From positions 1 through 59,735 of the forward strand of contig CAIRXZ010000247.1 of NCBI GenBank assembly GCA_903882645.1: a stretch of DNA of 59,735 nt. Reading direction: 5' to 3'. The translations under genes and the position numbers were made by a program. Of this stretch, positions 1 through 59,735 are shown piece after piece. How positions within the stretch are numbered: position 1 is the first letter of the stretch; every line of letters starts with the position of its first letter. The notes beneath the pieces were generated by a model, which saw nothing but the letters and a program-made list of their open reading frames with translations, searched no databases and was not told the DNA's origin. The stretch is from an uncultured Acidobacteriia bacterium (GTDB lineage Bacteria; Acidobacteriota; Terriglobia; Bryobacterales; Bryobacteraceae).

Positions 1-111
1 GCCGTGGCGCATGGCGTTCTGAGCGGAGCGTTGTTTGCCTTCGGCCGTGACGGGGCCGTGGGAGCGGGCGCCATTGGCGCGGGCGGATTCGATTTTGCGG
101 AGTGACGACAT
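1..111 (-). CDS. Conserved hypothetical protein, N-terminal fragment
   Basis: Reading leftwards from the ATG complementary to 109-111 gives 37 codons that run off the window edge without a stop. The fragment contains 'ESARANGARSHGPVTAEGKQ' followed by 'SAQNAMRHG'. This resembles the opening of a small family of unknown function that is abundant in Acidobacteriota and related soil bacteria (typical wording 'NRANAQHSTGPRTPEGK..QNAxKHGL'). That assignment is from memory of the family, not from a search. No function is known for the family. Only the N-terminus can be seen, so length and downstream domains are unknown. Confidence 0.6.
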   Translation of the reverse strand, partial: MSSLRKIESARANGARSHGPVTAEGKQRSAQNAMRHG

Positions 112-352
112 AGTTCTCTACTCCAGGATAGAACGGGGGTGAGTGGAGACTTTGGCTAAGTGCTTTGTTTTGATAGTGAAAATCGTTAAAGTTTGCTGTG
201 AATGAAAAAGGGCGGACAACGGCCCCAGCGGAAGTGGCCGGAGGTACAATCGATGCTAGCCAGACTGGCAAAACCGGCGATTCCGACCTGAGTGTCCTCA
301 TGCGTCCTTCCAGGCGGCCCGCTCGGCGCGAGTAAAAACCCCTAACCTAAAT

Positions 353-1954
353 ATGACTATTCCCGCACAGGCGACTGACGAAGGTGGGAACCACCGATGG
401 CGCGAGGCGGCGAGTCTTGCCGCCCATCGTTTCGCGACGGGTTTAGAACAACACGCCGGTAAGCTGGCCGCGCTGTTCTCGGCCCTGTTCCTGATCGTCT
501 GCCTGCTTCGGGCAGCCACCAAACTGCTGTGGTTTGACGAGTTGGGAATGTACTACGCGGCGAAGCTGCTGCCGATGGCGGACCTGCAAGCGTTCTTTCG
601 AGAGGGGCTTGATAACCATCCGCCAGGTCCCGTGTTGCTGGTCCGGGCAGCCATCGGAATGCTCGGCGACCATCACAGCGTGGCCAGGCTCCCGTTTTCG
701 CTCGGCTATTTGCTGATGTGCCTGTGCATTTATCGTTTTGTATCAAGGCGCTGTCCGAGGTCGTACGGGCTGGCCGCGATGTTGTTCCCGATGATACTCC
801 CGACGGTCTATTACGCCACTGAGATTCGCGGCTATGGAATCGTGCTGGGTATGACCGGGGTTGCGCTGGTCTCCTGGCAGGAACTAGCCGAGAATCGCCG
901 GCGTATCCTCGCCGCCTGCGGACTTTTGGCCAGTTTGGCGTTCGCCTTGTGCTGCCATTATTACGCCATCCTGCTGTGGATACCTTTAGGGTTGGCCGAA
1001 TTGAGCCGTTCCTGGAAGACGCGACGGATCGATTATCTGGTTTGGGCGTCAATGATACTCGCGCTCTCCCCGCTGATCCTGTTGCGGCAGGGCATTCAAG
1101 CAGCCCACGCCGCCTATGGGACGTCGGTCTGGAACCCGCCCAGCCTAAGCGGCATCGAGAACTCGTACCTGGAGTTTCTGTCTTTAGGTTTCGCTCCGTT
1201 GTTCGCCGCCGCCGTGCTTTGGATGATGGTCAGGAGCGTCGCGTCCGTCCGCGACGGGGGCCGCTTCTTCGTCCCCGCCCACGAGCGAATTCTGGCCGGA
1301 TCGCTGGCGCTGATGCCCGTGTTCGCCGTACCTTTGTCGTTTGTCACCGGGTCATTCTCGGCGCGCTACGCGCTCCCCACTATTGTGGGGCTGGCTATTT
1401 TCCTGGCGTTCGCAATGTGCCGGTCGTCTCAGCGCGACCTGGCGCTCAGCGGCGTCGTGGTTGTCGCGCTCTTCGGATCGTTCGTCCTGAAGGCCGGCGG
1501 CATCAGGCAGCAAGCCGCGCAAAACGGCGGGCTTGGCATGCCCATCGGCGAGCCGCTGCGCCGGCAGCCCTGGATGCATATCCTCGAAAGCTCGCCGCTC
1601 CCCATCGCCGCCACCACCCCCGTTTTCTTCCTACAGTTGCAGCATTATGCGCCGCCGCCGGTTCGGGAACGGATCTCCTACCTCGCGGACCGAAAGCTGG
1701 CGATCGAAGTGGAAGGCGCGGATACCAACGATCTCAACCTCCTGCAACTCAGCCGGCGCCTGCCGATCCGCGTGGCGCCATACCGGGACTATGTGGCCAG
1801 CCACCCTCATTTTCTCCTCTGCGCCGATACCACCTGGCAAACCTGGCAATTGGTGGAACTCCGCAAACAGGGCGCGCAGCTCGTGTTCCTGACGAGAGCC
1901 GGGACCATATATGTTTTTGAAGTGTTCTACCGGCAGCCCGCCTCGGCGGGCTAG
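353..1954 (+). CDS. GT39/ArnT-like membrane glycosyltransferase
   Basis: A 533-residue polytopic membrane protein. After a hydrophilic N-terminus of about 35 residues there is a first membrane helix, then 'LWFDELGMYY' near residue 60, which matches the acidic 'DE' loop after helix 1 of GT-C enzymes (PMT/ArnT/GT39 group). About ten hydrophobic segments follow to about residue 380, then a soluble C-terminal periplasmic-like domain. Such enzymes transfer sugars from polyprenyl-phosphate donors to lipid, glycan or protein acceptors on the outer face of the inner membrane. The acceptor cannot be told. The ATG at 353 is the first start in frame and no strong ribosome site is visible. It stands alone upstream of a repeat-rich spacer. 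Confidence 0.7.
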   Translation: MTIPAQATDEGGNHRWREAASLAAHRFATGLEQHAGKLAALFSALFLIVCLLRAATKLLWFDELGMYYAAKLLPMADLQAFFREGLDNHPPGPVLLVRAAIGMLGDHHSVARLPFSLGYLLMCLCIYRFVSRRCPRSYGLAAMLFPMILPTVYYATEIRGYGIVLGMTGVALVSWQELAENRRRILAACGLLASLAFALCCHYYAILLWIPLGLAELSRSWKTRRIDYLVWASMILALSPLILLRQGIQAAHAAYGTSVWNPPSLSGIENSYLEFLSLGFAPLFAAAVLWMMVRSVASVRDGGRFFVPAHERILAGSLALMPVFAVPLSFVTGSFSARYALPTIVGLAIFLAFAMCRSSQRDLALSGVVVVALFGSFVLKAGGIRQQAAQNGGLGMPIGEPLRRQPWMHILESSPLPIAATTPVFFLQLQHYAPPPVRERISYLADRKLAIEVEGADTNDLNLLQLSRRLPIRVAPYRDYVASHPHFLLCADTTWQTWQLVELRKQGAQLVFLTRAGTIYVFEVFYRQPASAG

Positions 1955-1959
1955 GCCGC

Positions 1960-2010
1960 GACCGCTGGAAAAGGTCCGTTTGTGGGGCAGTTTGGCAAGC
2001 TGCGCGCCGG
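1960..2010. repeat. 51-bp direct repeat, copy 1
   Basis: This 51-bp stretch, starting 'gaccgctggaaaaggtccgt', recurs at 2256-2306 with a single mismatch (t/c). Copy 1 lies just after the stop of the GT39-like gene. The spacer between the two copies (1955-2245) holds no gene. It does contain two palindromes, 2137-2160 (arms around gggcatgccc) and about 2172-2196 (arms around cggcatgccg), of the dispersed kind seen elsewhere in the window. Confidence 0.85.
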
Positions 2011-2245
2011 TTGGCAACCGGCACGCGCGGCGATTGCCAATCGCCGCGCAGGATACCATCCTGCCCCACAGAAATCGCACCTTCCCTTACGGTCGCGATA
2101 CTAGTCCGCGACCGTTTGATTTGTTCCTCAACGCTCGGGCCGGGCATGCCCGGCCCCTACCGAGCGCCCTTGTAGGGGCGCGGCATGCCGCGCCCTCGCG
2201 CCGCGTGCTCCCCACCGCCGGGGAAGAAATCACGCGGTCTTGGCG

Positions 2246-3652
2246 CTAGTGCCTTGACCGCTGGAAAAGGTCCGTTTGTGGGGCAGCTTGGCAAGCTGCG
2301 CGCCGGCCGGCTAACTCGGCCGGCGCCGCCCGGGAAACCGCAATCGCCAAACTGGAAATGGCGGGCAGGTAGAAGAAGTAAGCGAAGTTTGTGAAGGCGA
2401 TCGCCGTGCAATACATTGTCATGGCCATCATGATGCAAAATGCCGCTGTGCGGATGTCCTCGCATTCCGGTCTCTTGCGCGCTTGCCGGTACACCCGGTT
2501 CATCAGGAAAAACGTGGACAGGATCGCGGCGATGTAAAGCGCGAGCGCGGGCAATCCGCACTCGCTCGATACCTCGGTGAACGTGTTATGCGTCTCGTGC
2601 CAATACCCGTGCGCTCCTATTATCTGGTTGTGATTCCCTTCGTAGGAACTGAACTGCGACATGCCGACGCCGAAAACCGGATGCTGGAGCGTGTAGACGA
2701 TGCTTTGCCCCAGCAGGTACCGGCGCATCGCCGAGGACGCAAGGGCTTCTTGCGATGCGCCCGCATCCTCGGCGGAGAACGAAACGATGCGTACCAACGC
2801 GGCCCGCGGCACAAAGGCGACCAGCGCGATGGCCGCAATCGGACCGGCGGCGATCAGAAAGATCCGCTGGCGCATCGTCCCGCGAAGCAGCCAGTACAAA
2901 GCGCCGGCGCCCAATGCCAGAAGCGCGCCGCGGGATGCGGTTTTCAAAACCAGCAGAATGCCATAGCCGACGCCGCCGAAAGCCGCCAACCGGAGCGCTT
3001 TGGACTTGGCGGCAAGCGCAACCCAGATCAGAAACGGCAACACCACGACTAAATGGCAGGCATAATCGTTGGAGTTCGAAATCGTGCCGAAGGTAATGGC
3101 CAGCCGCTCTCCGTAGTTGCCGCTTTCGTCCTGAAACATTTTGGCGGCCAGCATGATCGCCGCGCCGCCCGACGCGACCGCCCACATCATGGCCCGGCAC
3201 TGCCGCCACGTCAGAGTCAGGCCCGCAATGACAAAAAGCATGGGGAAAGTGGTCCTGGCATAAGCGTCGAGAGCGCCGGCCGAGCCGCCCCGCCACGTAC
3301 TGAACGGCAAGCCCGCTATCATCCAGACCAAAAAAATAGTCCAGTAAATCGCCGGCCGGCCGCGCAGCGTGCGCTGTATCCCGCCGGCAAGCACAACCCC
3401 CGCCAACGTGGGAATGCTAAAGAGGTACAGCAGGTATAAATTGACGTGGATTATATAGGTCAGGAGTTGGTGAATGGTGCTGAAGCGTATAAACACCAGG
3501 ACCACCGCCATCCTGAACGCAATCTCCCGCAGTGGATTGGCGGCTTCGCTCCCCTGCGCCAGGCCGGCGGGGGCGGCGCGGTCTCCGCCAGGAGGGCCGG
3601 TGGAATCGAGGAGCCTTGCGGGGACGCCGGATGGCTTAACGGGACTGAGCAT
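2246..3652 (-). CDS. O-antigen ligase / Wzy-like polymerase
   Basis: A polytopic membrane protein of about 468 residues. Ten or more hydrophobic helices are visible, and the large periplasmic loop in the second half carries 'HPVFGVGMSQF' and 'HETHNTFTEVSSECGLPAL'. Together these match the Wzy_C region of the O-antigen ligase/polymerase family. Members join undecaprenyl-linked glycans to each other or to an acceptor at the periplasmic face. The ATG at 3652 is preferred over a TTG one codon upstream because AGAGGA lies about seven bases before it. The extreme C-terminus is encoded by a 51-bp repeat also found at 1960-2010, so the last residues are probably not ancestral. It is divergent from the methyltransferase at 3809. 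Confidence 0.82.
   Translation of the reverse strand: MLSPVKPSGVPARLLDSTGPPGGDRAAPAGLAQGSEAANPLREIAFRMAVVLVFIRFSTIHQLLTYIIHVNLYLLYLFSIPTLAGVVLAGGIQRTLRGRPAIYWTIFLVWMIAGLPFSTWRGGSAGALDAYARTTFPMLFVIAGLTLTWRQCRAMMWAVASGGAAIMLAAKMFQDESGNYGERLAITFGTISNSNDYACHLVVVLPFLIWVALAAKSKALRLAAFGGVGYGILLVLKTASRGALLALGAGALYWLLRGTMRQRIFLIAAGPIAAIALVAFVPRAALVRIVSFSAEDAGASQEALASSAMRRYLLGQSIVYTLQHPVFGVGMSQFSSYEGNHNQIIGAHGYWHETHNTFTEVSSECGLPALALYIAAILSTFFLMNRVYRQARKRPECEDIRTAAFCIMMAMTMYCTAIAFTNFAYFFYLPAISSLAIAVSRAAPAELAGRRAACQAAPQTDLFQRSRH
2256..2306. repeat. 51-bp direct repeat, copy 2, inside a gene end
   Basis: Second copy of the 51-bp repeat at 1960-2010. On the minus strand it is translated as part of the last 20 or so codons of the O-antigen ligase-like gene ('CQAAPQTDLFQRSRH' and stop), so the repeat appears to supply that protein's C-terminus. 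Confidence 0.85.
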
Positions 3653-3808
3653 CAAGAATCCTCTTCACTCAACGTTAACATGGGCTTGGAAGGCCTCCCC
3701 GCGGCCTCTTCCAGCGCGCCGCGATGCGCTCTTGTTTTTTCGCGTCAAGCGCTCCCGAAGCCATGGCGATTTCCCCTTACATGCTACAGTAGAGCTTGAA
3801 ATTGAGCC

Positions 3809-4837
3809 ATGCCCGCCGGCCTTCAGTCCGTTTCGGAAGCTCGTTCCACCATACGCGGGATCATGGATCGCCACGGCGCCCGCGGCAGCCCCGAAGAGTT
3901 CCATCAATCGGTAAACGTTCTATTTCACGATTTTGAATCCGAGATCTACGACCAGGGGCATCGCGACATGTGGGAAAGCCTCCCCCGGCAGTTCGAGTTG
4001 CTGGCCGGGGATTGGCTTCGCCGCGACCCGCATGCGCCCGCGGAAATACGCCTGCTGGATATCGGGTGCGGTACGGGCCTGGCTTCCGATTGCCTCCTGA
4101 AGACCGCCATCGGCGGCAACATCAAGACCATAGACCTGCTCGATACTTCCCGATCCATGCTCCAGCGGGCTTCCGAGCGGGCCTCGGGATGGAAGGCGCC
4201 AGCGATATGCCATGAGGGGCTTTTGAATGCCCTCCCGCCCGGGAGACAGTACGAATTGATCGTCGCCTGCTCGGTTCTGCATCACGTGCCGGACCTGCCT
4301 GCGTTTCTCGGAGGCGTCCGCGGCCTCCAGGCGCCCGGGGGCGTATTCCTGCACCTTCAGGACCCTAACGGGGACTTCCTCGACGATGCCGAATTGCGGC
4401 AAAGAACGGCGCGGGTTTCGCGGCGGCTGCTTCCGGAGTGGGCCTGCCGTTTCACGCCTCGAAGAATCTTCGGCCGGATCCACCGCGATCTGACGGGGAA
4501 GCAGGGACAGGATTTTGTATCCAAGACGAACCGCGCGCTGCTCGAGAAGGGCATCGTCACGACGCTTCTGTCCGTCCACGAGATTTTCTCGATCACGGAT
4601 ATCCACGTTCAAGATGGGGAAGGCATCTCGATTTCCCGCATGGAATCCTGGTTGCCGGATTATGAGTGTCTTTCGCGAAGATCCTACGGGTTCTTCGGCA
4701 TGTTGCACAGCGCGCTTCCAAGGCGCCGGCAACCCATGGAGGAGGAGCTCATCGCCCGCCAAGCCCTCAATGGGCTGCATATCGCGGCCGCGTGGAAGCT
4801 CCGAATCCCGGCGCAGCGCGCCCTTACGCCATGTTAG
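3809..4837 (+). CDS. Class I SAM-dependent methyltransferase
   Basis: A 342-residue protein with a Rossmann methyltransferase core. Motif I 'LLDIGCGTG' is near residues 81-89, the motif II acidic region is 'IDLLDTS', and motif IV/V is 'YELIVACSVLHHVPDLPAFL' (Methyltransf_11/12 type). The C-terminal 120 residues are not recognised and may bind the substrate. The substrate is unknown; the neighbours point to a sugar or lipid in envelope glycan synthesis. ATG 3809 is used; ATG 3863 is an alternative that would remove a poorly conserved-looking leader. Confidence 0.75.
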   Translation: MPAGLQSVSEARSTIRGIMDRHGARGSPEEFHQSVNVLFHDFESEIYDQGHRDMWESLPRQFELLAGDWLRRDPHAPAEIRLLDIGCGTGLASDCLLKTAIGGNIKTIDLLDTSRSMLQRASERASGWKAPAICHEGLLNALPPGRQYELIVACSVLHHVPDLPAFLGGVRGLQAPGGVFLHLQDPNGDFLDDAELRQRTARVSRRLLPEWACRFTPRRIFGRIHRDLTGKQGQDFVSKTNRALLEKGIVTTLLSVHEIFSITDIHVQDGEGISISRMESWLPDYECLSRRSYGFFGMLHSALPRRRQPMEEELIARQALNGLHIAAAWKLRIPAQRALTPC

Positions 4838-4943
4838 CCAGCCCCGCGCCATATAGCATTATCCAAGCCGCCAGGCGCGCTCCGCGAACCCCGATCCGGC
4901 TCGCGGCGGAGTGCATCCGCGGCCCCGGAAAGGAGACTCCGTC

Positions 4944-6260
4944 GTGAAGCTGGCTGGCGTTCTGATTGTCGCTATCTCGGCGGCGCCGGCCTTTGCGCAG
5001 TACGCCGGCCCCGCAATTCTCTCGCGCGGCGACGGCCCCGCCGGCATGGCGGGGCCGCAAGTCGATTTCCGGCCGTTTGTCGACGTGGCCGGGAGCTACA
5101 GCACGGGGCTCGAAGGCGTATCGGCCAACACTCAGGAAAACCCGGGGAACATGTCATCCTCGGGAGCGCAGATCACCGCCGGCGTCAGCGGCATGCATAC
5201 CTGGAGGCACATGCAGATCGGCTTGAACTACAATGCCTCTTTCTCGCACTACTTCAAGGACTCTTTCTACGACAGCTCCAACCAGTCTCTCCTGTTCAGC
5301 GTTACCCGCCAATTAACCCGTCACGCCACGTTTTCGCTGCGGGAGAACGCCGGCATGTACTCGCGGAACCCCAGTCCGACCGGCCTCTCGCAAACCGTGC
5401 CGTTCGACCCATCGACGATCTATACGCCCAACACGGACTTTTACGACAACCGGACCATTTTCGAGAGTACGCAAGCCGATTTCAGGCTTCAAAAGAGCAC
5501 CCGGCTTTCCTTCGACCTGGGCGGCAACAGTAATCTCACCCGCCGCCGGTCGACGGCATTGTACGGAGTCGGCGGCGTTGGGGCGCGGGGCGACGTGCAA
5601 TACCGGTTGAGCAGCCGCTCCACGATCGGCGCCGACTATTCCTACACGCATTACGCATATCGCGGCATATTCAGCGCCTCGGATATCCACACCGCGGCCG
5701 GAACGTATTCCGTCCGGATGACCCGGTCTCTGGAGTTCTCCGGTTCCGGCGGGTTCTCGAGAATGGAGACGAAGATGGTTCAGAACATACCCATCAACCC
5801 GGTGATCGCCATACTGCTCGGGATATCCCAGGGCGTCGTCATCGTCCACAGCATCACGTATGATCCCTATATCAGCGCACGCCTTTCGCGGACGTTTTCA
5901 CGCGGAGTCGCTTTCCTTGCCGGGGGCCATTCGACGACGCCCGGAAATGGCCTGTTTCTGACGTCGACCGCGACGACCGGAGCGGCCGGATACACCTATA
6001 CCGGGATCCGGCGCTGGAGCTTCAGCGCACAGACGTCGTATTCCCACGCCAAATCGGTCGCCAATATTCTGGGCTACTACTCAACCATCAGCGGCACCCT
6101 GTCGGCGTCGCGGCAGATCGGCCACTACGTACACGTAGTCGCGAGTTTTAGCGCCCGGCAATATGAGAGCCCGGATTTCAGCGGGTACAACCGGCTCACC
6201 TGCGACGCCCGGTTGGGCCTCGGGTTCGCGCCGGGAGATATCCCCCTTCGCATCTGGTAG
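4944..6260 (+). CDS. Putative outer-membrane beta-barrel protein
   Basis: Starts at GTG 4944, preceded by AGGAG at 4931-4935 (8-base spacing), and gives 438 residues. A longer in-frame GTG at 4911 lacks such a site. The start encodes a signal peptide ('VKLAGVLIVAISAAPAFAQ', cleavage after AFA). The mature chain is rich in alternating polar/aromatic strands with Ser, Thr, Tyr and Gly, such as 'RHMQIGLNYNASFSHYF' and 'GADYSYTHYAYRG', as expected for an outer-membrane beta-barrel. No named family was recognised. The position between polysaccharide genes suggests a role in export or surface display of glycan. Confidence 0.65.
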   Translation: MKLAGVLIVAISAAPAFAQYAGPAILSRGDGPAGMAGPQVDFRPFVDVAGSYSTGLEGVSANTQENPGNMSSSGAQITAGVSGMHTWRHMQIGLNYNASFSHYFKDSFYDSSNQSLLFSVTRQLTRHATFSLRENAGMYSRNPSPTGLSQTVPFDPSTIYTPNTDFYDNRTIFESTQADFRLQKSTRLSFDLGGNSNLTRRRSTALYGVGGVGARGDVQYRLSSRSTIGADYSYTHYAYRGIFSASDIHTAAGTYSVRMTRSLEFSGSGGFSRMETKMVQNIPINPVIAILLGISQGVVIVHSITYDPYISARLSRTFSRGVAFLAGGHSTTPGNGLFLTSTATTGAAGYTYTGIRRWSFSAQTSYSHAKSVANILGYYSTISGTLSASRQIGHYVHVVASFSARQYESPDFSGYNRLTCDARLGLGFAPGDIPLRIW

Positions 6261-6307
6261 GCGGCGATGCGCTTCGGAATTTCAAATCCGACGCCCTGCA
6301 ATCGCAT

Positions 6308-7420
6308 ATGACCGCCCAATCGCGCAATTACATGCTCGACGTGCTGCGTGGGCTGGCGGTCTTGCTGATCCTCGGCAGACACTTCGACCTGCTCGGCGTC
6401 GGCGGCGCCAACCCGATCTTCGCCGCGTGCGTTCGCTTCGGCTGGGTCGGCGTCGACTTGTTCTTCGTCCTGAGTGGGTTCCTGATTTCGGGGCTGCTAT
6501 TCTCCGACTTCTGTAAGAACGGAAGCATTGGCATCGCGCGTTTCTACACGCGGCGGGCGTTCAAGATCTACCCGCCTTTCTATGCGTTTCTGTTGACCAC
6601 TGTGGCGATCATGATCTGGCGAAGCGCACAACCACTGCCTTGGCGGGCGATTCTAGTTGAATTTCTTTTTCTACAGAGCTATTGCGCTCACATTTACCCG
6701 CACACCTGGTCGCTCGCGGTTGAAGAGCATTTCTACTTGCTTCTGCCGCTTTTGCTCACGCTGATGACGCGATTCCGGCGGAAGGATCCGTTCGCTTTGC
6801 TTCTCTGGGTCTTCCCGTTCGCGGCAGTCGTCGATCTCGGGCTGCGGAGCGCCATTGAGGCGGCGCAATTCAGCAAGCTCTCCTATCAAAGTCACCTCCA
6901 CATGGATGGCCTCTTTTTCGGCGTGCTGCTCAGCTACCTGCACCGGTTCCGGCCAGAGCGGTTCGATACGGTGGCCCGGTCGCGGATCATCTGGTGGCTC
7001 GCCGTCCCGCTGTTGGCGCTGCTGGCGCTCTACCCGGCGCAACACCCTCTCGTTTATGGCCCCGGGGTCACTGTTCTTTACCTGGTTTGTGGGCTTGGCT
7101 TGGCGAAGGTCGTCGGACGGCAGCCGGCTGGATGGTCACGATTAATCACCGCTCCCCTGGCCAAGCTCGGAGTTTATACCTACTCTACGTACTTGTGGCA
7201 CCCCTTTCTGATCATGTTCGCCGCTCCCCATGTACACGTTGGTCCCTGGATCAAAGCCGCGCTTTATGTTGTCTGTTCCATTGCGGCTGGAGTCCTGGCA
7301 ACCCTCCTCGTGGAGGGGCCGGCGCTTGTATGCCGCGATCACTGGTTCCCAGCCAGATCCCGATCTATCCAACTCGCCAGACCTACGGATGAAGGCCCGA
7401 ATCCGGTGGATCGAACTTGA
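6308..7420 (+). CDS. Acyltransferase 3 family (OafA/YrhL-like)
   Basis: A 370-residue membrane protein beginning 'MLDVLRGLAVLLILGRHFD', the classic first helix of acyltransferase 3, whose catalytic His is in 'GRHF'. 'WVGVDLFFVLSGFLIS' and 'SLAVEEHFYLLLPLLL' are further family signatures. These proteins O-acylate surface glycans at the inner membrane. About ten transmembrane helices are apparent. It starts 48 bases after the beta-barrel gene, probably in the same transcript, and converges with the gmhB-like gene. Confidence 0.85.
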   Translation: MTAQSRNYMLDVLRGLAVLLILGRHFDLLGVGGANPIFAACVRFGWVGVDLFFVLSGFLISGLLFSDFCKNGSIGIARFYTRRAFKIYPPFYAFLLTTVAIMIWRSAQPLPWRAILVEFLFLQSYCAHIYPHTWSLAVEEHFYLLLPLLLTLMTRFRRKDPFALLLWVFPFAAVVDLGLRSAIEAAQFSKLSYQSHLHMDGLFFGVLLSYLHRFRPERFDTVARSRIIWWLAVPLLALLALYPAQHPLVYGPGVTVLYLVCGLGLAKVVGRQPAGWSRLITAPLAKLGVYTYSTYLWHPFLIMFAAPHVHVGPWIKAALYVVCSIAAGVLATLLVEGPALVCRDHWFPARSRSIQLARPTDEGPNPVDRT

Positions 7421-7459
7421 GGGCGGGAAAAAACAAGGCTGTCCTCCAGCTCCAATGGA

Positions 7460-7981
7460 TTACCCGGCCAGCACCAACGGTACGGCTTGGGTTAAATCAT
7501 CGACCGTGAAATCGGGCCGGCAGCGCTGCCGCGCTCCGTATCCCGTGAGGACCAGAATCGTCCGTGCGCCGGCCCGCCGGCCGCATTCGATATCGGCGCT
7601 CTTGTCGCCAATGACAAAAGACCGGGCCAGATCGATATCGTATGCCGCCGCGGCCTCCCACAGCATGCCCGGCTCGGGCTTCCGCCTGGTGGAAGGCGTC
7701 CCGGGGGGATCGGGGCAAAAGTAGACCGCGTCGATGGCCTCCGCTCCTAGTTGCCGCAGAAGTTCGTCCTGGACGGCCAGGTACTGCGCTTCCGTAATCC
7801 AACCGCGGCCGATGCCGCTCTGGTTGGTGGTGATGAACGTACGGAAGCCGCCCTCCTTAATCTTTCGCACCGCTTCGGGCACGCCCGGGTACACCCTGAC
7901 CTTGGCTGGGTCGGCGCAGTACTCGACTTCCTCCATCAATGTCCCGTCGCGGTCGAAAAACACCGCCCTGGCCCCGCTCAT
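7460..7981 (-). CDS. gmhB: HAD-IIIA phosphatase, GmhB-like (heptose bisphosphate)
   Basis: A 173-residue HAD hydrolase. The nucleophile motif DxDGT is at residues 10-14 ('FFDRDGT'), motif II is 'TTNQSG', and motifs III/IV are 'KPEPGM' and 'GDKSADIECG'. This fits D-glycero-D-manno-heptose 1,7-bisphosphate 7-phosphatase in ADP-heptose synthesis. The next gene upstream, overlapping by ATGA, is an HldA-like kinase, which strongly supports the pathway. One oddity: the zinc loop of E. coli GmhB (Cys-x-His and Cys-x-Cys) is reduced here to 'FCPDPPGTPSTRRKPEPG', so it probably does not bind zinc in the usual way. Confidence 0.8.
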   Translation of the reverse strand: MSGARAVFFDRDGTLMEEVEYCADPAKVRVYPGVPEAVRKIKEGGFRTFITTNQSGIGRGWITEAQYLAVQDELLRQLGAEAIDAVYFCPDPPGTPSTRRKPEPGMLWEAAAAYDIDLARSFVIGDKSADIECGRRAGARTILVLTGYGARQRCRPDFTVDDLTQAVPLVLAG

Positions 7982-8991
7982 AGGCCGGCGCAGGCCGCCT
8001 GGAGTTCGGCGGCGGTTGCCGTAGCGGTGCCCAACTTGCCCACCACGATCCCGCTGGCGCGGTTGGCAAGCTCGGCGGCTTCGGCGGCTGAAGCGCCCAC
8101 GGCGAGTCCCAACGTGAAAACCGCTATTGCGGTATCCCCGGCGCCGGAAACGTCAAAAACCTCCTTCGCGCGCGCGGGGGCGTAATGCGGGGGCGCGCCG
8201 GGATCGAGGAGCAGCATGCCCTGCTCGCCCAATGTGATCAGGAGGTTCCTGGTTTCCCAAATGGCGAATAGCCTGGCCCCCGCCGCAAGCAGCGGTTCGT
8301 CGCGCAGAACGGGTTCCACCGGATCGGAAGGCCGCAGCCCCGCCGCAAGAAACGCCTCCGTGCGGTTCGGTTTGATTGCCGTTGCGTGATGCCACCGCAG
8401 CAAGGTGTGCGGATGTGGATCCACCGTCAGGATCTTGCCGCGCTCGCCGGCGGCGTGACAGATATAATCGGCCAGCGGCTGCGTCAGGTAACCTTTGCCG
8501 TAATCGGCGACGATCACCGCGTCGGCATTTCCGATGGCCCGGTCCAGGCTTCGCATGGCCGACTCGGACTGTTCGGCGGAAAGCGGTCCCTGGCGCTCCC
8601 GGTCTACCCGCACCACCTGCTGATGGCGGGCGACAATCCTGGTTTTCACGGCGGTGGAAAAAGCCGGGTCTTGCCGCACCGGGGATGTATCGATCCCCGC
8701 GGCGCGCAGTAAATCGAGCAAACGCCGCCCCGGAGGGTCCGTCCCCACGGCGCCCATCAGCGCCACGCCGGCGGTGAATTCCCGCACGTTGCGCGCCACG
8801 TTGGCCGCGCCGCCGGGGTAGTAAGATTCGCCGGTGACATTCACCACGGGCACGGGCGCCTCGGGGGAGATGCGCGTAACCCTGCCCCAAATGAACTCAT
8901 CGAGCATTAGATCGCCAATTACCAGGATTCGCTTGGCGGCGAAGGCGGCGATCCATTCCCGAAAGGCAGCGGATTCAGGTCTGGGTTGCAT
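7978..8991 (-). CDS. hldA: D-glycero-beta-D-manno-heptose-7-phosphate kinase (HldA/RfaE1 domain)
   Basis: A 337-residue PfkB-type sugar kinase. The N-terminal segment 'ILVIGDLMLDEFIWGRVTRI' and 'SPEAPVPVV..YYPGGAANVARN' are typical of the RfaE kinase domain, and the C-terminal 'DVSGAGDTAIA' carries the catalytic Asp and anion hole. The nucleotidyltransferase domain of bifunctional HldE is missing, so ADP-heptose completion would need a separate protein not seen here. Its stop overlaps the start of the gmhB-like gene by four bases (translational coupling). Product: heptose 1,7-bisphosphate for LPS core or another envelope glycan. Confidence 0.88.
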   Translation of the reverse strand: MQPRPESAAFREWIAAFAAKRILVIGDLMLDEFIWGRVTRISPEAPVPVVNVTGESYYPGGAANVARNVREFTAGVALMGAVGTDPPGRRLLDLLRAAGIDTSPVRQDPAFSTAVKTRIVARHQQVVRVDRERQGPLSAEQSESAMRSLDRAIGNADAVIVADYGKGYLTQPLADYICHAAGERGKILTVDPHPHTLLRWHHATAIKPNRTEAFLAAGLRPSDPVEPVLRDEPLLAAGARLFAIWETRNLLITLGEQGMLLLDPGAPPHYAPARAKEVFDVSGAGDTAIAVFTLGLAVGASAAEAAELANRASGIVVGKLGTATATAAELQAACAGL

Positions 8992-9067
8992 TCCAGGGTC
9001 GGCCGATAAACCGATGAGTGTAGCAAAGTGGAGCGGGCCTGCCGGCCTGCCTTCTTAACCTCGCCCC

Positions 9068-10546
9068 TCAGCGGCTCCCCGCGGCCGCCGGCGGCGCAAC
9101 CGCCGCCGCGCCCGCGGTCTCCCCGGAAACCGCCGAATCCCCGCGCTTGTGCGCCACGGCGATCAGGGTAAGGCCCGGCCATGGCATCACGCGGTCCACC
9201 CGTCTCCAAAGCCAGATCGTTTTGTCGAAGGTTTTGAGCACCGCTTTGTTGATGGTCTTCGCGCGGAGCACCTTGCTGTACGCCCACCATGGCGGCGCTC
9301 CGGCTTTGTTGAAGCTGTGGATTCTCTCGACGGCGAACCCCTGCGACTCCAGCAACAGCCGCAGTCCCGCCGCGTTGTAGCGGCGCTTATGCCCCAGGCT
9401 TCGATCGAGGGTCCCGAACAGGGCCGGCCCGTTGGGAACCAGAATCACCACGCCTCCGTCCGGCTTCAATGCCGCGCCCATGAAAGCCAGCACGCGGTCC
9501 GGATGTTCGACATACTCGAGAACGTTCAAGCAAAGGACGGTGTTGAAACAGCGTTCCAGGCCGGCCCAGTCTTCGGGAACCTCCGGATCGATACGCCGTA
9601 CCACGACGTTAGGGGCGCGCAGAAAACGGTTGCGCAGCGCGTGCAGGTGTAAGGCGTCTTTTTCCCCGGCCATGTAGAGCGTGCGCTTGCCCATCAGTCT
9701 TCCAGCCATGTTCCCGATTCCAGCGCCGATTTCCAGCACCTCGTCGCCAACGTTCCGGCGGAGTTTTCTAGCCAGCCAGCTCAAATACTGGGGCGTGCCG
9801 GTTAGATTGTTGAGCACCCCGCGGCCGTATGGCGCGGAGTATAGATCGTCGATGATCCAGAACTTCAAAATGACGCCCAGCGCCCTGAAACCGTCCTTCC
9901 AGCCGATCTTCTTGCCTTCCTCGTAGGTGCGGCCATGATAGCTGATGGGCACTTCGTAAATACGCAGTTTCCGTTTGGCGCTCTTCATGACGATCTCCGG
10001 CTCGAAACCAAAACGGTTGGAGCGGATCGGGATGCTTTTCAGCAGGTCCGAACGAAAGACCTTGTAGCAGGTTTCCATGTCCGTGATGTTGAGATTGCAG
10101 AACATATTGGAAACCAGCGTGAGCCATTTGTTGATCACGGAGTGCCAGAAGGGAAGAACGCGGCTCTGCCCGCCCGCCATGTACCGGGACCCGAAAACCG
10201 CGTCCGCGCGGCCATCCAGCAACGGCTGCAACAGGCGAGGGTACTCCGCGGGGTCGTACTCCAGATCGGCGTCTTGAATCAGCGAGAAATCGCCCGACGC
10301 TTTTTCGGCCGCCGCGCGCACCGCCGCGCCCTTCCCGCGGTTCTCCGGTTGCCGGTACAGCCGGATTTGCGGAAATTGAGCCGCGAACCGTTGCAGCGTA
10401 TCCCACGTGCCATCGGTTGAGCAGTCGTCCACGATCACGATTTCCCGCTCCATGTTCTCGGGCAATGGAGCGTTCAGCACCAGTGAAATGCACCGCCCGA
10501 CGACCGTGCGTTCGTTGTAGACCGGCATCAGGACGGACAATTTCAT
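9068..10546 (-). CDS. Fusion: DPM1-like GT2 glycosyltransferase plus SAM methyltransferase
   Basis: A protein of about 492 residues from ATG 10546 ('MKLSVLMPVYNERTVV'); an in-frame ATG at 10588 adds 14 residues. The N-terminal 240 residues are a family 2 glycosyltransferase of the polyprenol-phosphate mannose/glucose synthase type ('IVIVDDCSTDGT', 'IQDADLEYDPAEYP', 'FEPEIVMKSAKRKLRIYEVPISYHGR'). After a linker ('YLSWLARKLRRNVGDEVLEI') comes a class I methyltransferase with 'EIGAGIGNMAGRLM' and 'NVLEYVEHPDRVL'. A single polypeptide could thus make a polyprenyl-phosphate sugar and methylate a product, but coupling is inference. It lies just downstream of hldA on the same strand. Confidence 0.8.
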   Translation of the reverse strand: MKLSVLMPVYNERTVVGRCISLVLNAPLPENMEREIVIVDDCSTDGTWDTLQRFAAQFPQIRLYRQPENRGKGAAVRAAAEKASGDFSLIQDADLEYDPAEYPRLLQPLLDGRADAVFGSRYMAGGQSRVLPFWHSVINKWLTLVSNMFCNLNITDMETCYKVFRSDLLKSIPIRSNRFGFEPEIVMKSAKRKLRIYEVPISYHGRTYEEGKKIGWKDGFRALGVILKFWIIDDLYSAPYGRGVLNNLTGTPQYLSWLARKLRRNVGDEVLEIGAGIGNMAGRLMGKRTLYMAGEKDALHLHALRNRFLRAPNVVVRRIDPEVPEDWAGLERCFNTVLCLNVLEYVEHPDRVLAFMGAALKPDGGVVILVPNGPALFGTLDRSLGHKRRYNAAGLRLLLESQGFAVERIHSFNKAGAPPWWAYSKVLRAKTINKAVLKTFDKTIWLWRRVDRVMPWPGLTLIAVAHKRGDSAVSGETAGAAAVAPPAAAGSR

Positions 10547-10646
10547 AAGCTTGCTGGTTTTGGTGGAGGCTGGCTCGAAAGAACACATCCCTTCCGGCGC
10601 AAACCACTAGTTTAGCTCCGTGCCGGAAAGCTCCAGCCCCCGCTGT

Positions 10647-10676
10647 GTAGGAGTCGGGCATGCCCGACCCGAAGCC
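10647..10676. repeat. Dispersed palindrome (gtcgggcatgcccgac)
   Basis: The perfect 16-bp palindrome at 10653-10668 is embedded in 'gtaggagtcgggcatgcccg'. Near-identical copies lie at 52891-52916, and shorter ones at 2137-2160 and 26856-26865. All are between genes or at gene ends, which fits a REP-like or terminator-like element family. A T9-G7 homopolymer run follows at 10695-10710. Confidence 0.75.
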
Positions 10677-10728
10677 TTGACGAACGAAGCGAAGTTTTTT
10701 TTTGGGGGGGCCCGCTTCCCTGCCCCGC

Positions 10729-11232
10729 TCATCCCACCGTGGCCAGCCGCTCAAACCGGTCCCGGTCGTTGCCGATCGCCATCGCCAGGGCCAGCAGCTT
10801 CTCCAGGGCCTCGGTGGCGGTCCCGAAACAGACCGTGATCTGCCCCGGGACAACCGCCACGCCCTCCGGCAGGCCCTCGAACCTCTGGCCCAGAACCGCC
10901 ATCGGAGCTTCAACCAAAACCCGCGGGCGCCGCAGCAGGTCCTCGCGCAGTTTCTCCAACTGCTCCCCAAGCCGGCGTTGCCGGCGCCGTTCATAATATG
11001 CTTTTTCACCAGCCGCCAAGCGCCGCAGATGGTCGAGGATTGCTTCGCGCCGCGCAAGACCGTTCCTGCCGATTTGGCGGGTAACGCACGGGGCCAGAAT
11101 CTGCTGGGCCCGGCGCCTGCCGACCCCGAGCGCCTGTTCGAGCATGGGACGATCTACCCAGGAATCGGGAAGTTCGCCCAGAGCCTTGGCGATTTCTTCT
11201 AAACGCCCGCACCAAGTAGGCTTATCCGGCAT
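10729..11232 (-). CDS. Hypothetical protein with possible HTH segment
   Basis: A 167-residue protein of unknown function. Residues about 25-50 ('SWVDRPMLEQALGVGRRRAQ') read like a helix-turn-helix, followed by a strongly charged helical stretch ('EKAYYERRRQRRLGEQLEKL'). The C-terminal part, 'GVAVVPGQITVCFGTATEAL', looks like a small alpha/beta fold. No catalytic motif is visible. It is transcribed divergently from the tyrosine recombinase, and the spacer holds two inverted repeats, so it may regulate or assist the recombinase. That role is a guess from position alone. Confidence 0.6.
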   Translation of the reverse strand: MPDKPTWCGRLEEIAKALGELPDSWVDRPMLEQALGVGRRRAQQILAPCVTRQIGRNGLARREAILDHLRRLAAGEKAYYERRRQRRLGEQLEKLREDLLRRPRVLVEAPMAVLGQRFEGLPEGVAVVPGQITVCFGTATEALEKLLALAMAIGNDRDRFERLATVG

Positions 11233-11248
11233 TAGATCGTCCAGCCAG

Positions 11249-11272
11249 AATCATAGCACGCTAGGTATGATT
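11249..11272. promoter_or_regulatory. 24-bp inverted repeat upstream of recombinase
   Basis: Perfect 7-bp arms AATCATA / TATGATT are separated by 10 bp, and the spacer itself contains TAGC-ac-GCTA with part of the arm. It lies in the divergent spacer between the HTH-like gene (start 11232) and the recombinase. It could be an operator or a recombination core site. Confidence 0.5.
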
Positions 11273-11359
11273 ATGCGCGTATGCGAATTATGACGGAATT
11301 GATAGCTGTTGAGCCATATTGGAACCAGCCAAACCCGCCGCCCGCATTCGGTTATGAAC

Positions 11360-11383
11360 GCACGATAATTAGACATATCGTGC
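11360..11383. promoter_or_regulatory. 24-bp inverted repeat, candidate recombinase core site or operator
   Basis: Perfect 8-bp arms GCACGATA / TATCGTGC flank the 8-bp spacer ATTAGACA, ending 14 bases before the recombinase ATG at 11398. The arm-spacer-arm layout resembles tyrosine-recombinase core sites, and the overall length is the same as the other inverted repeat at 11249-11272. An operator for autoregulation is equally possible. Confidence 0.5.
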
Positions 11384-11397
11384 TATCGTGGATTCGC

Positions 11398-12282
11398 ATG
11401 GATCAGCTCATTGTAGGAGCTTCTGCCAGGCCCGCGCCGGCCCATGGCAGTCCGCAAGAGGCCGAAGTGATCCATGTCTGGCTCTCCACCAAGATCAGCA
11501 GCGCCACCCGCCGCGCCTACGCCGCTGAAATCGCGCGCTTTTTGACCTGTGTCCGGAGGCCTATCGCTTCGGTCACGCTCGCGGACATGCAGCTTTACGC
11601 TGAAACGCTGGCGCGGAGCGGCCTCAAGACTGCCAGCCAGAACCGGGCGCTCACCAGTGTCAAGTCGCTGCTTTCATTCGCTCAGGAGACCGGCTATCTG
11701 GCTTATAATGTTGGGGTTGCAGTCAAACTCCGCCCCTATCCCGATGCCTTGGCGCAACGTTTTCTCGAAGAGAGCGAAGTGGCCAAACTCATCGAGGCCG
11801 CACCCGTTGGCCGGGACCGGGTGCTCTTGAAGCTTCTGTATGTTTCCGGCGTCCGCGTCGGCGAACTGTGCGGCTTGAAATGGTGCGATGCCCTGCCCCG
11901 CCAGGCGGGTGGCCAGATCACGGTATTCGGAAAGGGTGGTAAGACCAGAACGATTCTGTTGAAGCCAAACGTCTGGCAGCAACTCCTGTCGCTCCAGGGA
12001 GCGGCCCGCGCGGTCAATCCCCTGTTCCGCAGCCGGAAAGGAGGCGGTCAGATCGATTCCTCTCAGGTCCGCCGCATCGTGTACGCCGCCGCCCGCAAAG
12101 CCGGCCTGGAGAAGAAAGTGTCGCCCCACTGGCTGCGCCATGCCCACGCCAGCCACGCTCTGGAGCGAGGCGCCCCCCTCCACCTGGTCCAGGCTACCCT
12201 CGGGCACGCCTCCATCGCTACGACTGGGCGCTACCTCCATGCCCGGCCCACCGACAGCTCCAGCTTCTATTTGCCCGATTGA
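11398..12282 (+). CDS. Tyrosine recombinase, XerC/XerD-like integrase
   Basis: Starting at ATG 11398 gives 294 residues, the usual Xer length. An in-frame ATG at 11281 adds 39 residues with no family resemblance and crosses the inverted repeat. The N-terminal SAM-like core-binding domain ('TRRAYAAEIARFLTCV') is followed by the catalytic domain with Arg in 'SGVRVGELCGL', Lys in 'VFGKGGKTRTI', 'HWLRHAHASH' (His-x-x-Arg), 'LGHASIATTGRYLH' (His and nucleophile Tyr). All catalytic residues are present, so the enzyme should be active. It probably integrates, excises or resolves dimers of the neighbouring replicon. It ends 33 bases before a TACCGTA repeat pair and converges with rep. Confidence 0.88.
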   Translation: MDQLIVGASARPAPAHGSPQEAEVIHVWLSTKISSATRRAYAAEIARFLTCVRRPIASVTLADMQLYAETLARSGLKTASQNRALTSVKSLLSFAQETGYLAYNVGVAVKLRPYPDALAQRFLEESEVAKLIEAAPVGRDRVLLKLLYVSGVRVGELCGLKWCDALPRQAGGQITVFGKGGKTRTILLKPNVWQQLLSLQGAARAVNPLFRSRKGGGQIDSSQVRRIVYAAARKAGLEKKVSPHWLRHAHASHALERGAPLHLVQATLGHASIATTGRYLHARPTDSSSFYLPD

Positions 12283-12314
12283 GCGATTTGCCGGAAGTTC
12301 GATAGCTAATCTTA

Positions 12315-12339
12315 TACCGTAGCGCGATCTTGTACGGTA
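12315..12339. repeat. TACCGTA repeat pair (array A)
   Basis: TACCGTA at 12315 and its reverse form TACGGTA at 12333 start exactly 18 bp apart, in the 64-bp spacer between the convergent recombinase and rep genes. The surrounding words 'gatagct..cttataccgtagc' and 'cttgtacgg' recur around 20438-20470 in the same orientation, so the two ends of the replicon block share this sequence. Confidence 0.85.
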
Positions 12340-12346
12340 GCACTTT

Positions 12347-13870
12347 TCAGAACAGGCTTCCCGCTTTTTGCTGCGTGAATTCCTCGAAACTCGGCAGGTC
12401 GAGCTCGCCCGCCACCTCCTCTCGCAGTTTTCGCAGCGCGAATCCACGAAGCGTTGGTTCCGGCCAGCGGTATTGCGGGGCTCCCGCCTGAATGCGAGTC
12501 ATGTGATCGCGAATGCGCCGTTCGATGGTCGGCTCCGCCATCTTGTTCTTCATGTGCTGGTCGGTCTCTTCGATCAAGAAGGCCTCGTAGCGCTCCCGCT
12601 GTTCGTACATCTCGAGTTCGCGCTGGGCCTCTCGCGCGCGGCTTTCCAAATCGCGCTGTTGCGCTTGCTCCCGGAGCGTGCGCTTGTGCGTGGTCTCGAA
12701 GCTGGCCGGCACCGGATAATTACAGGCCAGGAGGTACACGTAAAACCCGGGTGGATTCAGGATCGGTTCGCGGGTCCGTTCCTTCCGCTTCACTTCCGTA
12801 TCGCCCCATTCGATCTGATCCATCGCCGGCTGTTCTTCCGGAAGGTCGATCAGCAGTTGGCGGGCGCGATCTTCTCGAACGCCCCGCTCCGCAAGCGCTC
12901 TCAAAAGCTCGTTCTGACGCGCGCTGAGCAAGCCGGCTCTGTCGGGATTCTCCGCGTTGCGAATATCGGCCGCGCTGACGAAAGCGCTGCCCGCCCACAG
13001 GCAGAGTTTGTAATCCAGGTCATCGGTGGTCTTCGCCAGATCCCAGCTCGAAAGAAAACCTTTCTCCCGGAGTTCCTCAAGACTTGGCCCGAGTTGCTGT
13101 CTGATCCGGGACAGCGCCTTGAAGCATTGCAGGCCTAACAGCGAGCACAAATCGGAATATTTTCTTTCGGCGCACTGGTCCCGGCGGCTGGCATAAAACC
13201 AGATCTGGAGCAACGGTACCAGGGCTTTGGCAATGTGCGATTGAAGAGTTCTGTAGACGTCGTAGTCGATCGGCAGCGTGTGGCGATTGTTGACGTTCTC
13301 GAGTTGCCATTCGCTCAGCCAAACGTAGTTCTCCTCCGCGACCGTGCCGTCTTCGAGAACCTCGCCAATGGCCACCGATCGCTGAAAAACGTGGAAAAGA
13401 TCGCGGGCGTATTTCTTTCTGCCGGCGAAGTAAACCACCCCCTCCGATTCCACGCCCGTAAGCGTCATACGCCTCAGCCATTCCCAAATCTCGCGGTAGT
13501 TCCTGCCGCCATCGGTCATTCCAAGTATTTCAATCATCGCCGCCGAGGAGAACTGCACCGGATTGGCAACCAACCCTTGCTGCTTGCGAATCTGCTCTAT
13601 GATCTTCTGGAAAGCAAAGTACTTGTCTTGATCGGCGGTGGTCGGCAGCCCGAGCTCCGCGGCAGGGTAAATCGTCGCTTTCGCCTGCACTCGCTGGCCG
13701 TCGTCCGTGCGAACTTGAAGGGCGACGGTTTTCGAGGCGGTCCGGAGTCTCTTGCTGGACGGAGTGAAAAAACCGAATGTGTTTACGTTCTTCTCCACAC
13801 GCACAATCGTTCGAGCCGTGTTTGGGGCAATGGGAAGCAAAAGTTGCTGACGGGTACGTGGCCGGCGCAT
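12347..13870 (-). CDS. Plasmid-type replication initiator (RPA family)
   Basis: About 507 residues from ATG 13870 ('MRRPRTRQQ'). The reading frame stays open to 13954, but that extension (Cys- and Asn-rich) looks non-coding. The central region has 'GRNYREIWEWLRRM', 'EENYVWLSEWQLENVN', 'LPIDYDVYRTLQSHIAKALV' and 'IWFYASRRDQCAERKYSDLC', matching the replication initiator protein A (RPA) family of plasmid Rep proteins, which bind origin repeats with winged-helix domains. The last 150 residues are a charged, probably coiled-coil region ('REAQRELEMYEQRERYEAFL') and an unrecognised tail. Its upstream region carries an AT-rich tract and 22-bp spaced repeats, the usual arrangement for an iteron origin. 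Confidence 0.82.
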   Translation of the reverse strand: MRRPRTRQQLLLPIAPNTARTIVRVEKNVNTFGFFTPSSKRLRTASKTVALQVRTDDGQRVQAKATIYPAAELGLPTTADQDKYFAFQKIIEQIRKQQGLVANPVQFSSAAMIEILGMTDGGRNYREIWEWLRRMTLTGVESEGVVYFAGRKKYARDLFHVFQRSVAIGEVLEDGTVAEENYVWLSEWQLENVNNRHTLPIDYDVYRTLQSHIAKALVPLLQIWFYASRRDQCAERKYSDLCSLLGLQCFKALSRIRQQLGPSLEELREKGFLSSWDLAKTTDDLDYKLCLWAGSAFVSAADIRNAENPDRAGLLSARQNELLRALAERGVREDRARQLLIDLPEEQPAMDQIEWGDTEVKRKERTREPILNPPGFYVYLLACNYPVPASFETTHKRTLREQAQQRDLESRAREAQRELEMYEQRERYEAFLIEETDQHMKNKMAEPTIERRIRDHMTRIQAGAPQYRWPEPTLRGFALRKLREEVAGELDLPSFEEFTQQKAGSLF

Positions 13871-14014
13871 GGAGTTCATTAGCATCGTGTCACAAGGCAT
13901 GCAGCAAAAACAAGAACTGTTCTGAATGTTGTTTGTTAATACTATGAACAACACATATAAAAACCTGTGACATTCCGCAAGCCGTTGAAATAACAGACGT
14001 TAATGATGTTTTCG

Positions 14015-14117
14015 TTACGTTGAAGTACGGGGATTCTTACGTTGGGGTACGGTATGCCTTACGTTCTAGTACGGAAAGTTTCCTTTGCGGTACGGAATAC
14101 CTTACTTTGGAGTGCGG
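14015..14117. repeat. Iteron array B1, 22-bp pitch
   Basis: Five copies of a 16-mer close to TTACGTTgaaGTACGG start at 14015, 14037, 14059, 14080 and 14102 (steps of 22, 22, 21 and 22 bp). The first two and third differ only in the three middle bases (gaa, ggg, cta); the fourth and fifth are more diverged. A sixth exact copy of the first lies at 14180-14195. They sit 145 bp upstream of the proposed rep start and read as Rep-binding iterons. Confidence 0.85.
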
Positions 14118-14199
14118 ATGAAGCGGCAGGTTGGACCCCTGGCGGTGCGTTCCATTGGCTCGCTGCCCCGTACTTGGTTTTACGTTGAAGTACGGACGC

Positions 14200-14242
14200 A
14201 GCGGTATATCAATGTTATACCGTATTCGACACTTCTACCGTA
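14200..14242. repeat. TACCGTA repeats, 18-bp pitch (array B2)
   Basis: TACCGTA begins at 14218 and 14236, and a partial unit AGCGGTA at 14200, all exactly 18 bp apart. This array directly follows the 22-bp iterons and precedes the small HTH gene by about 100 bp. Confidence 0.8.
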
Positions 14243-14340
14243 TCTATACGGGCTTATGCGCTAGATTCCGGCTGGCATTCCCCAGTTTCCCCACTTTTGT
14301 ATTGACGGGCAAGTCGAGAGGTCATATCATCGTTGTTCGG

Positions 14341-14553
14341 ATGCCGACTAGCACCTGGACTGAATTGCCCTACTTACGAACCGCTGAGGTGGCGGACATT
14401 CTGAGGGTCACCAAGAGGACCCTCAAGAATTGGCTTCGCCGCGGTTCGATTCCTGAGCCCCAGCGGAATCCGTCCAACCGATATCGCTTGTGGACCCTCG
14501 AGGATGTTGAGGCCGTGCGCAGGTTCTTGACCGAAAGGAACGGCGCCAAATGA
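14341..14553 (+). CDS. Small MerR/excisionase-like HTH protein
   Basis: A 70-residue protein from ATG 14341; the open frame to 14131 covers the repeats and is not used. The sequence 'YLRTAEVADILRVTKRTLKN' then 'WLRRGSIPEPQRNPSNRYRL' and 'LEDVEAVRRFL' is a textbook MerR-type/excisionase winged helix. Its stop overlaps the parA ATG by four bases (ATGA), so the two are co-translated. In many plasmids the DNA-binding domain is fused to ParA; here it appears as a separate partner, and it may repress the operon or bind the nearby repeats. An excisionase role for the recombinase is another option. Confidence 0.75.
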   Translation: MPTSTWTELPYLRTAEVADILRVTKRTLKNWLRRGSIPEPQRNPSNRYRLWTLEDVEAVRRFLTERNGAK

Positions 14554-15362
14554 TTCGACTGGTCATCTCGAATCAGCGCGGGGGGGTGGCCAAGACCACC
14601 ACGGTGGCCACCTTTGCGCGATATTTGGCGGACCGCGGGAAGCGGGTTCTGGTCATCGACACGGACCCGCAAGGGTCCATAGGGACGGTGCTGGGCCTGA
14701 AGCCCGCGAAATACCTGCACGATTTTGTGGTCTATAATCACTTGTTCAAAGATTGCATCGTCGAGGCGTGCCCGGGCGTCGACGTTCTTTGCGGGAACCG
14801 CGACACCGTGAAAACGGAAGGCCATCTGATGGGCCAAGTGGCGCGCGAATTCGTATTCAACAACCTGTTCACGCAGGTCGAGACTGGCTACGACGCCGTG
14901 CTGATCGACGTAGCCCCTTCCATCAACCTGTTGCAGACCTGCGCCATGGTGTACGGAAGATCGCTGCTGATCCCCGTCAGTATGGATCCGCTGAGTTTGC
15001 AGGGAGCCGCCGCCAGCATCGAGACTGCCCGGATGCTGAACTCCTTGATCCACATCGAAATTCAGCCGGTCGCGCTGCTTCCGGTAATGGTCGATCGCCG
15101 CCTGCAAATCACCGAAGTCGTCAGCACATCGCTGAAGGACTTGTCGGTCCGCACCAGGATTCCGCTGCTGCACGGAATCCGTACCGATACGACAGTCACG
15201 AAATGCAACAGGGCCAAGAGATTTCTAGCCGACTTCGAACCGCGTTCCAAAGCCCTTGAGGACTATCAGACGGCGTTCGAGGAATTATTGAATCTGCTCC
15301 ATGGAGAACCACGCAAGGACCAGAACGAAATCCAGGAAACCGCCGGCCCGGCCAGAGCTTGA
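14550..15362 (+). CDS. parA: ParA-family partition ATPase
   Basis: A 270-residue ParA/MinD-type ATPase. The deviant Walker A is 'NQRGGVAKTTT' at residues 8-18, Walker A' is 'VIDTDPQGS', and Walker B is 'AVLIDVAPS'. The signature lysine of the deviant Walker motif (KGGxxKTT) is Arg10 here, an unusual but conservative change. The protein would segregate the replicon by oscillating on the nucleoid with a centromere-binding partner. It overlaps the HTH gene upstream (4 bp) and the next gene downstream (62 bp), a compact operon. No canonical ParB (ParB/Srx fold) is present nearby. Confidence 0.87.
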   Translation: MIRLVISNQRGGVAKTTTVATFARYLADRGKRVLVIDTDPQGSIGTVLGLKPAKYLHDFVVYNHLFKDCIVEACPGVDVLCGNRDTVKTEGHLMGQVAREFVFNNLFTQVETGYDAVLIDVAPSINLLQTCAMVYGRSLLIPVSMDPLSLQGAAASIETARMLNSLIHIEIQPVALLPVMVDRRLQITEVVSTSLKDLSVRTRIPLLHGIRTDTTVTKCNRAKRFLADFEPRSKALEDYQTAFEELLNLLHGEPRKDQNEIQETAGPARA

Positions 15363-16068
15363 GCCAATCAGCTACGAGGAAATCATGGCCAACGCCGGCA
15401 TGTCCGGTTTTGTGTCGTTTCTCGACGCGCCGGAGCCTGGGACGACTGCCCCAACAGCGGCCGGGACGCCAGGATCGCCAGCAAGAGGCCCTGAATTTGG
15501 TACCGTATCGGAAGTGGCTACCGTAAAGGAAACGACTACCGTACAAGAACGTAAAACAGCTACCGTACAACAAAGTAACGCCGTACAACAAAGTATCGCG
15601 GTACAAGAAGCTTATACCGTCCAGGTTCATAACGCTCACGAGAGCAGGCGGTCCCGGGTGAAGCTGGCCCGTGTCGTTGAAGACGGGCACTCGCTTGCCG
15701 AACAGGAGATCTACAGGACGCTGTGGAGAGTGGGCGTGGCGGAAACCAACGATCCCGAGGCGAACCGCATTGTCCGAATCGGCTATGACAGGCTGGCTGC
15801 GCTGGTCAGGTTAAGTTGGGTGACGGTAAAGGCCAACTTGCGCAGTCTCGAGAAGAAGCTCGCCATTGATGTGGTAGCCGCCGAGGACTCCGCTAACAGG
15901 GAAGGGAAGCAATACCGCGTTTATTCCAACCCGGCAATATGGGCGCGGCGTCAATCGGCAGGGCTGCTGTGGGTCAGAAGGACGCGCGGAGTCGAATTGC
16001 TGCCGGATGCGTCGGGAGACCCCCGGGGAGAGCGACCTGCGGCTTTCCACTCCTTACACCGTACCTAA
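15301..16068 (+). CDS. Winged-helix-like protein with an internal repeat linker, candidate ParB analogue
   Basis: A 255-residue protein overlapping parA by 62 bp; ATG 15385 is a possible later start. Residues 68-111 are six-residue repeats of the form (T/A)-V-(Q/K/S)-x-x-x ('ATVQQSNAVQQSIAVQEAY'). These are the translation of seven TACCGTA-type DNA repeats at an 18/24-bp pitch. The C-terminal half, 'LAEQEIYRTLWRVG' and 'IGYDRLAALVRLSWVTVKAN' with 'LRSLEKKLAI', reads as a winged helix-turn-helix. Position after parA suggests a centromere-binding protein that could bind the repeats in its own gene. No ParB fold is recognisable, so this is inference. The last codons overlap another repeat (16057). 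Confidence 0.7.
   Translation: MENHARTRTKSRKPPARPELEPISYEEIMANAGMSGFVSFLDAPEPGTTAPTAAGTPGSPARGPEFGTVSEVATVKETTTVQERKTATVQQSNAVQQSIAVQEAYTVQVHNAHESRRSRVKLARVVEDGHSLAEQEIYRTLWRVGVAETNDPEANRIVRIGYDRLAALVRLSWVTVKANLRSLEKKLAIDVVAAEDSANREGKQYRVYSNPAIWARRQSAGLLWVRRTRGVELLPDASGDPRGERPAAFHSLHRT
15501..15621. repeat. TACCGTA repeats inside a coding sequence (array C)
   Basis: Seven heptamer units begin at 15501, 15519, 15537, 15561, 15579, 15597 and 15615 (steps 18, 18, 24, 18, 18, 18). The first four are perfect TACCGTA; the last three are CGCCGTA, CGCGGTA and TACCGTC. Every step is a multiple of three, so each unit is read in the same codon phase (..T ACC GTA). The extended word CCGTACAACAAAGTAA at 15563-15578 also occurs in non-coding DNA at 20354-20369. 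Confidence 0.92.
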
Positions 16069-16099
16069 AAACAATACGGTATTGTTAACTTGTACGGTA
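16057..16099. repeat. TACCGTA repeats (array D)
   Basis: Units CACCGTA at 16057, TACGGTA at 16075 and TACGGTA at 16093 lie exactly 18 bp apart. The first overlaps the last codons and stop of the winged-helix gene. The rest fills the 51-bp spacer to the convergent SBBP gene and contains the palindrome GTTAAC at 16084-16089. Confidence 0.85.
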
Positions 16100-16119
16100 T
16101 ACTCTTAGCTGCATACGTT

Positions 16120-19100
16120 TTAGTGTATCGTCGCGGCTTTGTAGCTGTAATCCGCGTACTGCCAGTCGGCGCCGATTCTCGACCACAAGCGCACATACAG
16201 GGTGCTGCCATCGGTGGGCAGGGTTGTAAAGGTCTTTGAGGTATTCGACCCCTGGGTGTTGCTATAGATCTCTTTTCCGCCCGGCGCTAGCTTGCTGACG
16301 TAAAGCCAATATTCGGAGACCCCCACGCCGGCGGACCACTGGAAGGTGACGGTGGAACCGGGCAGGGTGGCGCCGTTAATCGGGCTGATCATTGAGGCGG
16401 GCGACGGAGTTGGCGCTTGCAAGAGATCCGGCGACACAGCGCCCGAAAGCGCATAGCGAAACGCGCCAATCACGAAGTCCGGGTAAGAGCCGGCGTTTGA
16501 GAGCGCTATAGCGACCTTTGTGATTGGCGCGCCAGTGGCCGCGAAGATCCGGGAATTGGGATACGACATGCCGTCCATCCTGATGGTGAGGGATCCCGAA
16601 GATGCGGTGTAGAAGGTCGCGATGATCGTGCCGATATCGTCAGGCTCCGCTTCGAAGCCGAATGTCCACACCGGACGGGAAAAAGTGATGGTGAGATTGG
16701 GGAGACCGAACCAATTGGTCGTCGCGCTCCATGTGGCCGCTGGGTTGAAAAGGGGGTTGTATGGATCGAGTATCGGCAAGACGCCGTTGGGGTCCGTGCG
16801 CTCCGAGTTAGGGGCTACGCTCCAGTCCCAGTTGTCGGGGCCAACCGCGAACCTTACCAGCGTGGAGCTGAAAGCCAGGCTCAGAACTCCATCGCTGAGC
16901 TGGTTGGAGGTGGGAGGGGTAACATAATCCCAGACGGGGAAGTTGGAGAAGTCGAAACCGTAGAACGGAGTGGCGGCCAAATAGGAGGCCAGCGAGGCCG
17001 AATCTGCGGGCGCGATCCGGGTAAGAGCCGCCGCGCACTTATAGCTGTAATCCAGGAATTTCCAGGCGGCGCCGATTTTCGACCACAGGCGTATGTAAAT
17101 CGTGCTGCCGTCGGTGGGCAAGCCTGTAAACGTCTTTGATGTGTTGGTTCCCTGGCTGCCGCTGTAGATTTCTTGTCCGCCCGGCGCCGCGTTGCTGACG
17201 TAGAGCCAATACTCGGAGACCCCAACCCCTGAGGACCATTGGAAGGTCGCGGTGGAACCAGGCAGGGTGGAGCCGTTGGCCGGGGTGATCATGGCGGCAA
17301 CCGGCAAACCCACGGCCGTGAAGGTGTAATCGGCGTACCGCCAATTGCCGCCTATCAGCGACGACAGGCGCACGTAAATTGTGCTGCCGTCGAGGGGCAG
17401 GTTCGTCAGGGTCAATACCGTTTGGGAACCGGCGTTGATGCTGTCAAGATCGCCCCCGCCGGGCGCTACCTTGCTGACGTAGAGCCAATATTGGGAGACC
17501 CCAACCCCGGCGGACCATTGGAAGGCAACCGTGGAACCGGGCAGGGTGGAGCCGTTAGCCGGGCTGATCATCGTCCCGGCCGTCAACAGTGCGGCGCAAT
17601 AGACGTAATCGACATACAGCCAGCCGAAGCCAGCCGTCGAACCAATACGGACATAGATGAGCCGGCCATCCAGGGGCAGGTTCGTCACGAGTTGCGACGT
17701 ACCGGCTCCCAGCGCGCCGGTAAAGATATCCGTCCCCCCCGCTCTGATCCCGCTGACGGAAAGCGAGCAGCCGCTGAAATTGCCCATGCCGGTCCATTGA
17801 AAAACTACGCTGGCGCCAGGCAGCCAGGACCCATTTTGCGGGCTGACGATCATTGCCGGAACCGTCCAGTTCCCTTTAAGCTCCCAGCCCGTCGAAGTGC
17901 TCAGGTTGGCGGATTGCACGTAAACGTTCGTTGTCCCTGCCATTGGCGGCAGAAACGAGATCGCCAGGTTCAAAGTCAAGACAGTCCCGGACGCCGAAAC
18001 GCTCGAGGCGGCGCCGTTCAGGACGCACTGGCTGTTCCCCTGCGTGCCGCTGCCCGGGGTGATCGTTCCAGCCGGCGGGCCCCCGGCGTCAGTCAATAGC
18101 GACAAAGCGTTCGCGACCCGGTCATAGACCACCGCGCACCCATTCACGGCGCTTGGCGTCGAATTGAGCAATGCCGACACGGTCGTCAGGTCCGTTACTC
18201 CGCTGGCATCGGAAAACTGAAAGCCGAACGTCTGCGAGGCGCCGCCGCCCGAATTCGGCGTCACCCCCGTATTGACCGGCGGCGAACCGGAATTCAGTTT
18301 CGTCACGAACGCGCCATAATTGTCGGCGTCGATGGATTGATAAGGGTTCCGGAGCGGAAAGTTGCTGGAGAGGGTCCAGCCGGCTACATAGACGTTTCCC
18401 GACGCCAGCGCCAGGGCGGTGGCGGTGTCGGCCCCGTTTCCTCCGAGATAGGTCAAGTAGGCCAGCGTCCCCGTAGCGCTCACTCTAGCCAGAAAGGCGT
18501 CGCAAGCTCCGGCGTTGGAGCCTTGAAGCGCATTGGCGACCGGCAGGTCCGTCGAATACGTGTAGCCCGCGACGTACGCGGCCCCGCTCGTGTCCACCGC
18601 GATCGCGTTGGCGACCTCCACTCCGGAGCCTCCCAGGTATGTGCTGTAGGCCAATGTCCCGGAAGCGTTCACTTTCGTCACAAAAGCGTCCGTTGCTCCA
18701 TTTAGCGACGGCTGCAGGGGGTTCACCAGGGGAAAGTTCGTCGAACTGGTGACTCCCGCGACATAAGCGTTACCCTGCCAATCCAGAGTGATCGCCTGCG
18801 CGGCCTCCGGGTAACCGAGCGAGCCGCCGCTCCCGCCCAAATAAGAGCCGAACAGAACCGTATTCCCATCGGCGGAGAGCCGGGCCACAAATGCATCCTG
18901 GCCACCCCCGAGAGCGCTTTGAAATGCATTCGCCACCGGGAAATCGGGGGACCAGGTCGATCCAGCCACCCAGGCCGCCCCGGTCGCGTCCACAGCTATG
19001 GCGGCGCCGTGATCGGTACTCGCCCCGCCCAGATAACTGCTATACGCCAGGCGGCTCCCATCGGCGGACAACTTGGCGACGAAGGCGTCCTGGCCTCCGT

Positions 19101-20286
19101 GGTTCCATCTCTGCCAGCCGGTCGCCGGGAAGTTCAGGGACGTCGTGTCTCCCACGACATAAGCGTTTCCGGCCGCATCCACCGCGATTCCATTGCCGGA
19201 ATCCGATGCGTTCCCGCCCAGATACGTGCTGTACGCCAAGCTGTTGCCGGCGGCGGCCAACTTCAGGACAAACGCGTTCCGAACGCCCGCGAGCTTCGAC
19301 TGCAGCGGATAGACGACCGGGAAGTTTTGCGATGTTGTAGCTCCCGTGACATAGACCGCCCCCGCGGCGTCCACCGCGATTCCATACGCCCGATCATCGC
19401 CGGCGCCGCCGAGATAGGTGCAATAGATCAGCCCGGTTCCGGCGGGGTTCAATTTCGCTACAAAAACATCGTTCCCGCCGGCGTTGAAATTCTGCGCCGG
19501 ATTGGCGGTAGGGAAGTCGGTGGATTCGGTGAAGCCCGCAATATATGCCGCTCCCGTCGAATCCACCGCCAATGCGTTTGCGGCATCGGCGCCCGAGCCG
19601 CCCAGGAGCGTACTGTAGGAGATCGCCGGGTCGATAATCAAAGGCCGTGACGCATCGTACTCGCCGATTGCGAAACTCACGGCTTCGCCCGCCAGGATGA
19701 ACCGCCCCTCCACGGCGACGCGCCGGCCCTCGCGCTCCTGATAGACGCTGGGCGCCTGTTCGCGAAACTCCTCACCACCGACGGGGATCGCCAGCGAGCC
19801 ATCTTCTCCGATGCGCGGCTTGCCGCCGCCGAGATACCGTACCCGGATGGCCGAAGGGTCCGCCTTTGGTGCCACGACGAACTCGGATTTCAGGTTTCGG
19901 CCGGCGGCCCCGTAAATCATGTCGATTCCCGGATAAAGGCTTCGATATACGACTCCCCCATACAAGGGTTGCGCCAGCAGCCATCGGTCCTTCGGCCCGG
20001 TCAGGAAATTGGCCACTCCGGCCACGCGGCTCATGGCTTCCGGCCGGGGGGCGTGGGCGGCCCCCTCGAAATGCATGCGGAGAGTGTTCCCCGCCACGCG
20101 AAACAGCGCTTCGCCGGGGGAGAAATAGGCCGTCAACCCGGGCGCCCTTGCCATAAAGCGGACCGGCGGCGGCGCCTGCCCATGGTTCGCCAGAAAGAGC
20201 AGCGGCACGGGTTCCCTTGGCGCCGCGCCCACGGCCAAAATGGCGCAGTTCGCCATCAAGAGAATCCGGTATCCGCGTAACGCCAT
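16120..20286 (-). CDS. Giant secreted SBBP-repeat (beta-propeller) protein
   Basis: A 1,388-residue protein with a hydrophobic N-terminus ('ILLMANCAILAVGAA') that looks like a signal peptide. Residues about 25-215 match the N-terminal domain usually found before SBBP repeats ('FLANHGQAPPPVRFMARAPG', 'SLYPGIDMIYG'). About eight SBBP propeller units follow to about residue 640 ('YSTLLGGSGADAANALAVD' type). Then come four Ig/fibronectin-like units sharing 'ISPANGSTLPGSTVAFQWS' and 'SxYWLYVSKxAPGG'; a 200-residue unrecognised insert ('FYGFDFSNFPVWDYV') precedes the last one. It is a likely surface or extracellular adhesin or binding protein. It lies between repeat arrays D and E, so it appears to be cargo of the plasmid-like block. 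Confidence 0.85.
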   Translation of the reverse strand: MALRGYRILLMANCAILAVGAAPREPVPLLFLANHGQAPPPVRFMARAPGLTAYFSPGEALFRVAGNTLRMHFEGAAHAPRPEAMSRVAGVANFLTGPKDRWLLAQPLYGGVVYRSLYPGIDMIYGAAGRNLKSEFVVAPKADPSAIRVRYLGGGKPRIGEDGSLAIPVGGEEFREQAPSVYQEREGRRVAVEGRFILAGEAVSFAIGEYDASRPLIIDPAISYSTLLGGSGADAANALAVDSTGAAYIAGFTESTDFPTANPAQNFNAGGNDVFVAKLNPAGTGLIYCTYLGGAGDDRAYGIAVDAAGAVYVTGATTSQNFPVVYPLQSKLAGVRNAFVLKLAAAGNSLAYSTYLGGNASDSGNGIAVDAAGNAYVVGDTTSLNFPATGWQRWNHGGQDAFVAKLSADGSRLAYSSYLGGASTDHGAAIAVDATGAAWVAGSTWSPDFPVANAFQSALGGGQDAFVARLSADGNTVLFGSYLGGSGGSLGYPEAAQAITLDWQGNAYVAGVTSSTNFPLVNPLQPSLNGATDAFVTKVNASGTLAYSTYLGGSGVEVANAIAVDTSGAAYVAGYTYSTDLPVANALQGSNAGACDAFLARVSATGTLAYLTYLGGNGADTATALALASGNVYVAGWTLSSNFPLRNPYQSIDADNYGAFVTKLNSGSPPVNTGVTPNSGGGASQTFGFQFSDASGVTDLTTVSALLNSTPSAVNGCAVVYDRVANALSLLTDAGGPPAGTITPGSGTQGNSQCVLNGAASSVSASGTVLTLNLAISFLPPMAGTTNVYVQSANLSTSTGWELKGNWTVPAMIVSPQNGSWLPGASVVFQWTGMGNFSGCSLSVSGIRAGGTDIFTGALGAGTSQLVTNLPLDGRLIYVRIGSTAGFGWLYVDYVYCAALLTAGTMISPANGSTLPGSTVAFQWSAGVGVSQYWLYVSKVAPGGGDLDSINAGSQTVLTLTNLPLDGSTIYVRLSSLIGGNWRYADYTFTAVGLPVAAMITPANGSTLPGSTATFQWSSGVGVSEYWLYVSNAAPGGQEIYSGSQGTNTSKTFTGLPTDGSTIYIRLWSKIGAAWKFLDYSYKCAAALTRIAPADSASLASYLAATPFYGFDFSNFPVWDYVTPPTSNQLSDGVLSLAFSSTLVRFAVGPDNWDWSVAPNSERTDPNGVLPILDPYNPLFNPAATWSATTNWFGLPNLTITFSRPVWTFGFEAEPDDIGTIIATFYTASSGSLTIRMDGMSYPNSRIFAATGAPITKVAIALSNAGSYPDFVIGAFRYALSGAVSPDLLQAPTPSPASMISPINGATLPGSTVTFQWSAGVGVSEYWLYVSKLAPGGKEIYSNTQGSNTSKTFTTLPTDGSTLYVRLWSRIGADWQYADYSYKAATIH

Positions 20287-20351
20287 ACGCCATTACGTCG
20301 GCGGAACGGGAGCTTTACTTTAGTCGGGAGCCAAAAACGGGGACGCGGCCT

Positions 20352-20472
20352 TACCGTACAACAAAGTAAGGGCCGGGAAGCGGTGGGTCGCTCTACCGTA
20401 CCTTGAAGTAATACGGCAAAAGATAATGATACCGTATTGATAGCTTATACCGTAGCATAAACTTGTACGGCA
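20352..20472. repeat. TACCGTA repeats (array E)
   Basis: Units begin at 20352 (TACCGTA), 20394 (TACCGTA), 20412 (TACGGCA), 20430 (TACCGTA), 20448 (TACCGTA) and 20466 (TACGGCA). The last five are at an exact 18-bp pitch; the first gap is 42 bp (18+24). The array fills the gene-free stretch 20287-20632 upstream of the SBBP gene and may include its promoter. The words 'gatagcttataccgtagc' and 'cttgtacgg' match array A at 12301-12337. Confidence 0.88.
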
Positions 20473-20632
20473 TAGGCATACGATAGATTCGAGGGGTCCT
20501 GGAGGCGGGGAAGGGAAGGGATGACGGATGGGGATGAACAGCGCATGACTTCGCGCATTGACCGGGGAATTGGGTATTGGCGCGGGCGGCGATTCGGATT
20601 TGAATTAGAATAGTGGGCTGAAGTTGGTTCTA

Positions 20633-20950
20633 ATGCAGTGTCCGAAGTGCAAGATCGATCACGCGCACCGCTCTCACCGTTCAGGTCTGGTGGAGCGTCT
20701 GGGGAGTTTGATTGGCTATTATCCCTACCGCTGCCGGGAGTGCGGCCATCGGTTCCTGCAGTTCCGCTACGCGAGCCCCCCCGAAGGCCCGGGCAAGCAT
20801 TTGGAGGCGGAGCGGGAGATTAAGTCGACCCGCCTCCGCATCCGCTGGCAACGGAAGAAGCGCATCGTCTTGCTTTATGGTTTTAGCGCCCTGCTTTTTT
20901 TGGGCTTTCTCTACTACATCACGCGCCCCGGTACTTTTTCGGGGAATTGA
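20633..20950 (+). CDS. Small zinc-ribbon membrane protein
   Basis: A 105-residue protein from ATG 20633; a TTG at 20624 is also in frame. Two Cys pairs, 'MQCPKCKIDHAH' and 'YRCRECGHRF', form a zinc-ribbon-like N-terminal domain of about 45 residues. A charged stretch ('RIRWQRKKR') then leads into a single C-terminal membrane helix ('IVLLYGFSALLFLGFLYYIT'). The topology is that of a tail-anchored cytoplasmic zinc ribbon. Function is unknown. It converges with the last methyltransferase of the peptide operon. Confidence 0.65.
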   Translation: MQCPKCKIDHAHRSHRSGLVERLGSLIGYYPYRCRECGHRFLQFRYASPPEGPGKHLEAEREIKSTRLRIRWQRKKRIVLLYGFSALLFLGFLYYITRPGTFSGN

Positions 20951-20981
20951 GCGCTGGCTGAAAGCCGACAGCTACTTCGCT

Positions 20982-21821
20982 CTATTGCGGCATCAACAGC
21001 GCATGCGGGTAAAGCGCGCTAAACGGCCGGAAGTAGAGTATGCGATAACCGGAACCGGCGGCGGCAGCCTCGAGCTCACCCTGGGACGTGAGATGTATAA
21101 AGCCGACCCACGGCCAGAACACGTCGCCGGGATGTCGAGCCGACGGGGATCCTAGCAGCGCGCAAACCCGGCGGATGCCTGGGCGCAAACGATCCAGCCT
21201 TCCATTCTCCGCATCCCGCAACATCGAAAAGCTGAGCAGCAAAGGGGCCTTTGGCGCGATCATACGGGTGGCGCAAAGCAAGTCCTGCCGATCCAATTCG
21301 GTGAAAACATAGTCGAAGCTTGTCCAGCCGAAGAGAACCGCGTCGAAAGAAGCGTCGAGGACGTGGGCTGCCAGCGGCCCGGTATGCTCTTGCGCGGCGG
21401 TCACGAGGTCGCGGTAGGAAGCCCGGACCACGGCGCTGTTCGGGGAGGATGAAACCGCCCGGCGGGCGCCCTCGCAAAGCTGCCCGGATGGTTCGAAGGC
21501 CACCACATCGAAGCCCATCCGGCATAACTGAACGAGTTCCCTCCCGCCGCCGGCGCCCCCGAGCAGGATCCGCCCGGCCGGTGGAAATGGAGGTTCGGTA
21601 ATGGCACGCCGCTCCCAGTCGAAGAGTCCTCTTTCGAAGGTGGCTCCCCCAGGCAGGTAGGTGCCCGCCCTCCCACAGATGATCTGGTTGACAGCCTCAC
21701 GCCGCTGTGGGCCAAACCAAGCCCAGAGCACCTCGTCCCAAAAGATGGTGTGAAGGCGCGTCGCCGCACTCAGGGCGCGTTCGGCGGCAAAGGACATTCG
21801 GGCTAAAGGCGGCAGTCGCAC
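20982..21821 (-). CDS. SAM-dependent methyltransferase-like protein, copy 2
   Basis: A 279-residue paralogue of the adjacent upstream gene (21887-22735). The shared core is 'GRILLGGAGGGREL', 'GFDVVAFEPS', 'FDAVLFGWTSFDYVFTE' and 'APLLLSF'. The glycine-rich loop and the acidic residue at the end of strand 2 fit a class I methyltransferase, though the usual Asp of motif I (LDxGxGxG) is replaced by Gly. Both copies end in a near-identical tail ('YPHALLMPQ' versus 'HPHALLMPQ'). It is the last gene of the peptide-modification operon. The substrate is unknown; the modified peptide is one possibility. Confidence 0.7.
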   Translation of the reverse strand: MRLPPLARMSFAAERALSAATRLHTIFWDEVLWAWFGPQRREAVNQIICGRAGTYLPGGATFERGLFDWERRAITEPPFPPAGRILLGGAGGGRELVQLCRMGFDVVAFEPSGQLCEGARRAVSSSPNSAVVRASYRDLVTAAQEHTGPLAAHVLDASFDAVLFGWTSFDYVFTELDRQDLLCATRMIAPKAPLLLSFSMLRDAENGRLDRLRPGIRRVCALLGSPSARHPGDVFWPWVGFIHLTSQGELEAAAAGSGYRILYFRPFSALYPHALLMPQ

Positions 21822-21886
21822 GAATCGTATGCAGCGGAGGCGCCAGCGCGGGCAAGCGCTCTGATAGGCCTGGCGCGCGAGGGGAG

Positions 21887-22735
21887 CTATTGCGGCATCA
21901 ACAGCGCGTGGGGGTGAGGGGTGGTCTCTTGGCGGCAGTAGACTATGCGATAACCGGAACGGTCCGCGACGGTCCGGATCTCATCGAGAGTCAAGTAATG
22001 GATGAAACCGTTCTCCAACATGAACCTGTCGCCTGGGCGTCGAGACGACGGCGCCTTCAATAGCTCGAAAAGGCGGCGGAGGAGTGGGCGTAAACGATCC
22101 AGCCTTCCGGTTTCCGCGCCCTGGTGCCCGGGCAGGAAGCTGAGCAGCAGAGGAGCTCTTGGCGCAATCGCGCGGGCGGTTCGAAGTAGAGCGTAACGAT
22201 CCGATTCGGTGAAAACATAATTGAAGCTTGCCAGGCCGAAGAGGACCGCGTCGAAGGAAGTGTTAAGGACGTGGGCAGCCAGCGGCCCGGTCCGCTGTTC
22301 CACCGCGGTTACAAGGTCCCCAAAGGATGCGCGTACTACCGTGCTTTTCGGATAGGCCGAGACGATCTGTCGCGCGCTCTCGCAAAGCCGCTCGGATGGT
22401 TCGAAGGCCACCACATCGAAGCCCATCCCGCACAATTCACGCAGTTCCCGCCCGCCGCCGGCGCCTCCGAGCAGGATCCGGCCACCCGAGGGAAATGGAG
22501 GCGTGGCGAAGGCTGCTCGCTCCCAGTCGAAGAGCCCTATTTCGAAGACCCACCCGCCGGGGAGGTAATTGTCCTTTCCGCAGTACACAGCCCGGTTGAC
22601 AGCCTCACGCTGCGGCGGGGGCGTCCAGGCCCAGAGAACCTCTTCCGAGAGAAGACGCTGCAGGCGCTCCACCGTATTCCGGATCCGCTCACTAGCCAGG
22701 GCTATCCGGACTAAAACCGGCAGTTGTTGGGGCAT
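21887..22735 (-). CDS. SAM-dependent methyltransferase-like protein, copy 1
   Basis: A 282-residue protein similar over its whole length to the next gene downstream, 65 bp away: a clear tandem duplication. It carries 'GRILLGGAGGGRELRELCGM' (binding loop), 'GFDVVAFEPSERLCESARQI' (acidic residue) and 'FDAVLFGLASFNYVFTESDR'. The N-terminal 60 residues ('LLSEEVLWAWTPPPQREAVN') are conserved in both copies and may be a substrate-recognition region. It starts 43 bp after the nucleotidyltransferase gene, so it is most likely in the same transcript. Confidence 0.7.
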   Translation of the reverse strand: MPQQLPVLVRIALASERIRNTVERLQRLLSEEVLWAWTPPPQREAVNRAVYCGKDNYLPGGWVFEIGLFDWERAAFATPPFPSGGRILLGGAGGGRELRELCGMGFDVVAFEPSERLCESARQIVSAYPKSTVVRASFGDLVTAVEQRTGPLAAHVLNTSFDAVLFGLASFNYVFTESDRYALLRTARAIAPRAPLLLSFLPGHQGAETGRLDRLRPLLRRLFELLKAPSSRRPGDRFMLENGFIHYLTLDEIRTVADRSGYRIVYCRQETTPHPHALLMPQ

Positions 22736-22778
22736 GCGCGGAATATGAAGCTGTTCGGCCCGCGCGGGGGCGCAATAA

Positions 22779-23915
22779 CTAAGACCGGGCGCGGCGGTTC
22801 AGGTTAACAATCGGCCGGATGCACCACAGCCAGGCGAGGCGGACCGGCTTGGCCAGATAGTAAACAGGGAACATGGACTCGGGGATGCCGAAGAATTCCC
22901 AGTCGTTGGCGTTGGGGTGGAGGGAGTACCAGAAGAAAAGGAATTTGCGCCAGCCTTCCAGCAGCCGGAATCTGAGAATCAGCAGGTCTTGCGAACTGGA
23001 CGCACGGCCATCCTGAAGCTGTGCGCGGATGGATGCGGCGAGCGCCACGGCGCGGGCATCGCCGTGGATGCGGCTCGATACCTCCGGCGGCAGGTTCGAA
23101 CCCATCAAGTCTTGCGCGAGGCAGAGACCCAGCGAAACGATTCGCGACATGCGTTGCCGCGCGGCGCGCGACAGAATCGCGTCCCAATCCAGCCGGTAGA
23201 CATCGATAAGCCGGCCCAGATCGCTGAGCCCAATCAACGAGATCCAACCATGCGTTGCACCATGCACGCACAGGTAAGCGAGCAGATCTTCCGGGCAGAA
23301 TGCCGGCATCAGGCGCCCAGCCACATTGATGGGCGCGAGCCGGGCGCGAATTTCCGCCGCATTGAGCGGATTGAAGTGAGCCGGCGCGACCCGCCAGTGG
23401 ATCTCGACGGTAAATTCTCCGTCGGTGCCCTTGAAAACCAACTGACCGGCGTCCGAAAAGAACCGCAAACCGATACTTGGGCCAAGTCGCCGGTAGCCGT
23501 TTGAAGTTAGAAGATCGATGGCGTGACTTACGTCGCGTTGCGGAACGAGCAGGTCCAGGTCCGCCATACGGCGCAGCCCAGGCGTCTCGTATAGCGACCA
23601 GGCTAGCGCGGGGCCCTTGAATGGGATGGTCTGGATGCCAGCCGGGCCGAACAAATCCAGGAGACGGAGGAGTTCTTTTGCAAAGCGGAGATTCCGTTTG
23701 ATGTTCTGCCGGAAGCAATTCCGGAGAGCGGCCAGCGCCTCGGGTGGAACCGCGTCCGGGCAGGCCCGATTCAGCGCCCAGAACACCAAGGGAGCGACCC
23801 CCCGTTGCGAGGCGGACCCGATAAGACCGTCCCAGTCCGAACAAAGACCGGAGAGGCGGCGGAGCTCGCCAGGATCGGGGTGAGCGCGGGCGCACTCAAT
23901 AAGCAGCAGGATCAC
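22779..23915 (-). CDS. Nucleotidyltransferase family protein (PF14907 type)
   Basis: About 378 residues from GTG 23915, which overlaps the end of the radical SAM gene by 20 bp. The open frame continues upstream, but that part is only a shadow of the radical SAM gene. The signature 'TIPFKGPALAWSLY' followed by 'GLRRMADLDLLVPQRD' matches the uncharacterised nucleotidyltransferase family PF14907 (KGxxL..Y...R.M.DxDLLV). Later 'EIHWRV' and 'LCVHGATHGW' are also typical. This family is common in lasso-peptide and other RiPP clusters next to PqqD and HprK-like genes. The reaction is unknown; nucleotidyl transfer to the peptide or a cofactor is possible. Confidence 0.82.
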   Translation of the reverse strand: MILLLIECARAHPDPGELRRLSGLCSDWDGLIGSASQRGVAPLVFWALNRACPDAVPPEALAALRNCFRQNIKRNLRFAKELLRLLDLFGPAGIQTIPFKGPALAWSLYETPGLRRMADLDLLVPQRDVSHAIDLLTSNGYRRLGPSIGLRFFSDAGQLVFKGTDGEFTVEIHWRVAPAHFNPLNAAEIRARLAPINVAGRLMPAFCPEDLLAYLCVHGATHGWISLIGLSDLGRLIDVYRLDWDAILSRAARQRMSRIVSLGLCLAQDLMGSNLPPEVSSRIHGDARAVALAASIRAQLQDGRASSSQDLLILRFRLLEGWRKFLFFWYSLHPNANDWEFFGIPESMFPVYYLAKPVRLAWLWCIRPIVNLNRRARS

Positions 23916-25089
23916 GATGCATGCCGTCTCGCGGCGCCGGGAGCAAGGCTGCCAGCGGAACGAATTGGCCGGAGACGGGTGGGTGGCGCTCTGGCGCGGG
24001 GTCGAGATCCGTCGCGGGATACAAAGGCGTGGGAACCTTCGTCCGGAAATACGTGCTCTCGCAATCCTGGCTGGACGCGCCGTGCATATTGCCTTCCTGG
24101 AAGGCCAGCCCGGGACAGCGGCGGCAGGAAGACAGGCTTGAGCAGGAACTGCAGACCTGAAGATCGCGATTCCGAATGCCGCGAACTTCGGCGAATTGGG
24201 GCGATTTCCAGATTTCCAGAAAACTGCCGCGGCGCAGGCTGCCGCAAACCAGCGGGAACTGCACGCACGGCGTGACATCTCCCTGCGGTGAGATGTAACA
24301 CCTGAGATGGCCCGCTCCGCAAGAATGCCCGTTCAGCAGTTCTTCTCCGGCTGGCGCGGGCGGTGCGCAGTCGTCTTCCAACCCGATCAGTACCGCTGGA
24401 TCCGCGTAGAATTCCGCGCGTTCCGCGGGGGAGAGATTGAGCGATACGGGCGTCCGGTCTCCGTCCATCATGGGTATGATGGTGGGATCGTACAGGATCC
24501 TGGCCCCCACCTCTTTCGCCAGAGCGCGCAGGCGCGCGTAGTTGGCCCCGCCCTTCATAACGGGGACGCGAATTTCCACCGCCAGGCCGCGACTCGTCAG
24601 TCGCTTCACCGCCTCGATGGAAAGGGCGAACGATCCCGGAACCCGCGTGATGGCGTCGTGAGCCTCGGCCAGGTGGGAATAGATGCTGATGTGGACTTCG
24701 CGGACCCCGAGTTCGGCGAAACGGTCCGCCTCGCCGTCGCCAATCAGGACGCCGTTGGTCTTCAGCCTCACGTCGAACAGCAGCGACCGCGCGTGGGCCA
24801 CAATCTCGAAGATGTCCTTCCGCAGCATGATCTCCCCGCCGCTTAGCGTAAGGAACATCGCTCCGGCCGCGGCCAACTGGTCGAGCGCGCCCTTGACCTC
24901 GGCGGTGTCCATGTCGCCGCCCACGCTGTGGTCGAGAAAACAATGCACGCAGCCCTCGTTGCACCTCCAGGTGAGATCCAGATGGACGGAAATCGGAATC
25001 ACTCGGGCCTCGGCCTTCGCGCCGATCCGGCCCAGTAAGGAGGTCTGTGTTCCCCCTCCGGCGGTTGTGATGGAGACTGCATCGGTCAT
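23896..25089 (-). CDS. Radical SAM-SPASM peptide maturase
   Basis: A 397-residue radical SAM enzyme. The cluster motif is C43-x3-C47-x2-C50 ('WRCNEGCVHCFLD'), followed by 'LTLSGGEIMLRKD' (SAM-binding GGE). The C-terminal SPASM region, from about residue 265 to 350, carries many cysteines ('CGAGHLRCYISPQGDVTPCV', 'CSSCSSLSSCRRCPG') for auxiliary iron-sulfur clusters. Such PqqE/AlbA-like enzymes make carbon-carbon, thioether or epimerised linkages in ribosomal peptides. The PqqD gene directly upstream (6-bp gap) supplies the usual leader-recognition partner. The substrate is likely the small peptide at 27561-27725. Confidence 0.88.
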   Translation of the reverse strand: MTDAVSITTAGGGTQTSLLGRIGAKAEARVIPISVHLDLTWRCNEGCVHCFLDHSVGGDMDTAEVKGALDQLAAAGAMFLTLSGGEIMLRKDIFEIVAHARSLLFDVRLKTNGVLIGDGEADRFAELGVREVHISIYSHLAEAHDAITRVPGSFALSIEAVKRLTSRGLAVEIRVPVMKGGANYARLRALAKEVGARILYDPTIIPMMDGDRTPVSLNLSPAERAEFYADPAVLIGLEDDCAPPAPAGEELLNGHSCGAGHLRCYISPQGDVTPCVQFPLVCGSLRRGSFLEIWKSPQFAEVRGIRNRDLQVCSSCSSLSSCRRCPGLAFQEGNMHGASSQDCESTYFRTKVPTPLYPATDLDPAPERHPPVSGQFVPLAALLPAPRDGMHRDPAAY

Positions 25090-25095
25090 CGGCGC

Positions 25096-25389
25096 CTACC
25101 TCGCTGATTCAATGGGCTGATCGGAGATCACCAGGATGCCGTAGTCCGCCAGCCTGCGGCAGAGATCCTCAGCGTCCGCGTAAGCGGCTTCCGGCTCGGC
25201 TTCGAATTTTGCGCACACCTTGTCTTGAACGATCTGTGAGAGGGGGGTGCGTCCATCGGCCGCCAGCCAGATCTCGGTGGCCACCTCATTCAGGGTGAAC
25301 AACATCGAGTCCGACGTGGACATGATGATCATCTCCCCGTCCAGGGCCCGCGCCGCGATCGAGCGGCTTTTTGCTATGTACATGCTCAT
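25096..25389 (-). CDS. PqqD-family RiPP recognition element
   Basis: A 97-residue protein from ATG 25389, whose ATGA overlaps the stop of the kinase gene; an upstream in-frame extension to 25449 is not used. 'ARALDGEMIIMSTSDSMLFT' then 'LNEVATEIWLAADGRTPLSQ' is the PqqD pattern (beta strands, L-N-x-x-A/T-x-x-I-W). 'DAEDLCRRLADYGILVI' is the usual C-terminal helix and strand. PqqD domains bind leader peptides and present the core to a radical SAM enzyme. It sits between the kinase and the radical SAM gene. Confidence 0.88.
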   Translation of the reverse strand: MSMYIAKSRSIAARALDGEMIIMSTSDSMLFTLNEVATEIWLAADGRTPLSQIVQDKVCAKFEAEPEAAYADAEDLCRRLADYGILVISDQPIESAR

Positions 25390-26183
25390 CCGATCATCTC
25401 CCAGACTTCGGGGGTAGGAGTGAAAACAAGCCGATAGGCCGGCACGCAAGCCGCGATTCGGCAGGCAGTCTCGAACAGGGCCTCGGATAGTTTCGGATCC
25501 TTGGCGAAAAACAAAATGTTCCGCATCAGGGCGTTAACGGCCTGCTTGCGAGAGAGGGGTTCGATCCTGTTCTCAGGACCTTTGGCAAGCAGATACAGCG
25601 CCTCGAGAGGCGCCGATATGTTTTTTCCGGCTACGCCCAGATCGCCGGCGAAAGGCGTGCCAAATGCTCTGTAGACTCCGTCCACGGAGCGGATGTGAGA
25701 GATTTCGTCCGTGAGGAGAACGACATCGGGGGGCGCCAGGCCCGCCAGCGTGCTCTTGCCGGCGCCGGATACCCCGGTGAATACAAAGGCGCGCCCGTTG
25801 CGCACAGCGCTGGCGGCGTGCAACAGGCAGCCTCCTTGGGGCGCCAGCAGAATCGAGTGGAGAACGCGCAGGACCGCATCGATGGATTCAGGGAAAGCCG
25901 CCGACTGTCTTAGCCACCCGCGGCCGGAGCCGGAAAACCACTCGGCCCGGGAATCGAAAACCTCCAATAACCACCGCCCTTCCCGCCATTCGACGCGCAC
26001 TTGATTGCCCTGATAAACGCCCCCATCCGGAGTTACCGTCACGGTCAGCTCAAAAGGCTCGGCGGAGGGCTTGGTCGTGAGGTAGGCGGCATACCGCTTG
26101 TCAATGAACTCCAGGAGTGCGCGATCCTGCACGCCCAGAAGCACGGGGATTCCTCCGATTTCGACAATGCTCCCGGGTATCAT
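25386..26183 (-). CDS. HprK-like serine kinase of RiPP clusters
   Basis: 265 residues from ATG 26183, overlapping the peptidase stop by ATGA. The P-loop 'GVSGAGKST' is at residues 137-145, preceded by 'LLHAASAVRNGRAFVF', the layout of HPr kinase/phosphorylase-like proteins of peptide clusters. 'VLLTDEISHI' follows as a Walker B-like strand. In the lasso peptide paeninodin pathway a homologous kinase phosphorylates the C-terminal serine of the precursor. The candidate precursor here also ends in Ser-Ser. Coupled translation with its neighbours supports a shared pathway. Confidence 0.82.
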   Translation of the reverse strand: MIPGSIVEIGGIPVLLGVQDRALLEFIDKRYAAYLTTKPSAEPFELTVTVTPDGGVYQGNQVRVEWREGRWLLEVFDSRAEWFSGSGRGWLRQSAAFPESIDAVLRVLHSILLAPQGGCLLHAASAVRNGRAFVFTGVSGAGKSTLAGLAPPDVVLLTDEISHIRSVDGVYRAFGTPFAGDLGVAGKNISAPLEALYLLAKGPENRIEPLSRKQAVNALMRNILFFAKDPKLSEALFETACRIAACVPAYRLVFTPTPEVWEMIG

Positions 26184-26698
26184 GCCGCCAGTGTCTCCCT
26201 GTCGCCCCTCGCACGGTTCAACTTCAGGCGGAGCGAATTCAAACGCAAGGCAAAAGCCTTGACTGGGGCGCAATACCGCATCAGCAAGGACAAGAATCTC
26301 GCGGGTCCCTTCAGTTTTTCTTTAGGGGCGAATTGCGCTCCGCTACGTTCGATCATAGCAACCTTGCCAAGCACTTGACTGAAGGGGAGGGGCTCGTCGT
26401 TCACGCGGAGAGAATCGCCGCGAGTGGTAAATGTATCTCCCCCCTTCTTAACGATCCGGTGGACCAGAAAATCCCCCTCTCTGGCGTAGAGTACGAGATC
26501 GCCGGGTTCCATATCGGCGGGCGCCGCGCGCCGGACCAAAAGAACATCGCCCGGCCAGATCGATGGAAGCATGCTGCCTCCAAAGACCCGCAACCGGAGC
26601 TTGCCGGAGGCGCGCAACGCCTCCGCCGCGACTTCACACCGGATTGCTTGCCGCGTAGCAGAGCCCTCGGGATCTGCTTTCTCGGGCCCGTCACTCAT
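26180..26698 (-). CDS. S24/S26 signal-peptidase-like protease
   Basis: A 172-residue protein. 'GGSMLPSIWPGD' around residues 40-51 carries the nucleophile Ser42, and 'FLVHRIV' has His80 where the archaeal/eukaryotic (SipW/Sec11) branch uses His as the general base. 'RGD' at 93-95 is the conserved GD box. This suggests a Ser-His type signal peptidase without the usual N-terminal membrane anchor; a weakly hydrophobic C-terminus is all that could tether it. Such genes recur beside PqqD/HprK cassettes and may cleave the leader. Cleavage of the PEP-CTERM protein is less likely, since exosortases do that. Confidence 0.8.
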   Translation of the reverse strand: MSDGPEKADPEGSATRQAIRCEVAAEALRASGKLRLRVFGGSMLPSIWPGDVLLVRRAAPADMEPGDLVLYAREGDFLVHRIVKKGGDTFTTRGDSLRVNDEPLPFSQVLGKVAMIERSGAQFAPKEKLKGPARFLSLLMRYCAPVKAFALRLNSLRLKLNRARGDRETLAA

Positions 26699-26849
26699 CT
26701 GAAGTCGGCAAAATATCGCGCGGGAAATAAAGCGAAACGCTTGCCACTGGCGGCTGTGGAGGCGGGTATTCCAGCAAGTTTGATTACAGAGGAAAGTTCT
26801 CTAGGGGCAAGCCGACACGTGGTGCTTGAAACGAAAACTCAAAAGTGAA

Positions 26850-26880
26850 AGGCCCGGGCATGCCCAGCCCGAAGCGTTGA
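26850..26880. repeat. Dispersed palindrome within the peptide operon
   Basis: 'ggcccgggcatgcccagccc' contains the palindrome GGGCATGCCC at 26856-26865 and is followed by 'gaagcgttga', matching the sequence after the 10653 copy ('gaagccttga'). It lies in the 204-bp gap between the PEP-CTERM gene and the peptidase gene and could be a partial terminator or an RNA-processing hairpin. Confidence 0.6.
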
Positions 26881-26902
26881 ACAACTCAAACGGTCGCGGT
26901 AT

Positions 26903-27538
26903 TTAGGAAGCGACGCGCCGCCGGTAGGCAGCCAACATGGCCAGACCGATTGCGCCGAGCAGAATTGTCGAGGGTTCTGGCGCCTGGAAGCCACTGACTT
27001 GCATCTGATAGGTCCAGTCGTAGTCGGTGTTGGCAAACGTCCCATAGACCGGCACATTCCAGTACTCGCTCGAAACTCCGGTGCCGCCCGTTTCGTAAGT
27101 CACATCCCACGCAGCCGTCGTGGTCGTCGTGCCAACGGAGGAAACCCCAATCCAATACCGGCCAGGAGTGTCGAGAAGGAAGCCCCCGATGAAATCGAAG
27201 TCGCCGGTCAGCGAACTTGCGATGGAGGTGTCGGTAAGTGTTCCCAAAGAATACAACTGCCCAGCCGGGGATGTCATCGAATCCGAATAGATGCCGATGT
27301 GAAGAGCTCCGGTGGGAGGCGGGCTCGCGGGCGCGTTTAGCAACAGTTGTATGTCGGTCACCACAAAGTCGGGGTTGACAGTCGAGAAGCTGGAATACAC
27401 GGAAGTCTGGACGACGGAGCCAGTGTAGTCGGTGGAACTCGGGGGATTCGTTATACTATCGAAGACCGTAATGGTGTTCGCATAAGCGAAACCGAAGAAC
27501 GCGGGCAAGCAAATCAACGTAGCCAAAAGTTTTTTCAT
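26903..27538 (-). CDS. PEP-CTERM sorted exported protein
   Basis: 211 residues from ATG 27538, preceded by GAGAGG at good spacing; the open frame to 27619 overlaps the peptide gene and is rejected. The N-terminal signal peptide is 'MKKLLATLICLPAFFGFAYA'. The body ('SSTDYTGSVVQTSVYSSFS', 'GRYWIGVSSVGTTTTTAAW') looks like a choice-of-anchor beta-sandwich. The C-terminus 'APEPSTILLGAIGLAMLAAY' then RRR is a complete PEP-CTERM signal: PEP motif, membrane helix, Arg cluster. Exosortase would process it, but no exosortase gene is in the window. It starts 22 bp after the precursor-like gene, in the same transcript. Confidence 0.88.
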   Translation of the reverse strand: MKKLLATLICLPAFFGFAYANTITVFDSITNPPSSTDYTGSVVQTSVYSSFSTVNPDFVVTDIQLLLNAPASPPPTGALHIGIYSDSMTSPAGQLYSLGTLTDTSIASSLTGDFDFIGGFLLDTPGRYWIGVSSVGTTTTTAAWDVTYETGGTGVSSEYWNVPVYGTFANTDYDWTYQMQVSGFQAPEPSTILLGAIGLAMLAAYRRRVAS

Positions 27539-27560
27539 CTCGACCTCTCGTATCGCCCCT

Positions 27561-27725
27561 TCAGGAAGATATGCCCTTGTTGGGGCAGTGCAGCGCGGTG
27601 CTCTCGAAAACCTGCTCACAAGAAAACTCCGGCTTTACATACGGCCGCCGCGGTGCCGGACGCTCCGGATGCTCAATCCTTTCGTTCGATTCGCGGTTGC
27701 TCATTCGGCTATCACCTTCGATCAT
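27561..27725 (-). CDS. Candidate RiPP precursor peptide
   Basis: A 54-residue peptide from ATG 27725, with AGGAG six bases upstream; the frame to 27830 has no such site. The N-terminal half is polar and charged (leader-like). Residues 29-34 are YVKPEF, which fits the Y-x-x-P-x-(L/F) leader motif bound by PqqD-type recognition domains in lasso peptide systems. The C-terminal part has Cys36 and Cys47 and ends in 'CPNKGISS', with two terminal serines. Short peptides with 'KPxF..E.VFE..AL.C' are recalled near PqqD/HprK/radical SAM cassettes in Acidobacteriota and related bacteria. It is the first gene of the operon. The modification is unknown. Confidence 0.75.
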   Translation of the reverse strand: MIEGDSRMSNRESNERIEHPERPAPRRPYVKPEFSCEQVFESTALHCPNKGISS

Positions 27726-27918
27726 TATACGCTCCTTTCTTGACGAACATCTATAGAGTTTTGAAGCCATTACGGGTCGTATAGTACTAGTATTGCCTAG
27801 ACGTATCGCCCAGTCCAGGGGAATTCGCAAATAGTACTGCGCTATGGTTGTAAAACGAACAAAACACAGCCAACTCCTTCGGAGGACCAGGTGGACGCCC
27901 GGACACCCCTCGCCGCTC

Positions 27919-29859
27919 TCAGCTCCCGGCGATGGCCGGCCGGCTTTTCGCCGGTTGTTCCGTTGGCAGACTCATCACCTGCCGCAGGAGGTGGGCGCTG
28001 GGATTATAGTCTATAATTAAGTCCTTTAATTCCAATATTATATCGGTAATATTGCGATCCGCGCAGAGGCTCCGGAGCTTCTCGACCCGCTCCAGCGCGC
28101 CGCGCTCCGGAAGGCCGTGGTTGGCGAAGATTTTGATTTTTGGGTGGAACGTGGGCCGCATCTCTTCATCCAGATGGGCGAGCTCCTCGTAGAGCTTTTC
28201 GCCGGGGCGGATGCCGGAAAACACAATCTTGATGTCCTCGCCGGGCCGTAGGCCCGAAAGCAGGATGAGATTGCTGGCCAGATCCAAAATCCGGACCGGT
28301 TGGCCCATGTCCAGAACGAAGATTTCGCCGCCCTTGCCCATGGTGGAAGCCTGAATGACGAGTTGGGCAGCTTCCGGGATCGTCATGAAGTACCGGCGCA
28401 TCTCCGGATGCGTGACGGTGACGGGCTTGCGCGCAGCGATCTGCTGCTTGAAAAGGGGGATCACGCTCCCGTTACTGCCCAGGACGTTGCCGAAACGAAC
28501 GGAGACGTACTTCGTGCCGCCGTCCTGAAGGGCGTGGATCAGCAGCTCGGCGGCGCGCTTGGTAGCCCCCATGACGCTGGTCGGGCGAACCGCCTTGTCG
28601 GACGAGATCATGACGAAGTCGGCGATCCCGCTCTCCGCCGCGGCGATGGCCACATTCCAGGTCCCGATCACGTTGTTTTCCACGGCCTCGAACACGTGGT
28701 CCTCCATCAGGGGGACGTGTTTGTAGGCCGCGGCGTGGTAGAGGATCGAAGGCCGGTATTTTCTGAAAACCTCGGCCAGCCGCTGCGAATTGCGGATATC
28801 GCCAATCTCGGGGCGGAACCTGAGGCCGGGAAAGCTCTCGCTCATCTCGCGGTCGATATAAAAGAGGGCGGTTTCCGCGCAGTCGTAAGCGACGATGGCC
28901 GCGGGGCGGAACCGGGCGATCTGGCGGCACAACTCGGAACCGATGGACCCGGCCGCTCCGGTGACGGCAATCACTTTGTTTTCAATCTTTTCACGGATTC
29001 CGGATTCGTCGAGATGAACCGGATTGCGGCCCAGCAGGTCCTCCACGTCGACGTCGCGGATACCCGAGGCGAGGTTGCCGGATTCGAGGATTTCCGTAAA
29101 GCTGGGGACGGTCTTGTAAACGACGCCGGCTTCCTGGCAGCGCTTGAGGATGGCCGTCATTTCCCGGCCCGTGGCGGAGGGCATGGCAATCAGGACCGTG
29201 TCGATGCCCTGGGCTTTCACGATAGACGGCAGAGCCTCGCCATTTCCAAAGACCTTGACCCGATAAATCAAAGAGCCGGTCTTGACCGGATTGTCGTCCA
29301 CGAAACCGGCTACGTCGTAGGCGAGAGCGGGATTCTGACGGATTTCGCGCAACAGCGACACTCCCGCGTCGCCCGCTCCGTAGATGAGCGCCCGTTTTTT
29401 TTCGCTTCGGTTCACTGTTCCGGAGAACTCAAAGAGCATCCTCGCCGCCAGGCGGACTCCCGCCGTCGCGACGAAGCAGACCAGGAAATCCACGAAATAG
29501 AGGGAGCGCGGGAAGCCCCGCGTCGCAAACAGCAGTATGCCGGCGCCTCCCAGCGCCGATCCGGCAAGATTGGCGTAGGCGACGCGGAGCAGGTCCGGAA
29601 CGGAAACGTAGCGCCACCACCCGCGGTCCAACCCGAACAACTGAAAGACCAGAATCTTGGCGATCGCCCATATGCAGATCCCAGCCCATAGGTGCGCGCG
29701 GTGCTCCTTCGGGATGGCGAAGTCGAACCGAAGCAGGAAGGCCGAGACGCCGGCGAACAGGAAAATAGTTAATTGGACCCCAATCAAGGTCCACCGCCTA
29801 AACCGGTTCAGACGGTACCCCAAGTGCTGGAACCCAATTAAAACCTCAAATTTGGGCAT
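27919..29859 (-). CDS. CapD/WbpM-like nucleotide-sugar 4,6-dehydratase (membrane)
   Basis: A 646-residue protein. Four membrane helices occupy about residues 20-140, then a CoA-binding-like Rossmann domain ('KRALIYGAGDAGVSLLREI'). The catalytic SDR domain begins 'VIAVTGAAGSIGSELCRQI' and has 'SSDKAVRPTSVMGATKRAAE', where Met replaces the usual catalytic Tyr, the hallmark of the WbpM/PglF/CapD group. The product is a UDP-4-keto-6-deoxy-N-acetylhexosamine, a starting sugar for capsule or O-antigen repeat units. It is the last gene of the minus-strand exopolysaccharide operon, 21 bp after the initiating transferase gene. Confidence 0.9.
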   Translation of the reverse strand: MPKFEVLIGFQHLGYRLNRFRRWTLIGVQLTIFLFAGVSAFLLRFDFAIPKEHRAHLWAGICIWAIAKILVFQLFGLDRGWWRYVSVPDLLRVAYANLAGSALGGAGILLFATRGFPRSLYFVDFLVCFVATAGVRLAARMLFEFSGTVNRSEKKRALIYGAGDAGVSLLREIRQNPALAYDVAGFVDDNPVKTGSLIYRVKVFGNGEALPSIVKAQGIDTVLIAMPSATGREMTAILKRCQEAGVVYKTVPSFTEILESGNLASGIRDVDVEDLLGRNPVHLDESGIREKIENKVIAVTGAAGSIGSELCRQIARFRPAAIVAYDCAETALFYIDREMSESFPGLRFRPEIGDIRNSQRLAEVFRKYRPSILYHAAAYKHVPLMEDHVFEAVENNVIGTWNVAIAAAESGIADFVMISSDKAVRPTSVMGATKRAAELLIHALQDGGTKYVSVRFGNVLGSNGSVIPLFKQQIAARKPVTVTHPEMRRYFMTIPEAAQLVIQASTMGKGGEIFVLDMGQPVRILDLASNLILLSGLRPGEDIKIVFSGIRPGEKLYEELAHLDEEMRPTFHPKIKIFANHGLPERGALERVEKLRSLCADRNITDIILELKDLIIDYNPSAHLLRQVMSLPTEQPAKSRPAIAGS

Positions 29860-29880
29860 GATAATCTCTATCGCCTTCTT

Positions 29881-30951
29881 CTAGACCTGCGGTTCGGCGG
29901 GCACGCGAACTTCAGCCTCGGGACGCGTAACTTCTTTGGCGGATGTATCCCGCCCGGCGTCGTAGCGAAATACCGCGCAGGCCAACGGAGCCAAGGCAAC
30001 CGCGGCGAATACAGGTCCGGCCGCTGGCCAAACGCACGCCCCCCACGCAAGCGGGAACAGCCAAACCACGTTGACTGCCGCGATGGTCAACGTCACTTTC
30101 GAATGGCTGCCCCACTGCCGGGCGGCGTGCTGATAGGCGTGACTGCAATGCGCCTCGTACCACCGCACCCCGGTAATCAGGCGCCTGATCAGCGTCACGA
30201 TGGAATCCACAACGAAGACTGACAGCAGAATCAGCCAGGGCCAGATCAGCCACGGTCGCTCTTTGGCGCTCGAAATGGCCAGAACGCCGAACACAAACCC
30301 CAGGAACCCACTGCCCACGTCACCCATGAAAATCTTGGCGGGTGGCCGGTTCCACACCAGAAAACCGGCGCTGGCGCCCGCAAGCGCCATTGCGGCCTGC
30401 GCCAGGCCTCCGAGCCCGTTCCACGCCAAAAGCAGACCGCCCAACCCGCTGGCGCAGAGAGCTTCCAGCCCTGCAAGGCCGTCGATACCGTCCATGAAGT
30501 TATAAAGATTGATCATCCAGACCAAGCCGACAAGCGCAAGAAACTGGCCAACCCAGCCCCAATCCCAGATCATCCAGCCCAAGTGCAGCGGCCCCATCCC
30601 ATGGAGGCGCCACAAAGCCCATCCGGCAGCCGCGAAGTGAATCAGCAGGCGCAGCCAGGCCGATACCCGGGAATGGTCGTCCAAGAAGCCCACTGCGGCG
30701 ACCGCCAGTCCACCTCCGAAAAGCGCTGATCCCAGACCGGTGGATATGGCGCCTCTCTGCACGAACAGCAGAACTGCCGAGAGAAACACCACAACAATGC
30801 TTACGCCGCCCCCCCGCGGCGTTGGCGCCAAGTGAGAACTGCGCTCATTTGGGATATCCAGAATTCTTTGCCTGACGAGATAATGCCGTACCAGCAAAGT
30901 GACGAGCGCCGAGCCCAGAAAGGAGACGACAATTATGCCCATCAGAAACAT
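29881..30951 (-). CDS. WecA/WbpL-like polyprenyl-phosphate sugar-phosphate transferase
   Basis: A 356-residue polytopic membrane protein of the MraY/WecA family. Typical motifs are 'DIPNERSSHLAPTPRGGGVS', 'NLYNFMDGIDGLAG' and 'KIFMGDVGSGFLGF' (catalytic Asp residues). It moves an N-acetyl-6-deoxyhexosamine-1-phosphate or GlcNAc-1-phosphate to undecaprenyl phosphate, starting repeat-unit assembly. The pairing with the CapD-like gene just downstream is the standard WbpL-WbpM arrangement. The gene starts five bases after the stop of the GT4 gene upstream. Confidence 0.9.
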   Translation of the reverse strand: MFLMGIIVVSFLGSALVTLLVRHYLVRQRILDIPNERSSHLAPTPRGGGVSIVVVFLSAVLLFVQRGAISTGLGSALFGGGLAVAAVGFLDDHSRVSAWLRLLIHFAAAGWALWRLHGMGPLHLGWMIWDWGWVGQFLALVGLVWMINLYNFMDGIDGLAGLEALCASGLGGLLLAWNGLGGLAQAAMALAGASAGFLVWNRPPAKIFMGDVGSGFLGFVFGVLAISSAKERPWLIWPWLILLSVFVVDSIVTLIRRLITGVRWYEAHCSHAYQHAARQWGSHSKVTLTIAAVNVVWLFPLAWGACVWPAAGPVFAAVALAPLACAVFRYDAGRDTSAKEVTRPEAEVRVPAEPQV

Positions 30952-30956
30952 CGTAG

Positions 30957-32174
30957 CTACTTTGGCTGAGCGTCGCTTCGAAGCTGGCCAGGGTGAGCTT
31001 TCGAATTGGACACGTTAGCTGGCCAGCCACTTTGCAGCATCTCCAGGTAGAGGGCTTCAATTTGGCTCCATACAGACTCGCATTGGAATGACTCCTTCAC
31101 GCGGAGAAAGCCCCGCTCACCTAGCCGCATGGACATAGAGGGGTCGCCAAGCACGAGCGATAGTGCCCCGGACAATGCGCTGCAATCCCCGACCGGCACA
31201 AGCAGGCCGTTCACGCCGTCGACTATCGAGTCGACCAAACCAGTGACCCGTGTGCCGACCACAGGTCGCTTAGCGCAGTGCGCCTCGAGTACGACAGTGC
31301 CGAACCCCTCCCTATAGCTTGGAAGCGCCAGTACATCCATGATGTGGTAGTAAGGCGCTGTGTCCGCAACGAAACCGGTCATGATGATACGTGGATGATC
31401 TGCGATAGTCCGGCGAATTTGTTCGGGAACCGGGTCGTCGTCCTCGAAACCGCCCACGAGGAGGAGCCGGCAGTCTTCGAATTGGGGAGGAAGTGCGAGA
31501 AAGGCCGTGACGAGTTCGCCGACGCCTTTGTCGCGGGTTAGGCGGCCGACGTGGCCAACCACCCGCGTGTGCTCCGGAATCTGCAACTCTGCGCGGATCC
31601 GAGATGCCTGAGCAAGGCGCTCTGGGGTGGCAATGAATCGGGAACAATCGACTCCGTTAGCGCTTCCAGCGCCCAGGACCACCGCCTTGCTGGGCGGTAA
31701 TAGCCGCGCCGCCACCGCAACGTCTCGGACGCTTGGGCTAACACACGGCACTACGGTCGCGGTTCTACATGCAATACGCTCGGCTAGGCTCAGAATTCGG
31801 CGTTTTAATCCATGTGTAGTTTCCAGGCGAAGCCCATGCAGCCAGTAAACCCTGTAGGGTACGCGAGCAAACCAGCCAGCTAGCCCGGCCAACAGTCCCG
31901 CCTTTGGCGTACCGATATTCACGATATCGGGGCGGACTCTACGCATCATGGCGAAGAGCCGCCACAACGATCTCAGGTCGTGGAGTGGCGAGATCTCGCG
32001 ATGTATCGTAATCGGTATTACGGTTACATCTTCGGCCAGAGCCAACCGGCGCAGATCTTCGCTTGGTGACGCCGCGACGATTACCTCGAAGCCTCGCCGC
32101 CTAAAATACAGGCATTGGCCGCGTAGCACTACGGCGGTGCTGAAAGCTATCGCGGAAACATAAAGTACTCGCAT
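30957..32174 (-). CDS. GT4 glycosyltransferase
   Basis: About 405 residues from ATG 32174 ('MRVLYVSAIAFS'); a GTG four codons upstream is possible. The fold is GT-B: N-terminal acceptor domain, then 'RVVGHVGRLTRDKGVGELV' and the nucleotide-sugar site 'LPSYREGFGTVVLEAHCAKR' (E-x7-E type, family GT4). It most likely adds the second or later sugar to the lipid-linked repeat unit made by the WecA/WbpL-like enzyme downstream. Donor and linkage cannot be told. Confidence 0.85.
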   Translation of the reverse strand: MRVLYVSAIAFSTAVVLRGQCLYFRRRGFEVIVAASPSEDLRRLALAEDVTVIPITIHREISPLHDLRSLWRLFAMMRRVRPDIVNIGTPKAGLLAGLAGWFARVPYRVYWLHGLRLETTHGLKRRILSLAERIACRTATVVPCVSPSVRDVAVAARLLPPSKAVVLGAGSANGVDCSRFIATPERLAQASRIRAELQIPEHTRVVGHVGRLTRDKGVGELVTAFLALPPQFEDCRLLLVGGFEDDDPVPEQIRRTIADHPRIIMTGFVADTAPYYHIMDVLALPSYREGFGTVVLEAHCAKRPVVGTRVTGLVDSIVDGVNGLLVPVGDCSALSGALSLVLGDPSMSMRLGERGFLRVKESFQCESVWSQIEALYLEMLQSGWPANVSNSKAHPGQLRSDAQPK

Positions 32175-32235
32175 ACGGCTCAGCACTTCTATCGCTTGCG
32201 GGTATCTAAATCGCCCACGCCTGTTCGCTAACCGG

Positions 32236-33105
32236 CTAGGTTGGGAGCGGGCAGGAAAGGACCCTGGCCAAGGCGGCCTCCGCTTGCTGGCGCTGATCGG
32301 GCGTTAGGCGTTGGTAACGGCGGGCCACAATTTTATCGGCGTTGTCGGCCGTGTCGTATAAGGAAACCAAAAACAGTTTGACGATGATCTTGAGCAGGGT
32401 GGCTGTGTAGCGGGTTCGCGGGCGGCTGAATCGCGTCCGCAATAGGAAGAGCAGCCCGAGCTGCGAACCGATGTAGTTCTCGTACGAGAAGACTCCGGCT
32501 TCGCGATAGTAGAGGAGCGCCTCATGGAGGTTCACAAAAGTGCTCGAACATGCGGTGCGGCACCAGAGTTCGACATCCTGAGCTCGATGGTAAGCAAAAG
32601 ACTCGGAATAGGGATGTCGCCGGAACCACTCCGTCGCGGCGGCTACGGATGGGTGAATGAAGGGTGCATCAAGTAGCGCAGGGGCGGCGGCTGGGAGATA
32701 CCGAAGGCCAACGATATTCGAGTTGGCGTCGATCGAGTAAGCATTACATCCGATGACCGTGTCACTGTCGCAGCGGACTAATTCGGCGTACTGCCGCTCA
32801 AGGCGTTCCGGGTGCATGATATCGTCTGCGTCCATGCGAAACAAATACGGCGCCCGCGCCAGACCCACGAGTTCGTTGAACCGGATGTTCATGCGCTTGT
32901 TCAAGCCATCGCTGTACACGCGGACGCGTGGGTCCTTGATGCTCCGCGCCAGCGCCAGCGAGTCGTCGGACGACCCATCGTCCATCAGAATCAGTTCCCA
33001 GTCGGTGAACGTCTGTGCGAACACGGACTTTAGGGCCAAGCTGAAGTAGTATCTTCCAGGATTCCGGAAGGAGATGCCAATCGTAACCTTGGGTGCCGAA
33101 GACAA
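32236..33105 (-). CDS. GT2 family glycosyltransferase
   Basis: About 289 residues from TTG 33105, which has GAGGTG just upstream; a TTG at 33138 immediately after the epimerase stop adds 11 residues. GT-A motifs are 'TIGISFRNPGRYY', 'ELILMDDGSSDDSL' and the metal-binding 'LFRMDADDIMHP'. It would add one sugar to the repeat unit in the cytoplasm. Neither start has an ATG, so the N-terminus is uncertain. Confidence 0.8.
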   Translation of the reverse strand: MSSAPKVTIGISFRNPGRYYFSLALKSVFAQTFTDWELILMDDGSSDDSLALARSIKDPRVRVYSDGLNKRMNIRFNELVGLARAPYLFRMDADDIMHPERLERQYAELVRCDSDTVIGCNAYSIDANSNIVGLRYLPAAAPALLDAPFIHPSVAAATEWFRRHPYSESFAYHRAQDVELWCRTACSSTFVNLHEALLYYREAGVFSYENYIGSQLGLLFLLRTRFSRPRTRYTATLLKIIVKLFLVSLYDTADNADKIVARRYQRLTPDQRQQAEAALARVLSCPLPT

Positions 33106-33138
33106 ACATTCACCTCTCAAGCCAGATGGACCCTGCAA

Positions 33139-34125
33139 TTACGAGGTGCCATCGCCTGCGCCTCCGCGCTTCGCCGAGGCCACGAAACGGCGAATTCCTT
33201 CGGCGATGGCCATGGTTGGACGATAGCCGAGGAGGGTTCCCGCTTTGGCGATGTCGGCGCAGGTCACCGTTATGTCGCCGACAGCGGGATCGGTGTATTG
33301 GCGGTTCGCACTCCTGCCCACAGCTTCTTCTACAAGGGCCACCATAGCGTCGAGCGAGATCGGCCGCGCACTGCCCAGGTTGAACACGTCGTAGCCGGTT
33401 GGAGGCTCATACGTCATCGCGGCAAGAACGCCGGAGAGGATGTCGTCGATCCAGGTGTAGTCGCGGGCGCTGCTGGCATTGCCAAACAACTGTATCGGCT
33501 CACCGTCTCCGATTAAGTGAACAAACTTACCGATGGCCAGATCCGGGCGTTGCCTCGGCCCATATACGGTGAAGAAGCGCAAAACTACGCCCTGAAGTCC
33601 GTAACAATTGACGAACGAATGCAGCATCGCTTCCCCGGCCAGTTTGGTCGCGGCATACGGCGACGCGGGGCTGAGTAATAGGGCGTCTTCGCGGAACGGA
33701 ATGGCGCTGAGCGTACCATAGACTGAACTGGAAGAGGCGAAGACGACCTTCGGCGTTTTAAAGTCGCGGCAGGCCGCCAACACGTTCTCCATGCCGGCGA
33801 CATTTGTCGCGTAATAGAGTTCCGGGTTGTCCACCGAGAAGCGGACTCCGGTGCGCGCCGCCAGATGGACCACTGCGGCGGGACGAAACCCGGCAAAGAG
33901 ATCGCGCACCGCTGTGCGCTCGCAAATGTCGCCCAAGACGAAATCGAAGGCGCCAGCGCGGCCGATCTCGGCGAGGTTGGCCCGCTTCAGCCCGGGATCG
34001 TAAAAATCGTTTAGGTTATCGAGGACGGCAACTTTGCAACCGCGCCGAAGCAGCATGGAAGCAAGATGCGAGCCGATGAACCCGGCGCCACCCGTGATCA
34101 GCACGGTTTCAGGAAAGCTTTGCAA
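33139..34125 (-). CDS. NAD-dependent nucleotide-sugar epimerase (UDP-glucuronate 4-epimerase-like)
   Basis: About 328 residues from TTG 34125, preceded by AGGGGG; a GTG at 34170 gives 343 residues and overlaps the methyltransferase by 62 bp. The SDR-extended fold shows 'VLITGGAGFIGSHLASMLLR' (NAD binding), 'VVHLAARTGVRFSVDNP', the catalytic Ser in 'FASSSSVYG' and YxxxK in 'SPYAATKLAGE'. 'FFTVYGPRQRPDLAIGKFV' is typical of UDP-glucuronate 4-epimerases, although related 4-epimerases share it. It supplies a nucleotide sugar to the locus. Confidence 0.83.
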   Translation of the reverse strand: MQSFPETVLITGGAGFIGSHLASMLLRRGCKVAVLDNLNDFYDPGLKRANLAEIGRAGAFDFVLGDICERTAVRDLFAGFRPAAVVHLAARTGVRFSVDNPELYYATNVAGMENVLAACRDFKTPKVVFASSSSVYGTLSAIPFREDALLLSPASPYAATKLAGEAMLHSFVNCYGLQGVVLRFFTVYGPRQRPDLAIGKFVHLIGDGEPIQLFGNASSARDYTWIDDILSGVLAAMTYEPPTGYDVFNLGSARPISLDAMVALVEEAVGRSANRQYTDPAVGDITVTCADIAKAGTLLGYRPTMAIAEGIRRFVASAKRGGAGDGTS

Positions 34126-34861
34126 AGCTGGCCCCCTCGCTTGCAACCGGCTCGACAGCGGTTGGTCCACTAACCTGCATAATGAACGACATCATGGTTC
34201 GGCCGACTATATGATATTCCGTCGCCTGGATCGAGGGGTTCTTCGCCAACCATTCCTTGAAAGCTCTTGCTTCTCCACGGTCCCGCCGACCCTTGAAGGA
34301 AAACCAGTCATCGAAGATCACCACCGTCCCGTCTTGGATGTAATCAGTGATGAACTCCAGCACAGGGACCGTCGACTCGTACAGGTCGCAATCGACCCAT
34401 ACGACCGCAGCTTTCGTTATTGGCAGTTTCCGTTTGAGTTCTCCATTCAGAGTCTCGCTATACCAACCGGGAATACACGTGACTCGATCAAGATCGACTC
34501 CTCGCTGGTGGACAGTCCGCTTAAAGCGATCGAGGTTACAGGCATAGTCTCCCTTACTGTACCTACGGGATTCATTCGCATCTAAGCCCGTGGGTTCGGG
34601 CAATCCCTCGAATGAATCGAACACGAAAAATAGCATTTTGTTCAAACGCCGATACCGTCGCGCCGCGTAAAATGCGTCGGTGAGAGATCCCCCGCCAGCG
34701 CTTCCAAATTCCAGATAGCACCCTTCAACCCGACAGTCTTCAACGAACCCCATTACGATGTCGAATAATAGCAGACGCGACAGGTACTCTCGGCTGATGT
34801 TACAGATGCGCCCGGAAACGGGGCGCAGCAGTGTTCCCAGGAGTCGTCGCAGAACTCTCAT
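34109..34861 (-). CDS. TylF/MycF-family O-methyltransferase
   Basis: 250 residues from ATG 34861; the longer frame to 35011 overlaps the fucosyltransferase gene and has low complexity. Motifs are 'CYLEFGSAGGGSLTDAF' (SAM loop), 'FFVFDSFEGLPEP', 'VVWVDCDLYEST' and 'TVVIFDDWFSFKG' (metal-binding acidic residues), as in macrocin O-methyltransferase TylF. These enzymes methylate sugar hydroxyls, here probably on a repeat-unit residue or lipid-linked glycan. Confidence 0.8.
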   Translation of the reverse strand: MRVLRRLLGTLLRPVSGRICNISREYLSRLLLFDIVMGFVEDCRVEGCYLEFGSAGGGSLTDAFYAARRYRRLNKMLFFVFDSFEGLPEPTGLDANESRRYSKGDYACNLDRFKRTVHQRGVDLDRVTCIPGWYSETLNGELKRKLPITKAAVVWVDCDLYESTVPVLEFITDYIQDGTVVIFDDWFSFKGRRDRGEARAFKEWLAKNPSIQATEYHIVGRTMMSFIMQVSGPTAVEPVASEGASFAKLS

Positions 34862-34961
34862 AATTCCATTTGTCCTCGGTTGTTTTGGTTGAGACGGGTG
34901 GAAGCGCGCTCCTGGGTCTGGCGGGGATGAGAGAAAGTTGATCGCTGTCGGACGCGGGCGT

Positions 34962-35900
34962 TCACTTCCCAGTTCGGATGGCCTCTGGGGCTGTCTCGGC
35001 TGCGGGAACAACTGTCCAGGCAGGCGGGAAGAGATCGCGCGGGAAACGTCTCTCCCCGCGATTCCACACCGACGGAACGCACACCGTTTTCATCGGATGC
35101 CCCCCGAGCCAGGCGGCCCACCAACTGAACGCGCTGTTTGCGATGATGAAGTGCTTGCACAGCCGCATGAGATAGAAGCTCCGAAGCGGACCTTCGTCTA
35201 TCACTTTCACGCTGCAACCATCGGTTTCGAAGGCCCCCGCGTTTTGTTGAGACCAGCCAGTGTCGTCGCTGAAAACGAAGATCCTGAGATTCCCGTGAAT
35301 AGCGGCCACCTCGCGGATAGCGCGGCGATAGTATTCGATGTCGCACGTGCCGTAAAAATCGGCCACCGATTGCGGTCTCGATCCATCCGCTTCTTTCCCG
35401 TGCAGCCGCCGGATGTGCAGGCAGACGGAGTTCGCCTGCATGATCTCCCCGCTCGTCACATCGTTCAGCCCGGGCGGGATGCTCTTAAACTCCAGATCCC
35501 TGCGCAAGATTTCCTCGATCTCGCGGAAGTAGCGGGGGCTTTGGCAGTAGGCGTCAAGTACAGTCGGGCGCTTGATGCGCAAGTCGTAGATTGCCTGGTC
35601 GAAATACCGCCCGGCCCGCATCCTCCAGATCTCCCGCCGTCCAACGAACCTCCGAAATAGCTCGGCCCTGATGCCAAGGTCCGCGGAGGATACCGGCTCC
35701 GTTCTCTCATCCAGTACATTGAAACATCCGAGTTCGTAGGAGCGGCCGTAGCGGTCGCCACGGAAGCCGGATGTAGTGTCCAGGCGGAGCGGGATATGGT
35801 TTCGCAATGCCAGGGCGCGCCCGGCAGCGTACTCGAAAAGCTGGTTGCCAAGACCTCCGCGAAGCCGGAGCAACAACGCGGGTTCGCGTCTGCCGATCAT
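34962..35900 (-). CDS. GT11 fucosyltransferase-like protein (alpha-1,2)
   Basis: 312 residues from ATG 35900, whose ATGA overlaps the flippase stop. 'LLRLRGGLGNQLFEYAAGRA' near the start is diagnostic of GT11. 'VCLHIRR' corresponds to the HxRRGD motif but lacks the following Gly-Asp ('HIRRLHGK'), and 'NSAFSWWAAWLGG' is the conserved C-terminal block. The expected reaction is fucose (or L-galactose) transfer from the GDP sugar in alpha-1,2 linkage. No GDP-fucose synthesis genes are in the window, only a broken GDP-mannose 3,5-epimerase at 39411-40183. Confidence 0.83.
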   Translation of the reverse strand: MIGRREPALLLRLRGGLGNQLFEYAAGRALALRNHIPLRLDTTSGFRGDRYGRSYELGCFNVLDERTEPVSSADLGIRAELFRRFVGRREIWRMRAGRYFDQAIYDLRIKRPTVLDAYCQSPRYFREIEEILRRDLEFKSIPPGLNDVTSGEIMQANSVCLHIRRLHGKEADGSRPQSVADFYGTCDIEYYRRAIREVAAIHGNLRIFVFSDDTGWSQQNAGAFETDGCSVKVIDEGPLRSFYLMRLCKHFIIANSAFSWWAAWLGGHPMKTVCVPSVWNRGERRFPRDLFPPAWTVVPAAETAPEAIRTGK

Positions 35901-37162
35901 GTTCTTTGCCAGCACAGGTACCCGTATGCGACCATCTGGAAGCACGCGCCGGCCAAGCTGGCGTACATCGCGCCTCTTGCGCCCCAGCCCGGTATCAGGC
36001 AGGCGCCCGCCACCGCGGTAATCAGGAGAATCATCAGAGCCGCCACCAACTGCGACCGGAACCGCCGGGACGCTGTCAGGCCGGCGCCCAGCAGCGACGA
36101 CGTATTACCCAGGACCCCGATCGCCACTAGGCCGGTCACGAGCTCCGCGGTTACGGCGCTTTGGCGGCCATAGACCATGGTCACTAAGCGGACGCCCCAG
36201 CACCACGCGCCGGCCAGCATTGCCAGACCCACCACCGCGGAGAAGAGCATCATTCGGCCTATCGCGGTACGGAACTGCTCGCGGTCGCTGGCGAACATCC
36301 GCGCTAGGCGCGGCAGCGCCGTCTGTCCCAGCGCGGAGTAGAGCAGACCGATAGCGCCGGACATCGTAGCGACGGCCGCAAACACGCCCAGAGATTGTTC
36401 GCCCGCATGGCGCTCCAGCATCACCCGCGGCAGGCTGGTGCTCGCACTGAGCAGCAGGAGCACGAACGCCAGCGGCAGGCACAGAACCGCCAACCGACAG
36501 CATGTGGTGGCGACTGCTGCCCAAGGTGTTGCGGCGTGCCGCTCTCCCCCCATCCGTAACGCGATCGGCCGCTCATAAATCAGCAAGGCCGCCAGCCACA
36601 CCGCCGCCAACGCAGTCACCGCCGCCGCGGCGCTATGGAACACCGCCATGCTCACCGCTAGCGCCATCAGCCCGCCGAGGGCCCGAATGGACATTGCCCG
36701 CGCGATCAGGTCCAGCCGGTCGCGAAGCTGGAACAGCCCGTACAGCACATCGCTGAAGGAATCGACCGCTCTCGCACACGCGACCGCCAACACCACCAGT
36801 ACTGTGTCTCGCCGCCACGGCATCAGCCACGCCACCGCTATTACCGCGACAAGCGCACAAGCCGTTCCGGCCAGGCGCACGGTCAGGTAGTCCTCGAAAC
36901 GGTACGCGCCCGTGCAATCGGTGGCCTGGACAGCACGCATTTGCAGCCCCGTGAACGAGAAGATCGGAACGCACACGGCCAGCCCCAGCGCATACTGCCC
37001 GACCATTGCCATACTCCCCAGCCGCGCGATCGCCACCGTGATGAGCCATTGCGACCCAGAGAAGGCGAAATTGCCCGCAAGCGTGGAAACAATGTTCCGC
37101 CGGACCGTGGCTTCGCCCAGGCTCAGACTCGCGGCGGCATCCTCAATGCTGGCCGGTGTCAT
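35897..37162 (-). CDS. Wzx-type oligosaccharide flippase
   Basis: A 421-residue protein with about twelve predicted membrane helices and few soluble loops. 'VRRNIVSTLAGNFAFSGSQW' at the N-terminus resembles the MOP/MATE polysaccharide flippase family, as does 'GQYALGLAVCVPIFSF'. It would flip the undecaprenyl-linked repeat unit to the periplasm. Its start overlaps the polymerase stop by four bases and its stop overlaps the fucosyltransferase start by four bases, so flippase, polymerase and transferase are coupled. Confidence 0.82.
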   Translation of the reverse strand: MTPASIEDAAASLSLGEATVRRNIVSTLAGNFAFSGSQWLITVAIARLGSMAMVGQYALGLAVCVPIFSFTGLQMRAVQATDCTGAYRFEDYLTVRLAGTACALVAVIAVAWLMPWRRDTVLVVLAVACARAVDSFSDVLYGLFQLRDRLDLIARAMSIRALGGLMALAVSMAVFHSAAAAVTALAAVWLAALLIYERPIALRMGGERHAATPWAAVATTCCRLAVLCLPLAFVLLLLSASTSLPRVMLERHAGEQSLGVFAAVATMSGAIGLLYSALGQTALPRLARMFASDREQFRTAIGRMMLFSAVVGLAMLAGAWCWGVRLVTMVYGRQSAVTAELVTGLVAIGVLGNTSSLLGAGLTASRRFRSQLVAALMILLITAVAGACLIPGWGARGAMYASLAGACFQMVAYGYLCWQRT

Positions 37163-38436
37163 GTGCGTGCTATGAGCGCTCCCGGCTGCCGGCGGCCCAG
37201 GTCCCGAGCAGTCGGTATGACGTCCGCAACTGGGCGGCTTGCGCGCCCCCGAACCACAATGCGGCCGACAACGCCGGCCAGCACAGTCGTCAACAGAGGA
37301 TTAATTCGGATAAACTCATTATTCGCGACAGCCATGGCAATACAATAGGCGAACAGCGAATAGGCCGCCGCTATCAGCGGGCTCTGATGGCGGGATGCTC
37401 TAGTAAAGAGCCATCCGCCCGCCACGCCGGTCAGCGTCGCGCCAAAAAGCGCTCCAAACAAGCCACCATCCAGCGCGTATGCGTCGAGGAACGTATAAAT
37501 ATTTGTAGCGTAATTTCCGTACGGCCGGATCAGTGAAGGATAGCTGTCTATCAGCTTTAGTTTGTACAGGGCGTAATTGAACATATCCGCACTGTAGTAC
37601 CCAGCCTCTCTTGGAAAGGTTCCATCGACAATGCTTTCAAACGCTCGCATGGACCCCCCATAATATCCCTCGACCAGTTGCACTCCCTCCGCTGTGTGAG
37701 TGTTATGGCTCGTTAAGGCAAGTTGAATCGCTACAAACCCAGCACTGAAGCTTAGCAGCCCGACCGCAAGTATGCCCCAAGCGCGCAGCGCGCGGGGTCT
37801 GTAGAACAGCGCCCAGGAAGCCCACAGCGTGAGTATGTTCGCCAGTAGGGGAGCACGGGTCATGCGGGTTAACGCTAATAGACACGAAGCTACAACAAGA
37901 ATGTAGAATGCGCGTCGGCTTAACCAGCCGCGTTTTCTAAGCAGCAATGCGAGGGGAAGGTAAACGAAGTAGGCGTTGCGAAAGATTTCTAACCACCAGG
38001 GGCATTTGTCCAAGTTCCTCGATGCGAGTGTTGTCCGCAGACCAATAACAACCTTAGCGGCCGACTGCCCCGCGATGATTGCTGGTAGCTCATATAGGCT
38101 CAGAGCCGCGTGCAAACCGATCAGTATTAGAACAAGAGCGAGTGCGCGGCGTTTGTTGATCGGCGTCTCGGGCGGCGCGCTGGCTGGTTGCCGCCTGATC
38201 GTTAGAAGACCGCCCGCAAGCAACGCCCACCATGCGGCAAAGAGTACAATGAGTGTCTTTGACGACAGTGTTTGCGTTGACGTCGTGAAAAACTGAGCTG
38301 CCAGAAGGCACGACCCCCACACCAAGGAAAACAAATGGGCAAAGGTATTGCCAGTGGCCGCGCGATAGGTTACCAGGCCGAGCAGCAATGCTGCGCCGCA
38401 ATAGCCGATGGTGTTCAATAGCACAAGCTCGGCCAT
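37159..38436 (-). CDS. Wzy-type O-antigen/exopolysaccharide polymerase
   Basis: A 425-residue polytopic membrane protein with about eleven helices and a larger periplasmic loop ('YYGGSMRAFESIVDGTFPRE', 'LIRPYGNYATNIYTFLDAYA'). 'TNIYTFLDAYALDGG' is reminiscent of the oligosaccharide repeat-unit polymerase family (EpsG/Wzy-like). Sequence conservation in this family is poor, so the call leans on topology and on its place between flippase and glycosyltransferase. It shares one base (TAATG) with the preceding GT2 gene. Confidence 0.75.
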   Translation of the reverse strand: MAELVLLNTIGYCGAALLLGLVTYRAATGNTFAHLFSLVWGSCLLAAQFFTTSTQTLSSKTLIVLFAAWWALLAGGLLTIRRQPASAPPETPINKRRALALVLILIGLHAALSLYELPAIIAGQSAAKVVIGLRTTLASRNLDKCPWWLEIFRNAYFVYLPLALLLRKRGWLSRRAFYILVVASCLLALTRMTRAPLLANILTLWASWALFYRPRALRAWGILAVGLLSFSAGFVAIQLALTSHNTHTAEGVQLVEGYYGGSMRAFESIVDGTFPREAGYYSADMFNYALYKLKLIDSYPSLIRPYGNYATNIYTFLDAYALDGGLFGALFGATLTGVAGGWLFTRASRHQSPLIAAAYSLFAYCIAMAVANNEFIRINPLLTTVLAGVVGRIVVRGRASRPVADVIPTARDLGRRQPGALIART

Positions 38437-39395
38437 TATAGAACTGCCTTTACAAGCGGCCCCGCAATGATCTTGAGCAGGAGGTCGACGCTTCGCACCA
38501 GGAGGAAGAGGCCCTGTCCGAAACAGTTCGTCCCTGCATAGTGTCGGAGATAGAAGAGTTCGCTGGAAACCTGCTGCAACTCGCGGCGCAGAGGCCGGCG
38601 GCGACCCCGCATTCCGGTGGACGCGCCCTGAATGTGATCGGCGATTACGGCGGTGGACAGGCAGGCGGTTGCATGGCGCGCTCGGATGCTCGCGCCCAGG
38701 ATCTGCTCTTCCGTGTAGAGGAACGTGCCTTCGTCCAGGTAGCCGATCGCTTCAAGGAAGTGCCGGTCTATCATGAAGCAGGCGCCGTTTATAGTTTCGC
38801 ACTCCAGCGTGGTCCCAAGTGGGTACGGGAGGGCGTCCTCGTAGAGGTACGCGCGCCGCAACCGGCGTCCGAATCCGGTACGGCGCAGCCAGCAACTATG
38901 CGTCACTAGCAGCGTCCAGAAGTCCGGCACGCGCCTGACCTGGGGGGTGGCCTGCGGCGGCGCTGGGCAGTCGTGGTCGCTGATCAGCGGGCTGCAGGCC
39001 ACCCGCCGCGGATCTGCGCGAAGGGCGGCCACAAGCTGCCGGATGGCGTCCGCGCCGGGCAGCGTGATGTCGCTGTTGAGGGCCAGGATATAGTCCGGCG
39101 CATGATGAGTTTTCAGGCGGGCGCCTGCGTTGATGCCGCCGGCGTATCCCAGGTTCCTTGGGCATCGGTGCAGCACAACCGCATACTCCGCCAGTGCCTG
39201 CTGCAAGGAATGCCAATCATCCTCGGAAGAGTGATTGTCTACCACCGCAATCTCCACCTTGGCTGCGCCGCGCTGCGCCAGCAGCGATTGCACGCAGTGC
39301 AGCGTTGGGCCTGATCCGTTGTAGTTCACGATGACCGCACGCACGCACCCGGCGGCGGTCGGCAGGGAGGTGGTCATGTCAGGTATGGTTGCCAT
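38436..39395 (-). CDS. GT2 family glycosyltransferase (rhamnosyltransferase-like)
   Basis: A 319-residue GT-A enzyme. 'AVIVNYNGSGPTLHCVQSLL' and 'IAVVDNHSSEDDW' form the nucleotide-binding part. 'YILALNSDITLPGADAIRQL' gives the acidic metal motif, and 'MIDRHFLEAIGYLDEGTFLY' is typical of the WbbL/RfbF-like rhamnosyltransferase subgroup. An internal ATG at 39377 is an alternative start. It ends where the polymerase begins. Confidence 0.82.
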   Translation of the reverse strand: MATIPDMTTSLPTAAGCVRAVIVNYNGSGPTLHCVQSLLAQRGAAKVEIAVVDNHSSEDDWHSLQQALAEYAVVLHRCPRNLGYAGGINAGARLKTHHAPDYILALNSDITLPGADAIRQLVAALRADPRRVACSPLISDHDCPAPPQATPQVRRVPDFWTLLVTHSCWLRRTGFGRRLRRAYLYEDALPYPLGTTLECETINGACFMIDRHFLEAIGYLDEGTFLYTEEQILGASIRARHATACLSTAVIADHIQGASTGMRGRRRPLRRELQQVSSELFYLRHYAGTNCFGQGLFLLVRSVDLLLKIIAGPLVKAVL

Positions 39396-39410
39396 ACACG
39401 GCGCTGTCGG

Positions 39411-40183
39411 TTAATTCCCGACCTTCGCGAGTTCCCGTGCGCGAACTTGCGCGGCTATCCAACGGTAGGTCTTTTCTACGCCAGCCCGAAGAAGGGCGGA
39501 AGGCGACCACCCAAGAACACGGCGAACCAGCCGATTATCCGAGTTTCTGCCCCTTACGCCCAATGGGCCCGGGATGTGATTTACTCGCAAGTCCTTGCCG
39601 GCGATATCCATCACCATACTCGCGAGTGAGTTTATGGCTATCATTTCTTCGGATCCGATGTTGACAGGCCCGGCGAAGTCCGATTCCATCAATCGGCGTA
39701 CGCCTTCGGTGCATTCGTCGATGTAGAGAAACGACCGTGTCTGTTTGCCATCGCCCCAGATTTCGATGGGACCGCGGTTCTCGGCTTCAGCGACCTTGCG
39801 GCAAATCGCGGCGGGCGCTTTCTCCCTCCCGCCCTGCCAGGTGCCTTCTGGACCGAAGATATTGTGAAAACGCGCGATCCGGACAGAGATGCCGTGTTTG
39901 CATGTAGGCAAGGTACAAACGCTCGCTGAATAGCTTTTCCCAACCGTATTCGCTGTCTGGCGCGGCAGGGTAGGCGGAGTCCTCGGAACAGTTCGGATTC
40001 TCGGGATCGAGCTGATTGTATTCGGGATAGATGCAGGCCAATGATGAACTCGTCCGCGGGCAATGTGGAGAATTCGTGCTGCTTGAGGTCCATCCCGCGA
40101 ACCCAAAAGCCCTCGGCCGCCAGTCGCTTTACTAAATGGCCGCCGATGAATCCGCCGGCCCCCGCCACCAAAACACGTTTCAT
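39411..40183 (-). pseudogene. Broken GDP-mannose 3,5-epimerase-like gene
   Basis: Starts well: AGGAGG then ATG 40183 and 'MKRVLVAGAGGFIGGHLVKR', but the frame is broken twice. Near 40048 the sequence jumps from about residue 45 ('LPADEF') to the catalytic block 'SSLACIYPEYNQLD' in another frame, so roughly 65 residues expected between them are missing. Near 39900 a one-base indel separates 'YGWEKLFSERLYLAYM' from 'GISVRIARFHNIFGPEGTW', after which the frame is open to 39411 ('GDGKQTRSFLYIDEC', 'GVRGRNSDNRLV'). The intact parts match GDP-mannose 3,5-epimerase. The deletion cannot be a simple sequencing error. Confidence 0.85.
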
Positions 40184-40284
40184 GGATCCTCCTTTCTGAA
40201 CCAGTTGTGAACTTTTTGTCATGCTAAGGCGCTCATCCTCTGGGGCGTCGGCTTCGCCTCCCGCCACTGCCAGCCGTCGGGAGG

Positions 40285-42510
40285 TCATGATTTGCCGGTC
40301 GGTTTGTAATACTTCGAATAATACTTGCCGTAGTACCCGTAATAATAATAGCGGTCGCTCATATCCGCGCGGACTTCGTTGAGCGCAACGCCGATGACGT
40401 TCGCCTTCATACGCCTCAGACTGGTGAGGACGCTTCCGAGGGCGGTCCGATTGGTCTGCCCCGCCAAAGTGATGATGACGACGCCATCCACAATGGCGGC
40501 AATCTGAAGAGGCTCGGCGAAGCCCAGGAGCGGCGGCGAATCGACGATGATAAGGTCATAGTCCTTCTCCGCCTCGGCCAGGAGCGATTCCAGAATGCCT
40601 CCGATGCGGTCGGCGGCGCGGCGGGAGGCCGGCCCGGCGGCCAGAACATCCAGATAGGGATAGGCCTCCGGGGTTTGCAGGAGTTCGCGCCACCCGATTT
40701 CGTCGTTGATCACCGTGGAGAGGCCGCGGTCGTTCGTGAGCCCGAGGCGGCCATGAACGCCCGGGCGCCGCAGGTCGGCGTCGACAAGCAGGGTCTTGCG
40801 TTTTTGGGTGCTGTGCGCGATCGCGAGGTGCAGCGAAGTGGTGGTCTTTCCCTCGCGGGGCACCGCGGAGGTTACCAGGAGGCTGCGCGGCCGGCGGGCG
40901 GGGTCGGAAAGCAGGATGGAATCCCGCAAGGTTCGCACGGCTTCTTCGAAAGCCGACTCCTGCCCGCGGCCGCCGTAGCCGGGTCTGCCGCCGGAGCGGC
41001 GCCTGCCGGGCGCCGGCAGCAAGCGCCCCCGCCAGGCGTTCACTACCGGCAGGGAGCCGAGAACTTCGGTCTTCAGCTCGCGCTGGATTTGCTCGGGATC
41101 GCGAACGGTGTGATCCAGCGTGTCCGAGAGGATGGCCGCCCCCACGGCGAGCAACGTGGAGAACAGGAATGCGAGGGCCGCGTTCAAAGGCACGTTGGGA
41201 AAGATTGGCGCCATCGCCGGACGGGCGGAATCCGCCAGGCGGATGGAACTGTTCTGAAAACTGGAGTTGATGCCGGCTTCCTTGATTTTGCGCCATAGCT
41301 CCTGGTAAAGGCCCTTGTCGCTGTCGGCCTCCTGCTTCACCGCTTTGTACTCGAAGGAGCGGGCGTTCAGCTTGTCGAATTCGTCCTTGGTTTCGTCCAC
41401 GGCCTTCTTGAGGATCGACTCCCGATTGGCCGCTTCCTGGTACTCCATGCTTACGCGTTGCGCGATGCCGGTTTTCAGCGCATCGAACTGGCTTTGAACT
41501 TCCGAGAGGAGCGAGGCGGCCTTCTTGTACTCCGGGTGGTTTTCGCCGTACTGGGCTTTTACCGAGGCGAACTTTTGCTGCGCTTCGCGGAGGCCGTCGG
41601 CGGCCTTGCGGAGTTGCTCGCCCTGGGTGGATGCCTGAGCGGCTTCGAGCGAGCCGCCCTGGACCGAGTTGAACGCCGCTTCTTTGCGGACCCGGTCCGC
41701 CTGGGCGGTGGTATATTCCGTGTTGAGTTGCACCAACCGCGAGGATAGGATGTTCGTTTTCTGCTCGGGGTCGATGACGTTCAGTTCCTTTTCGAACTGC
41801 GCCAGGGCCTGGGAAGAAGCTTCCATCTTCGCCTTTAGAACCTCCAACTGTTTCTCCATGAATGTGGAGAGGTTGGCGCTCGCCGTGAAGCGAATGTCCC
41901 AGGTGTGCCTGATGTAACTGTCCGCCACGTCGTTCGCGACTTCCGCGGCCAGTTTCGGGTCGGGAGACCGGTAGGCGATCAGCAGCAGGTACGTGTTGGG
42001 CGGCCGGGTGACTCGCAAACCGCTCAAAGTCACCGGCGCCTCTTCGAAGCGCGCCGTGGGAATCGCGGGGCCAGGCGAGCCGGGTTGGGCGGGCCTGAGG
42101 TGGAACCGCTGCGCCACCGGCCTCAGAACCGAGTCCGACTGCGCGAGCTTGATCTGGGTGGCGAGAAACTGATCGGCGTCGTAGGTCTCGTACTGCGCGC
42201 CGGAGTCCTGCCCCACGGCATTGGCGGGCATTTGCCGGTCGATATCGATTGTGGCCGTGGATTCGTAGATTGGCGTAAGCCGGGTCGAAACGACGATTGT
42301 GGCGAGGACGGCGGTAACCACGAAGGCCAGCATCTTCCATCGATGCCGCTTCAAGATCCAGAGATAGTGGGATAAGGGAATCGCCCGCTCTTCCGGCTCC
42401 GGCGCCACGTATGTATAGCCCGGCGGGTAGACCGGAACCCGGCCTGGAACGGCTGGAACAGGCGCGCTCACGGGGACCGCGAGCGCAAGATTATCTTTTC
42501 TTTCAGCCAT
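40285..42510 (-). CDS. Wzc-like polysaccharide co-polymerase and BY-tyrosine kinase
   Basis: A 741-residue protein. The N-terminal cytoplasmic stretch is followed by membrane helix 1 (about residue 60), a Wzz-type periplasmic domain with long coiled coils ('MEASSQALAQFEKELNVI'), helix 2 (about 450) and a C-terminal BY-kinase. Its motifs are Walker A 'SAVPREGKTTTSLHLAIA', Walker A' 'LLVDADLRRPG' and Walker B 'LIIVDSPPLLGF'. The tail has ten tyrosines in 'SDRYYYYGYYGKYYSKYYK', the autophosphorylation cluster. It controls chain length and export with Wza (12 bp upstream) and is probably reset by the CpsB-like phosphatase at 45220. Confidence 0.92.
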   Translation of the reverse strand: MAERKDNLALAVPVSAPVPAVPGRVPVYPPGYTYVAPEPEERAIPLSHYLWILKRHRWKMLAFVVTAVLATIVVSTRLTPIYESTATIDIDRQMPANAVGQDSGAQYETYDADQFLATQIKLAQSDSVLRPVAQRFHLRPAQPGSPGPAIPTARFEEAPVTLSGLRVTRPPNTYLLLIAYRSPDPKLAAEVANDVADSYIRHTWDIRFTASANLSTFMEKQLEVLKAKMEASSQALAQFEKELNVIDPEQKTNILSSRLVQLNTEYTTAQADRVRKEAAFNSVQGGSLEAAQASTQGEQLRKAADGLREAQQKFASVKAQYGENHPEYKKAASLLSEVQSQFDALKTGIAQRVSMEYQEAANRESILKKAVDETKDEFDKLNARSFEYKAVKQEADSDKGLYQELWRKIKEAGINSSFQNSSIRLADSARPAMAPIFPNVPLNAALAFLFSTLLAVGAAILSDTLDHTVRDPEQIQRELKTEVLGSLPVVNAWRGRLLPAPGRRRSGGRPGYGGRGQESAFEEAVRTLRDSILLSDPARRPRSLLVTSAVPREGKTTTSLHLAIAHSTQKRKTLLVDADLRRPGVHGRLGLTNDRGLSTVINDEIGWRELLQTPEAYPYLDVLAAGPASRRAADRIGGILESLLAEAEKDYDLIIVDSPPLLGFAEPLQIAAIVDGVVIITLAGQTNRTALGSVLTSLRRMKANVIGVALNEVRADMSDRYYYYGYYGKYYSKYYKPTGKS

Positions 42511-42522
42511 TGATTTACCCGT

Positions 42523-43467
42523 TCAATATCGCATGGTGTAGATCAGCGCCGTGGTGGCCGAAGTCCCAAACCCCACAACCTTTTCCAGGGCCGTCAGAGT
42601 CATCCGCCTCCCCTTGCGATCCGTCACATAGAAAATGTCGTTGGCTATTAATGGTACATCCGGCGCCTTGCGCTCCATGATCTTCTGGAGCGGCACGGCG
42701 ATCTCGTTCTTGTGGCCGGTTTCATCCGGCCGGTAGATATAGGCTACTTTGCCGTAGAAGGGCGCCAGCCCTTGGGCGAGCGCCAGTATTTGCAGGACGG
42801 TGGTTTGGGAGCCGTTCTGCACTTTATAGGCGTTCGGCATTTTCACGTTCCCCACCACGTAAATCTTCGCGGCCTCGGGGACGCGGATCTCCTCGCCGCC
42901 GGTGAGTTTCAGGTTGAGGTCCGGATCGCCCTCGTCGATTAACCCGTGCACGGGAATGCGGCGCATGATCGAAACCGGTTTGCCGTCCGGGCCGGGTTGC
43001 GTATGGCTGACGAGAATCTCCTGGCCCGCGGCGTCGCTCAGCCCTTGGGCGCGGGCGATCGCATCGAGCAGGGTCGTGGGGCCTTCCGCTTGAAACGTGA
43101 GGGGCATCTTTACCGCCCCGCCGACCATGATCGGCCGGCTGTGGTACTCGGCGATGTTCACCGTGACGTACGGTTCCACCAGCATGTTCTCTTGCTCGTA
43201 CGCCTGCGTAATGGCGCGCTCCAGATCGGCGGGGTATAGACCCTCGGCCTTGATCCTCTGTTTGAGCATCGGCAGCTTGATGAACCCGTCCGACCCCACG
43301 CGGACCGGGCGGCTGAGGTCGGGTTCGTCGTAAATCGAAACCGCGATCAGGTCGTTCGGCCCGACGGCCTGAATCGGCAGATTCGGGCCGGCTGGCTGTG
43401 CCGCTGTGCGGCTCTGCTGCGCGCAGGCGGCCGCCGCGAACACGAGTACGGATAGCAGGATTTTCAT
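42523..43467 (-). CDS. Wza-type outer-membrane polysaccharide export protein
   Basis: A 314-residue protein with signal peptide 'MKILLSVLVFAAAACA', whose Cys15 could be lipidated. The Poly_export domain ('IQAVGPNDLIAVSIYDEPDL', 'SDGFIKLPMLKQRIKAEG', 'VTVNIAEYHSRPIMVGGAVK') is followed by SLBB domains ('KIYVVGNVKMPNAYKVQNGS'). It forms the periplasm-spanning export channel with the Wzc-like kinase encoded next. The C-terminal region is longer than in minimal OPX proteins. Confidence 0.9.
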   Translation of the reverse strand: MKILLSVLVFAAAACAQQSRTAAQPAGPNLPIQAVGPNDLIAVSIYDEPDLSRPVRVGSDGFIKLPMLKQRIKAEGLYPADLERAITQAYEQENMLVEPYVTVNIAEYHSRPIMVGGAVKMPLTFQAEGPTTLLDAIARAQGLSDAAGQEILVSHTQPGPDGKPVSIMRRIPVHGLIDEGDPDLNLKLTGGEEIRVPEAAKIYVVGNVKMPNAYKVQNGSQTTVLQILALAQGLAPFYGKVAYIYRPDETGHKNEIAVPLQKIMERKAPDVPLIANDIFYVTDRKGRRMTLTALEKVVGFGTSATTALIYTMRY

Positions 43468-43491
43468 GGTATTTACCTCACATGGCGCCCT

Positions 43492-43788
43492 TTAAGCGCT
43501 GTTTCGCTGGCCGGAGTCGGGTCCGGGATTTCCGGAATTACCCAACGCGCCCACAAGGCGCGCGACGTTGGATTCGAGAACGTTCAGGCGCCGGTCGAAC
43601 AGCGACAATGTGCCGTTCAGGGATTCCGGGACCTCCAGCAGATGCGCGCCTGCCGCTGTTCCCAGCATGACAAGCCGCGCGAACTCCGACAGGCACCTGG
43701 ACCCTTGCACGGCCGCGGCGGTTTTTAGTTGCTCGAATTCTTCATCCGTCACCCGGAAGTTGATAAGACGGCTTCGGACTTTCTGCAC
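43492..43788 (-). CDS. Ribbon-helix-helix-like small DNA-binding protein
   Basis: A 98-residue protein. 'RLINFRVTDEEFEQLKTAAA' with 'QGSRCLSEFARLVMLG' matches the strand-helix-helix pattern of MobC/NikA- and Arc-like ribbon-helix-helix proteins. The C-terminus ('LNVLESNVARLVGALGN') is amphipathic and may oligomerise. It lies 24 bp upstream of wza on the same strand, so it may autoregulate the export operon; a relic plasmid mobilisation protein is an alternative. Confidence 0.65.
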   Translation of the reverse strand: MQKVRSRLINFRVTDEEFEQLKTAAAVQGSRCLSEFARLVMLGTAAGAHLLEVPESLNGTLSLFDRRLNVLESNVARLVGALGNSGNPGPDSGQRNSA

Positions 43789-44184
43789 GGCGGAACTCCT
43801 TTTGAGTGAAGCCCATCGGAGGGGAAATCGGCGAGGCGAACCCGGCGGACTTGGCCCTCTGCGTTCTCAGCCGGGCAAAGCTCCGCTCTTTGAGTCCCAT
43901 TGCCCGGCTTGCAAATCAGGCTGAAGTCAAGACTTGCGCGCCCCGGCCCCCTATGTCCAGGGCCTGTTGGCGCGCGTTCCTGCCGAATGTATCACAAACA
44001 GAATACCAACGCAATATGCGCGTAGTGGCTTTAATTGCAATATGTTATGAGCCGCACTATGTTTCCGCCGGCCCGCGTCCGTCAGGCAGCGGAGACCGGA
44101 TGGCCTTTCCCGGCATCCTGCTAGAATAATACGCGGCATGCGCTGCGCTAGCGGGAAAACCGCGCGGAGGTTCCATCGGCCGGC
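43789..44184. promoter_or_regulatory. Divergent 396-bp spacer with a 10-bp inverted repeat
   Basis: No gene is visible between the RHH gene (minus) and the J-domain gene (plus). It contains perfect arms AGCCGGGCAA (43869-43878) and TTGCCCGGCT (43900-43909) with a 21-bp loop, 81 bp upstream of the RHH start. This could be an operator, a leader hairpin or part of a structured RNA. The rest, including an AT-richer part around 43985-44050, shows nothing recognisable. Confidence 0.45.
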
Positions 44185-45126
44185 ATGATGAACTTCTACG
44201 AGGAATTCGGCGTCCGCAACGACGCGTCGGTCGAAGAGATTCGCCAGGCGTATAAAACCCTGGCGCGCGTTTTGCACCCGGATGGCCAACTGGACGAGAA
44301 GTTGCGGGCCGCCGCCGTCTGCCAGATGAAGCGGCTGCACGAGATTCTCGGTATTCTTGTGGACCCCGGAAAACGCCGCGCTTATGATGAGAGCCTCGCG
44401 TTAGCGGTCTATTCGAATCCCATCTACCAGTGGCCGCCGCCCTCGCCGGCGCAGTCCTTTGTCAGCCCGGAGGACAAGTTCAATTTGGCGCGGTCCGTCT
44501 TGCGGCATTGGTTCTGGGTTCTGATTGGGTGCGTAATTGTCGGCAGCGGCGTCTGGTTTGTCACGGCCCGCGTCCCCACCCTGACGGAATCCGCGCCCGT
44601 GCAGCTCCCCGTCGCCGCCCCGCCGGATGGAACAGGCCCCCCGCGCCAGCCCGCGGACCGCTCCGCCGGGCTTCAGACCGCGGCCGGCGAGGCCGCTCTG
44701 CCGGATGAGGTTCGGAGCGCCATCCGGCCCCAGCCGCCGGCGTCCCGGCCCGTTCCGGACGCCCCTGCGTCCTTGTTCGCCGGAGATTGGCTGTACACAT
44801 CCACCGCCGCCAAGTCCGGCCGGCAGAACTCGGCCGTGTTTATCGAATTCCTACTCACCGAAAGGGACGGCATTCTGGATGGCGATTATCGCGCCCGCTA
44901 CGAAGTCCCCCATCGGGCTGCATCCAAGAGCCTTCTGTTGCAGGTCCGGGGCAGGACCCCCGCCGGAAACTCGGCCACTCTGGTCTGGACGTCCGATGAC
45001 GGCGCCCGCGGCGAAATGGATCTGCTCTTGCAGCCCCCCAATTCCCTGCAAGTGATGTGGTGGACAATCAAACCCGGCCTTCGCGCGGATTTGAGTTCCG
45101 ACACCGCTACCCTGCGCCGCCGGTAA
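44185..45126 (+). CDS. Membrane-anchored J-domain protein
   Basis: A 313-residue protein. Residues 3-70 are a J domain ('FYEEFGVRNDASVEEIRQAY', HPD at 31-33, then 'KRRAYDESL'). A membrane helix follows at about 112-132 ('FWVLIGCVIVGSGVWFV'), then a Pro-rich linker and a periplasmic beta-rich domain ('GDWLYTSTAAKSGRQNSAVF'). The J domain would recruit DnaK at the inner membrane. The periplasmic domain was not recognised. It stands alone, in opposite orientation to the export genes. Confidence 0.78.
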   Translation: MMNFYEEFGVRNDASVEEIRQAYKTLARVLHPDGQLDEKLRAAAVCQMKRLHEILGILVDPGKRRAYDESLALAVYSNPIYQWPPPSPAQSFVSPEDKFNLARSVLRHWFWVLIGCVIVGSGVWFVTARVPTLTESAPVQLPVAAPPDGTGPPRQPADRSAGLQTAAGEAALPDEVRSAIRPQPPASRPVPDAPASLFAGDWLYTSTAAKSGRQNSAVFIEFLLTERDGILDGDYRARYEVPHRAASKSLLLQVRGRTPAGNSATLVWTSDDGARGEMDLLLQPPNSLQVMWWTIKPGLRADLSSDTATLRRR

Positions 45127-45157
45127 AAACCGCCCGCATACGCGTCCAGCGCCTCGC

Positions 45158-45185
45158 CCGGCTCCGCGAAGCGGAGTCCGGCGAA
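45158..45185. repeat. 28-bp hairpin repeat, copy 1
   Basis: 'ccggctccgcgaagcggagt' followed by 'ccggcgaa' forms a hairpin (CCGC-gaa-GCGG core) and recurs exactly at 46041-46068. Both copies are followed by variants of 'gatagctgacggc'. They bracket the phosphatase gene, on its downstream and upstream sides. Confidence 0.8.
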
Positions 45186-45219
45186 AGCTGATGGCCGATA
45201 GCTGACGGCTGAGAGCTGA

Positions 45220-45996
45220 CTACCAAAACCGCCACCACCGCGCCGGCTTCTCCAGAAACGCATTTTTCCCCCCCGCGACGGGCAGCCCTTCTATGATGTT
45301 GCGCGGGTTTTCGGTAAACAGAATCTCCGCGGCGTCGTCGCCATACCGGGACCGTATCGCGGCGCGCGCCTTGTCCAGGCGCGGGCTGCGATGTGTTGGA
45401 TCGTGCGCATCGCTGGCGACCACATGCACCATGCCGCTGTCCAGCAATTTGTTGCACACCGCGCGCGCCAGCCCGCCGAAACCGCCCGTCACGGAAAGGG
45501 CTGTCACCTGCACCAGACACCCCAGTTCGACCCACTCCCCCACCCGGCCCGGCTTTCGTTGCAGCACCGGATTGCGCTCCGGGTGCGTCACGATGGGCAC
45601 GATCCCCGCGTCCACCAGCCGCTGCAGCACGATTTCCGTGTGCTTGCCCACGTGGAAATCGGGACACTCCACCAGCAGGTATTGCTTGCCGTTGATGGTG
45701 TATGTGGCCGGCTGGGCCAGCAGGTGGTCGAGATTATCGAAGCTCAGGTGAAAGTCGCAGCCCCTGTGCACCTTGGGCGCGCCGCCGGTTCTGGCCGTGA
45801 GTTCCCGGATCTTTTGGTCCACCACCTCGGGCCGGTAGGCGAACTCGGAGTTCGAATGCGGCGTCGCTACGATGTCCGTGGTCCCGCTTTCCTTTGCCGC
45901 CTGGAGCATGGCGATGCTTTCTTCCAGGCTCCCCGAGCCATCGTCGATCTCCCAGAGTATATGGCTGTGGATGTCGACCATCTCGAATGCGCCCAT
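45220..45996 (-). CDS. CpsB/YwqE-like tyrosine-protein phosphatase (PHP fold)
   Basis: 258 residues from ATG 45996 ('MGAFEMVDIHSHILWEIDDG'); the frame stays open far upstream but there it only shadows the ABC gene. Metal-binding motifs of the PHP family are 'DIHSH', 'TDIVATPHSN', 'VHRGCDFHL', 'PIVTHPERNP' and 'VASDAHD'. These Mn-dependent phosphatases dephosphorylate BY-kinases, here probably the Wzc-like protein at 40285-42510, allowing cycles of polymerisation and export. Confidence 0.9.
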   Translation of the reverse strand: MGAFEMVDIHSHILWEIDDGSGSLEESIAMLQAAKESGTTDIVATPHSNSEFAYRPEVVDQKIRELTARTGGAPKVHRGCDFHLSFDNLDHLLAQPATYTINGKQYLLVECPDFHVGKHTEIVLQRLVDAGIVPIVTHPERNPVLQRKPGRVGEWVELGCLVQVTALSVTGGFGGLARAVCNKLLDSGMVHVVASDAHDPTHRSPRLDKARAAIRSRYGDDAAEILFTENPRNIIEGLPVAGGKNAFLEKPARWWRFW

Positions 45997-46040
45997 CCTA
46001 GCACAGCCCAGTGGGGCGGACCTCCCGGTCTGCCTTTCTT

Positions 46041-46068
46041 CCGGCTCCGCGAAGCGGAGTCCGGCGAA
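46041..46068. repeat. 28-bp hairpin repeat, copy 2
   Basis: Exact copy of 45158-45185. It is preceded by 'cccagtggggcggacctccc', related to the start of the 71-bp repeats at 55864 and 56754, so the spacer 45997-46097 is a mosaic of dispersed repeats. Confidence 0.8.
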
Positions 46069-46097
46069 GCCGATAGCTGACGGCCGATAGCTGATAG

Positions 46098-47906
46098 CTA
46101 CTCCGCCGCCCGCGCCCAGGACTGCGCATACAGCCCCCCGCGCCGCAGCAACTCCTCGTGCGATCCCGACTCGGCCACCCGGCCGCCGGCGATAACGTGG
46201 ATTTCGTCCGCGCGCATCGCGGTCGTGAGGCGATGCGTAATGAGAATGGCCGTGCGCCCCTCGGCGAGCGAACGAAAACGGTCGATCCACTCGGCCTCCG
46301 CCCATGGATCCATCGCGCTCGTGGGCTCGTCCAGAATCAGAATCGGCGCGCGGCGCAGAAACGCGCGGGCCAGGGCGATGCGCTGCCATTCGCCGGTCGA
46401 TAGCTCCGCGCCATCCACGTAGGATTTCCCCAGCAGGTTGCCGTACCCGCCCGGCAGGCGCCGGATGATCTGATCGGCCCCCGCGGCCGTCGCCGCGGCC
46501 TCGATGTCCATCCCCGACGCCCCCCGGTCGCCCAGCCCGATGTTCTCGCCCGCCGTGGCGTTGTAACGGACCGGTTCCTGAAACAGCACCGTGATGCGGC
46601 GTCTCAGCTCCTCGAGGGAGAAGCCGCGCAGATCCATGCCGTCCAGTTCCACGCGGCCCGCGTTCGGATCGTAAAACCGGCAGAGCAGTTTCACGAAAGT
46701 GCTCTTGCCCGCTCCGTTGGGGCCTACCAGGCTCACAATCCGCCCCGCCGGGATGGTGAGGCTGAAGTCGCTCAGGACCGGCGCCCTGCCGCCGGGATAC
46801 TGGAATGTGACGCGCTCGAAATGAATCCCGCTTTCGATCGCGCGTGGCATGGGCCGGGGGGAAGCCGGGTCCAGCACCGTGGGCTTGAGCGCCAGGAAGT
46901 CGAAAAGGTTCCCCAGAAACAGGCTGCTGGAATAGAGTTGGCCGAGGTTTTCGAGCAGCGACCGCACCAGGCCGAGCCCCTGCTGGAAGGCTTGCTGGAA
47001 AAGCGCCAGGTCGCCCAGCGTAATGAACCCGCGAATGGCCCGCCACGTCATCCACAACAGGCTCGCGCCGCCCGCCAGGAGCGCCATCGCTCCGGCCGCG
47101 AATTGGCCCAGCGCCTGGCTTTGCGCGAGTTCCAGCTTTTCGCCCCGCAGCCGGCGCCGCAAGGCGTTGTACGCGGACTGGAACGTTTCTCCAAGCCCGA
47201 ATAGCCGGAGTTCGGAGGCCGTCTCGTGGCTCGTAAGCAGCCAGTCGTAATACCAGGTAAGGCGCTGGTCGGGAGTCGTTCGCACATTCCATTCGTGTTG
47301 GCGCACCGTGTTGCGCAGAACCACGTATAGCGCCGGCAGCGTGCTCGCCAGCAACGCCACGGGCACCCACAAGCCGAAGGGCGCCAGCACCGCCAGCATC
47401 GCCGCCAGGGTGATGCAGTTCTGCAGGATTCCGCTCAGGCTCTCCAGCAACTGCACCGGCCGGTACGATGCTTCGCTGCGCGCGCGGTGCAGCCGGTCGT
47501 AAAAGTCCGGCGAGTCGTAAAAAGCCAGGTCGATCTCCGCCGATTTCCGGTGGATCATGGCGGTGATATGGTCCTGAACCAGTTCGGACTGGTGCGTCCG
47601 GATCCAAACCAGCGCGCTCCGCAGGAGCTCCGTGAGCAGCGTGATCGCCGCAAACAGGATGGCGATCGTCACGGCCGGCCGGACGCTCTCCCAGGACCCG
47701 CCGGCCTTGACCGCCGCCATCACCCGGTTCACCAGCGGCCGCGTCAGGTATACGCTGCCGACCGGGAGCAGCCCCTGCACCACCAGCAGCACGGCCCAGG
47801 CGGCGGTCCACAGCTTCGCCGCGTCCCAGGCCAGTCGCAAGGCGCTCGGCAGGCGCCGCAGCTCGGTGGCCGACTGTCCGAGCTTCTGCGCGACAAAGGT
47901 GAACAC
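46098..47906 (-). CDS. ABC transporter, fused permease and ATPase (MsbA-like)
   Basis: About 602 residues from GTG 47906; the frame is open to a TTG at 47993 that would overlap the next gene's promoter. The first 330 residues form a six-helix exporter domain. The ATPase has Walker A 'LVGPNGAGKSTFVKLL', signature 'LSTGEWQRIALARAFLRR' and Walker B 'PILILDEPTSAMD'. The signature begins LSTGE rather than LSGGQ. It probably exports a lipid-linked glycan, lipid or peptide. It is divergent from the sugar transferase gene. Confidence 0.85.
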   Translation of the reverse strand: MFTFVAQKLGQSATELRRLPSALRLAWDAAKLWTAAWAVLLVVQGLLPVGSVYLTRPLVNRVMAAVKAGGSWESVRPAVTIAILFAAITLLTELLRSALVWIRTHQSELVQDHITAMIHRKSAEIDLAFYDSPDFYDRLHRARSEASYRPVQLLESLSGILQNCITLAAMLAVLAPFGLWVPVALLASTLPALYVVLRNTVRQHEWNVRTTPDQRLTWYYDWLLTSHETASELRLFGLGETFQSAYNALRRRLRGEKLELAQSQALGQFAAGAMALLAGGASLLWMTWRAIRGFITLGDLALFQQAFQQGLGLVRSLLENLGQLYSSSLFLGNLFDFLALKPTVLDPASPRPMPRAIESGIHFERVTFQYPGGRAPVLSDFSLTIPAGRIVSLVGPNGAGKSTFVKLLCRFYDPNAGRVELDGMDLRGFSLEELRRRITVLFQEPVRYNATAGENIGLGDRGASGMDIEAAATAAGADQIIRRLPGGYGNLLGKSYVDGAELSTGEWQRIALARAFLRRAPILILDEPTSAMDPWAEAEWIDRFRSLAEGRTAILITHRLTTAMRADEIHVIAGGRVAESGSHEELLRRGGLYAQSWARAAE

Positions 47907-48053
47907 GGGACCTTCATCGTCCGACAGATTTCTTCTCCGTGTCAATTCGGGGCGGCGGCGCGGCCGGCTTTGCTCCGCCTCCGGCCCCCCCAAACCCGGT
48001 ACGCTATAATGCCAGCAGCCGGGCCCGTGATAATACCGGCCCCCTTCCGTCGG

Positions 48054-49409
48054 ATGATTCGGCTATTTCGTGTTTTCATTCCCGCCGGCGTGTTCACGCT
48101 GCTGATCTCCGATTTCCTGCTGATTACATCGGCGTTTGTCCTGACCAGCTACCTGGTTCTCGAGGCGGACCCCACCGTCTACCTGCTTTACGACAACGGG
48201 TTTGTGCCCATTCTCGTGGTGGTTTTCAGCATCCTGATCGGCCTGCATTTCCAGGATCTCTACTCGCGCCTGCACGTCAAGTCGCGCATCGTGCTGATTC
48301 AGGAGCTCTGTCTGGTGATGGGCTGGGCCTTTCTTTTGCAAGGGCTGATCGGTTATTTGGACCCGGATTTGAGATTGCCGATCCAGGTGATGTTATGGGG
48401 CAGCTTGCTGACCCTGGCCGTACTGTTCCTTTGGCGCGCGTTCTTCAGCGCTCATGCACTTCAGGCGCTCGGCCGCGACCGCCTGCTCCTGGTTGGCCCC
48501 AACTCTCTGCTGGAAGATATCGGCGCCCACGTCGCGGAACATCGGGAATTGGGGCTTCTGATTGCCGGATACGTGCGCGACGCCCAGGCTGCCGCGCTCC
48601 CCGGCGGAGAAATTCTCGGCCCGGTCGCTTCCTTAAGGGAAATCGTCGAGGCCACGCGCCCCGACAGGATCGTTGTCGGATCCTTCGAGCGCCGCGGCGC
48701 CGCGCCCATTGACGATCTCCTCCATCTCCGTTTTGCCGGGTACGCCGTCGAAGAAGCGTCCAGCGCCTACGAGCGGATTCGCGGGCGGGTGTGCCTCAAA
48801 GAACTGCGTCTGTCCCAGCTCATCGATTCCGGCGAGCTCGGTCCCCGCCCCAGGAACGTTGTCTATCAGGGCCTGTTGAATATCCTCCTGGCGGCCGTTG
48901 CGATAACCGTCTCGTCCCCTTTTATGGCGGCCGCCGCGCTGGCCGTGCGGCTTTCTTCTCCCGGGCCGGTTCTCGACCGCCGGACGCGCGCCGGGAAGGA
49001 TGATGTCCCCTTCACTCTTTACAAATTCCGCTCCACGCGGATCGATGTCGAAGGCGTCGTCCCTAGCCCGACCTGGGTCGGGCGCCTCATCCTCAAACTC
49101 CGTATCGACGAGCTGCCGCAACTGTTCAACGTGCTGAAAAGGGACATGTCGTTCGTCGGCCCGCGCCCCGAACGCCCGGAGTTCGTCGCCGAGTTGTCCC
49201 GATATTTTCCGTACTACCGCCAGCGCCACTGCGTCCGCCCGGGCATCACCGGCTGGGCGCAGATCAACGCCACGCTTCCCGGCGATGCCATGGATACCAT
49301 CGCCAAATTCGAACGCGACCTGTACTACATCAAGAACATGTCCCTGGGCATGGATACTTTCATCCTTTTCCACGCCTTCAAATCCCTGCTGGTGTCCCGC
49401 GGCGGCTGA
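48054..49409 (+). CDS. Polyprenyl glycosylphosphotransferase (WcaJ/PssY-like)
   Basis: 451 residues from ATG 48054 ('MIRLFRVFIPAG'); an ATG at 48009 overlaps a TATAAT at 48005-48010 that could be its promoter. Four N-terminal helices are followed by a CoA-binding-like domain ('DRLLLVGPNSLLEDIGAHVA'). A fifth helix then leads into the catalytic bacterial sugar transferase domain ('KLRIDELPQLFNVLKRDMSF', 'VGPRPERPEFVAEL', 'VRPGITGWAQIN'). It transfers hexose-1-phosphate to undecaprenyl phosphate. It is a second initiating enzyme besides the WecA/WbpL-like one, so two different glycans may be made. Confidence 0.9.
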   Translation: MIRLFRVFIPAGVFTLLISDFLLITSAFVLTSYLVLEADPTVYLLYDNGFVPILVVVFSILIGLHFQDLYSRLHVKSRIVLIQELCLVMGWAFLLQGLIGYLDPDLRLPIQVMLWGSLLTLAVLFLWRAFFSAHALQALGRDRLLLVGPNSLLEDIGAHVAEHRELGLLIAGYVRDAQAAALPGGEILGPVASLREIVEATRPDRIVVGSFERRGAAPIDDLLHLRFAGYAVEEASSAYERIRGRVCLKELRLSQLIDSGELGPRPRNVVYQGLLNILLAAVAITVSSPFMAAAALAVRLSSPGPVLDRRTRAGKDDVPFTLYKFRSTRIDVEGVVPSPTWVGRLILKLRIDELPQLFNVLKRDMSFVGPRPERPEFVAELSRYFPYYRQRHCVRPGITGWAQINATLPGDAMDTIAKFERDLYYIKNMSLGMDTFILFHAFKSLLVSRGG

Positions 49410-49439
49410 AGGTAGGCCGGCCTCCTCGCCGTTGCCTCT

Positions 49440-49600
49440 TTGGTGTCCCGCGAATATGTGACTTATCCTGGCCGCCCCCTGCCCGCAGGGGTGCGGGACA
49501 TAAAAGTTGGGATTCGAGAATGCTCCGCGTTCAAGCTCGTAAGAGCGAAAGATAATAGCCCACGGCGCAAGCCGTGGGGAAGCTGCAAGATTCGCGCAGC
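49440..49600. repeat. Spacer with nested hairpins
   Basis: The spacer between the sugar transferase and galE contains arms TGTCCCGC (49444-49451) / GCGGGACA (49493-49500) enclosing CCCCTG (49476-49481) / CAGGGG (49486-49491). Further on, CCCACGGC (49559-49566) / GCCGTGGG (49571-49578) has a four-base loop. These are likely dispersed hairpin elements or terminators; no gene is seen. Confidence 0.6.
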
Positions 49601-49697
49601 CCCGGCAGGGGCGAAAGATCGCGGCGCTGCCATCTTCCGCCCCCCGCCCGCTGCCCGAAATGCCGCGATATCTCGCAGTGCGTTATCTTGAAACATT

Positions 49698-50705
49698 ATG
49701 CTCGAAGGGGATGCTCCGGTCCTGGTGGCCGGTGGAGCCGGCTATATCGGCAGTCATACGGCGAAGGTTCTTCGCCGGGAAGGTATGCTGCCGGTGGTGG
49801 TGGACAACCTGGTCACCGGAAATCGCTGGGCCGTCCGCTATGGCCCGTTTGCGCAGGGCTCCATCGCGGACCGCGCGTTGATTCGGGAAACCGTGCGGAA
49901 ATATGGCGTCCGGAGCGCGATCCTGTTCGCGGCCCACGCCTATGTCGGAGAATCGACCCAGGATCCCTCCAAGTATTACCGCAACAATATTTCGGGATCG
50001 ATCGACTTCCTCGACGCGCTCCTCGACGCCGGCGTGAAAAGCCTCGTCTTCTCCTCCAGTTGTTCGATTTATGGGGTCCGCACGGAGCTCCCCATCGGCG
50101 AGGATAGCCCCAAGGACCCCGCCAGTCCCTATGCGGAAACCAAGTTGTTCTTGGAAAACGCCTTGCGCTGGTACGGCCGGGCGTACGGACTGCGCTCGGT
50201 TTGCCTGCGGTATTTCAACGCCGCGGGCGCCGATCCGGAAGGGGAGCTCGGAGAATGGCACGATCCCGAGACTCACTTGATCCCCCTGGTGATCGGCGCG
50301 GCCATGGGAGGCCCCCCGCTGCGCATCCTGGGTACGGATTACCCGACTCCCGACGGCACGGCCATCCGCGATTACATCCACGTGTTGGATTTGGCGGACG
50401 CGCACGTGCGGGCGCTGCGCTATCTGCTCGAGGGCGGAGCCGGCGTCCAGTTCAACTGCGGCACGGGCGCGGGCCACTCGGTGAAACAGGTGGTCGGCGC
50501 CGTGGAGCGTATTTCCGGGCGCGCGGTCCCGGTGGAACACGCGCCGCGCCGCGAGGGCGACGCTCCGGCCTTGGTGGCGGACGCGCGGCGTATTCGCGCC
50601 GCGCTCGGTTGGGAGCCGCGCTATTCGTCGCTCGATACCATCGTCGCTACGGCGTGGCGCTGGAGCTCCTCGTTTCCGGCGGGCCGGGTTCCTCCGGGAG
50701 ATTGA
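49698..50705 (+). CDS. galE: UDP-glucose 4-epimerase
   Basis: A 335-residue extended SDR. 'VLVAGGAGYIGSHTAKVLRR' binds NAD, 'LVFSSSCSIYG' carries the catalytic Ser, and 'SPYAETKLFLE' is YxxxK. 'CLRYFNAAGADPEGELGEWH' and 'IRDYIHVLDLADAH' are the GalE signatures. It interconverts UDP-glucose and UDP-galactose, supplying galactose (or GalNAc) for glycan synthesis. Its 3' end overlaps the convergent GT2 gene by 59 bp. Confidence 0.9.
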   Translation: MLEGDAPVLVAGGAGYIGSHTAKVLRREGMLPVVVDNLVTGNRWAVRYGPFAQGSIADRALIRETVRKYGVRSAILFAAHAYVGESTQDPSKYYRNNISGSIDFLDALLDAGVKSLVFSSSCSIYGVRTELPIGEDSPKDPASPYAETKLFLENALRWYGRAYGLRSVCLRYFNAAGADPEGELGEWHDPETHLIPLVIGAAMGGPPLRILGTDYPTPDGTAIRDYIHVLDLADAHVRALRYLLEGGAGVQFNCGTGAGHSVKQVVGAVERISGRAVPVEHAPRREGDAPALVADARRIRAALGWEPRYSSLDTIVATAWRWSSSFPAGRVPPGD

Positions 50706-51633
50706 TCCGTTTCTTCACCAGCCACACGGGCCTTTGCTTCACTTCTTCAAAAAGCCGGCCCATGTATTCCCCCAGAATGCCCAGACACACCAACTGGACC
50801 GCCGAGAAGAACAGCAGCACGAAGATGAGCGACGTCCAGCCGCGCGCTTGGTGCGGGTTGAAACCGAAAACGGTCCAGTTCGTGACGTATTGGACCACCA
50901 CGAACGCCGCGCCCGCGACCGAGCAAAAGGCCAGCGCGAGGCCGATCGACATGATGAACTGAAGCGGCCGGTAGCTGAAGTTGATGATTCCGTCCATGGC
51001 GAGCTTCAGCAGCTTCCGGTACGTGTATTTGGGTTCGCCGGCGAAACGCGCCTGCCGTTCGTAGGCCAGGCCCGTTTGCCGGAAACCCACCCAACTGCGC
51101 AGCCCGCGCACAAACCGGCTGCGCTCCGGGAGACGATTGATGGCATCCACCACCTCGCGCCGCATGACGCAGAAATCGCCGGCGTCCAGCGGGATATCCA
51201 GCGTCGCGAGGCGTTTCAAAAGCCGGTAATACAGGCGATAACAGATGCGCTTGAGCGGGCTTTCCTTGCGTTTGGTGCGGATGGCGTAAACCACGTCCCA
51301 GCCATCCCGGATCTTCTGAAGGAACGGCAGCAGTTCTTCGGGCGGGTCCTGAAGGTCCGCGTCCATCACCGCGACGATCGAGCCGCGGGCGTGCATCAAC
51401 CCGGCCGAAACCGCCGCCTGGTGCCCGAAATTGCGCGACAAACCTACCGCCTTCAGACGGGAGTCGCCGGCGCCCAGGCGCTCGCAAATCTCCAGCGTCC
51501 GGTCGCGGCTCCCATCGTCCACGATGACGATCTCGAAATCCTCCCCCCAGGCCGGAGCGGCGTTGACGATCCTCCGGTATAACTCCGCGATGCCGGCTTC
51601 CTCGTTAAAAGCTGGAATGACAATGGAGATCAT
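50647..51633 (-). CDS. GtrB/DPM1-like GT2 with two C-terminal membrane helices
   Basis: 328 residues from ATG 51633 ('MISIVIPAFNEEAGIAELYR'); the frame to 51699 lacks homology. 'FEIVIVDDGSRDRTLEICER' and 'IVAVMDADLQDPPEELLPFL' are the polyprenyl-phosphate hexose synthase motifs, and two membrane helices close the protein ('FIMSIGLALAFCSVAGAAFV', 'LIFVLLFFSAVQLVCLGIL'). It makes undecaprenyl-phosphate glucose or a similar lipid donor for periplasmic glycan decoration, possibly used by the GT39-like enzyme at 353. Confidence 0.88.
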   Translation of the reverse strand: MISIVIPAFNEEAGIAELYRRIVNAAPAWGEDFEIVIVDDGSRDRTLEICERLGAGDSRLKAVGLSRNFGHQAAVSAGLMHARGSIVAVMDADLQDPPEELLPFLQKIRDGWDVVYAIRTKRKESPLKRICYRLYYRLLKRLATLDIPLDAGDFCVMRREVVDAINRLPERSRFVRGLRSWVGFRQTGLAYERQARFAGEPKYTYRKLLKLAMDGIINFSYRPLQFIMSIGLALAFCSVAGAAFVVVQYVTNWTVFGFNPHQARGWTSLIFVLLFFSAVQLVCLGILGEYMGRLFEEVKQRPVWLVKKRINLPEEPGPPETRSSSATP

Positions 51634-51855
51634 AACCCGATAAGGAAGCGGAGGCCCGGTGGGCTTCCCGGCATCCTTGCCAGGCCACAATGCTAACATG
51701 CCGCGATGAAGCCGGCCCGGCCGGCCCCGCTCTGCCGGCTCTGCCTCTCCGGGGCCGGGCGGAATCCGCGCGCCGGACAGCCTTTACTGGAGAAACGGCG
51801 CCCCATGATACACTGCGGGTGTATCGAATCGTTTTCCCGTATCGGATTGGTCCTC

Positions 51856-52083
51856 ATGTCTTTTGAAGCATTTCTGAACCATCTAAGCGATGTCCTTGAC
51901 ATGCCGGCGGCGGATCTGACGCCGGACTCTAAGCTCGCCGATCTCGAGGAATGGAACTCCATGGCTTTGGTGAGCTTCATAGCCTTTGTCGATGAGTATC
52001 TGGAGAAAACCCTGTCTCCCCGCGTGATCGCGCCCTGTAAGACGATCGGCGATCTGGCCAGGGTGGCCGGCGTGAACCCCTGA
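51856..52083 (+). CDS. Acyl carrier protein-like
   Basis: A 75-residue protein from ATG 51856; the frame is open further upstream but without ACP resemblance. The helix II region 'DLEEWNSMALVSFIAFVDEY' places the phosphopantetheine Ser at residue 35, in the context NSM instead of the usual DSL. This fits stand-alone ACPs of acylation or decoration clusters rather than the main fatty-acid ACP. It leads into the beta-helix transferase 40 bp downstream; the KAS III and SDR genes are nearby. Confidence 0.78.
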   Translation: MSFEAFLNHLSDVLDMPAADLTPDSKLADLEEWNSMALVSFIAFVDEYLEKTLSPRVIAPCKTIGDLARVAGVNP

Positions 52084-52123
52084 TTCCGGAGCCTTCGCGG
52101 CGTCCGTGAAGCGTGACGGTGAA

Positions 52124-52894
52124 ATGAGTCTTCTCAATCGCCAGATTCTTCGTCTCAAGCGCTCCGACTCCGCGTTCGCCCGGTTTTTGAAGCGGGTTCA
52201 CTATCGCTGGTACTATCCGGCCCTTCCGCCTCTGCCCCGCCTGCTGATGCCCGTCTTGCGGCTCGTGTATAACTTCCACTTCTTGACGATACGCGTGTTC
52301 CGGTGGGTTCTGGCGGTCTTTTATCGTAATCCTCTGTTTCAGTCTAAATGCGCTAGCTTCGGGCGCGGCGTGTTTATTGGCGGCCTGCCGTTTGTAACCG
52401 GTCCCGTCGAAATCCATATAGGTAATGGCGCGATTCTCAGCGAAAAGGTGTCGATTCTATCCGGACGAATTCTCGAGCGCCCCCAGCTCGTCCTGAAGGA
52501 CCACGCCGGGATCGGAATAAATACCATAATCGTGGTCAATCGGGAAGTAATCATAGAGGAACACGCCATAATATCGTGGGATTGCCGGATTTCCGATAGC
52601 GATGGGCATCCCCGTGAAGCCGACCTCCGCGCGGCCGGCAAGCCGCCCGCCGCCAAAGACATCCTGCCGGTTCGCATCGGCCGTTATGCCTGGATAGGCA
52701 ACGGCTCCTATATCATGAAGGGCGTCACTATCGGCGAGGGCGCCATCGTCGGGGCCAACAGCGTGGTGATTAGTAACATCCCGCCGTATTCGCTCGCCAT
52801 GGGCAACCCCGCCGAAGTCATCCTGCGTAACTTCGGCCTGCCTTCGACCGCCCGGAAAAAGCCCCCCATCCCGGAACCCGCCCCGCCGTCGTAG
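52124..52894 (+). CDS. Left-handed beta-helix acyltransferase-like protein
   Basis: 256 residues from ATG 52124; a GTG at 52106 is in frame. About 75 N-terminal residues are basic and hydrophobic ('MPVLRLVYNFHFLTIRVF'). Hexapeptide repeats follow, forming a left-handed beta-helix ('IGNGAILSEKVSILSGRI', 'IGRYAWIGNGSYIMKGVTIG', 'EGAIVGANSVV'). The C-terminus 'IPPYSLAMGNPAEVI' is typical of the acetyltransferase family (WbbJ/NeuD-like). With the ACP gene just upstream it may transfer an acyl group from ACP to a sugar; this is inference. Confidence 0.78.
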   Translation: MSLLNRQILRLKRSDSAFARFLKRVHYRWYYPALPPLPRLLMPVLRLVYNFHFLTIRVFRWVLAVFYRNPLFQSKCASFGRGVFIGGLPFVTGPVEIHIGNGAILSEKVSILSGRILERPQLVLKDHAGIGINTIIVVNREVIIEEHAIISWDCRISDSDGHPREADLRAAGKPPAAKDILPVRIGRYAWIGNGSYIMKGVTIGEGAIVGANSVVISNIPPYSLAMGNPAEVILRNFGLPSTARKKPPIPEPAPPS

Positions 52895-52916
52895 GGGTCG
52901 GGCATGCCCGACCCGA
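52891..52916. repeat. Dispersed palindrome (gtcgggcatgcccgac)
   Basis: 'gtaggggtcgggcatgcccg' with the perfect 16-bp palindrome at 52897-52912, nearly the same as the copy at 10653-10668. It overlaps the stop region of the beta-helix gene and lies between convergent genes, consistent with a bidirectional terminator. Confidence 0.75.
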
Positions 52917-52932
52917 TTGCTTCATCCCCCTG

Positions 52933-53694
52933 TCACGCCGCCGAATACCCGCCATCCACAACCAGCGTCGTGCCCGTGATCCAGCGGCCCGTACCGGCCA
53001 GAAGAAACGCCGCCGCGTGCGCCACGTCGCGAGGACGGCCGAAACCCAGCGGGTGCAGCCGCTCCATGGCTTCATGCTGCTCTTGCGTTTGCGTCATTTC
53101 AGCCGCGCGCCGCGCCATTTCCGTTTCTACAACCGCGGGGGCGACGCAGTTGATCCGAAGCCCCGAAGCCGCCAGCTCCAAAGCCGCGGACCGGGCGAAA
53201 CCGATCAGCGCCGCCTTACTCGCCGCGTAAATGGAAACTCCCGGCGACCCGATGATTCCCATGACCGAGGAGAACAGCACGATTCCGCTGCCGCCAAGCG
53301 CGCAACCGGGCCGCCGGAAACCCTTGACCAGCATGATCGCGCTCGTCACGTTGGTGCGCATCAGGCTTTCGATGCGGGCCGTAGTCGCCGCTTGCACCGG
53401 TATGGTCGTGACCACCCCGGCGCTGTGTACTAACCCGCCCAACGGGCCGGTCTCCGCCGTGATCCGCTTGATCCAATCCGGGATCGCGTCCGTTTCGTTC
53501 AGATCGAAAGGCTCGATCCGGTGGCCTTCGCCGGACATTTGACTGAGCGTCTCTTCCAGCCGCTCCCGGCTCCTTCCCGATAGCGCCACGCGCGCGTTCA
53601 GTTCGCTCAACAGAATGGCCGTTTCCCGGCCGAGTCCCGAAGAGGCGCCGGTAACCAATACCATCCGCCCCTGCATATCGAGAGGATTCACCAT
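52933..53694 (-). CDS. SDR oxidoreductase (FabG-like)
   Basis: A 253-residue classical SDR. 'MVLVTGASSGLGRETAILLS' is the NADP-binding TGxxxGxG motif; 'VLFSSVMGIIG' has the catalytic Ser and 'SIYAASKAALIGFARS' the YxxxK. The C-terminus 'ITGTTLVVDGGYSAA' is typical of 3-oxoacyl-ACP reductases. The gene starts three bases after the KAS III stop, so it probably reduces the beta-ketoacyl-ACP made by that enzyme. Other SDR substrates cannot be excluded. Confidence 0.83.
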   Translation of the reverse strand: MVNPLDMQGRMVLVTGASSGLGRETAILLSELNARVALSGRSRERLEETLSQMSGEGHRIEPFDLNETDAIPDWIKRITAETGPLGGLVHSAGVVTTIPVQAATTARIESLMRTNVTSAIMLVKGFRRPGCALGGSGIVLFSSVMGIIGSPGVSIYAASKAALIGFARSAALELAASGLRINCVAPAVVETEMARRAAEMTQTQEQHEAMERLHPLGFGRPRDVAHAAAFLLAGTGRWITGTTLVVDGGYSAA

Positions 53695-53697
53695 AAC

Positions 53698-54780
53698 TTA
53701 CGCTGTGTTCGCGGCCATCGCTTCATCGCACTCGACTAACTCGGGGAAAACCCCGGGGCCGCACTGTAATACCGCCGCCGCCCAGGACAGCCCTACCCCA
53801 AAACCCGCCAGCAATAGCCGCGCCGTCGAGGTTTGCATCCGCTCACGCAAGCCGGTCGTCGTGATCGTTAGGGGGATGGACGCCGAGCTTGTGTTCCCGA
53901 AGTCCTCCAGAGCGATCGCGAACTTTTCGGGCGGGATCTTGATGCGCTTGGCCAGGTACTCCAGCATGAACCGGTTGGCCTGGTGAAACACCACGCTATC
54001 GATGCTGTCGAGCCCGCATCCGGCGCTGCCCAGGATCGCTTTCACCAACCCCGGCACGCGTTGCAGTGTGAAGGTGAACACTTCCCCCCCGTCCATGAAC
54101 AGGTCTTCGTCGCTGCGGATATTCTGGCCTTCCCTCAAGGTCCGCGCGCCCGTGGACGCGTCGCGCGGACGCCGCCCCCCGCCCGCGGGAATCATCAGGC
54201 TCTTGGCGCCGCTCCCGTCGGCGCCCAGCTCGAAAAACATCGGCGCGGCGTCCGCCCGGGGTTCCAGCGCGGTGGCCGATCCCGCGTCGCCGAAAAGAGG
54301 CGCGACGGACTGGTCCCGCGGAGAGATGACGTGTGAAATCGTGTCTCCCACCAGTAACAGCGTCTTGCCCTTCGCGTTTTGCATCAGGCTGGCGGCGACC
54401 CATAGTCCGTATACGAATCCCGAGCACCCCAGGTTTATATCGAAGGCGTAGCAGGAAGTCGCCAGCCCCAGCCGCGCGTGCAGCGCGTGACTCGTGGCCG
54501 GCAGCGCATAGTCCGGCGTCTGCGTGATGAAAATCAGTCCGGTGATCTCGCCCGGCGCCCAGTCCAACTCCCGCATCAGCCGCGCCGCCGCGGCGTAACA
54601 CAAATCCGACGCGCAAACCGAAGGCGGCGCGATCCGGCGCGTCCGCACGCCCACGTTTTCACTGATCTTGAGCGCCTGTTCCGGATCGATGAATTCCAGG
54701 CTTTCCAGGCCTTTCACCTGCGTGGGGACCGCGCTTGCAATACCCGCGATTCGAACTCCGGCAATCTCGCCCCTGGCCAT
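53698..54780 (-). CDS. KAS III-like ketoacyl synthase, copy 1
   Basis: A 360-residue FabH-like enzyme. The nucleophile is Cys119 in 'FDINLGCSGFVYG', with His in 'VVFHQANRFMLEYLAKRIKI' and Asn in 'LEDFGNTSSASIPLTI', so the triad is complete. It condenses an acyl-CoA starter with malonyl-ACP, or forms esters in some subfamilies. It is divergent from a second KAS III gene (57-bp spacer) and coupled to the SDR gene. The two copies resemble each other strongly around the active site. Confidence 0.87.
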   Translation of the reverse strand: MARGEIAGVRIAGIASAVPTQVKGLESLEFIDPEQALKISENVGVRTRRIAPPSVCASDLCYAAAARLMRELDWAPGEITGLIFITQTPDYALPATSHALHARLGLATSCYAFDINLGCSGFVYGLWVAASLMQNAKGKTLLLVGDTISHVISPRDQSVAPLFGDAGSATALEPRADAAPMFFELGADGSGAKSLMIPAGGGRRPRDASTGARTLREGQNIRSDEDLFMDGGEVFTFTLQRVPGLVKAILGSAGCGLDSIDSVVFHQANRFMLEYLAKRIKIPPEKFAIALEDFGNTSSASIPLTITTTGLRERMQTSTARLLLAGFGVGLSWAAAVLQCGPGVFPELVECDEAMAANTA

Positions 54781-54837
54781 CGCCTTATCAGTTTAACAGG
54801 CGCTCCCGCAACGAGTTCGCTATGATGAGGATGCCCC

Positions 54838-55854
54838 ATGCAGGCATCCGTATCCGCCATCGAGTATTACCTGCCGGAACGCGCGATCTCCACCGAGGAT
54901 CTTTCGGCCGAGTTCCCCGAGTGGTCCGTCGCCAAGATCGACGAGAAGACCGGCATCCGCGACCGCCACATCGCCGCCCCCGATGAGTGCTCCTCGGATC
55001 TTGCCGTCGCCGCCGCGCGAAAACTCTTCGCCTCCGGAGCCTGCCGCCCCGAGGATATCGATTTCCTCCTGCTCTGCACCCAGAGCCCGGATTACTTCCT
55101 CCCTACCACCGCTTGCCTCGTTCAGGACCGCCTGGGCATTCCCACCGCCGCCGGCGCTTTCGATTTCAATCTCGGCTGCTCCGGCTTCATCTATGGACTG
55201 GGAATCGCGCAAGGCTTGATCGCCTCCGCCCAGGCCTCCAAAGTCCTCCTGCTGACGGCCGAGACCTACAGCAAGTTCATGAACCCCAGGGACCGCAGCG
55301 TCCGGACCATCTTCGGAGACGCCGCCGCCGCCACCTTGCTCGAAGCCCAGGATGCGCCCGCCCCTTTCATCGGCCCGTTCGTCTATGGAACCGATGGCTC
55401 CGGCGCGCCCAACTTGATTGTCCCCGCCGGCGGGATGCGGCGCCCCCGCGCGCCGGAAACCGCCATCCCCGCCGAAGACGACAACGGCAACGTGCGCAGC
55501 CCGGACGACCTCTTCATGAACGGCGCCGAGATCTTCAATTTCACCATCGAAGCCGTCCCCAAAAGCGTCGCCGCGCTCCTGAAAAAGGCTTCTCTAACCC
55601 CGGCCGATATAGACCTGTTCGTCTTTCATCAAGCCAACCGCTACATGCTCGAGCATCTTCGCAAGCGCCTCAAAATCCCGCCCGAGAAATTCCAATTGAG
55701 CATGGCGCATTGCGGCAATACGGTTTCCTCCACCATCCCCATTGCGCTCAAGCATGCCGCGGAAGAAGGCAAGCTCTCCCCGGGAACAACCATGCTGCTG
55801 GTCGGCTTCGGCGTAGGCTACTCCTGGGGAGCCGCCATCCTCCGCTGGAAGTAA
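54838..55854 (+). CDS. KAS III-like ketoacyl synthase, copy 2
   Basis: A 338-residue FabH-like enzyme with Cys114 in 'FDFNLGCSGFIYGLGIA', His in 'FVFHQANRYMLEHLRKRLKI' and Asn in 'MAHCGNTVSSTIPIAL'. It shares 'CTQSPDYFLPTTAC' and 'MNPRDRSVRTIFGDAAAAT' with FabH relatives. Two KAS III genes side by side, plus ACP and SDR but no KAS II, suggest a short dedicated chain or starter-unit pathway rather than bulk fatty acid synthesis. Confidence 0.87.
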   Translation: MQASVSAIEYYLPERAISTEDLSAEFPEWSVAKIDEKTGIRDRHIAAPDECSSDLAVAAARKLFASGACRPEDIDFLLLCTQSPDYFLPTTACLVQDRLGIPTAAGAFDFNLGCSGFIYGLGIAQGLIASAQASKVLLLTAETYSKFMNPRDRSVRTIFGDAAAATLLEAQDAPAPFIGPFVYGTDGSGAPNLIVPAGGMRRPRAPETAIPAEDDNGNVRSPDDLFMNGAEIFNFTIEAVPKSVAALLKKASLTPADIDLFVFHQANRYMLEHLRKRLKIPPEKFQLSMAHCGNTVSSTIPIALKHAAEEGKLSPGTTMLLVGFGVGYSWGAAILRWK

Positions 55855-55863
55855 CAGGCAAGC

Positions 55864-55934
55864 CCAGTGGGGCGGACCATCGTCTTTCGTGGTCTGCCTT
55901 CTTTCGCGCCGGCTTTTGACGCGGAGACGCGGAG
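55864..55934. repeat. 71-bp direct repeat, left copy
   Basis: Starts 'ccagtggggcggaccatcgt' and ends 'gcggagacgcggag'. The same 71 bp recur at 56754-56824 with one mismatch. The two copies flank the toxin-antitoxin genes in direct orientation, 890 bp apart. Confidence 0.9.
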
Positions 55935-55978
55935 TTCGACCGGGGGATCTCCGAGGGGCCGCTTTTCTTGAACCAACC

Positions 55979-56302
55979 CTACGCCGTTCGCAAACGCTTC
56001 GTCGGCATGAACCGGATTTCAACGCGCTTGTCGAGCGCCGCGGCGATGCGCTTGAGCATCGACAGGGAGTGGCCTTCGTAGTCGGCGTCCTCAAGCCGGC
56101 AGATGGCCGACTTCGACGTTCCTATGCGTTCGGCGAGCTCCTGCTGGGTGAGGCCCGCCTTCATGCGCAACTGGTAAATCTTCCGCGCAATCTCAGCGTT
56201 GATGACCTCTTCTTCGTATTGCGCTTCGCGCCTGGAATCACCCGCAATATAGCGGTTGTAAAGGAACTGCCCGGCCTTTGAGTGGAACTGTTTCTGCGCC
56301 AT
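55979..56302 (-). CDS. higA: XRE-family antitoxin (HigA-like)
   Basis: A 107-residue protein with a Cro/C1-type HTH ('GLTQQELAERIGTSKSAICR'), followed by 'LEDADYEGHSLSMLKRIAAA' as usual for HigA antitoxins. The N-terminal 40 residues ('QFLYNRYIAGDSRREAQYEE') may contact the toxin. It lies four bases downstream of the RelE/HigB-like gene on the same strand, the toxin-first order of HigBA systems. It should neutralise the toxin and repress the operon. Confidence 0.85.
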   Translation of the reverse strand: MAQKQFHSKAGQFLYNRYIAGDSRREAQYEEEVINAEIARKIYQLRMKAGLTQQELAERIGTSKSAICRLEDADYEGHSLSMLKRIAAALDKRVEIRFMPTKRLRTA

Positions 56303-56306
56303 GGCT

Positions 56307-56678
56307 CTACTCCGGTCTAAACGTGAACTTTTCGAAATCGGCTTCGACCAACTGCTTGCGCTCCAGCGCCTGGCTAATCTCGCGAGGCGGGACTTCGCGC
56401 TTCTTTGTCAACCCGTGGGAGACGACAACCACTGCCTTGCCCGCGAAAAAATAGAGCATTCGGTAGTGCACTCCCTGATAGCTCGCGCGAAGCTCATAGA
56501 TGCCGTCTCGCAGGAAATCGGCCTCCGGCCGCCGCAGCTCGTGCCCCATCTCTCCTAAACGGTCGATCCGTTCGACGCATTTGGCCTGGACCTTCATGGG
56601 CAGGTCTTCGAGCCACTGTAAAAGGGGCACTGAATCGTCTTTCGGCTCCCGGTAGAAAAATACTTCTGTTTGGGCCAA
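56307..56678 (-). CDS. higB: RelE/HigB-like toxin (phage Gp49-like)
   Basis: A 123-residue protein. 'LRDGIYELRASYQGVHYRML' then 'YFFAGKAVVVVSHGLTKKRE' matches the HigB/Gp49 branch of RelE-like mRNA interferases (E-L-R...R-x-x-Y..H-G-F/L-x-K-K). It probably cleaves mRNA on the ribosome when not bound by the antitoxin. Together with the HTH gene it forms a type II toxin-antitoxin operon, bracketed by two 71-bp direct repeats. Confidence 0.87.
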   Translation of the reverse strand: MAQTEVFFYREPKDDSVPLLQWLEDLPMKVQAKCVERIDRLGEMGHELRRPEADFLRDGIYELRASYQGVHYRMLYFFAGKAVVVVSHGLTKKREVPPREISQALERKQLVEADFEKFTFRPE

Positions 56679-56753
56679 CTACCCTCCGCTAGGTTCTCAT
56701 TTTTGTGAACTCGATTCAAGGTATCATTTTGCCCCGGAGTTGGCAACCAGAAG

Positions 56754-56824
56754 CCAGTGGGGCGGACCATCGTCTTTCGTGGTCTGCCTTCTTTCGCGCC
56801 GACTTTTGACGCGGAGACGCGGAG
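56754..56824. repeat. 71-bp direct repeat, right copy
   Basis: One mismatch from 55864-55934. It lies in the spacer 56679-56942, which holds no gene; the part nearest the toxin probably includes its promoter. After the repeat, 'ttctctgcgtctcagcgcct' continues a common intergenic repeat wording of these genomes. Confidence 0.9.
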
Positions 56825-56942
56825 AAAGACCGCGCCGTGCTCGGGTCGAGCGCATTCCTCTGCCCCCTCTGCGCCCGAACCCCGGGACGAGCACATGCCC
56901 GAATAACAAACCGAACCCTTTTTGAACGGTTTTCTCTGCGTC

Positions 56943-58091
56943 TCAGCGCCTCTGCGGTGAATCTCGCGTCAAAGATTCGTAAATCTCCACCAACCGCCGC
57001 GTCCGGGCCTCCGGCGCGTGCCGCTCCACAACGATCTCCCGCGCTCTCCGCGCCAGTCTCCGCGCCAGTTCCCCATCGCTCAGCAGCGCTGCGATGGCGT
57101 TCGTCATGGCGCCGCAATCCCCCGGCTCGATCAATAGAGCGCTGTCGCCGTGCGAGACCATCTCCGGGACGCCTCCCACCGCGGTCGCGACCACCGGCAC
57201 GCCGGCCGCCATGGCTTCCAGCAACGCGTTCGGCGATCCTTCGCTCAGCGAGGACAAAACGCAAACCTCCGCGATGCCGTAGTACGGCTCGGCCGACGCA
57301 ACCTGCCCCGCCAGCGTGACCGCCCCCGTCAGGCCCAGCGCTTCAATGGTTCTCTCGATCCTCGGCCGCTCCGGCCCGTCCCCTACAATCGCCAGGTGCG
57401 CCCCCGGCGCCGCGCCTTGCAGCCGCCCCATCGCTTCGAGCAGCGTGCCATGGTCTTTCTCGGAGGAAAGCCGGCCCACGATCAGGATGACCCTCTTCTC
57501 CGGCCCGATCCCCAGCTTTGCCCGCAGCCCCGCAACCGCCTCGGGCGTCTTGCCGCGCAACCCCCATTGCGGGTCGATCGCGTTATGTACCACCTCGATG
57601 CGTTCCGCCGCCACGCCCCTGCGCGTCAATTCCCGGCGGAACGGCTCGCTCACCGTCAGCACGCGCTCCGCCGCCCGCAAGGACCAGCGGTCCAACTGGT
57701 TGTACATTCGCGCCCGCTGGTCCGGCCAGGTATACCCGTGATGGAAGGCGACCCAGGGCGCCATGCGGTGCAATCCCGACGCCCGCGTCAGGAAGTGCGA
57801 TTTCACCGCGTGGCTCTGAATCACCGCCGGTCCCCATTCGCGCGCCACGCGGCGCAGGCCCGCCATCACCGCCCGGTCGAAGCGGCCCGCTTCGGCTACC
57901 GCATAAACGGGGATCGCCGCCTGTTTGGCCGTCTCGATAAACAGGTTCGGCTCGCCCCCCCGCTGAAACACCGCGATGGCCGTTTCCACCATTCCGCCCT
58001 CGCGGGCGCATTGCGCGAATTGCAGCAGGTTCTTCGCCGGTCCCGTGATGGTCGTGGCTTCCAGAATCGCCAGCAGGCGTATGGTCTTCAT
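56943..58091 (-). CDS. GT4 glycosyltransferase
   Basis: About 382 residues from ATG 58091 ('MKTIRLLAILEA'), which overlaps the stop of the previous gene by ATGA. GT-B motifs: 'TGPAKNLLQFAQCAREGG' in the acceptor domain, 'RVILIVGRLSSEKDHGTLLE' at the domain junction and 'LSSLSEGSPNALLEAMAAGV' (E-x7-E) for the nucleotide sugar. It works in the cytoplasm on a glycan acceptor; donor unknown. It is coupled to the second GT4 gene upstream. Confidence 0.87.
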   Translation of the reverse strand: MKTIRLLAILEATTITGPAKNLLQFAQCAREGGMVETAIAVFQRGGEPNLFIETAKQAAIPVYAVAEAGRFDRAVMAGLRRVAREWGPAVIQSHAVKSHFLTRASGLHRMAPWVAFHHGYTWPDQRARMYNQLDRWSLRAAERVLTVSEPFRRELTRRGVAAERIEVVHNAIDPQWGLRGKTPEAVAGLRAKLGIGPEKRVILIVGRLSSEKDHGTLLEAMGRLQGAAPGAHLAIVGDGPERPRIERTIEALGLTGAVTLAGQVASAEPYYGIAEVCVLSSLSEGSPNALLEAMAAGVPVVATAVGGVPEMVSHGDSALLIEPGDCGAMTNAIAALLSDGELARRLARRAREIVVERHAPEARTRRLVEIYESLTRDSPQRR

Positions 58092-59281
58092 CGCGGCGTC
58101 CATAGCCAGCGGCAATACGTTTCATAGAGCGCTTGGCCCAGGGCTTCCCAGTCGTACCGCGCCGTCACCAGGCGGCGGCCCGCTTCGGCCAGGCGGTTCC
58201 ATAAATCGCCTTGCGCGGAAAGCGCGGCCAATTGCGGCAGCCAGTCCCCGTCCTTTTCCGCGATCAGGATGTCCACCCCCGGAGAGACCGCCAGGCCCTC
58301 CGCGCCCAGCGGCGTGGAAACCACCGGCACGCCCGCGGCCATCGCTTCCAGGATCTTCAATCGCGTGCCTCCGCCGGTGCGCAAAGGGACGATCGCGGCG
58401 ATGGCCTCGCCATAAAGCGGCCGTATGTCCTCCACCGTCCCCGTCACCTCCACGTTCGCTTCGGCCCGCAGCGCCAGCACCGCCGGCGCCGGGTCCGCTC
58501 CCGCCAGCGTCAGCCGCCACCCCGGGAAGCGTTCCCGAATGCCCGGCCACGCCGTGCGCGTGAAGCCCACAGCCGCTTCGATGTTCGCGTGATAGCTCAT
58601 CGATCCCACGAAAAGAATGCGCCGCCGCTCTCCCGCCGGCGTCTCCCGGAAAAAACGCGCGTCCGCGCCGTTCTCGATCGTGGCGATGCGCGCTCCCGGC
58701 GCGATCCCCAGCAGCTTTTCGCGCTCCCTTTCGCTGCAAACCACGTGCCCCGCCGCCGAGCGCAAAAGTTCTTTTTCGAGCGCCTCGAGTCGCCGCGCCG
58801 TCACGGAAGCGTAGACCTTGTGCGCCGCCGATGGCGCGTTCGCGCCGTAGCGCCGCATGGCTTCCGATTCGATATTGTGCCAATCGTAGACCACCGGCGC
58901 GCCGCCGCGCCGCAGGATCGGCTCGTACGCCGCCATGTGAATGCTGTCGGCGTGTACCAGGTCGAACCGTTCCGCGGCCATTACCGCCGCCAGGGCCGCT
59001 TTCATCCCGTCCGAAGTGTAATTCACCAGCGGCAGCGCCTGGCGTCCCAGAAGCCCGCGGACGATTTTCCCCGGAGTATAAAACCGCGGCGCCGGGACGG
59101 GCACGATTTTGCGGCAGAACGGCAACTCGGCCGCGCCCGGCGTCCGCGCCCCGGCCTGCGAGAAGAAAACGTGCGTAAGCTCCGCGCGCTCGCCCAAAGC
59201 CCGCGCAAAATAATACTCCCGCAACTTCGCCCCGCTCAGGGGCGGCCAGCACTGCCGCGGCGATACGAAAAGGATACGCAC
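58088..59281 (-). CDS. GT4 glycosyltransferase
   Basis: 397 residues. 'MRILFVSPRQCWPPLSGAKL' is the GT4 N-terminal strand and loop, 'VVYDWHNIESEAMRRYG' resembles glycosyltransferases associated with exosortase/EPS loci, and 'AIVPLRTGGGTRLKILEAMA' is the donor site. Residues 'ATIENGADARFF' correspond to the conserved N-G-V/A-D region. It starts after a repeat-rich spacer and shares ATGA with the next GT4 gene. The two are likely to add successive sugars. Confidence 0.86.
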   Translation of the reverse strand: MRILFVSPRQCWPPLSGAKLREYYFARALGERAELTHVFFSQAGARTPGAAELPFCRKIVPVPAPRFYTPGKIVRGLLGRQALPLVNYTSDGMKAALAAVMAAERFDLVHADSIHMAAYEPILRRGGAPVVYDWHNIESEAMRRYGANAPSAAHKVYASVTARRLEALEKELLRSAAGHVVCSEREREKLLGIAPGARIATIENGADARFFRETPAGERRRILFVGSMSYHANIEAAVGFTRTAWPGIRERFPGWRLTLAGADPAPAVLALRAEANVEVTGTVEDIRPLYGEAIAAIVPLRTGGGTRLKILEAMAAGVPVVSTPLGAEGLAVSPGVDILIAEKDGDWLPQLAALSAQGDLWNRLAEAGRRLVTARYDWEALGQALYETYCRWLWTPR

Positions 59282-59697
59282 GTTTTAGTTCCCACTTCCC
59301 GGTCTAAATCCGCCGCCTTCTTTCCGCTTCCGTGGAGTGGGCCTCCGGCCTGCCATGCCCGCTTTCTTGCGGGCATCTTGCCGGCCCTTGAGAAAATGCC
59401 GCCGGGAATGGCGGCATGGCAAGCCGGAGGCTCGCTCCACACAGTGGGGCAGGCCTCCTGGCCTGCCTTCTTACAACCGGATCGTATACTCTACGATATA
59501 TGGCCGAAGGGATCAAGGCCCGTGTAGGGGCCGAGTGCTTACCCGAACTGGGGATACATCATCTATTGCAGGCGAAAGCGCCTGCCCCACCTTGGAGGAT
59601 CAACACCTTGCAAGGCAAGGTGGGGCAGGCGCTTTCGCCCAATGCCACTTAAATAGGCCCTGGCCAAAACATAAGTACTGATCTATGTTTCAGTTGT
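59282..59697. repeat. Repeat-rich spacer with a 24-bp perfect inverted repeat
   Basis: No gene was recognised. Between 59330 and 59475 there are overlapping inverted segments ('gtgggcctccggcctgcc', 'ggcaagccggaggctcgct', 'gtggggcaggcctcctggcc'). Further on, 59571-59594 and 59616-59639 are perfect 24-bp arms (ggcgaaagcgcctgcc..) with a 21-bp loop, a very stable hairpin. The 'cagtgggg..tctgcc' wording links this spacer to repeats at 46006, 55864 and 56754. Confidence 0.75.
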
Positions 59698-59735
59698 ATG
59701 GATCAGACACGCGACGACGCTTTCGGGCTGTACCA
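59698..59735 (+). CDS. Possible start of a gene cut by the window edge
   Basis: ATG 59698 opens 'MDQTRDDAFGLY' to the window end. No ribosome site is seen and a second ATG in another frame lies at 59685, so the call is weak. Nothing can be said about function. Confidence 0.2.
   Translation, partial: MDQTRDDAFGLY

Follow-up and report, generated by a model that had tools for sequence, protein, structure and literature searches.

Descriptions of partition and origin sites usually keep them apart from the genes for their binding proteins, and parS of Bacillus subtilis is a single 16-bp site. In the delta/omega system of pSM19035, the RHH protein omega works with 7-bp heptads (WATCACW), and several arrays of these heptads overlap several promoters (PMC9499535). 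The Rep boxes of pSK41, a RepA_N system, lie centrally in the rep gene itself, where this part of the origin encodes a linker (PMC5703833), and oriV of repABC lies within repC, the gene that follows repA and repB (PMC3155836). In B. subtilis ParABS, parS-359 lies within parB, the gene of its own binder (PMC4442127). TubR is a winged-HTH centromere-binding protein, and the complex that AspA of pNOB8 builds on its centromere is superhelical (PMC9178275). In the literature on in-gene centromere arrays linked to ParA, we found nothing closer to the present locus than pSM19035, RepA_N, repABC, ParABS and TubR/AspA.

The TACSGTA lattice and its genes

The window, a stretch of 59,735 nt, comes from the 5.27-Mb genome of an Acidobacteriia bacterium of the Bryobacteraceae, a soil Acidobacterium. 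TAC-S-GTA boxes at 18-bp pitch form five clusters (arrays A‒E) in a block with the following features.

10729‒11232, minus strand: 167-aa protein, accessory gene of the block, no Pfam match
11281‒12282, plus strand: XerC/D-like tyrosine recombinase (PF00589, 1.5e-30)
12315‒12339, no strand: array A, a pair of TACSGTA boxes at 18-bp spacing that follows the recombinase gene
12347‒13954, minus strand: RPA-type replication initiator, Rep (PF10134, 5.5e-8)
14015‒14195, plus strand: 22-bp iterons TTACGTTNNNGTACGG (five and an outlying sixth), predicted Rep sites and origin
14200‒14242, no strand: array B, boxes at 14218 and 14236 and a weak unit at 14200, upstream of the operon promoter
14302‒14330, plus strand: predicted sigma-70 promoter of the operon, TTGACG-17-TATCAT (sequence scan)
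14341‒14553, plus strand: MerR-like HTH protein, 70 aa (PF00376, 3.6e-9; PF12728, 3.2e-9)
14550‒15362, plus strand: ParA Walker ATPase (PF13614, 3.2e-34)
15301‒16068, plus strand: protein X, 255 aa, proposed centromere-binding protein (homology, alignment with relatives)
15501‒15621, no strand: array C, seven boxes, pitch 18/18/24/18/18/18, within the linker-coding part of X
16057‒16099, no strand: array D, three boxes at the end of the X gene
16120‒20286, minus strand: DUF7948 and SBBP beta-propeller repeat protein, 1388 aa (PF25778, 1.2e-45; PF06739, 3.4e-40)
20352‒20472, no strand: array E, six boxes, pitch 42/18/18/18/18

The locus resembles pSM19035 in its short boxes in either orientation, its several arrays per replicon and its ParA-type partner, and a further likeness would be that the pSM19035 arrays form the centromere and overlap promoter regions (PMC9499535). 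In contrast, the pSM19035 heptads are contiguous and non-palindromic, whereas the boxes here are palindromic and spaced at 18/24 bp, the protein is unrelated, and one main array lies inside a coding sequence. With pSK41 Rep it shares boxes that lie centrally in the gene of a protein that would bind them and that encode a linker, but X has no RepA_N domain, its gene follows that of ParA, and a different Rep, with iterons of its own, is present on the replicon. The likeness to repABC lies in a ParA family with a MerR-like N-terminal part (TIGR03453) and in a third gene that contains a cis site, here a putative one; however, neither a RepB nor a RepC homologue is present here, and the HTH is a separate gene. 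B. subtilis ParABS is comparable in having a centromere site inside the gene of its binder, as proposed here for X, but ParB of B. subtilis is a CTPase, whereas this locus has multi-copy lattices and no ParB domain. X resembles TubR in its winged HTH as read from sequence, but gene order and in-gene arrays differ from those of TubR/AspA, and the searches made found no sequence relation.

All the heptamers of the preliminary description are present in the sequence. Its 18-bp pitch holds inside each cluster, apart from a 24-bp step between 15537 and 15561 and a 42-bp step between 20352 and 20394. At 14200 the unit reads AGCGGTA, a weak match with two mismatches. The window contains 16 exact TACSGTA heptamers and 6 exact pairs with 18-bp spacing, while 100 dinucleotide shuffles gave a mean of 1.5 heptamers and zero such pairs. 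Throughout the genome, all exact TACSGTA-N11-TACSGTA pairs (6/6) and all pairs with at most one mismatch (10/10) fall inside the block; the reversed-pattern control gave 0 exact pairs and 3 with at most one mismatch. A repeat of similar density all over the genome, the outcome that the preliminary description had set against its own reading, is thus rejected. Several TACSGTA pairs were found in 3 of 237 genomes of the family, all three of the same genus as the source. The preliminary description had missed the separate array of 22-bp iterons. Units do occur in both orientations, but the box is an odd palindrome whose orientation is set by the central base only, so this freedom is largely trivial.

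Array C is the densest lattice of the block, and its positions 15561‒15578 share the exact 18-mer TACCGTACAACAAAGTAA with array E. Array E lies 66‒186 bp upstream of the start of the SBBP gene, which separates it from array D and is syntenic in the sister species G748 and at locus L029. Isolated exact heptamers are also found at 14048, overlapping one 22-bp iteron, and at 19835.

Both marks of an RPA-type iteron replicon are present, a PF10134 initiator and iterons next to rep. The iteron unit TTACGTTGAAGTACGG is spaced by 22, 22, 21, 22 and 78 in the window and by 22, 22, 21, 22 and 80 in L029, and the iterons are conserved in G748 also. This set is likely the origin of Rep, which would bind it at 14015‒14195 to start replication. 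Since Rep has its own adjoining iterons, we reject the lattice as Rep iterons, and the 18-bp boxes are probably not a Rep target.

The gene for X is the third in the operon MerR-ParA-X. Promoter-like sites were no more numerous than in shuffles, which makes the scan weak by itself; similar hexamers align in all three species. The MerR-like protein is similar to the N-terminal portion of the RepA proteins of RepABC systems (TIGR03453). It had been proposed as a candidate binder, which is unlikely because the relative G749 has the lattice but no detectable MerR gene. BldC-type MerR-like proteins have AATT(N3-4)(C/G) direct repeats as consensus (PMC6428758), whereas the boxes here are TACSGTA palindromes. 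The ParA-type Walker ATPase gene is the one expected of Type I partition. parA overlaps the X gene by 62 bp, and their adjacency is kept at nearly all loci. Purifying selection on both ParA and Rep is strong (dN/dS 0.07 each against G748).

The best reading of the block is the maintenance module of a plasmid-type replicon. A recent insertion into a chromosome finds no support: the same glycosyltransferase gene also adjoins rep or rep/par genes in G748, G749 and G750, so a plasmid, a chromid and a fixed chromosomal locus are all compatible. Homologues of the 167-aa protein lie near the module in L016, L201, L202, L206, L220 and L224, and those of the recombinase in L016, L201, L202, L206 and L224 (70%).

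Protein X and selection on the boxes within its gene

X consists of an N-terminal segment, a linker and a conserved domain, and the C-terminal domain of its relatives is missing here. We read the conserved domain as a winged helix-turn-helix, a reading taken from the sequence because structure prediction from two sequences gave no confident fold (mean pLDDT 43). Most X proteins carry a short basic N-terminal stretch (ARTRTKSRK in the X of the window); in Type I systems, the partner of ParA has an Arg-containing activating segment at this end. Pfam and NCBIfam searches returned no family match, and a profile search of the PDB gave no convincing hit for X. The searches made placed X in none of the known partition families, ParB and RHH included. 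No ParB/Noc or HTH_ParB domain was detected in X, and seven members of A1 gave chance-level Pfam matches only. The Pfam search also revealed no RepA_N or other Rep domain, and two phage replication-initiation matches were marginal (E 0.05‒0.06). Searches of PLSDB plasmids, INPHARED phages and viral contigs gave no relative of X.

The comparison set comprised 16 X genes from Acidobacteriota. In-gene arrays are present in 15 homologous X genes, with palindromes that are mostly lineage-specific (for example CCACAGTGG, CTTACAGGTAG and CTAANTTAG); the box sequence varies by lineage, while pitch and position appear constant. Most of these arrays fall in the linkers flanking the conserved domain, array D corresponds to the position of a second in-gene array in relatives, and box copies also lie upstream of the operon at several loci. 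The Acidobacteriota X family appears to keep a multi-copy lattice in the gene of its own putative reader, often in two places.

The direct 18/24-bp phasing exceeded that of protein-preserving synonymous shuffles in 11 of the 16 X genes (p ≤ 0.027; p = 0.003 for array C) and in 0/9 ParA genes, and it was not significant in the other five. In array C, 6 of 8 Val codons are GTA, compared with 40 of 502 in the other genes of the window (p = 1e-5). These synonymous-codon tests show that selection on the in-gene boxes acts on the DNA itself. A scan of genome contigs with ParA gave mostly unrelated ParA loci, which showed no systematic phasing nearby.

As anticipated in the preliminary description, the lattice lies beside orthologous rep and parA genes in two sister species. 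Lattices are kept in G748 and G750 at three places, upstream of the operon, in X and just after X, while the spacers diverge. The box columns of array B are 86% and 81% identical to those of G748 and L029, compared with 43% and 23% for the spacer columns, and in array D boxes and spacers are 95% and 53% identical to G748. An array at the place of array E exists in G748, and no counterpart was found in L029. In G748 the recombinase is replaced and array A is absent, with arrays B‒E retained. In G749, an AAA_22 ATPase takes the place of ParA, and X with its in-gene array is retained; the Rep of G749 is 40% identical (PF10134, 1e-14) and has its own iterons, repeats of about 22 bp. The lattices are also kept at loci with an unrelated Rep or with none found, and where X has lost its C-terminal domain or ParA is replaced by another ATPase. 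The arrays co-occur with X and with no other single gene.

Possible functions of the lattice

The preliminary description proposed a centromere-binding or Rep protein on the lattice. A partition-type binder is now favoured over Rep, because Rep has its own iterons and the lattice follows X where Rep differs or is not found. With moderate confidence, we consider X a ParB-like centromere-binding protein and the lattices its centromere and operators, one of them within the X gene. X would bind the palindromic boxes, probably as dimers every 18 bp, and build extended complexes at the five lattices. ParA, encoded just upstream, would be stimulated by the basic N-terminal segment of X and would move these complexes, so that the lattices would act as centromere. 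Arrays A and E, outside the operon, and array B, upstream of it, may also be operators. Multi-site, multi-gene distribution was noted as unusual for iterons, and we agree; the heptad arrays of pSM19035 offer a precedent (PMC9499535). Array C encodes the flexible linker before the conserved, putative DNA-binding domain, and with the lattice inside the X gene, site and binder would be inherited as one unit, able to diverge together. A point against the centromere reading is that some relatives are chromosomal, as in G612, where the X locus lies on a 5.62-Mb contig and partition is not obviously needed. Also against it are the failure of the searches made to link X to a known partition family and the five X genes in which phasing was not significant.

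Since G749 has no ParA next to X, X need not be a ParA partner. More tentatively, X may found a previously undescribed family of adaptors for segregation, with a gene that is also the centromere; either ParA or, as in G749, an AAA_22 ATPase unrelated to it could serve such an adaptor. The lattice would then encode the linkers around the DNA-binding domain, and specificity and site would co-evolve as a linked unit.

The main rival is that X is a replication initiator in the style of RepA_N or RepC and that the in-gene lattice is an origin encoding its linker, since RepA_N genes also carry in-gene arrays. The central Rep boxes of pSK41 (PMC5703833), oriV within repC (PMC3155836) and the lack of an RPA-type Rep in the fetched stretch of most X relatives agree with it. 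We regard it as unlikely, given that the replicon already has an RPA-type Rep and 22-bp iterons to go with it, conserved in three species, a combination also found in G749, that X shows no Rep domain beyond the marginal phage matches, and that several separated lattices are atypical of a single origin.

The lattices could instead be operators only, through which X, alone or with the MerR-like protein, would act as a global repressor coordinating rep, the par operon and the gene of the SBBP surface protein, with no role in segregation. Arrays B and E are indeed upstream of the operon and the SBBP gene, and G749 retains X without ParA. However, the densest array lies within coding sequence in most lineages, ParA adjoins X at nearly all loci, and arrays A and D are away from promoters, which leaves this reading improbable. 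It is very improbable that the lattices are accessory sites for excision or integration of the block by the neighbouring tyrosine recombinase: although the block has arrays A and E at its limits and most relatives have an integrase gene nearby, the densest arrays are in and around X, arrays B‒E of G748 outlived the replacement of the recombinase, relatives with an unrelated Arm-type integrase keep their X arrays, and the block ends showed no att-like direct repeat. Protein-level tandem repeats in low-complexity linkers, with coincidental intergenic copies, are already disfavoured and scarcely credible, for despite the PVSD/PVSE repeats in the L016 linker and the five genes that fail the shuffle test, the same box occurs in intergenic DNA, boxes in both orientations encode different peptides within one gene of L014, GTA codons are strongly over-used, and eleven genes pass.

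With X as a centromere-binding protein encoded around its own sites, the X family would supply matched protein-DNA pairs, a natural series from which specificity could be worked out. It suggests a route by which plasmid incompatibility groups may diverge in single linked steps. The block is also a candidate replicon maintenance module for the Acidobacteriota, a phylum with few genetic tools.

The 18-bp lattice and its gene block

The window, one entire contig (59,735 bases) of a 5.27-Mb draft genome in 366 contigs, contains the exact heptamer TACSGTA 16 times, with six pairs spaced exactly 18 bp; its dinucleotide shuffles (n = 100) contain a mean of 1.5 heptamers and zero 18-bp pairs. All exact pairs of the whole genome lie within 12315-20472, as do all 10 pairs with at most one mismatch. 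The preliminary description had placed phased heptamers in five clusters (arrays A to E: 12315-12339, 14200-14242, 15501-15621, 16057-16099, and 20352-20472) and had proposed scanning the genome for 18-bp-spaced pairs against shuffled sequence. The scan confines the pairs to this block, and the clusters are present as described, except that the unit at 14200 is a poor one. Since TAC-S-GTA is an odd palindrome, the units reported in either orientation differ mostly just in C or G at the center. Distant units can be identical, as for TACCGTACAACAAAGTAA at 15561 (in-gene) and 20352 (intergenic). The block has the following features.

10729-11232, minus strand: 167-aa protein without a Pfam family
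11281-12282: Xer-like recombinase
12347-13954, minus strand: RPA replication initiator (Rep), PF10134
14302-14330: predicted promoter TTGACG-17-TATCAT, preceding the operon
14341-14553: 70-aa MerR-like HTH protein
14550-15362: ParA
15301-16068: X, overlapping parA
16120-20286, minus strand: large SBBP beta-propeller repeat protein

X showed no match in Pfam or NCBIfam. Array C lies inside its gene, and array E is located upstream of the SBBP gene, at a distance of 66-186 bp. This long gene, between two lattices, accompanies the module in three genus members. TTGACG-17-TATCAT-type sites are no more frequent than in shuffles, and similar hexamers are visible in two sister species. Several relatives have a homologue of the 167-aa protein close to the ParA-X module, in most cases along with a Xer-like recombinase. 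Polysaccharide genes make up most of the surroundings. Elsewhere in the window, the predicted tRNA-Ala (1979-2073) and a nearby stretch (2136-2198) have many scattered matches in the genus members G748 and G749, and the region may therefore represent a dispersed repeat and not a tRNA gene. A further short dispersed repeat (~49530-49645) has many matches in G748.

Iterons and conservation in sister species

The interval between rep and the operon contains 22-bp iterons, TTACGTTGAAGTACGG, with spacings of 22, 22, 21, 22, and 78. The same set is found on the sister contig L029 (22, 22, 21, 22, and 80), and G748 also carries 22-bp iterons. These are the natural predicted sites of Rep, a system distinct from the 18-bp lattice.

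A scan of 237 family genomes detected multiple TACSGTA pairs only in G000, G748, and G750, all of this genus; five further genomes have one pair each, which is chance level. G750 is taken as the genome of L029, because matches fall at identical coordinates on its contig C23 and on L029. The lattice also stands beside the orthologous genes in G748 (80% identity over 8 kb), where arrays B, C, D, and E are kept and array A is gone along with the recombinase copy. Box columns are conserved better than spacer columns in array B (86% versus 43% identity with G748), array C (67% versus 51% with G748; 78% versus 43% with L029), and array D (95% versus 53% with G748). The dN/dS values are 0.07 for Rep, 0.07 for ParA, and 0.19 for X. 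Rep and ParA are thus strongly constrained, and the module is not in decay.

In-gene boxes across the X family

With the window's own genome counted, searches with X found relatives in 17 of 399 genomes of the class and 9 of 396 of the phylum. In a typical relative, the N-terminal segment is joined by a linker to a conserved domain, which we read from its sequence as a winged HTH, and a second linker leads on to a C-terminal domain. In many loci, the boxes form two clusters within the gene, in the linkers that flank the conserved domain, and several loci also carry copies ahead of the operon. The X proteins of the window and L029 are missing the C-terminal domain, and the second cluster persists there as array D at the gene end. 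In 12 of 14 X genes (set A5), DNA autocorrelation is strongest at a lag of 18 or 24 bp, with L203 tied with lag 66 and L201 and L206 based on two or three matches only; one further gene has its strongest lag at 36, twice 18. Four ParA controls gave no comparable peak. The repeated word depends on lineage.

Repeated in-gene words of X genes, by locus
TACSGTA: window, G748, L029
CCACAGTGG: L018, L200
CTTACAGGTAG: L016
GTTTCATCCCC, both orientations: L014
CTAANTTAG: L205
CAGGTRYACCTG: L015

In array C and its two homologues, valine is encoded by GTA at 24 of 29 positions, compared with 40 of 502 across the other genes of the window. The excess is significant in the window alone (6 of 8, p = 1e-5) and in the three pooled genes, which are not independent (p = 8e-20). 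When synonymous codons were permuted with the protein kept, 18/24-bp phasing was reduced, and 11 of 16 X genes (p ≤ 0.027) but 0 of 9 ParA genes exceeded their shuffles. Since the X genes of L224, L203, L206, L202, and L201 fail this test, we extend the claim of DNA-level selection to most family members but not to every one. The L014 gene contains its box in both orientations, and these encode different peptides, which a protein-level repeat would not give.

Genus members keep the module next to polysaccharide genes, and the G612 relative, on a contig of 5.62 Mb, neighbors mnmE, an integrase gene, and a weak relaxase match. In G087 (L017:4276-15766), the module adjoins genes for HamA (Hachiman defence), a helicase, and a type III restriction-like protein. 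In another family of the phylum, distant relatives have AACGTT-type arrays within the gene, at a pitch of 12 and 24 bp (L208:8950-10230 and L209:8898-10175). A more distant Acidobacteriota locus (L031:1957-3700) encodes MerR and ParA together with a third protein, in which a possible HTH domain follows a repetitive PNTPNPP linker.

The likely binder and its proposed action

In G749, the fourth genus member, the block adjoins the same glycosyltransferase gene. Its RPA Rep is 40% identical to that of the window and has its own roughly 22-bp repeats upstream; no MerR gene was detectable in the block, and an AAA_22 ATPase gene takes the place of parA (L224:8737-9552), directly before the X homologue (31% identity over 155 aa). 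The in-gene boxes, GGGWACSGWWCCC, have spacings including 18, 72, 54, 36, and 54, all multiples of 18, in an array that does not reach significance against its synonymous shuffles. In all the loci compared, the lattice goes with X, not with Rep, MerR, or ParA, and X is therefore the likeliest lattice binder, judged from this co-occurrence. Of the centromere-binding or Rep protein suggested earlier, Rep is the less likely, having its own 22-bp iterons, and the partition-type protein is favored.

The main rival is that X is an initiator with an in-gene origin. In RepA_N, the nearest anatomical analogy, boxes at the gene center likewise encode a linker (PMC5703833). However, an RPA Rep with separate iterons is already present here, which makes this reading less likely. 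The nearest working analogy for X as a lattice-binding partition protein, a system proposed here from sequence, is omega of pSM19035, whose arrays of heptads serve as the centromere and also overlap promoter regions (PMC9499535). X would be a ParB-like adaptor, whose dimers would bind palindromic boxes every 18 bp, with 24 tolerated, and build extended complexes at several lattices. Its basic N-terminal segment would contact ParA, and a lattice preceding a gene would regulate that gene as well.

Follow-up and report, generated by a model that had tools for sequence, protein, structure and literature searches.

The gene that follows parA in this DNA carries a short word repeated within its own coding sequence, which raises the question of whether the DNA word or the encoded peptide is being maintained, and what the repeats are for. 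The window, by which we mean the whole 59,735-nucleotide stretch analysed, is an entire contig. The earlier note on it, made from the letters alone, had proposed a partition site embedded in the gene for its own putative binding protein. The module around this gene runs in the order int, rep, HTH, parA and wHTH (winged-helix) gene, and contains the following features.

11281–12282, plus strand: tyrosine recombinase gene of the module (int)
12315–12339: non-coding inverted pair TACCGTA-N11-TACGGTA, between int and rep
12347–13954, minus strand: RPA-type replication initiator gene (rep; PF10134)
14015–14195, plus strand: rep iterons TTACGTTGRAGTACGG in 22-bp steps, beside rep
14218–14242, plus strand: two non-coding TACCGTA words at an 18-bp interval, immediately before the HTH-parA-wHTH operon, kept in L064 and L066
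14341–14553, plus strand: small MerR-type HTH gene
14550–15362, plus strand: parA, 270 residues, a Walker-type ParA/Soj-like ATPase (PF13614, 3e-34; Soj-type structures matched)
15301–16068, plus strand: wHTH gene, an ORF of 255 residues overlapping the parA 3' end; putative ParA partner and candidate centromere-binding protein
15501–15621, plus strand: in-gene array (four TACCGTA, CGCCGTA, CGCGGTA, TACCGTC), coding for part of the disordered linker
15646–16014, plus strand: segment coding for the wHTH domain, with its recognition helix at about VRLSWVTVKANLRSLEKK; hardly any family words occur in it
16057–16099, minus strand: three words in 18-bp steps (CACCGTA, TACGGTA, TACGGTA), around and just past the stop codon
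20352–20472, plus strand: distal non-coding array (20352, 20394, 20412, 20430, 20448, 20466), which includes the 16-mer found at 15563

The gap between rep and the par operon holds two distinct repeat systems, the 22-bp series of TTACGTTGRAGTACGG next to rep and the TACSGTA pair with 18-bp spacing next to the par operon, and both are kept in the congeneric loci L064 and L066. The rep iterons together with an AT-rich stretch at 13901–13960 are the probable oriV; the GC skew of these contigs gave no help in locating the origin. The HTH and parA products match the two halves of RepA (TIGR03453), as a split N-terminal HTH and ATPase. Other genes lie nearby. The small protein gene at 10729–11232 (WVDRPMLEQALGVGRRRAQQIL) is a conserved module accessory, whose relatives are found next to the module in L072 (9688–10338) and on contig G155:C9 (L099:12658–13215), the latter matching no Pfam family. 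A gene for a 1388-residue repeat-rich (SBBP-like) protein (16120–20286) occupies the interval between the arrays at 16057–16099 and 20352–20472, and is found beside the module in L064 too. Further on, two adjoining similar genes (20982–22735; 279 and 282 residues, methyltransferase-like) have the appearance of a tandem duplication.

The in-gene array comprises seven units in steps of 18, 18, 24, 18, 18 and 18 bp. Its positions, steps and frame are as the earlier note gave them, each unit being translated as x-(T/A)-V in ORF 15301–16068. However, only four units are exact TACCGTA (15501, 15519, 15537 and 15561), and the other three are degenerate (CGCCGTA at 15579, CGCGGTA at 15597 and TACCGTC at 15615). 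The exact word occurs 16 times in the window compared to 1.57 expected, with a maximum of 7 in 100 shuffles, and the 16-mer CCGTACAACAAAGTAA at 15563 in the gene does indeed recur, identically, in non-coding DNA at 20354. The 5.27-Mb genome has six exact TACSGTA-N11-TACSGTA pairs, every one of them within the 8-kb module, compared to 0 for a control pattern. Two of these pairs, which overlap, are in the gene and four are in non-coding DNA; because the pairs are mostly non-coding, the 18-bp interval is a spacing property of the DNA site. The array had also been described as locked in codon phase. The steps are all multiples of three, but this follows from the 18-bp (6-codon) spacing of the DNA site, which is found in the non-coding copies too and forces the phase, so that the phase is no independent evidence.

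The conserved unit is the DNA word, not the peptide. In the arrays of three congeneric genes, valine is encoded by GTA in 24 of 29 cases, versus 23 of 225 in the background (Fisher p = 4e-16, which is optimistic because the arrays are related and their units arose partly by duplication). Within the [T/A/S]V dipeptides of the congeneric arrays, GTA is used for 22 of 24 valines, and in 23 of 24 the word has C or G at its centre. The residue before valine varies (T, A or S, with ACC, TCC and GCC codons preceding GTA), the spacer residues change, and the number of units differs between orthologues, with 7 in the window and 11 scored in L066. Coding and non-coding units give one profile, TAC[C/G]GTA, with the information confined to the heptamer. 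Synonymous-codon shuffling within genes gave p < 0.01 in 21 of 47 loci and p < 0.05 in 26 of 47, by an exact-7-mer method that underestimates degenerate arrays; the value for the window gene is p = 0.02, as the method counts exact copies alone. The GTA bias, the agreement between coding and non-coding profiles and the synonymous shuffles support the proposal that selection acts on the DNA word and not only on the protein. The orthologue comparison that had been set beforehand gave the same answer: synonymous positions within the words are held while unit number and spacer residues in the linker vary, and this extends across the family with other words. It is extremely improbable that the hexapeptide linker is instead what is selected, with the DNA words as a by-product of peptide repeats. 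The array units do share one reading register in most genes, as a peptide repeat would, but the GTA bias and the synonymous shuffles, the same word in non-coding DNA and the free change of residues before GTA all argue against selection on the peptide, as does L013, where a single palindrome is translated both as ERS and, in another frame, as LNVQ.

Profile searches recovered 47 relatives, all from one phylum, with the named members in Acidobacteriota, Terriglobia; one profile, A2, covered too much diversity to be used in pattern scans. A homologue scan of genome contigs found no close homologues of the window protein, and no relatives were found in viral contigs or, by tblastn, in PLSDB plasmids. 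In 43 of the 47 relatives parA is the gene directly upstream, on the same strand and in most cases overlapping. The four others include L067 and the first L068 copy, which are cut by contig ends, and L072, which has an AAA_22 ATPase gene instead; no parA was detected in L073. L072 is a congener of the window; its ATPase gene (7738–8553) overlaps the wHTH gene and lies next to an RPA rep, and its presence could reflect an exchange of the partner motor. Most of the relatives carry their own repeated near-palindromic word in the linker-coding segments (for example CCCATGGG, CCCAC-S-GTGGG, ACCACAGT, GGTGCACC, ACCTATAGGT and CTACCTGTAAG). Several relatives (L032, L033, L087 and others) lack a clear in-gene array or have one that falls short of significance. 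In L077 (1–19001), two HTH-parA-wHTH operons, with words of the CCCAC-S-GTGGG and CCCATGGG types, flank a single rep. L038 and L039 were dropped as relatives, having marginal domain matches and no parA. In L013 (9263–9767), a palindrome array of GAACGTTCAATT with a 12-bp period lies on both sides of the wHTH segment, in the frames IERS.. and LNVQ.. The L013 protein matches PHROG DnaD-like helicase loaders (2e-9) and may be an O/DnaD-like initiator, not a true family member; since L013 had been in the seed alignment, the E-values that later profiles give for it are circular.

Across the family, the top linker words have 149 copies outside the gene versus 16.6 expected (9.0-fold). Words taken from parA as a comparison have 20 such copies versus 20.9 expected (0.96-fold), and those from the wHTH segment 31 versus 22.4 (1.4-fold). 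Relative to the words of other loci, enrichment was seen upstream of the operon (5.9-fold) and 0–400 bp downstream (6.2-fold), and only there, with depletion in parA (0.3-fold) and in the wHTH segment (0.5-fold). When words were permuted among loci, 20000 permutations reached a maximum of 53 compared to the observed 73. Repeated module-specific sites are therefore present near the operon, as a type I (ParA-based) partition locus requires, and so is the Walker-type ParA ATPase gene that such a locus also requires. Words placed before the operon promoter region (14218 and 14236 in the window, and the 5.9-fold enrichment family-wide) would also suit a wHTH protein that represses its own operon, with arrays that regulate transcription and play no role in partition. 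We consider this improbable, since the arrays at 16057–16099 (downstream) and 20352–20472 (4 kb off) are away from the operon promoter, the repeated in-gene sites exceed what an operator needs, and both the nearly constant linkage to ParA and the basic N-terminal peptide of the protein speak for more than autorepression.

The window protein consists of a basic N-terminus, a disordered linker and a wHTH domain, a short form without the C-terminal helical domain. No Pfam, NCBIfam or PHROG family was matched. The ParB/Srx N-terminal domain and HTH of Pfam and NCBIfam were absent from this protein and from the relatives scanned, and Pfam scans of the window protein and 16 relatives gave no match to RP-C domains. 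AlphaFold2 predicts a confident wHTH at approximately residues 124–230 (pLDDT about 80–94) and disorder at residues 32–120, including the array-encoded part (pLDDT < 50 in the linkers). The long form, represented by L094 from Granulicella rosea, has two further parts, another disordered linker and a helical/coiled-coil domain at the C-terminus, and its words sit in both linkers. Foldseek searches returned generic wHTH proteins, among them the centromere binders AspA and TubR, at weak E-values of about 0.015–0.04. An iterated Rep profile that matched the wHTH genes of L008–L011 was taken to reflect coiled-coil similarity and was left unused. The N-terminal 16 residues of 34 proteins contain on average 5.0 K/R versus 0.7 D/E, and type I ParA partners such as ParT and ParB also have a basic N-terminal peptide (PMC12260392, PMC9178275).

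If the wHTH protein reads the word, the two might be expected to vary together. Word sharing between pairs of loci tracks recognition-helix identity over and above that of the remaining domain (0.78 versus 0.53, the rest of the domain being 50–70% identical), and the recognition helix predicts word sharing with an AUC of 0.835, compared to 0.777 for ParA and 0.734 for the MerR-HTH. This link is suggestive because locus pairs are not independent, and it is consistent with words that change together with the recognition helix of the encoded wHTH protein. The MerR-HTH was also considered as the word reader and rejected, being a weaker predictor and undetected in L011, L012, L030, L036 and L037, a group that includes loci with arrays.

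Taken together, the ParA operon, its unplaced DNA-binding partner, the specific sites repeated in and around it and the basic N-terminal peptide point to partition. We think it likely, though well short of certain, that the wHTH protein is the centromere-binding partner of ParA and that the array is its centromere/operator, or part of it. Gene 15301–16068 would then encode the DNA-binding partner of the upstream ParA, a ParB analogue of unrelated winged-helix fold. A dimer of this protein could bind the quasi-palindromic word TAC[C/G]GTA, and the 18-bp-spaced sites would form a centromere/operator spread over the module: a pair before the operon, which might serve autoregulation, the array in the gene, the array just behind it and the distal arrays. 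Contact with ParA, and stimulation of its ATPase, would fall to the basic N-terminal peptide. The in-gene array is placed in codons of the disordered linker, where presumably nearly any peptide is tolerated, and this tolerance would allow a DNA word to be kept within a gene. The partition site in its own binder's gene that the earlier note envisaged is thus the best-supported reading, given the ParA operon, the basic N-terminus and a helix that changes with the word; binding and partition are what we infer from these.

Both lambda, whose ori with four 19-bp iterons lies inside gene O (PMC4488673), and repABC, whose oriV lies inside repC (PMC3155836), provide precedents for a different function, in which the wHTH protein would be a lambda-O/RepC-like replication initiator and the in-gene array an origin, with iterons in linker codons and transcribed with parA. 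Some family members have weak matches to lambda-O/DnaD-like families (L013 at 2e-9, L080 and L085; none in the window protein, L009 or L010). Furthermore, genomes G155, G139, G103 and G612 gave no PF10134 match, and inspection by eye revealed no recognised Rep on contig G155:C9. However, the par operon has a separate RPA rep as its neighbour in the window, L064 and L066, accompanied by 22-bp iterons of its own and an AT-rich stretch, and an RPA rep is present in 12 loci. In L077 a single rep goes with two par operons whose words differ, the G+C content of the window array is 46% with AT-richer tracts elsewhere in the module, and words also occur far from the gene (12315 and 20352–20472). Because of the separate rep with its own iterons, and of L077, we consider an initiator role, the most serious alternative to partition, unlikely in the window.

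The nearby RPA Rep could itself bind the in-gene array, which would then consist of copy-number or incompatibility iterons placed in a par gene. The units at 15537, 15561 and 15579 extend to CCGTACAA-N-AA-N-GTA and resemble the rep iteron CCGTACTYCAACGTAA (CCGTAC-N6-GTAA), and binding of Rep to some units is possible. For the array as a whole we find this very improbable, as the rep iterons form a separate 22-bp series beside rep in three congeners and related arrays exist in genomes with no PF10134 match. The rep iterons and par words have the half-site GTACGG in common, and at the three in-gene units that bear both patterns cross-talk between Rep and the par protein is possible.

The partition reading has a broader version that we put forward more tentatively, and about which we remain somewhat doubtful. 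Linker codons may serve as the centromere for the whole family of ParA partners, such that array and reader are passed on as a single cis unit, the linker is there partly to carry the sites, and word and helix are re-tuned together. If true, such re-tuning would let plasmids switch partition-incompatibility group inside one gene.

Several known systems share parts of this arrangement. In the ParA-ParT-parS system of the Streptomyces coelicolor plasmid SCP2, ChIP-seq maps parS inside parT, a ParB-like gene next to parA, and parS was recoded in a parT allele that left the protein unchanged (PMC12260392). The authors describe the ParA-linked members of ParT as mostly from Actinomycetota (PMC12260392). 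Compared by description, the systems are alike in having a site inside the partner gene, if the arrays here are the centromere, and a basic N-terminal ParA-contact peptide; they differ in that SCP2 has a single 18-bp inverted repeat, whereas here there are multi-copy heptamer arrays and further arrays outside the gene. In parCAB of the Myxococcus plasmid pMF1, ParA is accompanied by a DNA-binding protein that had no homologues at the time; it represses its own expression and binds short, imperfectly palindromic iterons AGATGTCT upstream and downstream of the operon and at other places on the plasmid, including in other ORFs (PMC3235114). As described there, pMF1 likewise combines ParA and a DNA-binding partner with short palindromic iterons spread over the plasmid, but these are reported around the operon and in other ORFs rather than as an array within parB, with another word and in other hosts.

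The HTH and ParA proteins here match RepA, and repABC also has functional DNA inside a coding gene of the operon, where silent mutations abolish replication (PMC3155836, PMC9040568). In contrast, the oriV in repC is an A+T-rich tract without iterons, and here there is no RepB and the wHTH proteins have no RP-C match. The iterons in lambda gene O are bound by the product of O itself (PMC4488673), but they serve replication and involve no ParA, whereas the window has a separate rep with its own iterons. The pNOB8 AspA (4rs8) and TubR proteins use a wHTH fold to bind a centromere beside a segregation NTPase; the similarity is weak, of a generic wHTH kind and without a sequence match, and pNOB8 has an additional ParB adaptor.

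Thus a parS inside the binder gene is already known from SCP2 (PMC12260392), as are par iterons spread over a plasmid from pMF1 (PMC3235114). What is new is an uncharacterised family with multi-site arrays in linker codons, lineage-specific words and an association between word and recognition helix. The coevolution of centromeres with their binding proteins, and the origin of plasmid incompatibility groups, become testable directly from sequence in this family, which also offers a case where protein disorder may persist because the underlying DNA is needed. Single functional sites in coding genes are known from other systems; here about 50 members repeatedly hold multi-site arrays in the disordered-linker codons of a putative binder gene.

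What the first reader, a model, noticed from the sequence alone, without database searches (positions are those of the whole stretch)
20982..27725. Putative undescribed RiPP pathway: precursor, PEP-CTERM protein, S26 peptidase, HprK-like kinase, PqqD, radical SAM, nucleotidyltransferase, two methyltransferases
Nine minus-strand genes, several with ATGA overlaps (peptidase-kinase, kinase-PqqD) or direct overlap (radical SAM-nucleotidyltransferase), combine elements known from different RiPP classes. PqqD plus radical SAM-SPASM is typical of sactipeptide/PQQ-like maturation, while HprK-like kinase plus PF14907 nucleotidyltransferase is known from lasso peptide clusters. The lasso cyclase (asparagine synthetase-like) and B2 protease are absent. 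The set therefore does not fit a standard class that I know.
Basis: partly seen in the sequence, partly recalled or inferred. Interest (0 to 1): 0.82.

Follow-up and report, generated by a model that had tools for sequence, protein, structure and literature searches.

The report
Radical-SAM phosphopeptide cassette in Acidobacteriota
A soil bacterium carries a gene set that probably turns a tiny protein into a chemically modified peptide of unknown role; over eighty related sets share its parts, and it combines two known peptide-making machineries not reported together in the papers I could search.

Summary
The genes are real: precursor, archaeal-type signal peptidase (S24/S26), HprK-like kinase, PqqD (RRE), radical SAM/SPASM enzyme and PF14907 nucleotidyltransferase, beside an exopolysaccharide locus. 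The core order precursor-peptidase-kinase-PqqD-radical SAM recurs in most of 86 distinct loci, nearly all from Acidobacteriota. A short precursor was found in 76. Its leader is YxKPxFRxExVFET; its core is xALxCGKxxxTQxxCxxxRKxS, and all but one end in serine. PEP-CTERM and methyltransferase genes are not part of the conserved set. No lasso cyclase lies on this contig.

The closest known system is the LPP family of Bacillota (Nat Commun 2026), which has the same peptidase, RRE, kinase and nucleotidyltransferase and a similar leader, but no radical SAM enzyme. Kinase plus nucleotidyltransferase also tailor paeninodin-type lasso peptides at a C-terminal serine.

Best reading: an LPP-like linear RiPP. 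A radical SAM enzyme modifies the core at conserved Cys/Lys. The kinase phosphorylates the terminal Ser. The nucleotidyltransferase adds a sugar or nucleotide. The peptidase cuts after FET (FES here). The chemistry is inferred. The window's own precursor lacks the second Cys. New variant of a known kind.

The parts
27561..27725 (-). precursor peptide gene, 54 aa: leader ..RRPYVKPEFSCEQVFES, predicted core TALHCPNKGISS
   Evidence: homologous to precursors in 76 of 86 distinct loci; dN/dS about 0.24 against the same-genus copy
26903..27538 (-). secreted PEP-CTERM protein, 211 aa, 22 nt after the precursor; accessory, not conserved
   Evidence: PF07589; related gene only in L026, 36% identity
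26180..26698 (-). archaeal-type signal peptidase I-like leader peptidase (S24/S26), Ser42, His80, Asp95/Asp101
   Evidence: catalytic residues 96-100% conserved in 79 homologues
25386..26183 (-). HprK-like kinase, His122, Lys143 (Walker A), Asp159
   Evidence: conserved in 81 homologues; PEPCK/HprK fold
25096..25389 (-). PqqD-type RiPP recognition element (RRE)
   Evidence: PF05402; profile hits lasso/LPP RREs TbiB1, PbaB1, TfuB1, LppB
23896..25089 (-). radical SAM/SPASM peptide maturase; C43/C47/C50 plus seven SPASM cysteines
   Evidence: PF04055 + PF13186; all ten cysteines invariant in 86 sequences
22779..23915 (-). PF14907 nucleotidyltransferase-like protein (PsmN/LppN type), GTG start inferred
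   Evidence: PF14907 197.5 bits; in 44 of 86 loci, position variable
21887..22735 (-). SAM methyltransferase-like protein 2; accessory
   Evidence: weak daptide_MTase and Methyltransf_23 matches
20982..21821 (-). SAM methyltransferase-like protein 1, paralogue of 2; accessory
   Evidence: weak matches; the same-genus locus L026 has one such gene, not two
27919..43467 (-). adjacent exopolysaccharide locus (WbpM-like, WecA-like, glycosyltransferases, Wzz, polysaccharide export): context, not part of the cassette

Best explanation
It is a RiPP biosynthesis cassette of the LPP/paeninodin logic with a radical SAM enzyme added. Inferred order: PqqD (RRE) binds the leader through YxKP; the radical SAM/SPASM enzyme modifies the core at the conserved Cys-x-Lys region (a Cys thioether is the likeliest product; a C-C link is possible); the HprK-like kinase phosphorylates the C-terminal Ser; the PF14907 protein adds a hexose or nucleotide to that phosphate; the archaeal-type signal peptidase, presented with the leader by the RRE, cuts after FET (FES in the window). 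In the window this would release TALHCPNKGISS with one Cys. Shown here: gene set, order, conservation of precursor and catalytic residues. Shown in relatives by others: YxxP-RRE binding, cleavage after FET, kinase and nucleotidyltransferase activities. Inferred: every reaction in this organism.
For: Precursor, peptidase, kinase, PqqD and radical SAM co-occur in fixed order in most of 86 distinct loci (76, 76, 81, 84 and 86 loci). In 75 alignable precursors Y, P, F11 and first Cys are 75/75, Lys 73/75, second Cys 73/75, C-terminal Ser 74/75, against 9-11% terminal Ser in ORFs of the same loci. A distant branch of precursors (..PYEKPAIIHTEKIEARAVSCSK..C..TS) ends in Ser in 12 of 12, several beside kinase-PqqD-radical SAM. 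Catalytic residues conserved. The RRE profile matches RREs solved with YxxP or WxxP leaders. LPP: LppS cleaves after F-E-T, LppK phosphorylates Ser, LppB binds YxxP (PMC13381572). Paeninodin/pseudomycoidin: kinase acts on C-terminal Ser, PsmN adds hexoses to it (PMC9266682). Purifying selection on the precursor.
Against: No product is known. Three loci (L052, L064, L082) lack the kinase yet keep the terminal Ser. Five loci (L036, L100, L102, L107, L110) have no linked precursor; in G413 precursor and enzymes are unlinked. About half the loci lack a linked PF14907 gene. In LPP the phosphorylated residue is Ser3 of the core, not the C-terminus. The window has FES instead of FET and no second Cys. 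LppN was inactive in the heterologous host.
Confidence: 0.62

Rival explanations
1. The peptide is mainly a radical SAM product (sactipeptide- or PQQ-like), and the kinase and nucleotidyltransferase do something else, such as modifying a polysaccharide precursor or a carrier.
For: Kinase absent in three loci and PF14907 gene in about half, while PqqD and radical SAM are the most constant genes. Top PDB sequence match of the radical SAM is SkfB, then PqqE.
Against: Kinase present in 81 of 86 loci in fixed order, and the terminal Ser is nearly invariant as in kinase-bearing lasso precursors (PMC9266682).
Confidence: 0.2
2. The peptide is a phospho-Ser anchor or primer for surface glycan: kinase and PF14907 protein load it with sugar, and it joins the exopolysaccharide or a secreted partner (PEP-CTERM protein here, beta-propeller elsewhere).
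For: The cassette abuts an exopolysaccharide locus here and LPP lies in capsule loci; PsmN adds hexoses; a secreted beta-propeller is linked in 42 of 86 loci.
Against: The polysaccharide context was verified only for the window and not surveyed in other loci; the radical SAM step is unexplained; no such beta-propeller was found in the window genome.
Confidence: 0.12
3. Lasso peptide with the cyclase supplied from elsewhere in the genome.
For: Lasso-type RRE and YxxP leader; the same genome has Asn synthetase-like genes beside PqqD on two other contigs, C44 and C361.
Against: No cyclase on the contig; the conserved core does not fit a lasso core (Gly1/Asp ring) and the window core is 12 aa; a radical SAM enzyme is linked in the cassette; the C44 cluster has its own lasso-like precursor.
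Confidence: 0.04
4. Chance neighbourhood of unrelated genes next to an exopolysaccharide locus.
For: PEP-CTERM and methyltransferase genes are indeed not conserved.
Against: The core order recurs in most of 86 loci at roughly 40-60% protein identity, with a homologous precursor.
Confidence: 0.02

Closest known systems
LPP, 'linear polyphosphorylated peptides' of Bacillota (Popov et al., Nat Commun 2026, PMC13381572)
   Same: Archaeal-type SpI-like peptidase with Ser/His/Asp, discrete RRE, HprK-like kinase, PF14907-type NTP transferase, no cyclase; leader YxxP...FET; found in polysaccharide loci.
   Different: LPP has no radical SAM enzyme reported, is described from Bacillota, phosphorylates Ser3 of a 45-aa core and has an MsbA-like transporter. 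Here: Acidobacteriota, radical SAM/SPASM, Cys...Cys...Ser-COOH core, leader two residues shorter between YxxP and FET, ABC-2 exporter or beta-propeller partner in many loci; RRE nearer TbiB1 than LppB by score.
Paeninodin / pseudomycoidin lasso peptides
   Same: HprK-like kinase acting on a conserved C-terminal Ser, PF14907-type protein, lasso-type RRE, YxxP/WxxP leader.
   Different: No macrolactam cyclase and no transglutaminase-like B2 protease among the cassette genes; radical SAM and S26-type peptidase instead.
SynChlorMet cassette (NCBIfam ScmC/ScmD/ScmE/ScmF)
   Same: HprK-like protein, PqqD-like protein and radical SAM/SPASM together; ScmC is the best NCBIfam match of the kinase.
   Different: All matches far below curated cut-offs (kinase 42.5/125, PqqD 23.8/100, radical SAM 78.1/400); one radical SAM enzyme here. 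Cassette content of SynChlorMet is from memory; no paper on it in the library.
Sactipeptides / SkfB, PqqE and GeoRSP radical SAM maturases
   Same: Radical SAM + SPASM with a PqqD-type RRE and Cys-containing core.
   Different: No equivalog cut-off reached; kinase and S26-type peptidase are not part of these systems (from general knowledge).

Membership tests
LPP | archaeal-type SpI-like peptidase with Ser-His-Asp | tested here: met
   TIGR02228 51.8 bits, cut-off 51.85; S42, H80, D95/D101 96-100% conserved
LPP | discrete RRE plus HprK-like kinase plus PF14907-type protein | tested here: met
LPP | leader motif YxxPxVLxHQxIxFETxxS | tested here: inconclusive
   YxxP and F-E-T shared by the family; spacing two residues shorter, middle differs, window has FES, Ser3 absent
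LPP | RRE inside the LPP clade | tested here: inconclusive
   profile scores TbiB1 38.9, PbaB1 27.6, TfuB1 24.5, LppB 19.6 bits; no RRE tree built
LPP | MsbA-like exporter in the cluster | tested here: not met
   no ABC gene matched in the window cassette; ABC-2 type exporter in about 24 other loci
LPP | phosphorylated Ser in the product | not testable with these tools
   needs mass spectrometry
Lasso peptide | macrolactam cyclase (PF00733) in the cluster | tested here: not met
   none on the contig; nearest on other contigs
Lasso peptide | transglutaminase-like B2 protease | not tested
   none among the annotated cassette genes; no dedicated search with PF13471
Sactipeptide / other radical SAM RiPP | radical SAM + SPASM with intact cluster cysteines | tested here: met
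   ten cysteines invariant
Sactipeptide / other radical SAM RiPP | thioether crosslink in the product | not testable with these tools
   Cys conserved, chemistry unknown
SynChlorMet | curated cut-offs of ScmC, ScmD, ScmE/F | tested here: not met
   42.5/125, 23.8/100, 78.1/400 bits

The most novel reading that the evidence does not exclude
A new RiPP class of Acidobacteriota whose product carries both a radical-SAM-installed crosslink and a (poly)phosphorylated, possibly glycosylated C-terminal serine, and which acts with a secreted beta-propeller partner in many species.
Probability: 0.4. Interest if true: 0.75.

Novelty: new variant of a known kind. Interest (0 to 1): 0.62.

Why it matters
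If true, LPP-type logic (S26-type leader peptidase + RRE + HprK-like kinase + PF14907 protein) is not confined to Bacillota and can host a radical SAM enzyme, so it is a portable chassis. The near-invariant C-terminal Ser and Cys-x-Lys make direct, cheap predictions for mass spectrometry, and the linked beta-propeller and exporter genes give a first handle on what such peptides do in soil Acidobacteriota, whose peptide chemistry is little known.

Tried and rejected
Lasso cluster: rejected, no cyclase on the contig. The nine-gene unit: rejected, PEP-CTERM and methyltransferases not conserved. A Pfam or NCBIfam family for the precursor: none for 18 precursors. The downstream SBBP beta-propeller (16120-20286) as equivalent of the beta-propeller partner of other loci: not supported, A7 finds nothing in four genomes of the genus, though that search had no positive control. 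Papers on SynChlorMet or on radical SAM + HprK + PqqD: none in the library. No HprK structure appears among the 50 rows shown for the kinase model, all PEPCK; this does not exclude it. The beta-propeller model is only moderate (pLDDT 66) but matches BamB- and YxaL-like propellers. The rSAM tree is the quick one; the placing of long branches is unsure.

Full report
OBSERVATION. The nine genes are there, at the stated place and strand, with the two ATGA overlaps. Pfam confirms radical SAM + SPASM, PqqD, S24/S26 peptidase, PF14907 and PEP-CTERM. The kinase is recognised only weakly by sequence, but its AlphaFold model (pLDDT 93.7) has the P-loop kinase fold of PEPCK/HprK. The window is a whole contig, the cassette lies over 20 kb from its left end and over 30 kb from its right end, and no Asn synthetase-like gene is on it.

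WHAT IS CONSERVED. After removing three duplicates, 86 loci remain. In them: PqqD 84, kinase 81, peptidase 76, PF14907 protein 44. The order precursor, peptidase, kinase, PqqD, radical SAM is fixed in nearly all. PEP-CTERM occurs only in the window and the same-genus L026; methyltransferases in these two and L030.

PRECURSOR. An HMM from six seeds finds one in 77 of 89 loci, i.e. 76 of 86 distinct ones; several of the rest are cut by contig ends. Consensus: KKPYxKPxFRYERVFETMALSCGKxxxTQxxCxxxRKxS. In 75 alignable sequences Y, P, F11 and first Cys are invariant, Lys 73, second Cys 73, final residue Ser 74; L053 and L057 also end in Ser, and the exception, L034, seems frameshifted. Other ORFs of these loci end in Ser in 9-11% of cases; the sequences are related, so no probability should be read into this, but the residues just before the end vary freely. 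A distant branch in other families of the phylum (..KKPYEKPAIIHSEKVEARAVQCAKSDAGSCGPNGPITS) ends in Ser in 12 of 12 (found with a profile that includes the last column), several beside kinase-PqqD-radical SAM (L145, L148, L151, L159). Further divergent loci have hand-found candidates of the same shape (L033, L155, L157). Only the window and L026 lack the second Cys. Window against L026: dS 1.13, dN 0.28, so the short ORF is under purifying selection.

ENZYMES. Peptidase S42, H80 and D95/D101, kinase H122, K143 and D159, and all ten radical SAM/SPASM cysteines are 96-100% conserved. The PqqD profile finds, among solved structures, the lasso and LPP RREs TbiB1, PbaB1, TfuB1, LppB, then PqqD. The radical SAM protein reaches no curated cut-off; nearest solved sequences are SkfB and PqqE.

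COMPARISON. The LPP paper (PMC13381572) describes in Bacillota a cyclase-free set of SpI-like peptidase, RRE, HprK-like kinase, NTP transferase and exporter, in capsule loci, with leader YxxPxVLxHQxIxFETxxS, cleavage after T-1 by LppS (Ser, His, Asp) and phosphorylation of Ser3. Radical SAM, SPASM and Acidobacteria do not occur in its text. In paeninodin-type lasso peptides the kinase phosphorylates the C-terminal Ser, and PsmN adds hexoses to it (PMC9266682). The cassette here joins these: LPP-like leader and peptidase, paeninodin-like terminal Ser, and a radical SAM enzyme acting on a Cys-containing core. No paper in the library holds radical SAM, HprK and PqqD together; most subscription papers are missing from it.

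NEIGHBOURS. A secreted beta-propeller protein without Pfam match lies beside the cassette in 42 loci, usually just upstream of the precursor or downstream of the radical SAM gene, and an ABC-2 exporter directly upstream in about 24. The two labels cluster on the radical SAM tree. The window has neither; its neighbours are a PEP-CTERM protein and an exopolysaccharide locus.

MECHANISM AND LIMITS. Steps as in Best explanation. Shown: gene set, order, conserved residues, selection. Inferred: every reaction. Against a strict kinase-Ser link: L052, L064 and L082 lack the kinase but keep the Ser. Five loci lack a linked precursor, and in G413 precursor and enzymes are unlinked. Whether the window's one-Cys, 12-residue core is a working variant or a decaying one is open; purifying selection and intact enzymes favour a working variant.

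Noticed in passing
L161 (G000:C44:9001-20586), about 6644-9958: A separate lasso-like cluster in the same genome: PqqD, Asn synthetase-like gene, weak kinase match, and a lasso-like precursor MLDKKTYLAPRLISYGSVAKLTKAKSGPQTD.. . Two YxxP RiPP systems thus share one cell, as in the LPP paper.
   Followed up: partly
G000:C361, 51272-53566 (L015): Another PqqD gene with an Asn synthetase-like gene, and a PF14907 gene about 10 kb away.
   Followed up: no
L105 3934-6177 and 41 other loci: Family of secreted beta-propeller proteins without Pfam match, C-terminus ..CAVQASQSALQ, next to the cassette.
   Followed up: partly
L146, L147, L149, L150, L152, L153: Second branch of precursors (PYEKPAIIHTEKIEARAVSCSK..C..TS), no cassette enzyme detected within the fetched 10-14 kb; L147 has two copies in tandem.
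   Followed up: no
L141 about 6208-6690; L142 7131-7373: Stand-alone precursor copies away from the radical SAM cassette in G222 and G413.
   Followed up: no
window 16120-20286: 1388-aa SBBP beta-propeller protein with DUF7948, conserved at the same place in the same-genus locus L026 (81% identity).
   Followed up: partly
L038 10534-13356 and about 20 other loci: GGDEF/HD/PilZ protein of about 940 aa on the opposite strand downstream of the radical SAM gene in one branch of the family.
   Followed up: no
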